From IMG/VR virus record IMGVR_UViG_3300022602_002272, positions 1-37,237 of that record: a stretch of DNA of 37,237 bases; one strand, 5' to 3'. The notes under the pieces are model-generated. The model was not told the DNA's origin, did not search any database, and worked only from the letters and a program-made list of their open reading frames with translations. Position numbers and translations under genes: made by a program. Source of the DNA: a virus. Positions 1-37,237 of this stretch are shown in pieces (the first letter of the stretch is position 1; each line of letters starts with the position of its first letter).

Positions 1-2
1 AC

Positions 3-323
3 AATCTTTGTATATGGCAGACAGTCGGGCAAGACGTGGACAACGGGCACATGGCAATCCATGGAGCAAGACTGGGCACTTATCTCACAATGCTTACCGA
101 CTGGGACTACACAGAAGTCCAAGACTTCACAAAACTCGAACGACTGTGGAGCAAATACAGTGCAGTAGAATATATGTGCGAAGACTTTACATTTGAAGTT
201 GATACTGCACTAAAAACCAGACTTGGGTTACCCGTTACATCTTTAAATGCAGAGCAAAGTCGTTTCTTCAAACATCACTACAAGAGCAACTTCAAAAATC
301 AAGGGATAATGATTCGTGAGTAA
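3..323 (+). CDS. C-terminal part of an unknown protein (cut by window edge)
   Basis: The reading frame is open from the left edge to a TAA at 321-323, so the visible 106 residues are the C-terminal part of a longer gene. A GTG at 36 exists, but codons before it are open and protein-like, so I do not take it as the start. The peptide is rich in Trp, Tyr and charged residues (for example LTDWDYTEVQDF and FFKHHYKSNF) and has no signal peptide, membrane segment or cofactor motif that I recognise. It overlaps the first radical SAM gene by 8 bases, so it is probably in the same operon. Function unknown. Confidence 0.6.
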   Translation, partial: NLCIWQTVGQDVDNGHMAIHGARLGTYLTMLTDWDYTEVQDFTKLERLWSKYSAVEYMCEDFTFEVDTALKTRLGLPVTSLNAEQSRFFKHHYKSNFKNQGIMIRE

Positions 324-1704
324 AAGCGATTTTATGTCAAGTGCGGAGGATATGCGGGACAAACTGGGTCCAGCACTGTGCTTGGCTAAATGGAAACAAG
401 TCAGTTTGCATTTGCCCACTGGACTGACAAACAGTTGCTATCATCCACCCTTGCATCAAATTCCTGTTGAGTCACTTAAAGCAAATCCTGGAGCACTACA
501 CAATACTGAGCACAAGAAACAGCAGCGTGTCATAATGCTGAAGAATGAACGACCAGACGAATGTAGTTATTGCTGGACACAAGAAGACTTGGGCAATCTA
601 AGTGACAGACACTACCGGAGCGGCGAACCTTGGGCCGCAGAACACTATGCCACAATTAAAAACAGTACTGGAGTCGAGGACGAAGTTGTTCCTAGCTATG
701 TTGAAGTCAACTTCAATAGTGCTTGCAATCTACGTTGCAGTTATTGCAGTCCTCAGTATAGTTCTAGCTGGGCCGACGAGTCCAATCGTTACGGCGCATT
801 TCCTACTAGCGTACCTCACAACTCACCTGATTATTTTGTGGGTCAGAGACGACCCATACCTGCCCGAGAGCACAATCCTTATGTGGAAGCGTTTTGGGAA
901 TGGTGGCCAACTCTGTATCCTCAACTAAAACATTTTCGTATGACCGGTGGCGAGCCATTGATGGACAAAAACACATACCGGGTATTTGACTATGTGTTGG
1001 CCTTGCCCAAGCCCGATTTACATCTAAATGTAACCAGTAACTTTAGTGTAGAACCCAAATTGTTTGAACAATACCTAGACTATGTAAAGCAATTATGTAA
1101 TACGCAGATTGAACACTTCATGCAATATGTCAGTCTTGATAGTGGTAATTCCAATCATGCAGAATACATACGCAATGGGTTAAACTTCAATCGACTTGAA
1201 TGGTATGTGACCCGTTACCTAGAAGAAGTTCCACATCGCAATAGTTTGACGTTTATCATCACTATGAACAATCTGAGCATATTGGGTTTGCAACAACAGC
1301 TTGAATGGATTCTGGCCTTGCGCAAACATCATAGCAAGACTTATCAGCGTGTTTGGTTTGACACCCCATTGCTACGCACACCAAGTTGGCAAAGTCTACA
1401 AATCTTGCCCCCAGTATATGCCGAAAGATTAGAGCAGGTTGCCAATTGGATGGAGTTACATCGAGAAACAGCAGACCGACCATTTCAAGGATTTAAAGAT
1501 TACGAGATACAGCGTATGCGCCGTGACATTGATTGGATGAGAGAAGGTAGCAAATTGGACGCTAATTATGTTAAACTACAACGAGCAGACTTTTATCGTT
1601 TCTTTAACGAACACGATAAACGCAGACATACAGACTTTTTAACAACATTCCCACAGATGAGAGAATTTTGGGACGAATGCAGATACTATGCTCAAAATCA
1701 ATAA
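316..1704 (+). CDS. Radical SAM enzyme with N-terminal twitch-type cysteine motif (copy 1 of 6)
   Basis: 462 residues. The core radical SAM motif is CNLRCSYC (C137, C141, C144), which binds the [4Fe-4S] cluster that cleaves S-adenosylmethionine. MTGGEPL follows as the SAM-binding GGE motif. An N-terminal set C22, C41, C83, C86 (CX18C...CX2C, ending CSYCWTQEDLGNLSDR) is the likely auxiliary cluster domain of the phage 'twitch domain' family. The C-terminus has RRHTDFLTTFP, a block seen in modified form in most sister copies. The start is GTG at 316, overlapping the previous stop; an ATG at 334 is an alternative. The substrate is unknown. Its closest sister by eye is copy 3: both have NPYVEAF followed by a Trp pair, then TGGEPLM. 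Confidence 0.9.
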   Translation: MSKSDFMSSAEDMRDKLGPALCLAKWKQVSLHLPTGLTNSCYHPPLHQIPVESLKANPGALHNTEHKKQQRVIMLKNERPDECSYCWTQEDLGNLSDRHYRSGEPWAAEHYATIKNSTGVEDEVVPSYVEVNFNSACNLRCSYCSPQYSSSWADESNRYGAFPTSVPHNSPDYFVGQRRPIPAREHNPYVEAFWEWWPTLYPQLKHFRMTGGEPLMDKNTYRVFDYVLALPKPDLHLNVTSNFSVEPKLFEQYLDYVKQLCNTQIEHFMQYVSLDSGNSNHAEYIRNGLNFNRLEWYVTRYLEEVPHRNSLTFIITMNNLSILGLQQQLEWILALRKHHSKTYQRVWFDTPLLRTPSWQSLQILPPVYAERLEQVANWMELHRETADRPFQGFKDYEIQRMRRDIDWMREGSKLDANYVKLQRADFYRFFNEHDKRRHTDFLTTFPQMREFWDECRYYAQNQ

Positions 1705-3076
1705 GTGGCAAGATTTTTATAACAACATCAAAGGGGCAGACTGGCCTGACTGTGGTAGCGAAGCAGACTTTGCTGCCCTGCCTGCATACATACAGCAAGA
1801 GTGCGTAACACGATTTGGCTATACACCAGGTATGTTTACCAAATCTTCTAAGTTAGCACAACGTGTTTTCCCAATTAACACAGCGACAGCTTGCCAGCTA
1901 AAATGGACCTGGAGCACAGTATATCTTACAACAGAAAATACTGCCAGTTGCCATAGAACTAACCATCATAAATTTGATCTTGACACATTTGATTTTCACA
2001 ATACTCCTAACAAAATAGAAGATCGAAATCGCATGTTACAAGGGCAATGGCCTGCTCGTGGATGTGACTACTGCAAAAATATCGAAGCAGCTGGCGGCAC
2101 AAGTGATCGTATCACTAATTTGAATCTGCATGGTATTCATGCACCAATAGAACTTGATACTGATACCACTGCAACGCATGTTACTCCACGTATACTAGAA
2201 GTCTACTTTGACAACACCTGCAATCTAAAATGTGTCTACTGTGGGCCACACTTTAGTAGTCTCTGGGATGCAGAAAATATACGACATGGTGATGCGGCAT
2301 TTGCTAAAAGTAAAAATATTAACAGCAACAAGCAGAAGATATTTGAATGGTTAAAGCACAATGCACAGCATTTAACTCATTTTAACATCCTAGGAGGAGA
2401 ACCATTGTATCAATCAGAAACCGATCAATGTTTGGATTTATTTGAGCAATACCCTGCCCCTGAACTTAAACTGCAAATATTTACAAACCTTAATACAAAA
2501 CTTTCAAGATTAACAGCATTAGTAGAGCGAGTTAAACGTCTAGTAGATAATGATAAACTGCGAGAATTTGAAATAACAGCAAGCCTTGACTGTTGGGGAG
2601 CACCGCAGGAGTACGCACGTTTCCCTTTAAAACTTGATGCATGGGAAGAAAATTTTAAATATCTAGTAGAACAAAAATGGATCAATCTAATTATTAGTTC
2701 AACAGTTACACCATTGACTGTAAAAACTTTACCAGACTTGCTTGAACGCATACAAACATGGAGCAAAGAACGCTCGATATACCATTATCAAAATTCTGTT
2801 AACTCGCCAAATTATTTGTTGATTGATATGTTTGGTGATATTTTTGCCGAAGACTTTGCCCGTGCTATTGCACTAAAGCCCAACACAACTTCAGAGGAAA
2901 TAGCAAGCAAAAACTATCTCGTTGGTATTGCAGCACAGTCTGCAAATACTGGTCCTGATGTAGAAAAAATAACACAGCTCTACAATTTTTTAAATAAAAT
3001 GGACTCTAGACGCAACACCAATTGGCGAATTACTTTCCCCTGGTTGGTTGACGAATTTGCCAAATATAGTTTATAA
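1688..3076 (+). CDS. Radical SAM enzyme with N-terminal twitch-type cysteine motif (copy 2 of 6)
   Basis: 462 residues, starting inside the end of copy 1 (17-base overlap). The N-terminal cysteines are C69, C88, C126 and C129 (CQLKW, SCHR, CDYC), again CX18C...CX2C, after an extra leader of about 45 residues not present in the other copies. The radical SAM core is CNLKCVYC (C178, C182, C185), followed by LGGEPLY. SLDCWG matches the SLD strand seen across the array. The C-terminus has DSRRNTNWRITFPWL. The second half is more AT-rich than copy 1. Expected to be a cytoplasmic SAM-dependent radical enzyme. Product unknown. Confidence 0.88.
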   Translation: MLKINKWQDFYNNIKGADWPDCGSEADFAALPAYIQQECVTRFGYTPGMFTKSSKLAQRVFPINTATACQLKWTWSTVYLTTENTASCHRTNHHKFDLDTFDFHNTPNKIEDRNRMLQGQWPARGCDYCKNIEAAGGTSDRITNLNLHGIHAPIELDTDTTATHVTPRILEVYFDNTCNLKCVYCGPHFSSLWDAENIRHGDAAFAKSKNINSNKQKIFEWLKHNAQHLTHFNILGGEPLYQSETDQCLDLFEQYPAPELKLQIFTNLNTKLSRLTALVERVKRLVDNDKLREFEITASLDCWGAPQEYARFPLKLDAWEENFKYLVEQKWINLIISSTVTPLTVKTLPDLLERIQTWSKERSIYHYQNSVNSPNYLLIDMFGDIFAEDFARAIALKPNTTSEEIASKNYLVGIAAQSANTGPDVEKITQLYNFLNKMDSRRNTNWRITFPWLVDEFAKYSL

Positions 3077-3082
3077 TAAAGT

Positions 3083-4432
3083 ATGCCCAAAATTAATAAC
3101 GAAACAGACTTAGAATATAAACGCAGAGTGATTGATATTAAATCAGAATCATTCTGTGCAGCAAAATGGTACAACGCAACCATCTGGCTTGGCAGCGGAC
3201 AAACAACCAGCTGCCATCATCCATTGCCGCATGCTATAGATGTAGATGAAATAAAGAAGAATCCAAAAGCTATTCATAATACGCAAAAGAAAAAGATGGA
3301 GCGTGAGCAAATGCAGAAAGGTGAACGCCCTTCTGGTTGCGAATACTGCTGGAAGATTGAAGATATGGGCCGGGACAGTATTAGTGACCGTGTTTATAAA
3401 ACAGTTATATATTCAGATGAGGATTTAGCACATGCACACAGAACCCCAGCCAGTCAAGATTTCGATCTTCAAACGCTTGAAATCGCATTCGACAGAACTT
3501 GTCAGTTTGCTTGCAGTTATTGTAACCCTGCTTTTAGTAGCACTTGGGTTAAAGACATTAAGCAATATGGAGCCTACACCAACTTGGTTAGTGACGGCAG
3601 GAATCATTTTACCCATACCCATAATAGTAGTCAACTTTATAAATTCGGTGAGACTAATCCGTATGTGGAAGCATTCCACAAATGGTGGGAATCAGACCTC
3701 CACCGAACACTAAAAGAACTGCGCATCACTGGTGGCGAACCATTAATGTCAGCAGAAACTTGGAAGCTGATTGATTGGTTCAAAACAAACAAAGGCAAAA
3801 GTTCTACACGACTTGCTATCAATAGTAATCTTGGCACAGATGTTGATGTTGATAGACTAATCAATGCAATCGACGGGGTTGAAGTTGATCTATACACAAG
3901 TAACGAAGCATTTGGAATTCAAGCAGAGTATATCCGTGATGGCTTGGTGTGGACAGATTGGTATGAGAATGTACAGAAGTTGTTAGAAAGCAAAAAGTTC
4001 CGTGGCATTCATGTCATGTGTACAATCAATGCGCTTTGTCTAGACACATTGCCTCAGTTTTTAGAAGTAGTGATGAACTGGAAGAAAGTCTATGGAAAAG
4101 ATGCTATCAACTTTTCACTAAATATATTACGATTCCCAAGTTTTCAATCACTCACAGTCTTACCAGAAAATATCCGTGATCAATACGCAGCCAATCTTGG
4201 CAAGTTCTATAAGAGCTATGCAGATGCTGACTTAATGCACGAGTTTGAAAAGAATCAACTCTCAAGACTAATATATTATGTAGATGTTGTTGTTCAACCG
4301 CATGAACAAGCTGTTGAACAAACTATTTTACAACAAGATTTCAAAAACTTTTATATACAATACGATCAGCGCAGAAACAAAAACTTCTGTGAAACTTTCC
4401 CTGCACTAGCAGATTGGTACAACACATTATGA
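3083..4432 (+). CDS. Radical SAM enzyme with N-terminal twitch-type cysteine motif (copy 3 of 6)
   Basis: 449 residues. The ATG at 3083 lies 6 bases after the stop of copy 2, with no good Shine-Dalgarno, so it may be read by reinitiation. N-terminal cysteines C25, C44, C86 and C89 (FCAAKW, TSCHHP, CEYCWKIEDMG) keep the CX18C...CX2C spacing. The radical SAM core is CQFACSYC (C140, C144, C147), with ITGGEPLM downstream. The C-terminus DQRRNKNFCETFP is the family end block. It resembles copy 1 (shared NPYVEAF and SCHHP-type segments), so these two are probably an older duplication. Substrate unknown. Confidence 0.88.
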   Translation: MPKINNETDLEYKRRVIDIKSESFCAAKWYNATIWLGSGQTTSCHHPLPHAIDVDEIKKNPKAIHNTQKKKMEREQMQKGERPSGCEYCWKIEDMGRDSISDRVYKTVIYSDEDLAHAHRTPASQDFDLQTLEIAFDRTCQFACSYCNPAFSSTWVKDIKQYGAYTNLVSDGRNHFTHTHNSSQLYKFGETNPYVEAFHKWWESDLHRTLKELRITGGEPLMSAETWKLIDWFKTNKGKSSTRLAINSNLGTDVDVDRLINAIDGVEVDLYTSNEAFGIQAEYIRDGLVWTDWYENVQKLLESKKFRGIHVMCTINALCLDTLPQFLEVVMNWKKVYGKDAINFSLNILRFPSFQSLTVLPENIRDQYAANLGKFYKSYADADLMHEFEKNQLSRLIYYVDVVVQPHEQAVEQTILQQDFKNFYIQYDQRRNKNFCETFPALADWYNTL

Positions 4433-5751
4433 GTCAAGACTTTTATAAAAAATATGATTACAGCGCTAGAGCACCATATTTTATTGAACATGACAATCTG
4501 ACAGAACAGCAATGGCAAAGACTTACAGAATCAAAAACATTCTGTATGCTACCGTGGGTCCATATGCACGCCTTCCCAGATGGTCGTGCTTATCCATGTT
4601 GTCTGAGCGACTACTGGCATCCAGTAGGCGATCTTCGCAAGAACACAATGGAGGAAGTTTGGAACCAAGACAAGTACAAACAAATGCGAATCAACATGCT
4701 TGAGGACAAATCGTGTAAAGAATGCACCAAATGTTATGAACAAGAAGAACATGGTGCATTCAGTATGCGCAATGATGCCAATAGAAATTATGGGCATCAT
4801 ATCGCAGAAGTAGACAAAACGCAGTTAGACGGAACCTTTGACGACTTTAAAATCAGATATTGGGATGTGCGTTTCAGCAATCTCTGTAACTTTAGTTGCC
4901 GTAGTTGCGGTCCTATTTTTAGTAGCAATTGGTACAATGATCATGTAAAACTTTATAATGTCAAACCAGATGTTCTGGGTCGCCCAATGGCACGAGTTGA
5001 ATATACAACCGGGGATGAAGAAGACATGATGGCACAGATGATGCCACATATTCCTTATCTTGAGCAAGTCTATTTTGCTGGAGGTGAACCCTTGATCATG
5101 AAGGAACATTACTTCATGCTTGAAAAACTCATTGAAGCGGGCAAAACAGACATTCGATTACAGTACAACACAAACTTCAGTGAACTGCGTTTCAAGGACA
5201 AGCATATATTTGAATATTGGAAACACTTTAAGAATGTCAGTGTGGGTGCAAGTCTAGATGCATCAGGAGCCAGAGCAGAGCTAATGCGCAAAGGCACTGA
5301 CTGGCAACAAACAGTAGATAACCGTGAGCGCATGATGACAGAAGTGCCGCATGTTGATTTTTATGTCAGTAGTACAATCAGTTCGATGAATGTCATTCAT
5401 GTTTTAGATTTCCACAAAGAATGGACACAGATGGGCTTGATCAAGGCCAAAGACTGGAACGTAAACATCTGTCAAAGTCCAGATTGGTATCGTGCAGATA
5501 TATTTTCAAAGGCATTCAAAGACAATGTTATTACTCCGGCATACAAAGAACACATTGCTTGGTTGGAGCCACAGGACAATCTGAAACGAGCCACTAATGG
5601 GTACAAGAGCATGTTGAGTTTTATAAACAACAATGATGGTTCTGCACACTGGGCTAGATTTGTCAAAGAGATCGCCGACCTAGACCGAATACGCAATGAA
5701 AATTTCTGGGAAACTTTTTACGAATTCGCGGAGTTATATGGAACTACCTAA
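4429..5751 (+). CDS. Radical SAM enzyme with N-terminal twitch-type cysteine motif (copy 4 of 6)
   Basis: 440 residues. I chose the ATG at 4429 because it overlaps the TGA of copy 3 as ATGA; the frame opens slightly upstream. The N-terminal block is FCMLPW...YPCC...CKECTKC (C39, C57/C58, C96, C99, C102); C39 to C58 is again CX18C. The core is CNFSCRSC (C153, C157, C160), followed by FAGGEPLIM and QYNTNFS. The 'CxxPW...PCC' signature defines a second subgroup with copies 5 and 6, distinct from the 'CxxKW...SC' of copies 1-3. The C-terminus has RNENFWETF. Substrate unknown. Confidence 0.9.
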   Translation: MSQDFYKKYDYSARAPYFIEHDNLTEQQWQRLTESKTFCMLPWVHMHAFPDGRAYPCCLSDYWHPVGDLRKNTMEEVWNQDKYKQMRINMLEDKSCKECTKCYEQEEHGAFSMRNDANRNYGHHIAEVDKTQLDGTFDDFKIRYWDVRFSNLCNFSCRSCGPIFSSNWYNDHVKLYNVKPDVLGRPMARVEYTTGDEEDMMAQMMPHIPYLEQVYFAGGEPLIMKEHYFMLEKLIEAGKTDIRLQYNTNFSELRFKDKHIFEYWKHFKNVSVGASLDASGARAELMRKGTDWQQTVDNRERMMTEVPHVDFYVSSTISSMNVIHVLDFHKEWTQMGLIKAKDWNVNICQSPDWYRADIFSKAFKDNVITPAYKEHIAWLEPQDNLKRATNGYKSMLSFINNNDGSAHWARFVKEIADLDRIRNENFWETFYEFAELYGTT

Positions 5752-6958
5752 TACAATATGCATGTTGCCATGGATCAGCATCGAAGCAAGCCCAATGGGC
5801 ACAGCAAGACCCTGTTGTCTAGCAGAAGAGGAAATAACAGATGAGAGTGGAAATAAGTACTCGTTACGTGATACTACACTGCAAACTATCTACCGTAGCG
5901 ATTATATGCAGTCTCTACGACAACAGTTTCGTAGAGGTGAACAGCCAGCAACTTGCAATCGTTGTTGGCAAGAAGAAGCCGCAGGGCGGGATAGTAAGCG
6001 TATTCACTCCCGTGTTAGGCTCAAGGAACTATATCAACTGGTCGATTGGAATAATGACCAGCCTGATCAACTCTGGTTCATTGATCTTAAACTGGGCAAC
6101 ATCTGCAACCTCAAATGCAGGATCTGTGGTAGTTGGAGCAGTAGCAAGTGGGCCACAGAAGAAATGGCTTACCTCCCAGCAGGTGTAGACAAGAAGTCAC
6201 ACATTGCCTATACTTGGTTAAAAGCAGGTGCATGGCCCGAAGAAAGCCCTGACTTTTGGGCTAACTTAAAAGCACTATTGCCCAACATCAAATACTTTGA
6301 ATTCACTGGCGGTGAGCCTTGGTTGATTGAAGAACATTGGCTCTTATTGAAACATGCGGTACATACTGGTGATAGCAAGCATATTGATATTCACTACAAT
6401 ACCAATGCCACCGTTGACCCATATAGTACAGACAAGTCTTGGTTGTGGAACTATTTTGGTCGTGTTGATATTGCATTCAGTATAGACAACGTTGACAAGC
6501 GATTTGAATACGAACGCTTTGGTGCTGATTGGGATCAAGCAAACAAGATCATTGATGATACACACTTTGCTAAAGATGTTGATACACCCAACATCACCAC
6601 ACAACTTTGCTTTACCATCAACATACAGAATGTCTATTATCTTGATGAACTACTTGACTGGGCAGACACAAAGGGCTTTGGCAGCATCTACTTTAACATG
6701 TTGCACAGTCCCAATCACATGAGCATACAGTACATGACACCCGCTGCCCGCGAACTAGTGCTGGATAAATTAAAACAGAATTTTTGGAAGGCAGACAAAT
6801 ACCATGCTGAGATTGAAAATTTGATTCGATTTATTGAAAATGGACCGGGCAGTGATGGTACAGAGTTTCTTCAAAAGATGAAGCAGACAGATGCTTATCG
6901 CAAACAAAACTTCATGGATACGCACCCAGAAATAGCACGAGCAATGGGTTATGAATAA
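5738..6958 (+). CDS. Radical SAM enzyme with N-terminal twitch-type cysteine motif (copy 5 of 6)
   Basis: 406 residues from the ATG at 5738. That start puts the conserved ICMLPW block at residues 7-12, as in copy 6; the longer upstream frame lies wholly inside copy 4. Cysteines C8, C26/C27, C73 and C76 form the N-terminal motif (CNRCWQEEAAGRDSKR). The radical SAM core is CNLKCRIC (C123, C127, C130), followed by FTGGEPWLI and YNTNA. The end block is RKQNFMDTHPE. It overlaps copy 4 by 14 bases, so translation is probably coupled. It is likely to act on the same pathway as its neighbours; the substrate is not visible from sequence. Confidence 0.9.
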   Translation: MELPNTICMLPWISIEASPMGTARPCCLAEEEITDESGNKYSLRDTTLQTIYRSDYMQSLRQQFRRGEQPATCNRCWQEEAAGRDSKRIHSRVRLKELYQLVDWNNDQPDQLWFIDLKLGNICNLKCRICGSWSSSKWATEEMAYLPAGVDKKSHIAYTWLKAGAWPEESPDFWANLKALLPNIKYFEFTGGEPWLIEEHWLLLKHAVHTGDSKHIDIHYNTNATVDPYSTDKSWLWNYFGRVDIAFSIDNVDKRFEYERFGADWDQANKIIDDTHFAKDVDTPNITTQLCFTINIQNVYYLDELLDWADTKGFGSIYFNMLHSPNHMSIQYMTPAARELVLDKLKQNFWKADKYHAEIENLIRFIENGPGSDGTEFLQKMKQTDAYRKQNFMDTHPEIARAMGYE

Positions 6959-8243
6959 ACCAGAAACATTATGCCTTGCCCCTTGGACACATACATATCT
7001 CAGTCCACAAACAGAAAGACGGATGTGTTGTGCAAGTAGAGAACCTGCACAAAATTTTGAGCAGTATATTGACACAAGTTCTGGTACAGGAAAATACATA
7101 CCAATCACACTAGACGAACATTGGAATTCAGAGCACATGAGGTCAGTTCGTCGCCGTATGATTGCGGGAGAAACACTACCAGAGTGTGAAGTATGCAATG
7201 ATAAATTATTGAATACAAGCGTTTACAGAGATTATTTTAATCATCTTTTTGGTCATAAGTATTCTCAAGTAGTGGAAAGTACTGACGATACTGGTCATAC
7301 GACCATGAAGCCAGTGAGTTGGGATTATAGATTTAGTAATCTGTGCAATTTTAAATGCCGTATGTGTGGCGACATGTTATCAAGTTCTTGGGAAAGTGAA
7401 CAACGACAGCATAATATGATTAATTGGCATAATCCAAAGAATAATTGGATGAAACCAGAAGTCAAGGAACAGATCGAAAAATTTCAAGAAAGTCAAGTGG
7501 AAGCAGAGTTTGCGCGGGCAGTTGAAGAACATCGGGTCGAAGAAGTATATTGGGTTGGTGGTGAGCCACTCATGTATGAACAGCACTGGCGATACATGAA
7601 ACGTATCGTTGAACTTGGGGATGGAAAAAATGTCTACGCACGTTATAACACTAATCTTAGTCGTGTCAATCATCGCGGTGTTAATCTTTACCGGGATATT
7701 CTTTCTGGGTTACGGGACTGGCAAATCTGCGCAAGCCTCGACGGAACAGGTGCGATTGGAGAATACATTAGAACAGGCCTCAGATACGATAGCTGGCTTG
7801 AGAACTTCACTGAAGGAGTTGCGCATTCAACTCATAGTAGACAGATGCGACTCGACTTTACCCTTACCCTGCCAGGAATGTTTGAGATTGAACGCATTGA
7901 ACGATTGTCCACAACCCTCGGTGTACAAGTTCTGGCGAAGGTAATTTTTAGTTTTAGCCCGGACATAGTTATGTCACCTTTAGCCCTACCCAGAGAACTA
8001 CTTGATCCCTGGATAGATGAAACCATCACTGCCGGCGTCACCGGCCCGTTAAAGGATATCTTAGTCCAGCTGAAAACTAGACCCACATTTCAAGAACAAT
8101 GGCCGGAAGAATATCCAAAGGCTATTGCTCGTGGCAAAGCCCGTGTGTTAAAATTAGAACAAATCCGTACACAGCCTATTACTATGACTGACATATTGGC
8201 CCAGCGTCCGGAAGTACTCAAATGGTGGACGAGCATTGAATAA
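6951..8243 (+). CDS. Radical SAM enzyme with N-terminal twitch-type cysteine motif (copy 6 of 6)
   Basis: 430 residues, ATG at 6951, overlapping copy 5 by 8 bases. The N-terminal block is LCLAPW...RMCC (C8, C26/C27), then CEVC (C79, C82); the tail of that motif is weaker than in the other copies. The core is CNFKCRMC (C132, C136, C139), with WVGGEPLMY, RYNTNLS and CASLDGTG downstream. The C-terminal RxxNF block seen in copies 3-5 is not clear here. The gene changes composition: the first half is AT-rich, while the part after about 7560 is richer in GC and uses CGG and C-ending codons, which hints at recombination or dual coding. Substrate unknown. Confidence 0.9.
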   Translation: MNKPETLCLAPWTHTYLSPQTERRMCCASREPAQNFEQYIDTSSGTGKYIPITLDEHWNSEHMRSVRRRMIAGETLPECEVCNDKLLNTSVYRDYFNHLFGHKYSQVVESTDDTGHTTMKPVSWDYRFSNLCNFKCRMCGDMLSSSWESEQRQHNMINWHNPKNNWMKPEVKEQIEKFQESQVEAEFARAVEEHRVEEVYWVGGEPLMYEQHWRYMKRIVELGDGKNVYARYNTNLSRVNHRGVNLYRDILSGLRDWQICASLDGTGAIGEYIRTGLRYDSWLENFTEGVAHSTHSRQMRLDFTLTLPGMFEIERIERLSTTLGVQVLAKVIFSFSPDIVMSPLALPRELLDPWIDETITAGVTGPLKDILVQLKTRPTFQEQWPEEYPKAIARGKARVLKLEQIRTQPITMTDILAQRPEVLKWWTSIE

Positions 8244-9309
8244 AGTTACGGTCACATTACAAAACCCCTTGGACAAGACGGATACATTAGATTATGTTAT
8301 CGATGTTTATGATACTCCTATGGGTCTTCGTTGGTATACTGCTCTACAGGATATTCTGCAACGCAATCTATACCTTGAAAAGAACTTTTGTTTTTTGGGT
8401 TTCCCTGATACACCCAGAGACTTAGACTATATCTGTCGTGAGCTGACCATGGCACGGAATCAAATCAACAGATTCTTTGATCCCGACGATTATCATATCT
8501 CAGAAATCTACTACCCAGATGTTCTACGCACAGGCTTGAATCCTAATCAAACGGTAATGAATCAACTACATCTTCACTTTGAACGACTACAAGGTACAGT
8601 ATGGGGACTGAGCGATTACTATAAACGAGCAGACTATGAAACCAAGTATGCTATTAGGCAACTGAACAACCTGTGTCATGAAGCAGAGAGCTTGATGCTG
8701 AGTCAGCGCAAAAAAGCAACACAACCTGAATGGGTACGACCAAGCCAAATCACAACATTTTTGAATGCACCAAGATATGATTTTCCTCAAGAACTTAAAA
8801 AGACTTTCTCGGAAACTGCGTTTGATCGCCAGCAAGGGCAAGTTTTCCTTCATTGGACACAAATTGGCAAGACGCTATACGAAGTATATAGAGATGAAGG
8901 TGGGCGTGACCTGGACACAGCGACTTGTGAAGCTATCACGCATCTACGATACTATTCGGGCGAGTTTGATATCGAGTGGGCACAAGATATCGTCTACGGT
9001 GGACCTCATCCGTGGCATGACAGAGAAATCGACGGTTTTAAACTTTGGCTTGGACGAAACGGAATTTCTACGCAAGATGCTGAATTCAATTTCGGCTATC
9101 ACCCCGTCGCCCAAGTTCAGCTTCAAGAGAGTTTTGGAACTACTGACTTCCAAACAATTACCCAAACGCTCAGTCGATATCTCAATATCAGTAAAATTTG
9201 CGCCGGTACCGCTAGTGCGGACTATCTATATACCTACACCGATGCCGACTACCAGCAACAACAAATCCAACGTTTAAAGCCCGGATATGACTATAGTAGC
9301 AGGGGGTGA
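8236..9309 (+). CDS. Unknown protein coupled to the radical SAM array
   Basis: 357 residues from a TTG at 8236 that overlaps the stop of radical SAM copy 6; GGACGAG lies upstream as a possible ribosome site, and no better ATG exists near. The protein is soluble-looking, rich in Tyr, Asp and Gln, with no signal peptide or membrane helix. Visible motifs are FDPDDYHISEIYYPD, LHLHFERLQG, FLHWTQIGKTLYEVYRDEG and DREIDGFKLWLG; the His and acidic clusters could bind metal, but I recognise no family. It overlaps the next gene by 23 bases. Its position suggests a role with the array, such as substrate handling or assembly. That is inference only. Confidence 0.75.
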   Translation: MNKVTVTLQNPLDKTDTLDYVIDVYDTPMGLRWYTALQDILQRNLYLEKNFCFLGFPDTPRDLDYICRELTMARNQINRFFDPDDYHISEIYYPDVLRTGLNPNQTVMNQLHLHFERLQGTVWGLSDYYKRADYETKYAIRQLNNLCHEAESLMLSQRKKATQPEWVRPSQITTFLNAPRYDFPQELKKTFSETAFDRQQGQVFLHWTQIGKTLYEVYRDEGGRDLDTATCEAITHLRYYSGEFDIEWAQDIVYGGPHPWHDREIDGFKLWLGRNGISTQDAEFNFGYHPVAQVQLQESFGTTDFQTITQTLSRYLNISKICAGTASADYLYTYTDADYQQQQIQRLKPGYDYSSRG

Positions 9310-10108
9310 TAGTTTTGTTTTTGGATCGGAATTGGCAGACTGTGGTCAAAATACGCCAAGTAATAACACATTCCCAGCTTTGCTATCAAGAAGCATAGAT
9401 AGAGATTATTTTTGTGTTGCAAACCCTGGTTTGAGTAATGATGGAATTGCAAGACAAGTGATAATGTCATGTGAAAATTTAAGAAATGAATTATTTGTAA
9501 TAGTGTCTTGGACTTTTCCCGGTAGATATGAGTTTAGATTCTCATATGATACGATGCAACGGGGCAAGCATTGGAATGCTATAACTCCCTGGACTATTGA
9601 AACAAATATTGAAAATAAAATTAATAAACTGAGCGACAACTCTGAGATTGTATTAGAAACTCATACAAAAATGTTGTCAACTGCAAAAACTACTGGTCTA
9701 GCAGAATTTGCAGAAGTTTTTTATAAACATGTTGGTAGTACATCATACTGGGAAATATATTCAAGTTTAAAAGAAATTACATATTTGCAAAACTATCTTA
9801 AAGTTAAGAATATACCCTATATGTTTACATGCGCTGACAATGTTATCATCAACAATGAAATTATTGACTCGAATGATGTAGTGATTGCGAGTCTATATAA
9901 ACAAATAGATTTTTCAAAATGGTTTCTTTTCCCAGAAGGAACGAATCCCAATGATACAAAATCTTTAAGAGGTTTTTATCAGTGGGCGGTAGAAAATAAA
10001 TACACTATAGGCACAACTCATCCACTAGAAGAAGCACACAAAGATGCTGCTGAATTAATGAAAGTCAAATTCAATGAATTGGTTAAAAAATCTGTACAAC
10101 AGAATTAA
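9287..10108 (+). CDS. SGNH/GDSL hydrolase-like protein
   Basis: 273 residues. The N-terminus carries the SGNH block I motif GGDSFVFGSELAD at residues 6-18, the nucleophile Ser region of the GDSL lipase/esterase fold, followed by a block with NPGLSNDG, where Asn could be the oxyanion residue. Near the C-terminus HPLEEAH resembles the last catalytic block, with Glu where Asp is usual. Family members remove or transfer acyl groups on sugars or lipids. The gene is strongly AT-rich compared with the radical SAM genes and has no clear Shine-Dalgarno; it overlaps the preceding gene by 23 bases. It is probably an inserted cargo gene. Confidence 0.75.
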   Translation: MTIVAGGDSFVFGSELADCGQNTPSNNTFPALLSRSIDRDYFCVANPGLSNDGIARQVIMSCENLRNELFVIVSWTFPGRYEFRFSYDTMQRGKHWNAITPWTIETNIENKINKLSDNSEIVLETHTKMLSTAKTTGLAEFAEVFYKHVGSTSYWEIYSSLKEITYLQNYLKVKNIPYMFTCADNVIINNEIIDSNDVVIASLYKQIDFSKWFLFPEGTNPNDTKSLRGFYQWAVENKYTIGTTHPLEEAHKDAAELMKVKFNELVKKSVQQN

Positions 10109-10175
10109 ACTTGAAATACGCTATCGCAAAAAACTCAAAGAACTACGCAAACGAGACCCATTTATTTACAAATGA
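10074..10175 (+). CDS. Small basic 33-residue protein
   Basis: An ORF of 33 codons overlaps the end of the preceding SGNH gene by 35 bases in another frame. Its TGA overlaps the ATG of the next SGNH gene (ATGA at 10172-10175), the same coupling seen between established genes here. The peptide begins MNWLKNLYNRIKLEI and ends RKRDPFIYK, with an amphipathic, very basic helix between. It fills what would otherwise be a 63-base gap. I recall short phage peptides with a similar KLKELRKRDPFIYK end, but cannot verify this here. Function unknown; membrane or nucleic-acid association would fit its charge. Confidence 0.6.
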   Translation: MNWLKNLYNRIKLEIRYRKKLKELRKRDPFIYK

Positions 10176-10810
10176 TCTACTGCATTGGTGACAGTTTCAC
10201 ATACGGTGAAGAGTTAGCAGACCGTAACAACGCCTGGCCTATTTTGTTAGGGCAGTTACTTGATCGTCCGGTTACTAATTTAGGAAAACCTGCAACAGGA
10301 AACTATCGCATGGTAAAACGTACAATGGATTCTGTTTTTAAAGAGGACGCAGAATTAATTGTAATTGGGTGGAGCGATCCTGCTAGACAAGAGTTTAGTG
10401 ATGATATTAGTATTACCGACCTATGGGCAGGTCGAAGATTCCGTGTAGGTCAATCAGCTAGTGATCATAGAATGGATCTAATTAAGTATATGACTGCCTA
10501 TGACGTTCCGGGATACTATTATGCAAAATGGCTGAGACAAATTATTTTAACACAAGCATTCTGTCGTGCCAACGATATAAAATGTATAATGTTTAGTGCT
10601 TGCAACGCCGAAGATTACAATAAAAAATTTGATAATGAGTTAGTCAATCGTGTTGATACTAGTACTTATGTAGATTGGCCAATGATAGGTGCGTCTGATT
10701 GGACATATGGTACAACACACGGCCCAGGAGGCCACTTTTTAGATGACGGTCATCGGATAGTAGCAGAAAGAATCAATGAACATATTAGGCATCTCGGCTG
10801 GTTTTCATGA
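10172..10810 (+). CDS. SGNH/GDSL hydrolase-like protein
   Basis: 212 residues. YCIGDSFTYGEELADRNNAW at residues 3-22 is a clear SGNH block I with the Ser nucleophile region. LGKPATGNYR is the likely block with the Asn, VIGWSDPARQEF is a strand and loop shared with the SGNH protein at 31046-31747, and DDGHRIVAERI near the C-terminus supplies the catalytic His. The length is usual for a single SGNH domain, and there is no signal peptide. The ATG overlaps the stop of the 33-residue ORF, and the 3' end overlaps the carbamoyltransferase by 35 bases. Probably an esterase or acyltransferase acting on a sugar; substrate unknown. Confidence 0.8.
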   Translation: MIYCIGDSFTYGEELADRNNAWPILLGQLLDRPVTNLGKPATGNYRMVKRTMDSVFKEDAELIVIGWSDPARQEFSDDISITDLWAGRRFRVGQSASDHRMDLIKYMTAYDVPGYYYAKWLRQIILTQAFCRANDIKCIMFSACNAEDYNKKFDNELVNRVDTSTYVDWPMIGASDWTYGTTHGPGGHFLDDGHRIVAERINEHIRHLGWFS

Positions 10811-12257
10811 TGCAGCAGCAACAGTAATTCATGATGGGAATATACTGTTTGCAGGGCACAGCGAACGCTACAGCAAAATAAAAAATGACGCAAACTTCTG
10901 CCCGGGATTGATGGAAGATGTTATGCGATACTGTGATACGCAATACACTGAAATTGCCTATTATGAACGCCCATGGATGAAACAACTTCGCAGAGTGTAT
11001 AGTGGTGAGGGTATTGACTGGAAGAACATAACAACAAGACAAGTCTTGTCTTCACAATTGGGAAATATATTTAAAAACCCAAAGATACACTCTTATAATC
11101 ATCACCTAAGTCATGCTGCTGCAGGATTTCAGACCAGTCGATTTGATCGTGCCACTGTTGTGGTGATTGATGCCATCGGAGAATGGGATACTGTTACCAT
11201 CTGGGGCGCAGAGTATGTGAATAATCGTGCTCGTTATACTCGTCTATGGAGCCAAAAGTATCCGCACAGCATTGGCCTGTTCTACAGTGCTATTACTGAA
11301 AAGATTGGACTCAAACCCAACGAAGATGAATACATCACAATGGGTATGGCAGCATATGGCAAAGATTTAGTTAGCTCGGCCATGCGAAATAGAATAGTTG
11401 GTCACGAGTATGAGGTCACATTCAAGCAAAACTTACATGTTGGTCTACACGACGAATACTTCAATGTGTTTCACGATGCTGACATGGCAGCAAGCGCACA
11501 GTCAGTAACAGAAGATTTGATACTAAACATCATGACTCGTGCCCGTAAGTTCAAGTGGAGCAAAAATTTGGTCTACATGGGAGGTGTAGCCCTTAACTGC
11601 ACTGCTAACGCAAGAATAGGAAACTACTTTGATGATATATGGATTATGCCTTGTCCTGGTGATGCTGGCTCTAGTCTGGGGGCCGCTGCACTTGCTTATG
11701 GTGGCCGGCTTAATTGGACAGATGCTTTTTTGGGTCACAATATTCCTGGTGCTTACCCTGTTAATGACGCCTTGGATCATTTATTGTCTGATCGTATTGT
11801 TGGTGTTGCGAGTGGTCGTGCAGAATTTGGACCAAGGGCGTTAGGCAATCGCAGTTTGTTTGCAGATCCTAGACACAACGATATAAAGGAGCGAGTAAAT
11901 GAGATTAAGAAACGACAACAATTCAGACCTTTTGCGCCCGTTATTTTGGAGGAGTTGGCTGACACTTACTTTGATATGCCTCGTGGTTGGGAGCATAGTA
12001 GGTATATGCAGTCAGTCGCTCGTTGCAGGGTGCCTGACCTATTTCCTGCTATCGTTCACGTTGATTCAACTAGTCGTGTACAGACTGTGCCGAAAGATGG
12101 ATCGGGAATTAGAGAACTGCTCGAAAAATGGTATATAATGACCAATTGTCCCATGCTGCTTAATACAAGCCTCAATATTAAGGGTGAGCCCATGGTTAAC
12201 GACCGTAGTGATGCAGATCGTTTCGAACAACTGTACGGGGTTAAAGTGGTGTCATGA
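10776..12257 (+). CDS. Carbamoyltransferase (NodU/CmcH/TobZ family)
   Basis: 493 residues. The N-terminus MNILGISAGFHDAAATVI is the Kae1-like domain start of O-carbamoyltransferases. NHHLSHAAAGF around residue 110 carries the metal-binding His residues, YMGGVALNCTANARI and CPGDAGSSLGAA are family blocks, and GRAEFGPRALGNRSLFADPR is the C-terminal domain signature. Such enzymes transfer a carbamoyl group from carbamoyl phosphate, through a carbamoyl-adenylate, to a hydroxyl, usually of a sugar. It is shorter than typical bacterial NodU (about 560-600 residues). The start lies inside the SGNH gene, and the end overlaps the kinase ATG (ATGA at 12254). The context supports decoration of a glycan. 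Confidence 0.93.
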   Translation: MNILGISAGFHDAAATVIHDGNILFAGHSERYSKIKNDANFCPGLMEDVMRYCDTQYTEIAYYERPWMKQLRRVYSGEGIDWKNITTRQVLSSQLGNIFKNPKIHSYNHHLSHAAAGFQTSRFDRATVVVIDAIGEWDTVTIWGAEYVNNRARYTRLWSQKYPHSIGLFYSAITEKIGLKPNEDEYITMGMAAYGKDLVSSAMRNRIVGHEYEVTFKQNLHVGLHDEYFNVFHDADMAASAQSVTEDLILNIMTRARKFKWSKNLVYMGGVALNCTANARIGNYFDDIWIMPCPGDAGSSLGAAALAYGGRLNWTDAFLGHNIPGAYPVNDALDHLLSDRIVGVASGRAEFGPRALGNRSLFADPRHNDIKERVNEIKKRQQFRPFAPVILEELADTYFDMPRGWEHSRYMQSVARCRVPDLFPAIVHVDSTSRVQTVPKDGSGIRELLEKWYIMTNCPMLLNTSLNIKGEPMVNDRSDADRFEQLYGVKVVS

Positions 12258-12865
12258 CAACAAAAATTTTAGTAATGGGTTTGCCTGGTTCTGGTAAAAC
12301 AACATTCAGCCAAGAATTAGTCAAACGCTTGATGATGAATCATTCAGTTGCTTGGTATAATGCTGATATTGTTCGTGAAATGTTCAATGATTGGGACTTT
12401 TCTGATGCGGGTAGGACTAGGCAAGTGGTGCGTATGACTGAGTTGGCAGAAACTTCTGATACAGATTATGTGATTTGTGATTTTGTTTGCCCCACTGACG
12501 ATCTCCGTAACAAATTTGACGCAGATGTTCTCATTTGGATGGATACTATCCGTCAAGGTAGATTCGAAGATACAAACAAAGTCTTCACACCCCCAACAAA
12601 TTGGGATTATCGCATCACTGATTGGGATAAACATTGGGTAAAATCTATTGCCGAATACCTAACAAAGTATAGGGATTCGCATAAGAGAAGTTTATTAAAG
12701 GCAGTAAGTTGGCGAATGCTTGGAACTATAGATACTTTTGTTCTTAGTTTGATTATTACTGGTCGTGTAGATTTTGCAGCAGCTATCGGCGGAGTTGAAT
12801 TACTTACAAAAACAATATTATATTATTTTCATGAACGAGTTTGGGCAAAAATCAAAATTCGTTGA
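12254..12865 (+). CDS. APS-kinase-like P-loop kinase fused to a DUF2061 membrane domain
   Basis: 203 residues in two parts. Residues 1-125 form a small P-loop kinase: GLPGSGKTTF is the Walker A, followed by WYNADIVREMFNDWDFS and CDFVCPTDDLR, the pattern of adenylylsulfate kinases (CysC) and related small kinases. Residues 140-203 (RSLLKAVSWRMLGTIDTFVL, then GVELLTKTILYYFHERVW) match the DUF2061 membrane domain with two hydrophobic helices. DUF2061 is often linked to sulfate-activation genes, so the fusion makes sense as a membrane-tethered kinase. Whether it phosphorylates APS or a sugar is open. It overlaps the upstream gene by 4 bases and the convergent downstream gene by 14. Confidence 0.82.
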   Translation: MTTKILVMGLPGSGKTTFSQELVKRLMMNHSVAWYNADIVREMFNDWDFSDAGRTRQVVRMTELAETSDTDYVICDFVCPTDDLRNKFDADVLIWMDTIRQGRFEDTNKVFTPPTNWDYRITDWDKHWVKSIAEYLTKYRDSHKRSLLKAVSWRMLGTIDTFVLSLIITGRVDFAAAIGGVELLTKTILYYFHERVWAKIKIR

Positions 12866-13976
12866 CAGCAGCGGCCAAGTTTTCTTTGAGTTCTCTCCAA
12901 CAACGGTCTAAAAATTCATTGCTATAAAATCTTTGATAATTGTGTTCTAACACAGGAGACATTTCTTGCAAAATCTCGTAGAGTTCATCTTCACTCTTGC
13001 TACAAATCTTGCTCATGGTTTCCCCGATGGCGCTCATGCGCTCAATGGGGTCTTCGATATCATCGTAGCTTTCGTCAATCCATTTGCTAAAAGTCTTGAA
13101 CCCATACTCACGCAAATACTTGAGATTGTGAGCAGGACCAACTAATACAAATGGCATTCTACTGACTATGGGTTTAAATATCTTTTCAGTCAGATGTTTT
13201 TTCTGCTCCCAATAACAAGTCTCTGTTACCAGATAACAAAAACTTTCTTGTGTTTGTTCGACGGCACTCAATACAAAACTGTGATTGGGTATAAATTGGT
13301 GATCTTGATAGTCAATTCTTAATGGAAAAGCAGAAGAACTAATAGTAGTAGCAGATGACTCTGCCAACTCTTGTGTTATTAAGTTTCTTTCCACTAAGTG
13401 TTGTAGATTCTCTCGGTAATTTCCACCCTCTGTGCAGGTGTCGTTGTAACTTACATATCCATCTTTTAATAAATCTCTGTCAATTAATTCTGCTATAAGT
13501 AAACTGCGATACGCTCTTAATCCGCTTGTGATACGATTGAAACTAATATACTTCTTTTTAATTGTTCGTTTTTCTGTTGAAAGTAATCTCTCATCATATC
13601 TATAACCCCTGAACCAATCGTGGGCAGCAAACGCATGATGAAAATAATAAACTGATTTCCAATTGTATTTTTCAAGTATATGATTTAATGGATCGCTATC
13701 TTTTTCTGTAGTAACAAGTACTTTTGGACCTTGTTTTTTGTTAATCTCATCAAATAATGGATAATTATATTTGCCCAGTATGGGTTCTTGGTCATAACAA
13801 ATAAAAAGTGGACCATCTTTTATGTCTTTCCCAAACCGTGATATATCGTCAGTGTTTGACTCGATATTTTCTGGTTGTGTGGATCCATAAGGTAGTAGAT
13901 AAAGTACTCTACGGTGTGTTACAATATTAGTAAGGGCGTAAAAAATAGTCTCGTAATGACTATGGATATTATACAT
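12852..13976 (-). CDS. Putative glycosyltransferase
   Basis: 374 residues. The C-terminal third has TEKIFKPIVSRMPFVLVGP followed by LREYGFKTF, which resembles the donor-binding region of GT-B glycosyltransferases such as GT10 fucosyltransferases (TEK...P...G). Before it lies FICYDQEPILGKYNYPLF, and there is a segment FNRITSGLRAYRSLLIAELI. No signal peptide or membrane helix is visible. The gene is AT-rich and has no clear Shine-Dalgarno. The start codon overlaps that of the divergent 820-residue gene. The likely role is addition of a sugar to a glycan or protein; donor and acceptor are unknown. Family assignment is by motif only. Confidence 0.6.
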   Translation of the reverse strand: MYNIHSHYETIFYALTNIVTHRRVLYLLPYGSTQPENIESNTDDISRFGKDIKDGPLFICYDQEPILGKYNYPLFDEINKKQGPKVLVTTEKDSDPLNHILEKYNWKSVYYFHHAFAAHDWFRGYRYDERLLSTEKRTIKKKYISFNRITSGLRAYRSLLIAELIDRDLLKDGYVSYNDTCTEGGNYRENLQHLVERNLITQELAESSATTISSSAFPLRIDYQDHQFIPNHSFVLSAVEQTQESFCYLVTETCYWEQKKHLTEKIFKPIVSRMPFVLVGPAHNLKYLREYGFKTFSKWIDESYDDIEDPIERMSAIGETMSKICSKSEDELYEILQEMSPVLEHNYQRFYSNEFLDRCWRELKENLAAAVNEF

Positions 13977-16437
13977 GTTTGATATATTTTATTCTGGTGT
14001 AAAACCAAATCTGTTTGCTTTTGAAAAACACGCTAGTAGTCTTGAAGACGCTGCCACAAAGGCAAAAACTAGCCACTTCTGGTATATTTATAGTGACAAT
14101 GACTACACTGGATTTGATTTTGATTATACTCCAGTACCTTGGGAAAACGATCATCTTCATGTTTGGCCCAATCAATGGAACGATTATGGTGGTGCATTCC
14201 TAGCGTGTAAAGATAGCTTGTCTGAAAGAAAATGGCATCATCACAAACAGATCATTCAATCTAAGCCATCTGAGATTAATTGGGTAACATTATATAATTG
14301 TGATTTTGACTATAGTTGGACTCCGCATCCATTTGACCCACCCTTCATCTATGTGTTTGGCAATCAATGGCATTCACCAGAAAGAATGCCAACAGTAGAA
14401 TATCATGTACCCGGAGCAACAGAACGAAAATATATTCATGATATTCGTGCAACATTAAAAGAAACAACAGACAACTGGATAATCAAGGCAGACACTCCCA
14501 TCAAGTTTGATTTTACATGGTGTCCCGATCCATTTGACCCACCTTTCATCTATGTGTTTGGTAATCAATACTGGGAAGGGCAGCGTAGTGCCACAGTAGA
14601 ATATCATGTACCAGGTGCAACTGAGCGTAAGTTTGTAGAAGATATACAAGCAGAATTAACAGACTTGGAAATCTTCTTTATCGATAAGGGTAATCCTCTT
14701 GTTGGATCAAGACTTGTTGGATTTGCTGATCTTGGTATAACGGTGACCAAGACACGCTATGCCAACACAATGATAGACACAATCAAACGCTGTGCCGCAA
14801 AGAGCAAGACTGCACTGTTTTGGGTCATCAGCAGTGAGAATGATTACAGTGATTTCGACTTTGACTGGCAACCTGAGCCATGGCAGCGTAGTATGACTCA
14901 TGTGTTTGGCAGCAAGTGGAATAAATGGACTGACACTTTCTTGATCAACAAGAAAGAGTTCCTACGACATATTGTTTGGGCAGAAAAGCTCGAACAGTTT
15001 CCCAACTTGAACTTTGTAGAAAATCAACTTGTGTCTACATCAAATGACAGCAACGCCATGTACTATGTAGATCATGGCAACGGTGATGCACGATACGATT
15101 TTCCTGAGTTGCAGAAAAAGTTTCCAAACATTCGCACAACCAGATTTGTAGACAACTACCTAGATACCTTCAAGCGTATCATATCAACTGCCACAACTGA
15201 TCATGTTTGGATTCTAAGCAGTGTCTGCAACTACAGTAAATTTGACTTTACTTGGCAACCTGGAGCTTGGGAGCGTGACCAGATTCATTGCTTCTGTAAC
15301 AACATGGGGCAGTGGATGGAAAAGCGCGGCGACACATTCTATATACCAGTAGAAGTATTCAAGTCTCAGATGTACGAGCTTGAGATATTGGATTGGTTCA
15401 ATGTTATTAGTTACAATGCAAGCCAAGATGTTACTCGGTGGGACATACCCGTAGTTGAATATCAGTCAGATAATTTAGTTGAGGAAATTAAAAACTATAA
15501 CTTCACTACTCCCTATGCGTTATTTGCCAACAGAGAGTTTGCTGGCGCGGCTGGTGAAAATGTTGTTGATTGCTTGTGGACAGAGAAAGATAGAACTGTT
15601 CGACCATACTCACAAAGTGGTGGCATAACTCTGGTGCCCAGAGATGTGAAGAAGTATCTGAAAACTCAGATGTATGATTACCCATATCTGTACAAGTATG
15701 CCGAGGGCTTGCCATACAACTATTATGCAGACAATTCGTTGGATGTTGTCTACATCAGCAACGGAGAACCAGATGCCGAACGTTGGTACGAGCATTTGAA
15801 AACCGTCTTGGCACAGATGCATACAGCGGCATATCTTCCAAGATTCACTAACAAACTGCATCGGGTGTCTAATGTCAATGGTCGTGTTGCAGCATATCAG
15901 GCAGCGGCAAGAGCAAGTACAACATATTGGTTCTTTGCTGTATTTGCTAAACTTGAAGTTGATAAGGACTTTGACTTTAACTGGCAACCCGATTACTGGC
16001 AAGAACCCAAACACTATATCTTCAATGCTCGTAATCCTGTTAACGGACTTGAATACGGACACATGGGCATGATTGCTTATAACAAACGCTTGGTACTTGA
16101 GAATAACACACCGGGCATTGACTTTACGCTATCACAACCACATGAGTCAGTGCCCAAACTAAGTGGTACAGCCCACTTCAATCAAGACGCATGGACAACA
16201 TGGCGTACTGCATTCCGTGAAGTACTCAAGTTGCGTATGTTTATGGCAACAAATCCCACACTGGAAACTGAGCATAGATTGAATGTATGGACAACTCAAG
16301 CTGCTGGTAATTACAGTAATTACAGTATTGCGGGTGCAGCCGATGCGTTAAAATACTATGACGAAGTAGAGGGAGATCCAGAGAAACTACAGTTGAGCTT
16401 TGACTGGGATTGGTTGAGAAAACGCTATGATAAATAA
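13975..16437 (+). CDS. Large repeat protein with FDFxW-P motifs, unknown function
   Basis: 820 residues. At least six copies of a module are seen: an aromatic strand (FWYIYSDNDY or FWVISSENDY), then FDFDWQPEPW or similar, then HVFGSKW or YVFGNQW. They lie near 14100, 14300, 14505, 14850, 15230 and 15960. Copies two and three are nearly identical in part. The C-terminal 100 residues form a separate domain (WTTWRTAFREVLKL, then NVWTTQAAGNYSNYSI). There is no signal peptide. The modules could be glycosyltransferase-like or carbohydrate-binding units, given the glycan-type neighbours, but I do not recognise a family. The ATG overlaps the start codon of the minus-strand gene, and no Shine-Dalgarno is evident. 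Confidence 0.8.
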   Translation: MFDIFYSGVKPNLFAFEKHASSLEDAATKAKTSHFWYIYSDNDYTGFDFDYTPVPWENDHLHVWPNQWNDYGGAFLACKDSLSERKWHHHKQIIQSKPSEINWVTLYNCDFDYSWTPHPFDPPFIYVFGNQWHSPERMPTVEYHVPGATERKYIHDIRATLKETTDNWIIKADTPIKFDFTWCPDPFDPPFIYVFGNQYWEGQRSATVEYHVPGATERKFVEDIQAELTDLEIFFIDKGNPLVGSRLVGFADLGITVTKTRYANTMIDTIKRCAAKSKTALFWVISSENDYSDFDFDWQPEPWQRSMTHVFGSKWNKWTDTFLINKKEFLRHIVWAEKLEQFPNLNFVENQLVSTSNDSNAMYYVDHGNGDARYDFPELQKKFPNIRTTRFVDNYLDTFKRIISTATTDHVWILSSVCNYSKFDFTWQPGAWERDQIHCFCNNMGQWMEKRGDTFYIPVEVFKSQMYELEILDWFNVISYNASQDVTRWDIPVVEYQSDNLVEEIKNYNFTTPYALFANREFAGAAGENVVDCLWTEKDRTVRPYSQSGGITLVPRDVKKYLKTQMYDYPYLYKYAEGLPYNYYADNSLDVVYISNGEPDAERWYEHLKTVLAQMHTAAYLPRFTNKLHRVSNVNGRVAAYQAAARASTTYWFFAVFAKLEVDKDFDFNWQPDYWQEPKHYIFNARNPVNGLEYGHMGMIAYNKRLVLENNTPGIDFTLSQPHESVPKLSGTAHFNQDAWTTWRTAFREVLKLRMFMATNPTLETEHRLNVWTTQAAGNYSNYSIAGAADALKYYDEVEGDPEKLQLSFDWDWLRKRYDK
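14085..14092 (-). promoter_or_regulatory. Possible T4-type late promoter box
   Basis: Exact TATAAATA on the minus strand, 109 bases before the ATG of the glycosyltransferase-like gene at 13976. It lies inside the opposing 820-residue gene. T4 late promoters have only this box, so a chance match is possible. Confidence 0.4.
14329..14646 (+). repeat. Direct repeat, two 117-base copies 201 bases apart, inside the 820-residue gene
   Basis: Copies are 14329-14445 and 14530-14646. Both encode PFDPPFIYVFGNQ and TVEYHVPGATERK with mostly silent differences, so the DNA itself is still alike. The offset is 67 codons, keeping frame. This is a recent in-frame tandem duplication of one module. Confidence 0.85.
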
Positions 16438-16440
16438 TAG

Positions 16441-17319
16441 ATGCGCATCCAAGAGATTATCACTGAAACACTGAGCAGAGTTGCTTATCATTATACCAAT
16501 ATTTCCTCTGCACTAAAGATTGTGAAGTCGGGCGTGTTTGAACTCAGTAGTAGTTTGGGTAGTATCGAACAACAATACGCTCCCAAGGGTTACAATTACT
16601 TTCTAAGCACAACAAGAACCAAGATGGGCAACTACCATCGCAGTCGTGCCAGCAACTATGGGGTCATTTTTGTTTTGGATGGTAACTGGTTTAACAATCA
16701 CTATGTTTCTCGACCCATAGACTATTGGGAAAATCGCAATCCACAGGCCAGTCATCACAGAGACAGCGAAGCCGAAGACAGAGTTTTCAGCAGAGAGCCA
16801 ACAATACCAATCGGGGGAGTTGTGGCAATACATGTGTTGGCAGATGTAGGCGAGGGCCATCCACATGGCAATGCTATGGTCAGAGAGTTGTTGATTGCCG
16901 CAAAGACTAGTGGAATAAAAACATATTTGTATGATGAGTTCAACGATTGGGCCAATTTGGATACACGCAAAACCATCAGACCAACACATTTGAAAGGTCA
17001 GCGTGATCCTGCTTGGAACCGTCCAAAGCGCAAAGCGGGCTATATGCAACATTGGATCGAGTTAATGATGATTAACGATCAGAGTAAGTTGAGCAAACGA
17101 GCAGACCAAATGCGTTACAGTCTTAATTACACTTACGACAGGCAAGACGCTGTACATGCATTGTCCACTGACTTGAGTAATGCTCGTAAACCAGATAACG
17201 GCCAGGAACGCGCCGCAGCAGTCAAAATCATCGCTTATATGCGACAGCATCGACTAAACACAGTTGCTGACTTTGTTGAGCACATTGCCAACAAGTGGAA
17301 ACAGATTCAGGCTGTATAA
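16441..17319 (+). CDS. Putative packaged ADP-ribosyltransferase-like protein
   Basis: 292 residues. After the leader MRIQEIITE the protein reads AYHYTNISSALKIVKSG, then YFLSTTRTKMGNYH, VIFVLDGNWF and DSEAEDRVFSREPTIPI. This order (His-Tyr, Ser-Thr strand, Glu-x-Glu-like block) resembles the ADP-ribosyltransferase fold. The leader looks like the capsid-targeting propeptides of T4 internal proteins (MKTYQEFIAE), with I-T-E as a possible prohead-protease cleavage site. The C-terminal 100 residues are basic and helical (NKWKQIQAV end). The ATG is 3 bases after the upstream stop and the 3' end overlaps the convergent aminotransferase. ART assignment is tentative; the leader match is stronger. Confidence 0.55.
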   Translation: MRIQEIITETLSRVAYHYTNISSALKIVKSGVFELSSSLGSIEQQYAPKGYNYFLSTTRTKMGNYHRSRASNYGVIFVLDGNWFNNHYVSRPIDYWENRNPQASHHRDSEAEDRVFSREPTIPIGGVVAIHVLADVGEGHPHGNAMVRELLIAAKTSGIKTYLYDEFNDWANLDTRKTIRPTHLKGQRDPAWNRPKRKAGYMQHWIELMMINDQSKLSKRADQMRYSLNYTYDRQDAVHALSTDLSNARKPDNGQERAAAVKIIAYMRQHRLNTVADFVEHIANKWKQIQAV

Positions 17320-18407
17320 GACTTCTTTACAGTTTGAGCAATGTGCTCAACTTCCGCATCAGTAAGTTCTGGATAGATTGGTAAACTCACACTTTCGTGC
17401 GTGAACTTGTATGCTTCCCATTGTGTGCCTATAACTGTATCGAGCAAATGTCTACCAGCAACTTCATCATACAGTGGTCGTTCGTAATGAACTTTAGTGG
17501 GTATGCCAGCAGTGAGTAAGAAGCTACGCAGACTACTGCGGTTGTGGGTTCTAAATGCAAACTTACTCCAAGCATGAACTGTGCCTTCTGTAATGGGTAA
17601 CATATCAGCATAATCCCCAAAAGTAGAAATATAGAACTCAGCAATCTCAGTTCTGCGCTTTTGCCAAGCATCAAAATACTTGAGTTTGATCAACATTTGA
17701 GCACAATCAATTTCACTCATCTTGCTGTTGATACCAGCAATCTCGTGCCCACTTGGTTTACCATTGTCTTTGAAGTCTCTGAGCACACCGGCAATGTAAG
17801 GGTCGTCAGTCAGCATCATACCACCCGAACCATAGTTGTTTAAATTCTTTGTGGGATCAAAACTCAGTACACTGATATCACCCATTTTACCACTGGGGAT
17901 ACCTTTATAACTGGCACCAAAACTCTGTGCAGCATCTTCAATGATGAACAAATTGCTATTGAAAAATTCAGTGTTTATTCTGAATCTATCATAGTCAATA
18001 GTATTGCCGAACAAGTTAACATACATTACCGTGTCAATTGTGTCACGGAAAGGCTCATAAATCGATTCTAAATCAATCAAACCAGCTGAATTAACATCAC
18101 AAACCGCAGTGTATTCATCAATCATCTGTGTAGTATTAAGCGTAGCAATAAAACTCACGGCAGGAATCAATGTTCCCTTAACTTTACGATTTGGGTCACG
18201 ACACTGTAGCGCAAACAGTAAACCAATTGTTCCACTGTTCACTGTGATCGCATAATCTCTATTGCAGAGCTTGGCTATGGCTGATTCGAATCTCGCTGTA
18301 TACTCACCATCAAGCACTTGACCACTCAAATATACAGCATCAGATGCATCGAGAATTTCATCCCGCAGATTTTTGTATTGTCGTTTAACACCAAAAAAGT
18401 CAATCAT
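17307..18407 (-). CDS. DegT/DnrJ/EryC1/StrS-family sugar aminotransferase
   Basis: 366 residues. A PLP enzyme that converts a keto-sugar nucleotide to an amino sugar. Visible blocks are VYLSGQVLDGEYTARFE, TVNSGTIGLLFAL (cofactor phosphate site), FIIEDAAQSFGASYKG (Asp binding the pyridine nitrogen), and SFDPTKNLNNYGSGG with the Schiff-base Lys, then NSKMSEIDCAQM. The C-terminal block IPTKVHYERPLYD is typical. Full family length. The ATG overlaps the upstream epimerase stop by 4 bases, so the two form one unit. Together with the epimerase it would make an amino sugar donor for the glycosyltransferase-like gene nearby. Confidence 0.93.
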   Translation of the reverse strand: MIDFFGVKRQYKNLRDEILDASDAVYLSGQVLDGEYTARFESAIAKLCNRDYAITVNSGTIGLLFALQCRDPNRKVKGTLIPAVSFIATLNTTQMIDEYTAVCDVNSAGLIDLESIYEPFRDTIDTVMYVNLFGNTIDYDRFRINTEFFNSNLFIIEDAAQSFGASYKGIPSGKMGDISVLSFDPTKNLNNYGSGGMMLTDDPYIAGVLRDFKDNGKPSGHEIAGINSKMSEIDCAQMLIKLKYFDAWQKRRTEIAEFYISTFGDYADMLPITEGTVHAWSKFAFRTHNRSSLRSFLLTAGIPTKVHYERPLYDEVAGRHLLDTVIGTQWEAYKFTHESVSLPIYPELTDAEVEHIAQTVKKSYTA

Positions 18408-19378
18408 AGTTTGTCTTGCCAGTATTTGCTATTTTTGAACCAATCAATGTATCGAGCCAGTCCCTGTTCTAAATTAATCTGCGGGTTGTAGCCAAAATCT
18501 TGTCTCGCAGCCGTAATATCCAATGTTCCCCGTGTCGGGAAATTTGTATCTCTGGGGGCGATAAGCGCAGTGGATTTGGTTTCATGGACAATTGATACCA
18601 CAAGATGTGCAGCGTCTTCGAGGGTACGAGCATTTCCAAAAGTGATGTTATAAGTTTTATTGATCGCGGATATACTTTGAACTGCTTGAGATATTCCTCT
18701 CGCTGTATCTTCAACATGTGTGAAATCGAGTTTCTCGCTGGCCCCGTTAACTTTAAGTGTTTCCCCTCGCAAAGCAGAGAGAATAAACTTACTAACAACT
18801 CGATCCTCAACATCGTATTCACCATAGACTGCGCTCGGGCGAATAATGACATGATCAAAGCACCCACGTCTTGAATAATCTTTGACAAGGTCTTCTCCCA
18901 TTAATTTCATTATTGCATATTGGCCTTGTGGTTTGCATACTGCATCTTCTTTGATACCGTCAGTAAAGTCACCATAGACCATACTGCTACTGATGTAAAC
19001 AAACTTGGGAATCTTAAAAGTTTTGGTAAGTTCAAGCAGATTTACTAAACCACTTGCCATTACATCACTGCCCCATACTGGATTTTTTGCAACAACTTTT
19101 TGACGAGGGAAACTTGCTAAGTGTATAACAGCGCATGTACCGTTGCTAAATGCCCTAAAGAAATTCTCTACTTCTTTATGATCACGCAGATCGATGTGAT
19201 GCGGAGTATTATTGGTACGGGCAATTCTTTCTTGTTTGAGATATGCCAGTTCTGCTTTGTTAATGAATCCGTAATTTGTTACATTGTCGAGTACAAGACA
19301 TTCGTGCCCCTGTGCTCTTAGTTGTCGTACTACATTGTGTCCGATAAAACCCAGACCACCAGTAACAATAAATCTCAT
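18404..19378 (-). CDS. NAD-dependent sugar epimerase/dehydratase (SDR family)
   Basis: 324 residues. FIVTGGLGFIGHNVVRQL at residues 3-20 holds the GxxGxxG NAD-binding motif. VYISSSMVYGD supplies the Ser/Thr block and YAIMKLMGE the catalytic YxxxK. IIRPSAVYG and DFTHVEDTARG are sugar-nucleotide epimerase blocks as in GalE and related dehydratases. The usual length for extended SDR enzymes. It acts on a nucleotide sugar in the cytoplasm; exact substrate (UDP-Glc, UDP-GlcNAc, dTDP-sugar) cannot be told. It overlaps thyA upstream and the aminotransferase downstream by 4 bases each, so translation is coupled. Confidence 0.92.
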   Translation of the reverse strand: MRFIVTGGLGFIGHNVVRQLRAQGHECLVLDNVTNYGFINKAELAYLKQERIARTNNTPHHIDLRDHKEVENFFRAFSNGTCAVIHLASFPRQKVVAKNPVWGSDVMASGLVNLLELTKTFKIPKFVYISSSMVYGDFTDGIKEDAVCKPQGQYAIMKLMGEDLVKDYSRRGCFDHVIIRPSAVYGEYDVEDRVVSKFILSALRGETLKVNGASEKLDFTHVEDTARGISQAVQSISAINKTYNITFGNARTLEDAAHLVVSIVHETKSTALIAPRDTNFPTRGTLDITAARQDFGYNPQINLEQGLARYIDWFKNSKYWQDKL

Positions 19379-20286
19379 ACAGCCATCTCTGCCTTGATTG
19401 AGGCATGTGATTCGTAGCCTACTAATTCAATATCCGCCATTGTGAATTGAGTAATGTCAGTAATGTTGGGATTAAGTCGTAGTTGCGGAGCAGGAAATGG
19501 TTCACGTTCTAGTTGTTCCTTGACCTGCCCTACATGGTTGAGGTATATGTGTGCGTCGCCGAGTACGTGAACAAACTCACCCACCTCTAAATGGCACACT
19601 TGAGCTATAAGATGCGTCAGCAACGAATAACTCGCAACATTAAAGGGTACCCCCAAAAACATGTCGCAACTACGCTGGTACATTTGACAGCTTAGTTTGC
19701 CATCAGCTACATAGAACTGTGCAAAGCAGTGGCAAGGGGGAAGAGACATCATACTCAATTCACCGGGATTCCATGCTGTCAAAATATGACGGCGACTATC
19801 AGGATCGTTCTTGATGCCGTCAATTAATTCTTTAAGTTGATCTGTTTCTTTGAAGTGTACACTGCCTTTGCGATTATACTGTGTACCAAAATCATCTCGG
19901 AATGTTTCTTCTTTGTGCTCTACAGGAGTGCGCCAGTGACGCCACTGTACTCCGTATACACGACCAAGATCGCCTTCAAACTTGGCTTTGTGCTGCCAGT
20001 AGGGCGCTGTGGCATTGGCAGTCCAGATAGTTGTCTTGCTAGACTCGGCGCTACCATGTAATATCTCTCGCAACCGCTTTTCGTCTCCTGAACCTTCAAT
20101 GAACCACAGCAACTCTGAGACTACGCTTTTCCAAGCTAGCCGTTTAGTCGTAACCGCCGGAAAGGCGTCTGCAAGATCGTATCGTTGTTGCATACCAAAC
20201 AGGCTAATAGTTCCAGTGCCTGTTCTATCTTGCTTAGTTGTCCCATGTTCAAGTACTTGCTTTAGTACGTTTAAATAAGTTTTCAT
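19375..20286 (-). CDS. thyA: Thymidylate synthase
   Basis: 303 residues. Makes dTMP from dUMP with methylene-tetrahydrofolate. DRTGTGTISLFGMQQRYDL near the N-terminus binds phosphate and folate. LPPCHCFAQFYV carries the catalytic Cys, and MYQRSCDMFLGVPFNVASYS is the strongly conserved dUMP-binding block. HVLGDAHIYLNH completes the signature. The length fits the family, and no intron is seen, unlike T4 td. The ATG is preceded by an AT-rich stretch (ATTTAAAAAT) with no Shine-Dalgarno, 4 bases after an SGNH-like gene that separates it from the DHFR gene. Confidence 0.97.
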   Translation of the reverse strand: MKTYLNVLKQVLEHGTTKQDRTGTGTISLFGMQQRYDLADAFPAVTTKRLAWKSVVSELLWFIEGSGDEKRLREILHGSAESSKTTIWTANATAPYWQHKAKFEGDLGRVYGVQWRHWRTPVEHKEETFRDDFGTQYNRKGSVHFKETDQLKELIDGIKNDPDSRRHILTAWNPGELSMMSLPPCHCFAQFYVADGKLSCQMYQRSCDMFLGVPFNVASYSLLTHLIAQVCHLEVGEFVHVLGDAHIYLNHVGQVKEQLEREPFPAPQLRLNPNITDITQFTMADIELVGYESHASIKAEMAV

Positions 20287-20290
20287 ATTT

Positions 20291-21277
20291 TTAAATATTT
20301 TTTGATTGTAATTTATCTATCTGTTCAAATAGATATTCTGCCCACAATAAATGCGCCTCTTCTAGTGGATGCATACCTACTTTAGCATTATATTTGGAAT
20401 TTTTCAACCAAGAGATACCCATAATAGATGATTCAAATAAATCAATGTATTCTGATTTTGAATACCCATATGATTTTAAATAATCAATAATTGGATCCAT
20501 CCCAATGCTAGAAAGAACACGCACATTTTTTGGATACGCAGACAGTTCTCCCCTTTTGCTAATAATGTCCACCCAAGAATCAGTTACTAACTTGCCGTCT
20601 AATATATTAATATTATTATCAAACGAATGAGTGAAATTTCTCCCCACTATGTATTCTACTTGTGTTTTATCAAGTAACTTTTTCAGAAGTTGAAAAGTGG
20701 CGTACTCATAATTTTCTAAAAAGTTTGATAGTGTAGTACTATTGGAAATATGATAGTGCAAGAACATATCATAAGCAATTTCAAATCCCTCGTCCAAGCA
20801 CATTTCAAATAGTGAATCAATATCACAATTTCTATTCAGAATTTCGTGACAACTGGGCCAAGAATTTCCTTTTATAAATTCATATTCTTGTTGCTTAAGT
20901 AAAAAATTTTTACCTTTAAGTTCTCTCCCAGTTTCTGTGAGAGTTATAACAACCTTAATTTTTTTATAAGATTTTTTAATTTTTTTTATAAAGTCATAAG
21001 TTTTATGTAGTACGGATAGATTATCTGCCCCACATATACCTATATTAACCCAATCGCAATTTAATAATTTTGATAGATGGTATCCATAGATATTATGTAT
21101 TCGATGGTCGTAGTCATCGAATATACCGTTAACCACATCTATTTTCCCTATGTTATTCCCCCATGTCCAAGAATCTCCCGCGACTATCAATAATGTTTCT
21201 TGATTGTCAATTTGCTCATGAAACCACAATCTGTTTTGATATGGCTCATGTAAAAATTCTGGACTGATTACAGACAT
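20291..21277 (-). CDS. SGNH/GDSL hydrolase-like protein
   Basis: 328 residues. LLIVAGDSWTWGNNIGKIDV around residues 29-48 is SGNH block I, WVNIGICGADNLS resembles the Gly/Asn blocks, and HPLEEAHLLWAEYLFEQ near the C-terminus supplies the His. The HPLEEAH block is identical to that of the gene at 9287-10108, so the two are paralogues or share an origin. The gene is markedly AT-rich, unlike thyA and DHFR on either side, and looks inserted between them. It starts at the ATG overlapping the DHFR stop codon region. Likely esterase or acyltransferase, target unknown. Confidence 0.72.
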   Translation of the reverse strand: MSVISPEFLHEPYQNRLWFHEQIDNQETLLIVAGDSWTWGNNIGKIDVVNGIFDDYDHRIHNIYGYHLSKLLNCDWVNIGICGADNLSVLHKTYDFIKKIKKSYKKIKVVITLTETGRELKGKNFLLKQQEYEFIKGNSWPSCHEILNRNCDIDSLFEMCLDEGFEIAYDMFLHYHISNSTTLSNFLENYEYATFQLLKKLLDKTQVEYIVGRNFTHSFDNNINILDGKLVTDSWVDIISKRGELSAYPKNVRVLSSIGMDPIIDYLKSYGYSKSEYIDLFESSIMGISWLKNSKYNAKVGMHPLEEAHLLWAEYLFEQIDKLQSKNI

Positions 21278-21771
21278 TATACTCTTTTAAATATAGATTC
21301 GTATACCACAAATGCGCAATTTTCATGTGGAGCGGCTGTTGCTTCAACCATTCTGTATCCTGATAAGATAGATTTTAAATCTACTTTAGTATCAATTTTA
21401 TATGAGCCACGAATATGTGTCAAGTATATTCGATCATATAAATCTTTGCATTGTGCCAGAATTTCTGCGCCACCAACAACCCAAATTATTTTTTCTGGGT
21501 GTGCTTTTTGCAGTTCTATGACCCGATCTTGCAAGTCACCATTTATTGCTTTGGCATGAACTACTGGTTTTGATGTTGCAACATAGACGGTTCTATTTGG
21601 CAATGGTTTTGGTAGTTTGGGATCATCCCAACTTTTACGACCCATAACAACAACATGTCCATCTGTTAGTTGTTTAAATCTTTTTAAATCAGCGGAGTTG
21701 TGGGGCCATGGTAGAGTTCCATTAACCCCTATGCCGCCGAATATATCGGCAGCGAATAGAGCATTAATCAT
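21277..21771 (-). CDS. frd: Dihydrofolate reductase
   Basis: 164 residues. Reduces dihydrofolate with NADPH, regenerating the folate used by thymidylate synthase. GGIGVNGTLPWPHNSADLKR at the N-terminus holds the substrate loop, VVVMGRKSWDDPKLPKPLPN is the NADPH-binding signature, and VVGGAEILAQCKDLYDRIYLT is the C-terminal motif. Full family length. The ATG overlaps the stop of the upstream 117-residue gene. In T4, frd and td are adjacent; here an SGNH-like gene lies between the two. Confidence 0.95.
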   Translation of the reverse strand: MINALFAADIFGGIGVNGTLPWPHNSADLKRFKQLTDGHVVVMGRKSWDDPKLPKPLPNRTVYVATSKPVVHAKAINGDLQDRVIELQKAHPEKIIWVVGGAEILAQCKDLYDRIYLTHIRGSYKIDTKVDLKSILSGYRMVEATAAPHENCAFVVYESIFKRV

Positions 21772-22121
21772 AAATTTTTCAATATGCGATTTGTAATAGG
21801 TTGGACGGTGTTTGCGACATGATCAGCGTTGATGTAGAAGTGTGCATCTTTGATAAGATGGTCTGCTGCATCCATTTTTGTGTTGATCAAATTTTCCAAT
21901 TCATGTTCATCAAACCCTTCGTCCAATAGTTCACGAACATTTATATCAAAGAGAGTACCATCGAGTAACTCGATCTCAATTTTTTCTATAACAGATATTG
22001 GCGCTTCGGGTTTATCGATATCCGCCAATATATGTTTCCATTTATCTCGCTCTGATATAAGCAGCTTAAGCCGTTTGCTTTTTCTTGGTTGCTTTGGCTT
22101 TTGTGGTTTTTGCTGGGACAT
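21768..22121 (-). CDS. Unknown phage protein, acidic with a basic N-terminal tail
   Basis: 117 residues. The first 20 residues are Lys, Pro and Gln rich (SQQKPQKPKQPRKSKR), then the protein becomes acidic and helical (ELLDEGFDEHELENLINTKM, AADHLIKDAHFYINADHV). The N-terminal part overlaps the end of the upstream gene by 56 bases in another frame; both products are Lys-rich there. A TTG further in, at about residue 31, could be an alternative start. It overlaps DHFR by 4 bases. No recognised family; conserved location near DHFR may mean a virion or host-interaction protein, but nothing shows it. Confidence 0.65.
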   Translation of the reverse strand: MSQQKPQKPKQPRKSKRLKLLISERDKWKHILADIDKPEAPISVIEKIEIELLDGTLFDINVRELLDEGFDEHELENLINTKMDAADHLIKDAHFYINADHVANTVQPITNRILKNL

Positions 22122-22746
22122 TAGTAGGAGCTGGGTTCAAAGTAGCAGCCTCGGCTTCAAGTCTTGCTGCCTCTGCCAACATTTGTTGGGCTTCAAGTTT
22201 CATCTTAGCTGCTTGTGCGACTCGTTGTGCTGCCAATTGGTCGTCAGTCAATACATCCCCAACAGTGGCTACAGCAGTGCCAGGAACATCAGCAGTGTTA
22301 GAACGACTTGCTGGGTTAATACCAACTTCACGCCCTTCTTTTCTACCAGTCATGCCGGCATTTTTGTCAAGATCGGCCATTTTTTTGATAGCTTCTTCAC
22401 CTTGCGACATTTCGTTCAGAATCTTATTCAATTCGTCCAAGCGCACACTTGATTTTGCATTTGGTGTAATGATAACTTGATTCGTTGGAACCTTTTTCAT
22501 GTAACCAGATTTGTGAATTGCTTCCAAACAGTTACGACCATCTTGCATAATATGACGGTGCATTGCATCGCTTAATTCTTTGCTTGCTTGTCCAACAGGG
22601 CTTTCTAGTACTTTCATGACTTCATCATGAATCATACTTGGAAGCATGTCACTATATAAAACTAGACACATGTGTTCGTCACCTGGGATTTGACGGAATA
22701 CTAGCACAATGCGTTTATCATTATGTTTGCCAATATGTTTTAACAT
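22066..22746 (-). CDS. Unknown phage protein with Ala-rich coiled-coil and Lys-rich tail
   Basis: 226 residues from the ATG at 22746, chosen because AAGGAAC lies about 8 bases upstream, while the longer frame would overlap the previous gene. Residues 1-100 look like a globular domain (RIVLVFRQIPGDEHMCLVLY, SPVGQASKELSDAMHRHIMQDG). Residues 165-210 are Ala/Glu/Gln-rich, predicted helical (MKLEAQQMLAEAARLEAEAA), and the end is KTTKAKATKKKQTA. A TATAATAA box without a matching -35 lies just upstream, at 22760-22767. No recognised family; the architecture would fit an assembly or scaffold-like phage protein. Confidence 0.75.
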   Translation of the reverse strand: MLKHIGKHNDKRIVLVFRQIPGDEHMCLVLYSDMLPSMIHDEVMKVLESPVGQASKELSDAMHRHIMQDGRNCLEAIHKSGYMKKVPTNQVIITPNAKSSVRLDELNKILNEMSQGEEAIKKMADLDKNAGMTGRKEGREVGINPASRSNTADVPGTAVATVGDVLTDDQLAAQRVAQAAKMKLEAQQMLAEAARLEAEAATLNPAPTNVPAKTTKAKATKKKQTA

Positions 22747-22762
22747 TCTAATTGTTCCTTTA

Positions 22763-23017
22763 TTATACACTAGGCGTTTCAGCAGGTGCTGATCCTTGTG
22801 GTCTTGTGATCGCACCTTGTGCTTCTAGGAAAGCAAATAGACGATCATGCAATGGGCCAATAGTGCTCATTTCTTCTGCACGAACAGCACCTCGTTGTGC
22901 CATGGCTTGAATAGCTTGTAATGCAAGAACCAAATCACTAAGTTGTAAATTTGGGGCTGCGGGTGCTGCGGGCTGCTCTACCTGAGCACTGGTTGTTTGA
23001 GTTGTATCATCAGACAT
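22763..23017 (-). CDS. Small unknown phage protein
   Basis: 84 residues. The N-terminus is Thr/Gln/Ala-Pro rich and probably disordered (EQPAAPAAPNLQL), followed by one or two helices (LVLALQAIQAMAQRGAVRAE and IGPLHDRLFAFLEAQ). GGAG lies 8 bases before the ATG, a good ribosome site. The stop is 16 bases before the next gene start. No recognised family. The style (disordered tail and short helix) is common for small structural or chaperone-like phage proteins. Confidence 0.75.
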   Translation of the reverse strand: MSDDTTQTTSAQVEQPAAPAAPNLQLSDLVLALQAIQAMAQRGAVRAEEMSTIGPLHDRLFAFLEAQGAITRPQGSAPAETPSV

Positions 23018-23078
23018 TAGTTTCTCCGTTCAAATAACTACATATATTTAACTGGTAGTTAAGTGAACGGAAAATTTT

Positions 23079-23372
23079 TTACCAAGCGGGAGCTTTATTA
23101 ATAGTATCTAAAATAAGACTAAACATGCTTGCTTCGCCGGGTTCTTCGAAAGCAATACATCGAGTCATTGCACTTTTACCATTTGTGCTGGATGATTCAA
23201 TAAACCAATCGCCATAGAAAAAGCGACCGCTTAAGTGACTATATACCCAATCTGTAAAAACTTTTTCTTGTACATAAGTGTCAAAAAGAATCTTGGTAAA
23301 GTGCGGAGGGCAGTGATCTACCCTACGCAAACCAAACACAGCCAATGGATTCGGATCGTTATGCTTTAACAT
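23079..23372 (-). CDS. Small unknown phage protein
   Basis: 97 residues, ATG at 23372, two bases after the upstream stop. The composition is balanced with several aromatic residues (VFTDWVYSHLSGRFFYGDWF). No membrane helix, signal peptide or known motif is visible. It belongs to the run of genes that follows the MoxR and metallopeptidase pair. The end at 23079 is followed by a 61-base gap that carries only the next gene's ribosome site and an AT-rich stretch. Confidence 0.7.
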   Translation of the reverse strand: MLKHNDPNPLAVFGLRRVDHCPPHFTKILFDTYVQEKVFTDWVYSHLSGRFFYGDWFIESSSTNGKSAMTRCIAFEEPGEASMFSLILDTINKAPAW

Positions 23373-23374
23373 GA

Positions 23375-23884
23375 TTAACTGTAGATAACAATGTTTGGAC
23401 CGCCTTGATTTGGATATTCAACAACGATCTTAGTTTCAAGAGTCTTTTCTGCTTCGGGCATTTGACCTTCAATCAGTGTAAAGTCACGAACAACTGTTGC
23501 GATTTCTGCGGCACGATGCAAGTCACCCAAACGCAATTCAAGTTCCAAGATACGATCAATAGCCTTGTCCATATCTTCTGGAGCACCGTGATATGTGGGC
23601 TTGGGCATCATGGCCTTCATGATTTCTTCTGGAGTCATTTCAGGCTCATTAACATCACCACTACCACCAGAGTTGGGGCCACTACCCATCGCAGCCACAG
23701 CCGCACTTGTTGGCATGTCCAAATCAAGTTCATGAAACTCAAGATCGGGATCTGCGGCACTCAGTGCTTGCTTACGAGCATCACGATCTGCCTCACTTGC
23801 AAATGCCTCGCACGGAGTATAAAAGGTGTTCCATTCTCCACGAGTGCCGTTGTGATCATAAAACAAGATATAGACTTTAGACAT
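23375..23884 (-). CDS. Unknown phage protein, acidic
   Basis: 169 residues from the ATG at 23884, selected because AAAGGAAAC is well placed upstream; the frame opens 6 codons earlier. The N-terminal part (YILFYDHNGTRGEWNTFYTP) looks like a small folded domain. A Gly/Ser/Asn linker (GSGPNSGGSGD) joins it to an acidic helical part (MTPEEIMKAMMPKP and DKAIDRILELELRLGDLHRA). No family recognised. It follows the zinc-ribbon ORF by 1 base and precedes the 97-residue gene by 2. Confidence 0.75.
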   Translation of the reverse strand: MSKVYILFYDHNGTRGEWNTFYTPCEAFASEADRDARKQALSAADPDLEFHELDLDMPTSAAVAAMGSGPNSGGSGDVNEPEMTPEEIMKAMMPKPTYHGAPEDMDKAIDRILELELRLGDLHRAAEIATVVRDFTLIEGQMPEAEKTLETKIVVEYPNQGGPNIVIYS

Positions 23885-23885
23885 T

Positions 23886-24086
23886 TCAGTTTCCTTTAAC
23901 AAGATTAGTAAAATTCAAATGTTCTGCACACTTGACACAAATTGCGTTGTAGCGTGGGCCACCGTTACTGCTAACTGCACTGCCACAACTGTGACACAAG
24001 ATAAAAGCCTGTGTCACAACGGCACCACGTGCCGTTTCGTAAATTGGCTCCAATGTGTAGCCAATTATGTTGCGATCATTTTGCAT
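23886..24086 (-). CDS. Small zinc-ribbon protein
   Basis: 66 residues from the ATG at 24086. The longer frame lies inside the metallopeptidase gene, and this start gives an 11-base overlap with its end. CHSCG and CVKC (two CxxC pairs about 18 residues apart) form a probable zinc ribbon in the middle and end of the protein. The N-terminal half is GYTLEPIYETARGAVVTQAF. It may bind nucleic acid or act as a small protein partner. It lies directly after the VWA metallopeptidase, so may be part of the same unit. Confidence 0.65.
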   Translation of the reverse strand: MQNDRNIIGYTLEPIYETARGAVVTQAFILCHSCGSAVSSNGGPRYNAICVKCAEHLNFTNLVKGN

Positions 24087-25341
24087 CTTCGTAGTGTGCC
24101 CAAATACCGAATTCGGGTTCAGCGTCGGGGTTACCTTTGATGATCCACACTGTATCACAGTAGCTTTCAACCTTTTCAGGGCTCCAACCAAAGAAACAGT
24201 AGTCAGTGAACATGATCAATTTCTTGGGTTCGATACCATTCTCGATCATGTAATCCCATACACAGTGAGGATCAGTACCACCACCACCTTTAGGATCAAA
24301 CCTACAAATATCTTCCATGTTTTCACTAGTGAAAGTTTTTGTACCACCAATTTGAGTATCCCAGCCCATTACAAAGATTTTGTATTCAGTGTAACTGTCC
24401 ATAATACCTTGAATTTCGGAAAAGAAGATTTTTAATTCTTCTGGACCAATACTACCAGATGTATCAATACCGATGGCAATATCAATAGTTTCACCTGGCT
24501 TACTTGCTGGCAGAATTGCATCCATGCCCCAGCCTTTACGACTTGGACGAGCAAAAGTATAATCGTTTTTGATTGTACTTTGGATTTGTTGTTCAAGTAA
24601 TTCTTTCCAACTGATTTGTGGTTCAGTCAAATCTTGAATCATGCGTTTAACGCCACCGGGCAAGTTACCAGCACCTGCGGCTTGTGCAGCCTGCAACACG
24701 GCATCCTTAACTTCGTCACGGATAGCTTTCTTTTCTTCTTCGCTTAACTGTGGGCGCAAACCACCGCTGTGAGTGCGAGGTTTGTCCCCGTCAGGACCAC
24801 CATCACCATCATCACCACTGCCGTCCAAGTGTTCGTCAATGACTTGTTTTTCAAGTTCACTCAATTGTTTTTGAGTGGCGTTTTTCATTAGGTGATCATA
24901 GACTTCTTCCATGCTCCAGCCTTTGTATTTTACATCAAACAAACCAACTGGAATTTTCTCACCAACTCTTTGATCAATCAAATCGTTGTTTACGCAATAG
25001 TCAGCGGCAATGTTTGCAATACGATGATCGCGGCCACCATTACGACCCATGTGATCGTAGACCACATGCAAGACTTCATGACCAAACAAGAATTCAACTT
25101 GCTTGAGTGGCATCTTGTTAATGAATTCGCTGTTGTAGTAAAAACGGCGACCGTCGGTGGCCGCTGTGCCGCACCATGCATCAGCATTGATCAATTCAAG
25201 ACGAGTTGCCAAATTACCGAAGAAAGGGGCTTTGAGCAAAAGACCAATTCGAGCAGTGATAAGTTTATCACGAGCCGCCGCGTCAATTTGTGGATTCGTA
25301 GTTGTGACGACTTTTGCTTTTTCTGCGAGAGTGTTAGACAT
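24076..25341 (-). CDS. DUF2201-type metallopeptidase with C-terminal VWA-like domain
   Basis: 421 residues. HEVLHVVYDH at 88-97 gives an HExxH zinc site plus a third His. DHRIANIAADYCVNNDL follows, as in the DUF2201 N-terminal putative metallopeptidase. A Gly/Asp-rich linker lies around 175-190. The C-terminal VWA-like part has IDIAIGIDTSGSIG, a DxSGS MIDAS metal site, and GGGGTDP, the later MIDAS Thr/Asp block. VWA proteins of this kind work with a MoxR AAA ATPase, which is encoded just upstream. AGGAG precedes the ATG, and a strong sigma70-type promoter lies 23-51 bases upstream. Peptidase activity is not proven; the usual role is chaperone-like assembly or metal insertion. Confidence 0.88.
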   Translation of the reverse strand: MSNTLAEKAKVVTTTNPQIDAAARDKLITARIGLLLKAPFFGNLATRLELINADAWCGTAATDGRRFYYNSEFINKMPLKQVEFLFGHEVLHVVYDHMGRNGGRDHRIANIAADYCVNNDLIDQRVGEKIPVGLFDVKYKGWSMEEVYDHLMKNATQKQLSELEKQVIDEHLDGSGDDGDGGPDGDKPRTHSGGLRPQLSEEEKKAIRDEVKDAVLQAAQAAGAGNLPGGVKRMIQDLTEPQISWKELLEQQIQSTIKNDYTFARPSRKGWGMDAILPASKPGETIDIAIGIDTSGSIGPEELKIFFSEIQGIMDSYTEYKIFVMGWDTQIGGTKTFTSENMEDICRFDPKGGGGTDPHCVWDYMIENGIEPKKLIMFTDYCFFGWSPEKVESYCDTVWIIKGNPDAEPEFGIWAHYEDAK

Positions 25342-25363
25342 TGTTTCTCCTGTTTATGTGTCT

Positions 25364-25392
25364 ATTATAGCACAAAAATTATTTTAGTGCAA
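25364..25392 (-). promoter_or_regulatory. Sigma70-type promoter for the metallopeptidase/VWA gene
   Basis: On the minus strand TTGCAC (25387-25392), a 17-base spacer and TATAAT (25364-25369), ending 23 bases before the ATG at 25341. The -10 is a consensus match, and the leader has AGGAG. Confidence 0.75.
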
Positions 25393-25400
25393 ATGAATAC

Positions 25401-25688
25401 TCAAGTATTAATATACTTAAGCGAGAAATGAGTTACTAGACCGTCTTTGAGATATAAAAAATAAGTGCGATCATCTACATACCAAACCCATTTTGGGTCT
25501 ATGTCGTATTCTGGAAATTGTTGTAACCAATAGAGGTCACGCTCAACCCCGGGTCCATAATTTTCCCAGAGCCAGTTACGAGCATTTATAAAATCTTTTG
25601 CGTGATCCGTCCCACGCCATTTAACACGGTGACTAAATGAATCGCTCAACGCATGTCTGCCATCTAATTTTTCTAACAATGCTGCCAT
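25401..25688 (-). CDS. Small unknown phage protein
   Basis: 95 residues from the ATG at 25688, which has TAGGA 7-8 bases upstream; the frame opens 16 codons earlier but without a good site. Trp/Tyr-rich middle and end (NARNWLWENYGPGVERDLYW and WVWYVDDRTYFLYLKDG). The C-terminal strand pattern looks like a small beta-rich phage domain. It lies between the MoxR gene and the metallopeptidase promoter. No function recognised. Confidence 0.7.
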   Translation of the reverse strand: MAALLEKLDGRHALSDSFSHRVKWRGTDHAKDFINARNWLWENYGPGVERDLYWLQQFPEYDIDPKWVWYVDDRTYFLYLKDGLVTHFSLKYINT

Positions 25689-25737
25689 ATTATTCCTACG
25701 AAAAATGGAGGACTTACGGATTTCTCCTGCCTCCAAG

Positions 25738-25752
25738 TGTAGTCAAACTACA
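25738..25752 (-). other. Short perfect hairpin between the MoxR gene and the 95-residue gene
   Basis: TGTAGT-CAA-ACTACA, a 6-base stem with a 3-base loop just after the MoxR stop. No T tract follows, so it is a weak attenuator or RNA-stability element at best. Confidence 0.35.
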
Positions 25753-25764
25753 GGAGTAATTTGA

Positions 25765-26865
25765 TTACTTACCGCTAGCCGCGATAATGAATTTACCAAA
25801 GCGTTTGTGGAAGTCATCAAATGTCTTCATTTTGCCTGGGACAAAAGGAAGTTCATAAGTTGTCAACGCAACACGAGCGCCCATCACAGTCAATTCAGTG
25901 CTAAAGTTGTTCATCATGAACGCCAAGAAGTTGTCGGCCATTTTGTGCCAATCAGCAATCTTGTCTTTGCCAAGTTTTGTGTACTGGTCTTTCAACTCGT
26001 AGCACATACTGATGGTCAAACTGTACATGGCTGAAACTTCTTTGGCTTTCAACTCGCTGACCTTGCCGTTCAACACATCGAGTGGGTTTGGCATTTGACC
26101 AGCAACTTTGCGGTGAGCCATAAAGCTCAAGCCAAGACCTTCACCGATAGTACCAGAAATCAAGTCTTTCAACTCAGATTCAGTGATACCGTCTTGTTTC
26201 AAGAACTGTGACACGAACGACCAGCTACGAGGGGTAGCAAACGCACGGCTTGCAGATTTTGGATCAAAATCAAACAAACTTTGTTTTGCAAAACCAATGT
26301 AACCAACCACATCTTGGTGAATTTGATTGTTAACAGCCCAGTTGAACCAAGAATCAAAGTCAGGACGAACCTCAATGTGAACAAAACGATTCGCCAAGGG
26401 GCTTGGCATGCGATAAGTCACGCCTTTGTCACTTTCACGATTACCAGCAGCCACGATAACAACATTATCGGGCAACTTGTATTTACCGATACGACGGTTC
26501 AGAATCAACTGATAGCCAGCAGCCTGAACACTAGGAGCAGCCGAGTTCATTTCGTCCAAGAACAAAACAACTACGGGGTATTGAGCACAAGTTTCTTCAT
26601 CAGGCAAGTCAATTGGGGGAGCCCAGTCCATCTTACCGTTATCTTTGTTGAAGAAAGGAATACCACGGATATCCGTTGGTTCCATCTGACCCAAACGCAG
26701 GTCATACATATAGCCATTGAGTTCATTGGTAATGCCCTCAACAACTTCGGATTTACCGATGCCTGGAGGACCCCACATAAACACGGGGCGTTTCGTATTG
26801 AAACATGCTTTGATCAGATTGCGGGCTTCACCTGGGGTGACGGTACGAGACTCAGTTACTGCCAT
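25765..26865 (-). CDS. MoxR-type AAA+ ATPase
   Basis: 366 residues. FMWGPPGIGKSEVVEGI is Walker A at about residues 29-45, VVVLFLDEMNSAAPSVQAAG is Walker B and the sensor region, and VIVAAGNRESDKGVTYRMP is sensor 1 with the MoxR-type end. PLANRFVHIEV is the arginine-finger block. MoxR ATPases act with VWA-domain proteins as chaperones in assembly, and the partner VWA protein is encoded next. AAGGAG lies 8 bases before the ATG, and a sigma70-type promoter with a 45-base leader lies upstream. In phages the target of such pairs is not known. Confidence 0.92.
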   Translation of the reverse strand: MAVTESRTVTPGEARNLIKACFNTKRPVFMWGPPGIGKSEVVEGITNELNGYMYDLRLGQMEPTDIRGIPFFNKDNGKMDWAPPIDLPDEETCAQYPVVVLFLDEMNSAAPSVQAAGYQLILNRRIGKYKLPDNVVIVAAGNRESDKGVTYRMPSPLANRFVHIEVRPDFDSWFNWAVNNQIHQDVVGYIGFAKQSLFDFDPKSASRAFATPRSWSFVSQFLKQDGITESELKDLISGTIGEGLGLSFMAHRKVAGQMPNPLDVLNGKVSELKAKEVSAMYSLTISMCYELKDQYTKLGKDKIADWHKMADNFLAFMMNNFSTELTVMGARVALTTYELPFVPGKMKTFDDFHKRFGKFIIAASGK

Positions 26866-26909
26866 TTAGATACTCCTTGTTGAATGACATTTTTGCTAAC
26901 GAAAACTGT

Positions 26910-26938
26910 ATTATACAGCTTTTTTAATTTACTGTCTG
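26910..26938 (-). promoter_or_regulatory. Sigma70-type promoter for the MoxR gene
   Basis: On the minus strand CAGACA (26933-26938), a 17-base spacer and TATAAT (26910-26915). The -10 is embedded in GCTGTATAATA, also found in the next promoter upstream at 27282. The 101-base gap holds nothing else that I can see. Confidence 0.65.
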
Positions 26939-26966
26939 TAGTTTTTGTGCAACAAACAGAAAATTT

Positions 26967-27251
26967 TTATGCCGCTTCCAACATGTTAGCTGGAACGCGC
27001 CAAGTAAGATGACTCTTGCCATTTTCTGACACGAGAATGAATTTGCGGTTGACTTTTTTCACAGTGCCCAAGACGATTTTGTTATCACGGGTACTAGTAA
27101 AACGAACTTGGCTACCGATGACCAAGCTGCCTGTATTTTTATGAACCAGTTGACTGCGGGCAAATTTCAGCGCATTGTAGATAGAATCTAGATCAGTATT
27201 AGAGAACTGGCCAGAAATGATCGCTGAGTTGACTTCTTGAAGTGTAGTCAT
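26967..27251 (-). CDS. Small protein with an SH3/KOW-like beta domain
   Basis: 94 residues from the ATG at 27251, with AGGAAG as the ribosome site 5-10 bases upstream. Residues 1-40 are helical (LQEVNSAIISGQFSNTDLDS, IYNALKFARSQL). Residues 50-90 have the strand pattern IGSQVRFTSTRDNKIVLGTV, KKVNRKFILVS, WRVPANML, similar to small SH3 or KOW RNA/protein-binding folds seen in T4-like phage hypothetical proteins. Transcribed from its own promoter, after a terminator. Function unknown. Confidence 0.72.
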   Translation of the reverse strand: MTTLQEVNSAIISGQFSNTDLDSIYNALKFARSQLVHKNTGSLVIGSQVRFTSTRDNKIVLGTVKKVNRKFILVSENGKSHLTWRVPANMLEAA

Positions 27252-27281
27252 TTTGCTTCCTGTTTCGTTTAACATGTATCT

Positions 27282-27310
27282 ATTATACAGCCGTTTTTCA
27301 AAATCGCCAA
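27282..27310 (-). promoter_or_regulatory. Sigma70-type promoter for the 94-residue gene
   Basis: On the minus strand TTGGCG (27305-27310), a 17-base spacer and TATAAT (27282-27287) within GCTGTATAATA. It begins right after the T tract of the terminator at 27311-27348. Confidence 0.65.
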
Positions 27311-27348
27311 ATACAAAAAGAAAAAGCGTTGCTATAAAACAACGCTTT
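27311..27348 (-). terminator. Rho-independent terminator
   Basis: On the minus strand a perfect 9-base stem AAAGCGTTG / CAACGCTTT (27340-27348 and 27323-27331) with an 8-base loop, followed by TTCTTTTTGTAT. It ends transcription from the run of small genes upstream, 20 bases after the stop of the 121-residue gene. Confidence 0.85.
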
Positions 27349-27368
27349 GAAAATGAATACTTTTGTTT

Positions 27369-27734
27369 CTAATCTTGCAAACTGTCTAAGTAGCCGCTTA
27401 GATTACCAGCATTTAATGTCAACATGATTGTATCGGTCTCACTATGCACCCATATTTCTTTCAACTCTTTAATGTAGTAAGGTTCTGTTAATAACCGTTC
27501 TAATTGTAAGAGTTGTTTTGGCGCTATGGGTTTATCTAAGTGTATTTGATGTAATACAAATGAAGTTTTCTTAGCAAGCCATATTGCACCAATTTTGCTT
27601 AGGCGCATACTTGTGGGCTTGGTGGGATTGTAAAACCATTGATACCTATCCCATGTATTTTTGGGAGCGTCTGGGATAGTTGCCCATTCAATTACCCATT
27701 CATCTTGGGTTTTATGGTTTGTAGATTGTGTCAC
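27369..27734 (-). CDS. Unknown phage protein
   Basis: 121 residues. Trp-rich N-terminal part (WVIEWATIPDAPKNTWDRYQ), then KKTSFVLHQIHLDKPIAPKQ, a helical leucine-rich part, and a C-terminal strand WVHSETDTIMLTLNAG. No signal peptide or known motif. The start overlaps the upstream gene by 23 bases, and the stop lies just before the terminator, so it is the last gene of the transcript. Function unknown. Confidence 0.7.
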   Translation of the reverse strand: MTQSTNHKTQDEWVIEWATIPDAPKNTWDRYQWFYNPTKPTSMRLSKIGAIWLAKKTSFVLHQIHLDKPIAPKQLLQLERLLTEPYYIKELKEIWVHSETDTIMLTLNAGNLSGYLDSLQD

Positions 27735-28002
27735 CTTGTTTCAATAACACTACCGAAAACTTGTCTGTTTTAAACATACTATTAAGTTTCTTACACAAGT
27801 TAATGGCGTGCCCGCTGTTGCTGAAACTGACCTTTTTGTACTTTGGTCCGGGATAATGTACCAAAGTGTTGAATGTTTTCAAGTTAATAGGTTGGCTGTC
27901 ATAGAACACTGCCCAGATTCCTTCACTGGCTAGTACTTGATCTGATTTGTATGTTGTTTTGTTCACATGATCCAACAACACCGTTGGCTTTGGTCTTGAC
28001 AT
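27712..28002 (-). CDS. Small unknown phage protein
   Basis: 96 residues from the ATG at 28002; GAGGA lies about 9 bases upstream, and the longer frame lacks a site. It is basic (PKYKKVSFSNSGHAINLCKK, KTDKFSVVLLKQGDTIYK) with predicted alpha/beta character. A CATAAATA box, a T4-late-like promoter motif, lies 22-29 bases before the ATG inside a hairpin. Function unknown. Confidence 0.7.
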   Translation of the reverse strand: MSRPKPTVLLDHVNKTTYKSDQVLASEGIWAVFYDSQPINLKTFNTLVHYPGPKYKKVSFSNSGHAINLCKKLNSMFKTDKFSVVLLKQGDTIYKP

Positions 28003-28019
28003 AACTTTTCCTCGATACA

Positions 28020-28042
28020 CAGTTATTTATGTTTAATAACTG
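28020..28042 (-). other. Perfect 8-base hairpin in an intergenic gap
   Basis: CAGTTATT, 7-base loop, AATAACTG. No T tract follows on minus, so I do not call a terminator. It contains the CATAAATA late-promoter-like box, so the symmetry may be part of a regulatory site or chance. Confidence 0.4.
28024..28031 (-). promoter_or_regulatory. Possible T4-type late promoter box
   Basis: CATAAATA on the minus strand, one base from the T4 late consensus TATAAATA, 22 bases before the ATG at 28002. Late promoters have no -35, so this single box is all that can be seen. Confidence 0.4.
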
Positions 28043-28048
28043 CGTACT

Positions 28049-28279
28049 TTATTTAAAACTTCCACCATCCATGCCTATTTGGGTAATTACAGTATTTGTA
28101 TCTTGTGTGGGCTTATCACTAAGTTCTGCAATGTGAGTCAGTAGTGCAAATATATCAGAATGCAGATTTCTTGCCTCTACTGCTGTAAGAACAATTTGTT
28201 TACTTTGTGATTGATTCATAATTCGCACTTTATCATTGAAATTGCGAACATGAATGCTCAATTTATCCGTTGCGCTCAT
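28049..28279 (-). CDS. Small unknown phage protein
   Basis: 76 residues, mostly helical and polar (LSIHVRNFNDKVRIMNQSQS, AVEARNLHSDIFALLTHIAE). The ATG lies inside the end of the upstream gene (17-base overlap), so translation is coupled. A 46-base gap with a hairpin follows. No known family. Confidence 0.7.
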   Translation of the reverse strand: MSATDKLSIHVRNFNDKVRIMNQSQSKQIVLTAVEARNLHSDIFALLTHIAELSDKPTQDTNTVITQIGMDGGSFK

Positions 28280-28733
28280 CTACTTCTCTTTGTGCTGCTT
28301 CTAGTGTACTGAATGGGCCACAATACTCATAACGATTCAGCATAATAAGTTTTGGGCAGTATTGACGACTCCAATCGCCATTGAGTTTGACTGCATAATA
28401 GCCAGCGCAAAAGTAGCTTTTGCTTACCTTGGTCTTGGTGTAGATCGGTAAATAACGCTGAACATCAAACAACGCATTATAGTTCTTACCAACAGTTGGG
28501 AACCCCCAAATATTGTTTTCGTGATTTACTTTTTTGCGTTCTTGTTTTTCAAAAGTAATATTGTATTTCTTACCCAACAGTTTGATGTTTGGAAATATCT
28601 CTCGTTGATTGTCATGCACATAAGCATAACCACCATCTTCATCGATTGCTTGAATAGTGGCTAACTTTTCGCCATCACGCTCAACAATCCAAAATTTATC
28701 TTTGACTACAGGTTTGGCTACAGTGTCTATCAT
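28263..28733 (-). CDS. Unknown phage protein
   Basis: 156 residues. N-terminal beta part (DKFWIVERDGEKLATIQAID), middle WGFPTVGKNYNALFDV, and C-terminal YFCAGYYAVKLNGDWSRQYC with PKLIMLNRYEYCGPF and a final helix. The four Cys and aromatic residues could give a compact fold, but no family is recognised. Both ends overlap neighbouring genes (4 and 17 bases). Confidence 0.75.
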   Translation of the reverse strand: MIDTVAKPVVKDKFWIVERDGEKLATIQAIDEDGGYAYVHDNQREIFPNIKLLGKKYNITFEKQERKKVNHENNIWGFPTVGKNYNALFDVQRYLPIYTKTKVSKSYFCAGYYAVKLNGDWSRQYCPKLIMLNRYEYCGPFSTLEAAQREVDERNG

Positions 28734-29029
28734 GTTTTTAAATAATGTAATGTAATAATTTTGCCAAGTTCAGAGGCTATATCTTGACCTTCTGGAACAA
28801 CATATAAGTTACTATGTGAAACAATATTGTTCTCATCCCTAATACTTATGATAGTTCCACCATTTGCCGGCACAATTCTAATACTCATACCTTTACCGGA
28901 TAAATGATTGATTTCGTCTATCTGACTCATTTGTCCTGCAGACGGATTTAAATTTAATGGACCATATACGGAATTCATATTAATGCCGGCAGCTGCCAAA
29001 GCTGACTGTGATAATGCTGTTGTACTCAT
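28730..29029 (-). CDS. Small phage protein, paralogue of the next gene
   Basis: 99 residues. The last 60 residues (RIVPANGGTIISIRDENN, YVVPEGQDIASELGKII) match those of the gene at 29026-29316 (VMPARGGTIIQMRVYDRK, YVIPDGEDIAQEVGRIV), so the two arose by tandem duplication. The N-terminal 35 residues differ and look disordered. The ATG overlaps the upstream stop by 4 bases. Function unknown. Confidence 0.75.
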   Translation of the reverse strand: MSTTALSQSALAAAGINMNSVYGPLNLNPSAGQMSQIDEINHLSGKGMSIRIVPANGGTIISIRDENNIVSHSNLYVVPEGQDIASELGKIITLHYLKT

Positions 29030-29316
29030 ACTTTTAACATCTCCATACTAACGATTCTACCAACCTCTTGGGCAATGTCTTCGCCATCTGGGATAACATA
29101 AGTGGTATTGTTACCCTCGTCCCGTTTGCGATCATACACACGCATTTGGATAATGGTGCCTCCGCGGGCTGGCATTACAGTAAATCGCATACCGTCAATG
29201 TCCGCTTCGCCACTCTCTCGCACAGTACCTGTCATTGCTGCCTTGGCGTACACATTGTTTTCACTTTGGTAGTCCCAGACCCATTTGTGAAATTTATAAA
29301 ATAATTTTCTAATCAT
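29026..29316 (-). CDS. Small phage protein, paralogue of the previous gene
   Basis: 96 residues. The N-terminus is basic and aromatic (IRKLFYKFHKWVWDYQSEN), perhaps a membrane-surface helix, and the C-terminal 60 residues share GGTII and YVIPDGEDIAQEVGRIV with the neighbour. Overlaps both neighbours by 4 bases. Function unknown; the shared domain is probably a small beta-rich protein-interaction fold. Confidence 0.75.
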   Translation of the reverse strand: MIRKLFYKFHKWVWDYQSENNVYAKAAMTGTVRESGEADIDGMRFTVMPARGGTIIQMRVYDRKRDEGNNTTYVIPDGEDIAQEVGRIVSMEMLKV

Positions 29317-29669
29317 TTTTGTTCCTTAATTTCTTCTTCATGTGTAAGTATTTTCATAATCTCAAGGCGTTCGTATGCTTCCTTGAGGCCAGGATGTTTT
29401 TCCATTCTATCCTTAAGAAGCAGTTCTTCATTGCGCTTTTGTTTGGCCCAATCTAGCAGACTTTCAGCCTCCTGGCTAAGTCCAACACCAGCATAGCCCA
29501 TATTCAATGTAATCCAAGTCGTACCATCGTAGACTTCCATATTTTGATTGCCGGTATTGTATCGCATGTTACCTACACCTTGAAGTCCACTGTAGCCATT
29601 TATATAAGTGCCTGCCTGGCCACCTGTGATGTGTATATAACGCCCAATTGGGTTTATATCTTTAATCAT
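29313..29669 (-). CDS. Phage protein with a structural-protein-like N-terminal domain
   Basis: 118 residues. The N-terminal half (GRYIHITGGQAGTYINGYSG, GNMRYNTGNQNMEVYDGTTW) looks like the Gly/Asn/Thr-rich beta segments found in phage tail or head decoration proteins. The C-terminal half is charged helix (AESLLDWAKQKRNEELLLKD). It may be a virion protein or chaperone; no family named. Overlaps both neighbours by 4 bases. Confidence 0.72.
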   Translation of the reverse strand: MIKDINPIGRYIHITGGQAGTYINGYSGLQGVGNMRYNTGNQNMEVYDGTTWITLNMGYAGVGLSQEAESLLDWAKQKRNEELLLKDRMEKHPGLKEAYERLEIMKILTHEEEIKEQK

Positions 29670-29863
29670 TCGCCATCGGACTCCGCAGCCGCCAGGCGTG
29701 CCACTTCCTCGTCAATCTTGGCCTGTAGGATATTTTCCACCAGTTGATTGAGAGTAATGTCTTGTTCGTGTGCCATCAGCATGAGTTGATACAGTTCTTC
29801 TCGGTGAAGATCAATTTCAATCTCGCTACGGCCGTCTAGTTTTTCTTCATTTTGCTGTGTCAT
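29666..29863 (-). CDS. Small protein with a possible ribbon-helix-helix fold
   Basis: 65 residues. EIEIDLHREELYQLMLMAHE then DITLNQLVENILQAKIDEEV gives strand-helix-turn-helix, the pattern of Arc/MetJ-type ribbon-helix-helix DNA-binding proteins. Acidic N- and C-terminal tails. It could be a small transcription regulator, or simply a helical phage protein of similar layout. The ATG overlaps the end of the next gene upstream by 17 bases. Confidence 0.65.
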   Translation of the reverse strand: MTQQNEEKLDGRSEIEIDLHREELYQLMLMAHEQDITLNQLVENILQAKIDEEVARLAAAESDGE

Positions 29864-30032
29864 AGTCTTCCTTTAGTGCTTTAAGTGTTGCTTGGTGTTG
29901 TTGATCAATGTAGAATTGTGCTATCTTTAGCATAAACTCAGCATGTTCTATACTTACTGGGATAACAACTTTATCTCCACGCTCAATCTCGTCAAGTAGA
30001 ATAAGTCGTTCGGTATCAGTGTAGGGAATCAT
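29847..30032 (-). CDS. Small unknown phage protein
   Basis: 61 residues from the ATG at 30032, which overlaps the exonuclease stop as ATGA and has GGAGG 4 bases upstream; the longer frame is inside the exonuclease. Sequence is helical (TERLILLDEIERGDKVVIPV, EHAEFMLKIAQFYIDQQHQA). Function unknown. Confidence 0.72.
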   Translation of the reverse strand: MIPYTDTERLILLDEIERGDKVVIPVSIEHAEFMLKIAQFYIDQQHQATLKALKEDYDTAK

Positions 30033-31024
30033 CGTGCCTCCGGATATTGTGCTGACAAACATTCTGCCATTTGATCTACATTTTGTGTCAGTCGTTTAAG
30101 ATCATACTTGCCACAGAATTTCAAGAATCGAATGCCAACTTGTGAGACATTCTTTTGAACACTGTTTTCAGCGATAGTCTCAGCAATGTATACTTTAACA
30201 TCATCTGGCTGTGCCGTCAAGTCAATTAAGGTGACATTCCTAATGTAATCATCCAACACTTTGTGCTCAAGTCCGTTATGGTCAGTCCAGCGTTGGAGCA
30301 TGAGATTGTTCCAAGCATATCCTTTGCTGTCCCGATCAGCAAAGGCTTCGAGCAATCCAGTCTTATTCTTAGTGCCTTTGGTACGCACACCTGGATAAGC
30401 CGAGAATACATTATCGCTTGTATCACCCCTCATGCATTTTTCAAAAAGGATCCATTTTGGGTCAGGAATGCTTTTAGCTTCTTTGGTTTTCTTGTCAACA
30501 ACACGATTGCCCTTCTTGTCAAAGATGCCTTGGAGCGTGTGCAATTCTTCATTCACCCCATTGTATTGCGTGACATTTTCTGCCAACAACTGATGATAGT
30601 CGCTGTCAGTAGAGATAACAATATGGTCATCGCTTGGGTGTGCTTGAATCCAACCTGCGATCAAATCATCTGCTTCTAAGTTCGGATGACGAAGTACTGT
30701 GCAGTTTGTACCTTCGTACAAAAATGTTTTAAGATCGTCAAATGCCTGCCAAAACAATTTGTCTTCTTCTTGCTCTTGTTCTGTAAGAGCGGCTGCTTTG
30801 ACCGCACGATTTTTCTTGTATGGCTCGTAAAAGTCCTTGCGCCAGCTACGACCCTCTAGGCAAATCACTACATGATCTGCCTTATATTTTCTGTATGCAC
30901 TTGAGATACTACCCAAAGTTACATGAATTGCAAAACCCAGTTTATCCCACATGTCTGCTTGACGATGTGCTGAGTGACGGGCACGAAAGAATGTGTTGGC
31001 TGCATCTACAATAAGGTATTTCAT
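30029..31024 (-). CDS. 5'-3' exonuclease (T4 RNase H/FEN1-like)
   Basis: 331 residues. MKYLIVDAANTFFRARH starts with the first catalytic Asp, LEADDLIAGW and STDSDYHQLL carry the next metal-binding acidic residues, and GDTSDNV followed by YPGVRTKGTKNKTGLL is the helix-hairpin-helix DNA-binding region. In T4 the RNase H removes RNA primers from Okazaki fragments. The length (331) is close to T4 RNase H (305). The promoter upstream leaves almost no 5' leader, and the next gene downstream overlaps by 4 bases. Confidence 0.92.
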   Translation of the reverse strand: MKYLIVDAANTFFRARHSAHRQADMWDKLGFAIHVTLGSISSAYRKYKADHVVICLEGRSWRKDFYEPYKKNRAVKAAALTEQEQEEDKLFWQAFDDLKTFLYEGTNCTVLRHPNLEADDLIAGWIQAHPSDDHIVISTDSDYHQLLAENVTQYNGVNEELHTLQGIFDKKGNRVVDKKTKEAKSIPDPKWILFEKCMRGDTSDNVFSAYPGVRTKGTKNKTGLLEAFADRDSKGYAWNNLMLQRWTDHNGLEHKVLDDYIRNVTLIDLTAQPDDVKVYIAETIAENSVQKNVSQVGIRFLKFCGKYDLKRLTQNVDQMAECLSAQYPEAR

Positions 31025-31031
31025 AGTACAG

Positions 31032-31060
31032 ATTATATACGCACTTTATTTTTTAGTCAA
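31032..31060 (-). promoter_or_regulatory. Sigma70-type promoter, nearly leaderless for the exonuclease gene
   Basis: On the minus strand TTGACT (31055-31060), a 17-base spacer and TATAAT (31032-31037). The -10 ends 7 bases before the ATG at 31024, so the expected transcript start is at or within one or two bases of the start codon. Confidence 0.7.
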
Positions 31061-31747
31061 GCAATGTTGAACAATTTGGGTGTATAAAAAGTCTGCCCAA
31101 GCCGAGTGTGCATCGGGACCAAAATGGTATCCGTTAGATTTTGTGACTTCAAATCCCTGTTCTATACACCAGTTGTAATATGTAAAACTTTTGTTGTATG
31201 GTTCTAGATACGCGCCACCCCAGTCTAATTCTGGTACATTGGCGAACGGTTCGTAACAAGTAAAGAAGTAGTGATTGATACCATACTTTTCCAAGAAATT
31301 GTGAAAGTTATGTATAGTCCTGTGTGCTTTGTTAATGCGTGTTTGGTAGTCTAGGGTTACTATCCATTTTTGGTACTGCTCTTTAATCTCTAAGGGCCAA
31401 TCCGCACCAATACCGCCTGCGTTTACTTGATGGTATCGGTCCTTGTGAAACCATTCTTCACGCTCCCAAGTACTCCATCCAATCACAATCAAGTCTGGAA
31501 ATTCGTGTTCCAACAAATAATTTTCAGTCGTTCGAGTAATTCTTGCGTTACTAGCAGCACTTTCGGCATCACAATGTAGTGTAGCACCCAGTCTGTCTGC
31601 TAGTCGTTGTCCCCAACTTACGGCAAGATTGTCAGGATGTGGTGCACGACCAAATGCCCACAACTTGGGATCATCTTGTGCGAAACAATAGTCGTTTACT
31701 GCTTCGCCTGCGGCAGTATGACTATCACCGTTGACGTATAGGATCAT
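31046..31747 (-). CDS. SGNH/GDSL hydrolase-like protein
   Basis: 233 residues. YVNGDSHTAAGEAVNDY at residues 4-20 is block I, SAASNARI is the Asn block, LIVIGWSTWEREEWF is shared in pattern with the SGNH gene at 10172-10810, and GPDAHSAWADFL near the C-terminus carries the catalytic His. A single SGNH domain with no signal peptide. It overlaps the upstream gene by 23 bases. Probably an ester hydrolase or acyltransferase; substrate unknown. Confidence 0.8.
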   Translation of the reverse strand: MILYVNGDSHTAAGEAVNDYCFAQDDPKLWAFGRAPHPDNLAVSWGQRLADRLGATLHCDAESAASNARITRTTENYLLEHEFPDLIVIGWSTWEREEWFHKDRYHQVNAGGIGADWPLEIKEQYQKWIVTLDYQTRINKAHRTIHNFHNFLEKYGINHYFFTCYEPFANVPELDWGGAYLEPYNKSFTYYNWCIEQGFEVTKSNGYHFGPDAHSAWADFLYTQIVQHCLTKK

Positions 31748-32057
31748 CTTGTTTAACTAATGCCATAACTACTTGAAGACGCTCAAACACATCTGCCACT
31801 GCGGGATGATCGTGATATCTTACCGCATCGTCTAAAAGAGCCTTTAATGCAGTATACTTGGCAAAGTCACTGACTAGAGGGAACAGATAAGTTTTACCAT
31901 CGGTCTTGAGTATTGTAGTTTTCTCTGTCGGGGCAGCTACCTTAATGGTAACATGAGATCCTGTTGGCGGAGGAGTAGTAAACATAATAGTGCCCTCGCC
32001 TGTGCGATAATCAAAGCCAGGCACCTGCAGTACACCATTTAAAAAAACGCTTATCAT
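31725..32057 (-). CDS. Unknown phage protein
   Basis: 110 residues. N-terminal beta part (ISVFLNGVLQVPGFDYRTGE, GTIMFTTPPPTGSHVTIKV) is like short immunoglobulin or baseplate-type beta domains; the C-terminal half is helical (SDFAKYTALKALLDDAVRYH). It overlaps the upstream gene by 4 bases. Perhaps a virion-associated protein, but no family is recognised. Confidence 0.7.
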   Translation of the reverse strand: MISVFLNGVLQVPGFDYRTGEGTIMFTTPPPTGSHVTIKVAAPTEKTTILKTDGKTYLFPLVSDFAKYTALKALLDDAVRYHDHPAVADVFERLQVVMALVKQDDPIRQR

Positions 32058-32299
32058 TCTCGGTATGCTGGATTGGGAAACTCAAGTTCGAACACGTAGA
32101 ACTTGTTGCCATCAGTATCTTTAAGAGTTTCCAATGTGCGATTCTGTTCCGCTTCGCTCTGTGTCAAATAGAATCCTGACCCAATATAAGCAGCACCAGC
32201 GGCAGCAGTGCCAGTGGTGCTAAAGTTCAGAGTTGTCTTTGTTGACAGTCTGATTAACTGATAGACCCGCATGGTCTTGGGTATTGGTAGGGATTCCAT
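32054..32299 (-). CDS. Small unknown phage protein
   Basis: 81 residues. Contains a Gly/Ala-rich stretch (TGTAAAGAAYIGSGFYLTQ) and a C-terminal strand (KFYVFELEFPNPAYRE). The ATG overlaps the stop of the upstream gene as TAATG. No family recognised. Confidence 0.7.
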   Translation of the reverse strand: MESLPIPKTMRVYQLIRLSTKTTLNFSTTGTAAAGAAYIGSGFYLTQSEAEQNRTLETLKDTDGNKFYVFELEFPNPAYRE

Positions 32300-32730
32300 T
32301 AACTGGCCTCGCTGCGTCCGTCACCTATATTTTTGCGATCAATCACACGAGGACGGGCGTCAATTGGTTGATTGGATTCCCATTGTTCAAAAGTTTCCAT
32401 GGCAATATTTTTACATACTGTTTGGAACCAACGATCAACAATCACGCTGTCTTCTTCGTTTGCTTTACTTTGATATCCGGCTCGTACAAGTTTTGCAATG
32501 AACTTATCGTTCCAATCCAGTTCAAATGCTCCATTGCCAATATTATCTGGATCGAGTTCAATACTGATAATATCAACATACGGTTCATCATTATCATCGG
32601 CAATTTGCTTTGCTGATTTAGTTTCCAGTGTACTGACTTTTTTAACGCCAGTGGTTTTCTTTGCCGGAGCTTTCTTTACTGGCTTAGTTTCTTCTTGTGC
32701 TAATTCTACTTTTGGCTTTCTAGTTGCCAT
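32299..32730 (-). CDS. Unknown phage protein with a Lys-rich N-terminal tail
   Basis: 143 residues. Residues 1-40 are Lys/Pro/Thr rich and disordered (PVKKAPAKKTTGVKKVSTLE), the rest a small acidic fold (DIISIELDPDNIGNGAFELD, WNDKFIAKLVRAGYQSK) with a helical end (WFQTVCKNIAMETFEQW). The first ATG at 32730 has GGGGA upstream (GGGGAACTTAAT), a fair ribosome site. No known function. Confidence 0.75.
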   Translation of the reverse strand: MATRKPKVELAQEETKPVKKAPAKKTTGVKKVSTLETKSAKQIADDNDEPYVDIISIELDPDNIGNGAFELDWNDKFIAKLVRAGYQSKANEEDSVIVDRWFQTVCKNIAMETFEQWESNQPIDARPRVIDRKNIGDGRSEAS

Positions 32731-32748
32731 ATTAAGTTCCCCATTAAT

Positions 32749-33327
32749 TTATTCTGGTTTATTTTTTGATAACCAAAGATCATGTATTTCTGTTGCAGTT
32801 TGTCTATCTAATTCTGTGTGCAATGTTTGCTCAATATAATCAATTATTATTTTTGATGACTGAAATAGTAGTTCAGCATCTATATTAAAAAAATCATCCT
32901 CTTGAAATAACGCTGCCAAACTTTCTTGACTATATAATATTCGTTGTTCTTCCCAAAAATATTCATGATTATTAAACCCAGGATTAAATGCCGACATTCT
33001 TTTATAGGCATTACCGGTTTTAAATTTTGGTAAATTAATAATCAAGTATTTTCTATTTGGAAGCTTTCTCAATAATGCTTTACTAAAGAGATATTCCCCG
33101 ATATGCCCACATAGTACATTATTCTGTGCCAGTAAATCATTTAAATTGAAATAGATATCACCATAGTTTAAATTTTTAATTTTAGAATAATGAGCATTTT
33201 CTATGTTCGACTGGTACTTTGAATAATCTACTTGCCTATAAAATCTGCTACTTAAACCAATTAAGTTTGCCAGATGATTGCCGCCTGAGCCAGGTGAAAA
33301 AATTATAAATATATTTTCTTTTTCCAT
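32749..33327 (-). CDS. P-loop protein, sulfotransferase-like
   Basis: 192 residues. IFIIFSPGSGGNHLANLI at residues 6-23 is a P-loop-like phosphate site of the type found in PAPS-dependent sulfotransferases. YLIINLPKF and a conserved end (DRQTATEIHDLWLSKN) complete the family look, though the PAPS-binding second motif is not clear. AT-rich with no Shine-Dalgarno, so likely a cargo gene. If a true sulfotransferase it would sulfate a glycan or nucleoside, and the kinase with DUF2061 could supply PAPS. Assignment tentative. Confidence 0.55.
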   Translation of the reverse strand: MEKENIFIIFSPGSGGNHLANLIGLSSRFYRQVDYSKYQSNIENAHYSKIKNLNYGDIYFNLNDLLAQNNVLCGHIGEYLFSKALLRKLPNRKYLIINLPKFKTGNAYKRMSAFNPGFNNHEYFWEEQRILYSQESLAALFQEDDFFNIDAELLFQSSKIIIDYIEQTLHTELDRQTATEIHDLWLSKNKPE

Positions 33328-33363
33328 TTAACTTATTTACAGCAAAATTCAATCATCTGCAAA

Positions 33364-34212
33364 TTAAGTCCCCCATTCATTTTTAAATAGTGGCACTTGC
33401 AATCGGTCGCTGTAACGCCAACCCTTCCGCATGGCCATTTCTGCCACTGCTCTATTGTTCAAGGTATAAACACTTTCAACCCCACCCACTGGCATAAGAT
33501 ATATATGTCCTTTGAAGCCTGCTGTGCGATATTCCTCTACGACACTTTCAATCTCTGCTAGATCAGTGTCATGTGCCACAACAAACTTAAGATAAGTTGT
33601 ACCCACTTCCTCGTATTCGCATACAATTTTGGGCTTGATAGCATCGTCATGTGCTTCTCCACTTGTGCTAATCTTTGGACTAACACTGAAAGTGATTTCT
33701 CGTTCTGGATTCTGTGCGCGCCAGCCTTTTAAGAAATTATATGTAGATGCTTCTAACCATTGTGTTCCATTTGTCTCAAAGGTCAATTCCTTAAGATCAA
33801 ACATGAACGGAGTAGTTAGCAAATCAGCATAACTCTTTTGCCACCCTAAGAGCGGTTCACCACCTGTGATAACCAAGTGCGTATCGCCCCAAGAGCCTCC
33901 AGGCAATATAGCCCTACAACGATCGGCAATAGCATCAGTTGTAAGCATAGGACTAAGATTCTTAAAATCAGGGTGCCAACTAGCATAACTGTCGCATCCA
34001 GTATTTGTGAGAGGTAAGTCTTCATATTTTTTGTATTGATTAATGTTGATTGCAATTGTATCTGCTTCTGTACTTAGTTGACCCTTAGGCATACCGAAAC
34101 CAGCGCACTTAAAATTGCAACCAAAAGTACGGAGAAATACACTAGGTACACCCATGTAACGGCCTTCGCCTTGAATGCTATAAAATAATTCTGCGATTTT
34201 AATCTTTGCCAT
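33364..34212 (-). CDS. queE: 7-carboxy-7-deazaguanine synthase (radical SAM)
   Basis: 282 residues. Converts carboxytetrahydropterin to 7-carboxy-7-deazaguanine on the way to preQ0. The N-terminus IKIAELFYSIQGEGRYMGVP and FLRTFGCNFKCAGF match QueE; THLVITGGEPLL is the GGE block. The usual third cluster Cys is not in the CX3CX2C position: the next is in GCDSYASWHP, 36 residues after the second, giving CX3CX36C. SD AAGGAAG precedes the ATG. It overlaps the MazG-like gene by 14 bases; QueD lies about 2.1 kb upstream on the same strand. Confidence 0.9.
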   Translation of the reverse strand: MAKIKIAELFYSIQGEGRYMGVPSVFLRTFGCNFKCAGFGMPKGQLSTEADTIAININQYKKYEDLPLTNTGCDSYASWHPDFKNLSPMLTTDAIADRCRAILPGGSWGDTHLVITGGEPLLGWQKSYADLLTTPFMFDLKELTFETNGTQWLEASTYNFLKGWRAQNPEREITFSVSPKISTSGEAHDDAIKPKIVCEYEEVGTTYLKFVVAHDTDLAEIESVVEEYRTAGFKGHIYLMPVGGVESVYTLNNRAVAEMAMRKGWRYSDRLQVPLFKNEWGT

Positions 34213-34492
34213 CTATTTCTTCCTTGAATATGTTTGACCATTGTTTTAACTTTTGAATTTTGTTAGTCTTAGCGATATTTAGGCTGTCTTGCTTGATAAG
34301 ATTTTTTTCCAGCATGATATCAACCATTGCCAATAAGTCGCCCAATTCTTCTTCTAAATGTTCTCTATTTGTTTTTGGCTTACCTGGCTTGATATTGTCG
34401 ATACCAAAACGGTGACATTTACTTATCGCTTGAATAACTTCTGCACATTCTTCACTGAGAATGTTCATTACTTCATGTTCTTTGTTGTTCAT
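34199..34492 (-). CDS. MazG-like nucleotide pyrophosphohydrolase
   Basis: 97 residues, all-alpha. ILSEECAEVIQAISKCHRFG and HLEEELGDLLAMVDIMLEKN carry the ExxE...ExxD metal-binding pattern of the MazG superfamily, which hydrolyses nucleoside triphosphates to monophosphates. Single-domain short form, usual in phages. No Shine-Dalgarno is seen before the ATG. It may adjust nucleotide pools, or handle ppGpp or non-canonical nucleotides, next to the deazaguanine genes. Confidence 0.85.
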   Translation of the reverse strand: MNNKEHEVMNILSEECAEVIQAISKCHRFGIDNIKPGKPKTNREHLEEELGDLLAMVDIMLEKNLIKQDSLNIAKTNKIQKLKQWSNIFKEEIDGKD

Positions 34493-34506
34493 AATTTACC
34501 GTGTGA

Positions 34507-35946
34507 TTATTTAAATGCTAAAAATGTTGTGAAACAGAAATCAGCATCAATTATAGAAACTTTTTTAAAGTTAATTGTCCTTAGTGTTTCGAGATACCAT
34601 TCAGGTGGGTCAATAAACATTACATCCACGAGACTGTTTGCTTTCTCTGTAATTTCTCTCAATGAAACGCCTTGTGTCTTCTTGAACTCGTGATACATGG
34701 TCAAATTTTCTGAATCATTATATGTCTTGTCTGTCAAAATCAAGAATGCACCGGGCTTCATTGACTGATATATGTCTCTTAAATATTTTTGTTTATCTTT
34801 TATAAAATGCAAAGTCCAATTACAAATCACAACGTCAAATAGTCCAAGATTTACTGGAAAATTTTCTTGGTTGACAAGATATGCTATATTACCGATACCA
34901 TCATTTTTTGCTTGATCTAGCATTGACTGGCTAGAATCTATGCCTACTAGATTATGATATCCTGCATTTGATAGTTGAGTAAGAGTATATCCAGTTGCGC
35001 AACCAACATCTATGATCCTGTAATTATTATTAAATGGGGTCAGTAATGTTTTGCATAGATCAACTGATTTTTTGACAACCCTCTCATAACCAGGGATATG
35101 ATGTTTTGCATAATCAACAAACTCATTTGCTACCTGTGCATCAAATTTCCATTTAGTTTCATTATTGAATTTTTGTGTTTTGAATTGTTCTTCTGCGGTC
35201 AGATTATATTTTTCCTTGCTGTTAGCAAATGAAACACAAAATCTATTAACATACTCATTCTTCAATGAATGTGTTAACTCATCAGTAAAATTGTTTTCTA
35301 GACAAAAATTATTTTTCAATAACATGTTTGTTAAGTATGGCATAGTCATCATAGATGCTTTAACAGGAAATCCTGTACCACTAGATGCTCCAACGGTTTT
35401 AAAGTCAACCAATTCAACAATGGGTAAAGAATCAATATCGATTTCACTATTCATCGATTTTAATTGTACTACAAGTGGAGACTCTATGCAATCTATAATT
35501 ACTCTTTCATTGGTTAATGAGACAACATTTTTAACAAACGCTTCAATATCTGTAGCATAGTATATGACACCAAATGCTATAACTACATCATATTTTTCTC
35601 TATTGCTTTCAAAAAAGTCAGTAAACGATTTATTCAGAATCTTCCAGTCTTGATTATGAAAGTATTTTTCTAAATTTTCCACCGCCAAATCGGCAAAATC
35701 TTTATCTATTTCTACACCCACATAAGTTTTTGCACCATTGTGCAGCGCCCACGCCCCAGTAGCGCCAACACAGCAACCCAAATCTAAAATTGATTTTCCT
35801 TTGATAAATTCTGGTGATGCAATTATCGAATGACGAACATATTGAAGTTTGGGATTTATATTATAACCACCCGAGAGCGATGTTCCCCTTTTACTTCTAG
35901 GGTCGTTATCAACAAACTCTGGCATATCAATGAAAATATTTTTCAT
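34507..35946 (-). CDS. Two-domain SAM-dependent methyltransferase
   Basis: 479 residues with two Rossmann methyltransferase domains. The first has ILDLGCCVGATGAWAL (motif I), VGVEIDKDF and DVVIAFGVIYYA. The second has IIDVGCATGYTLTQLSNAG, LVGIDSSQSMLDQAKNDG and LFDVVICNWTLHFIKDKQ. Both keep the SAM-binding glycine loop, so both may be active. The gene is AT-rich and lacks a Shine-Dalgarno, and is flanked by phage genes of normal composition. Targets may be a small molecule or a glycan; the order of the two activities is unknown. Confidence 0.85.
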   Translation of the reverse strand: MKNIFIDMPEFVDNDPRSKRGTSLSGGYNINPKLQYVRHSIIASPEFIKGKSILDLGCCVGATGAWALHNGAKTYVGVEIDKDFADLAVENLEKYFHNQDWKILNKSFTDFFESNREKYDVVIAFGVIYYATDIEAFVKNVVSLTNERVIIDCIESPLVVQLKSMNSEIDIDSLPIVELVDFKTVGASSGTGFPVKASMMTMPYLTNMLLKNNFCLENNFTDELTHSLKNEYVNRFCVSFANSKEKYNLTAEEQFKTQKFNNETKWKFDAQVANEFVDYAKHHIPGYERVVKKSVDLCKTLLTPFNNNYRIIDVGCATGYTLTQLSNAGYHNLVGIDSSQSMLDQAKNDGIGNIAYLVNQENFPVNLGLFDVVICNWTLHFIKDKQKYLRDIYQSMKPGAFLILTDKTYNDSENLTMYHEFKKTQGVSLREITEKANSLVDVMFIDPPEWYLETLRTINFKKVSIIDADFCFTTFLAFK

Positions 35947-35980
35947 AATTTACAAAAATTGTTGTCGCATACTACTGCTT

Positions 35981-36193
35981 TCATTGATCTGCCCCAAGTA
36001 GTTTGAGAATTTCCTGTGTTAGTCTGTGTTGATGCCCGTTGCTTGTGTGCATGTAATCGTACTGTATCTGAATGAAATCAAATTCTGGCATACCTTGATG
36101 TTGCATCTTGATATGAACTGTGCCCGTCATGTCCTTTTCTGCCCAAATCTTAGTTGGCAAAATTTCTACAATAGTTCCCGTTTGAATTTCCAT
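35981..36193 (-). CDS. Small unknown phage protein
   Basis: 70 residues from the ATG at 36193, which overlaps the upstream stop as TAATG; a TTG 4 codons earlier is an alternative. Beta pattern at the start (QTGTIVEILPTKIWAEKDMT, GTVHIKMQHQG) and a C-terminal helix. No family recognised. Confidence 0.7.
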   Translation of the reverse strand: MEIQTGTIVEILPTKIWAEKDMTGTVHIKMQHQGMPEFDFIQIQYDYMHTSNGHQHRLTQEILKLLGADQ

Positions 36194-36369
36194 TATTGAT
36201 TCCAATGTCGTATTACACCTGCCACAATAAAGCAGTTAGTTACGATGTATGATAGCACAATAGCTGTGCGAATGCAAGCAATACGGTCTGATTCTCGATC
36301 CGTATTGCCTGCTTTTTCGCCCAAAGCCTTGGCCCAAAGTCTCCATACTTTATGCAAATAAGTCCTCAT
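36193..36369 (-). CDS. Small single-span membrane protein
   Basis: 58 residues from the ATG at 36369; the longer frame lies within queD. RTYLHKVWRLWAKALGEKAG is a basic N-terminal helix and TAIVLSYIVTNCFIVAGVI is one transmembrane segment near the C-terminus, giving an N-in, C-out layout with a short tail (RHWNQ). It overlaps queD by 20 bases. Role unknown; possibly in host membrane or lysis timing, but nothing shows it. Confidence 0.65.
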   Translation of the reverse strand: MRTYLHKVWRLWAKALGEKAGNTDRESDRIACIRTAIVLSYIVTNCFIVAGVIRHWNQ

Positions 36370-36850
36370 TCCATTCTCTGTGGCCTTCACGGAAAGCCAT
36401 GTTGCTTTGTGTTTCACGCACTTCTACACGATAACACCACAGGCGTTCAGCTTCGCCTGGGCCCCACATCTCAGGAATGTAAACGCCATTCACATACTTG
36501 TAGAGCATGTCGCTGAGACCTTCACAGCCCAGTTTGGGTAACACAACAATCTTGGCCATCTTCTTGGCTTCTAACAGTTTGTAAGTTTCCATTTCTGGAT
36601 CATCTGCTGCCACAATGAGCGTATGGTCAAATTGATCTTCAAGTGTACGCTTAAGTTCTTTGAGTCCGCCGTAGTCTGCGGCCCAGTTGCGAACATCAAG
36701 GTCATTGGTACCAAAGAAGAACTTCATACTGAAGCTGTATCCATGAATCAAATTACAATGGCTATCTGCTCGCCATTGACGATAAGCGCAAGGAAATGCG
36801 TCATGGTACTCTTTGGTACTTGTATATTTGTATTGAACGGGTGTAAACAT
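36350..36850 (-). CDS. queD: 6-carboxytetrahydropterin synthase
   Basis: 166 residues. Converts dihydroneopterin triphosphate to carboxytetrahydropterin, the substrate of QueE. SHCNLIHGYSFSMKFFFG carries the Cys and two of the zinc-binding His residues; the usual HGH is HGY here. FDHTLIVAADDP provides the later His and Asp, and RVEVRETQSNMAF matches the C-terminal Glu block. Full family length. The first residues (MFTPVQYKYTSTKEYHDAFP) are slightly longer than some bacterial forms. The stop of the upstream gene overlaps the ATG. Confidence 0.9.
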   Translation of the reverse strand: MFTPVQYKYTSTKEYHDAFPCAYRQWRADSHCNLIHGYSFSMKFFFGTNDLDVRNWAADYGGLKELKRTLEDQFDHTLIVAADDPEMETYKLLEAKKMAKIVVLPKLGCEGLSDMLYKYVNGVYIPEMWGPGEAERLWCYRVEVRETQSNMAFREGHREWNEDLFA

Positions 36851-37107
36851 TAGATTGCCTCGACTTTCTTTGCTTTGCGAGATAATGCGTTGTCCATATC
36901 ATTTTGAGATAGCCCTAACCAGTCTGGATCTCCTGACATGCCTGTTTCTAGTGATAGTTTACCATTCATATATGTAGATTGAAATATTTCATATCTCAAA
37001 ACATTCTTTTGTTTATCTACATATTTGTAGACACGACTTTTTACTAGAACATTACCAAGTAATGGTGACTCGTATTCGTAATTGCCAATGTAACTGTTAT
37101 TTGCCAT
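36850..37107 (-). CDS. Small unknown phage protein
   Basis: 85 residues. Tyr-rich beta part (GNYEYESPLLGNVLVKSRVY, KQKNVLRYEIFQSTYMNGK) and a C-terminal helix (LSQNDMDNALSRKAKK). AGGAG lies 9 bases before the ATG, and a good promoter lies upstream, so it probably begins the queD transcript. Function unknown. Confidence 0.72.
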   Translation of the reverse strand: MANNSYIGNYEYESPLLGNVLVKSRVYKYVDKQKNVLRYEIFQSTYMNGKLSLETGMSGDPDWLGLSQNDMDNALSRKAKKVEAI

Positions 37108-37126
37108 TATTTTTCTCCTATGTTAA

Positions 37127-37156
37127 ATTTTAGCATAGGCTGGCGGAATTTGTAAA
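37127..37156 (-). promoter_or_regulatory. Sigma70-type promoter before the queD gene group
   Basis: On the minus strand TTTACA (37151-37156), an 18-base spacer and TAAAAT (37127-37132), about 20 bases before the ATG at 37107, with AGGAG in the leader. The 130-base right end of the window otherwise shows no gene. Confidence 0.55.
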
Positions 37157-37237
37157 GCGGGACGAAGCCAAAGACCGCTTTGTATTTAATCTCTAGAATA
37201 TATTGGGTTTTAGTAATTGAATTATTTTGCTTTTTTC

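Follow-up and report, generated by a model that had tools for sequence, protein, structure and literature searches.

MoxR ATPases and their VWA partners

Pairing of a MoxR ATPase with a VWA partner is a feature of the RavA-ViaA system and of the MoxR-vWA-VMAP ternary systems (PMC7159879). PMC12839542 assigns a counter-invader role to bacterial MoxR-vWA systems that include vWA-fused peptidases. In jumbo phages, a MoxR-vWA pair was reported by Iyer et al. (2021), who proposed a role in virion assembly (PMC7824862). Their pair from Atu_ph07 (ASV44729.1/ASV44728.2) is composed of the same two proteins as the pair considered here, the partner having a metallopeptidase-like N-terminal and a vWA C-terminal region.

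The window analysed is a 37,237-nucleotide (37 kb) fragment of a jumbo-type phage from IMG/VR. Its pair is already known and is not new. It shares the coupling of a MoxR ATPase to a VWA protein with RavA-ViaA and MoxR-vWA-VMAP, but differs from those systems in the zincin-like N-domain of its VWA partner. General Pfam and PHROG scans of the neighbouring genes gave no match to VMAP or to a third sensor. Upstream of MoxR, four to five flanking families recur in an identical order in the window, the PA5oct-like phage phi30-3, Phosso and Atu_ph07; the window lineage differs from Atu_ph07 in having additional small genes and ThyA/DHFR downstream.

The same families are found as gp24 and gp25 of N4, a podovirus with a 70 kb genome (profile E 6e-54 and 5e-46). 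They are in the same order, keep the same motifs and have 27-28% identity to the window proteins. The question of function thereby moves from a jumbo phage to one that is genetically tractable and has a laboratory host. Both are among the 17 proteins conserved in Schitoviridae, alongside RNA polymerases, DNA polymerase and primase. A search of the open-licence literature found no functional study of the pair and no paper linking phage N4 with MoxR. Two of the 17 Schitoviridae-wide proteins, present in approximately 760-830 phage records, are thus without a functional study in that literature, and one of them is widely labelled as an endonuclease, which its sequence does not resemble.

The two genes of the window

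Both genes are on the minus strand. The first (25765..26865) encodes a MoxR-type AAA+ ATPase of 366 aa. Pfam AAA and AAA_5 score above cut-off and PHROG 1297 ('ATPase') matches at E 1.5e-99. The score against AAA_3 was 26.9 in the protein scan (cut-off 27) and 28.6 in the genome search, and that against bpMoxR was 24.2 (cut-off 27). Walker A (GPPGIGKS), Walker B (LFLDE) and sensor (AAGN) motifs are all present, and the top match of a PDB sequence search was Midasin (E 1.9e-7). The initial annotation of a complete MoxR ATPase holds.

The second gene (24076..25341) encodes the 421-aa partner. DUF2201_N (PF13203; residues 26-269, E 1e-41, 143.8 bits) precedes DUF2201 (PF09967; residues 288-412, E 1.1e-15, 58.3 bits), which is the expected domain order, and both are above cut-off. 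The protein belongs to PHROG 1314 (E 1.1e-107). An HExxHxxxxHxxR motif begins with HEVLH at residues 88-92, and the MIDAS sequence DTSGS (DxSxS) starts at residue 293; the full set consists of D293, S295 and S297 with T356 and D380 downstream. Both motifs had been described as intact, and both are. A PDB sequence search with this protein returned no relative, only a chance match at E 0.75.

PHROG 1314 is described as 'HNH endonuclease', a label also carried by RefSeq records. This label is rejected for the window protein, which has no HNH domain; DUF2201_N and DUF2201 are its only Pfam matches at E 0.01. Scanning the window for tRNA genes and Rfam families found nothing.

Conservation of motifs and predicted folds

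Homologues were checked for changes at MIDAS or Walker residues, which had been named at the outset as what would refute a conserved function, and these residues proved nearly invariant. HExxH and DxSxS are kept in all 64 close VWA relatives. Among 58 MoxR relatives, G37, K38, S39, D104, E105, N142, R160 and R213 are each at least 97% conserved; one of the two arginines, R160 or R213, is presumably the arginine finger. A wider, hand-picked set contained 33 VWA and 28 MoxR proteins. All 33 sampled VWA proteins, from phages, plasmids and cyanobacteria, have HxxxHxxxxHxxR and DxSGS, and the catalytic Glu is present in 32. The window protein keeps HExxH, whereas that of Atu_ph07 has HQxxH; proteolysis is therefore not universal in the family.

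The C-terminal domain of the VWA protein is confirmed as a VWA fold by comparison of its predicted model (Z approximately 11-12, rmsd 2.5-3.8 over 131-162 residues). As the search with the whole model probed this domain only, the N-terminal domain was modelled separately (pLDDT 90). The modelled N-domain most resembles small zincins, with weak scores throughout. The top matches in the fold comparison were the Acel_2062 zincin (Z 6.0) and selecase (Z 5.6), selecase also being the best Foldseek match (E 0.014). SPRTN (Z 5.0), ArdC (Z 4.8) and IrrE (Z 4.2) follow, and families missing from these lists are not taken as excluded.

Co-inheritance and genomic context

In 78 of 80 VWA relatives a MoxR gene lies upstream of the VWA gene at a distance of 12 to 2,322 nt and on the same strand, which upholds the pairing proposed in the initial annotation. 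These 80 loci are the best of 276 matches to the window's VWA protein, and the adjacency counts describe this lineage. The two exceptions (L005, L083) are sequences that begin 366 and 53 nt before the VWA gene. Strict adjacency is not universal, as the two genes are divergent and approximately 3.6 kb apart in Murica. Across 50,697 phage records, the approximately 760-830 that carry the genes have nearly equal numbers of MoxR and VWA records per genus (Escherichia 187/186, Pseudomonas 112/112, Klebsiella 70/70, Erwinia 34/34, Vibrio 96/114). Tree distances of the two proteins correlate, with r 0.91 for 28 taxa and 0.87 for a set of 15, a level reached in 0 of 5000 permutations. Both proteins are intact and co-inherited, with all nucleotide- and metal-binding residues kept over very large distances. 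The pair is a well-preserved, predicted two-gene protein-remodelling machine common to hundreds of other phages.

Related pairs are also found on plasmids and in cyanobacteria. Relatives on conjugative plasmids adjoin PRTRC genes, with T4SS genes in one case, and another plasmid relative has toxin-antitoxin-like genes nearby.

A sigma70-like promoter precedes each gene on the minus strand, and each matches the consensus at 10 of 12 positions. That of MoxR is CAGACA-17-TATAAT (26910..26938) and that of the VWA gene is TTTGCA-18-TATAAT with a TG-extended -10 (25364..25393). The 5 kb region holds 8 such sites against 10.7 ± 3.2 expected, which is no excess. Among relatives, 44 of 62 VWA genes and 28 of 58 MoxR genes have a TATAAT between 120 nt upstream and 20 nt downstream of the listed start. 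The same holds for 144 of 865 other ORFs, and for random stretches the figure is 10%. This enrichment above background supports the claim of a separate promoter for each gene.

The proposed machine and its client

The pair is best explained, at roughly even confidence, as a two-part AAA+ remodelling machine, whose ring assembly, physical pairing, ATP-driven remodelling and proteolysis are all predictions. If it behaves like other MoxR-family ATPases, the MoxR protein would assemble into a ring and use ATP to pull on a client, with the partner delivering or holding that client. The VWA domain would contact the client through a metal-bridged (MIDAS) link, and the zincin-like N-domain may be a regulated protease or a metal-dependent binding module.

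In the jumbo-phage lineage, following the proposal of Iyer et al., the client is tentatively taken to be a phage protein complex that is handled while particles are produced, with confidence short of even. Evidence from genomic position and from mass spectrometry of particles is equivocal. The pair of phage CBB (CBB_216/217) is located inside the structural cluster CBB_201-261, and ThyA is there too. The main text of the CBB paper, which includes a table of 55 virion proteins identified by mass spectrometry, mentions neither CBB_216 nor CBB_217. In PA5oct the MoxR protein is annotated 'ESI-MS/MS' and the VWA protein has no such note; the same note is attached to thymidylate synthase, GTP cyclohydrolase, FtsH and DNA ligase. 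The Atu_ph07 pair was placed relative to the virion clusters by gene order around gp276/gp277, not by the gene numbers of the paper. Since such pairs are also present on plasmids and in bacterial genomes, the same machine probably has other clients elsewhere. The plasmid pairs, on elements that lack virions, speak against a virion client.

It is also possible, at a lower level of confidence, that the same machine acts on a phage or host complex of the replication, nucleotide-metabolism or host-takeover phase and not on the virion. N4 gp24 and gp25 are classed as middle, not late, genes (PMC4193335), and their conservation with the polymerases and primase in Schitoviridae points the same way, as do the sigma70-like promoters of the pair. 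Genes of nucleotide and DNA metabolism lie near the pair in three phages: N4 (the adjoining gp26 is a dCTP deaminase), Atu_ph07 (DNA polymerases, RNA ligase and ThyX) and Phosso (thymidylate kinase and DNA polymerase I). In the window lineage a ThyA-family gene lies downstream at 31 of the 44 loci and a DHFR gene at 17. However, such neighbours are general in phages of this kind, and the CBB pair is embedded among structural genes although ThyA is present there as well. The early placement in N4 is itself compatible with a virion role, since gp17, annotated as a virion protein, lies within the same gp15-gp45 stretch. For jumbo phages a virion-assembly client is somewhat favoured over a replication or host-takeover client.

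The N-domain matches to SPRTN, ArdC and IrrE bear on a different and unlikely role, in which the AAA+-coupled zincin strips or cleaves proteins on incoming or replicating mobile DNA, in the manner of SPRTN or ArdC, for counter-defence or the clearing of DNA-bound proteins. The occurrence of relatives on phages, on conjugative plasmids and near toxin-antitoxin-like genes is consistent with it, as are the bacterial counter-invader systems mentioned above. These three matches, however, are no better than those to other zincins, and PADLOC gave no match for the VWA protein and only weak AAA matches for MoxR. A broader proposal, similarly improbable, sees in the pair the phage form of an AAA+-coupled zincin machine spread across mobile elements, with the client set by an exchangeable third protein. 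In phages it would clear or cleave host or DNA-bound proteins in the replication phase and would not take part in virion building.

Maturation of phage metalloenzymes by metal insertion, as for MoxR/CoxD-type proteins, is very improbable and, as a general client, is disfavoured by N4: the six radical-SAM-like ORFs (316-8243) and QueE (33364-34212) of the window are conceivable clients, but the radical-SAM cluster is on the opposite strand more than 15 kb from the pair, and N4 has the pair with no radical-SAM or ribonucleotide-reductase gene named in the 46 kb read, so that the maturation role mentioned in the initial annotation gained no specific support.

Small open reading frames beside the pair

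A 95-aa ORF (25401..25688, minus strand) with an LDxRH...RxWxWExxGP...WxW motif lies between MoxR and the VWA gene and was overlooked in the initial annotation. It has no Pfam or PHROG match. As an optional third gene, its family occurs in 13 of 44 nonredundant loci, either between the two genes or directly after the VWA gene. Candidate exchangeable third proteins are this RxWxWE protein in the present phage lineage, an LRV repeat protein in cyanobacteria and a DUF3150-like protein on plasmids.

The CxxC-CxxC protein that had been placed after the pair does exist as a 66-aa ORF (23886..24086, minus strand; CHSC-x15-CVKC), whose ATG overlaps the VWA stop. Its membership of a conserved unit did not hold, and the zinc-ribbon ORF is rejected as part of the unit: any CxxC..CxxC ORF follows the VWA gene in 3 of 42 nonredundant loci, and only one of these, in the closest relative (L004), is homologous. 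Two more relatives of the 66-aa protein, in L085 and L014, are sited away from the pair.

The MoxR/VWA pair in the window

The genes for a MoxR AAA+ ATPase and a DUF2201_N/VWA protein form a pair that is real and intact, as the initial annotation had claimed, and that is conserved and has been described previously. The record, from an IMG/VR virus, is linear (37,237 bases), and the pair lies on its minus strand. A 102-aa ORF (27275-26967) comes first, followed by the gene for the 366-aa MoxR ATPase (26865-25765), which matched Pfam AAA and AAA_5 above cut-off and PHROG 1297. A 95-aa ORF (25688-25401) separates it from the gene for the 421-aa VWA protein (25341-24076), matched by DUF2201_N (143.8 bits) and DUF2201 (58.3 bits), both above the Pfam cut-off, and by PHROG 1314. 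A 66-aa CxxC-x15-CxxC ORF (24086-23886) and more small ORFs follow on the same strand.

The description of PHROG 1314 is ‘HNH endonuclease’, a name that also appears on RefSeq phage entries, NC_071039 gp144 among them. The VWA protein of the window gave no HNH match in Pfam, and the label on DUF2201 VWA proteins is probably a transfer from PHROG 1314. The CxxC-CxxC ORF had been counted with the pair; this did not hold across relatives, as a CxxC ORF follows the VWA gene in 3 of 42 loci and is homologous in one. The 95-aa ORF had no match in Pfam or PHROG. Its family, present between or after the MoxR and VWA genes in 13 of 44 nonredundant loci, shows the motif LDxRH..RxWxWExxGP..WxW..IYV.

Sigma70-like sites with 10 of 12 matches precede both genes, although the eight such sites in the region are no excess over the 10.7 expected. 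In relatives, VWA (44/62) and MoxR (28/58) genes have TATAAT close to the start more often than other ORFs do (144/865).

Iyer et al. (2021; PMC7824862) reported these two genes from group 2.2 jumbo phages and proposed that they act in virion assembly with processing. No reported function for the pair was found in the open-licence literature searched. The gp24 and gp25 proteins of N4 belong to the same families as the window's pair. They are described as products of middle genes in PMC4193335, and are listed among 17 proteins conserved in Schitoviridae. The main value of the pair is that N4 makes its function testable.

Conservation and linkage

Mutated MIDAS or Walker residues in homologues had been named as evidence against a conserved function. 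This test failed to refute the proposal, because HExxH and DxSxS are invariant across 64 VWA relatives and conservation of the Walker and sensor residues across 58 MoxR relatives is 97% or higher. The motifs are also kept in a wider VWA set of 33 (eight phages, four plasmids, eight cyanobacterial loci, the window and 12 relatives), where HxxxHxxxxHxxR and DxSGS occur in 33/33 and the catalytic Glu in 32/33. The exception is the Atu_ph07 protein (L093:9001-10290), in which HQILH replaces HExxH and three histidines remain; its peptidase activity is therefore doubtful. The same protein is the metallopeptidase-fused example cited by Iyer et al. (PMC7824862).

MoxR lies upstream of VWA on the same strand, at 12 to 2,322 nt, in 78 of the best 80 loci from 276 matches; in the other two the sequence ends and the upstream stretch is missing. 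Of 50,697 phage records, 758 contain a match to the VWA protein and 826 a match to MoxR. Counts per genus are nearly equal, the main gap among the ten genera listed being Vibrio (96 vs 114). Strict adjacency is not universal, since the two genes are divergent and approximately 3.6 kb apart in the vequintavirus Murica, and four annotated genes separate them in PA5oct. Pairwise distances in the MoxR and VWA trees correlate (r 0.91 for 28 taxa, r 0.87 for 15 taxa; 0/5000 permutations), with r inflated by related taxa, and the trees disagree on the placement of N4 and plasmids.

Predicted fold of the VWA protein

The full-length model reached pLDDT 75 and pTM 0.51, with VWA domains matched at Z of approximately 12. 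Modelled alone, the N-domain reached pLDDT 90 and pTM 0.84. Its best Foldseek row was selecase (E 0.014), and the VIA-align Z scores were 6.0 for the Acel_2062 zincin, 5.6 for selecase, 5.1 for jannalysin, 5.0 for SPRTN and 4.8 for ArdC. These models support a zincin fold but do not prove it, because the non-zincin TRAP1 (5.1) and aminopeptidase rows score close by.

The client of the pair

Virion assembly is tentatively placed slightly ahead as the process served in this lineage. The CBB pair (CBB_216/217) lies inside structural cluster 201-261, and a roseophage paper puts a second structural module near that phage's gp24/gp25 homologues. Against this, neither CBB_216 nor CBB_217 is mentioned in the main text of the CBB paper, which includes an MS table of 55 proteins. 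The MoxR of PA5oct is annotated with ESI-MS/MS, but many soluble enzymes bear that annotation as well, and the partner VWA protein lacks it. The Atu_ph07 pair adjoins DNA polymerases and, by gene order, falls outside the three virion clusters that the Atu_ph07 paper names; plasmids also carry related pairs. A client in replication or host takeover is only slightly less probable than virion assembly, and confidence in this order is low.

Related pairs on plasmids and in cyanobacteria

Conjugative plasmids of Burkholderia and Cupriavidus carry, in order, a MoxR-like ATP-binding protein, a middle protein and a VWA protein. The Cupriavidus middle protein matches DUF3150 weakly, narrowly missing the cut-off. 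PRTRC genes lie close to these pairs, as does a T4SS in one case. DUF2201_N was matched in 15 of 292 sampled cyanobacterial genomes. LRV (PF01816) repeat proteins lie within approximately 7 kb of the pair's VWA gene in 7 of 10 cyanobacterial genomes with the VWA protein, and 38 of the 43 LRV matches in these genomes fall at the MoxR/VWA locus. The observation covers loci L121, L126, L127 and L128 and genomes G001, G002, G010, G093, G113, G120 and G121. MoxR, VWA and LRV proteins may form a three-part system in cyanobacteria; no paper joining the leucine-rich repeat variant with MoxR was found in the open-licence literature searched. The plasmid middle protein and the cyanobacterial LRV proteins together suggest a possible third, exchangeable component beside MoxR/VWA pairs. 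The Rhodococcus plasmid pYLL2 (L100) has a DUF2201 VWA gene, preceded by an unannotated MoxR-like frame, in the vicinity of a RAMP-superfamily CRISPR-associated gene.

Genomic neighbourhood

Upstream of MoxR, a 5′-3′ exonuclease and four small families share a common order in the window, the PA5oct-like phi30-3, Phosso and Atu_ph07, one of the four small families not being found in phi30-3. The window therefore belongs to the phi30-3/Phosso/Atu_ph07 group of jumbo phages. Downstream of the pair, the 44 nonredundant loci contain neighbour families 2 (39), 3 (37) and 4 (33), ThyA (31) and DHFR (17).

Six consecutive radical-SAM-like ORFs of approximately 420-460 aa occupy 316-8243 on the plus strand of the window. 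In three of them a SPASM-like domain precedes the radical-SAM domain, the reverse of the usual order. A cluster at 10172-19378 encodes a GDSL-like hydrolase, a NodU-like carbamoyltransferase, a DegT aminotransferase and a sugar epimerase, which suggests glycan or base modification; an 820-aa ORF (13975-16437) had no match. The window also contains QueE-like (33364-34212) and QueD-like (36350-36850) genes, which suggest 7-deazaguanine synthesis by the phage.
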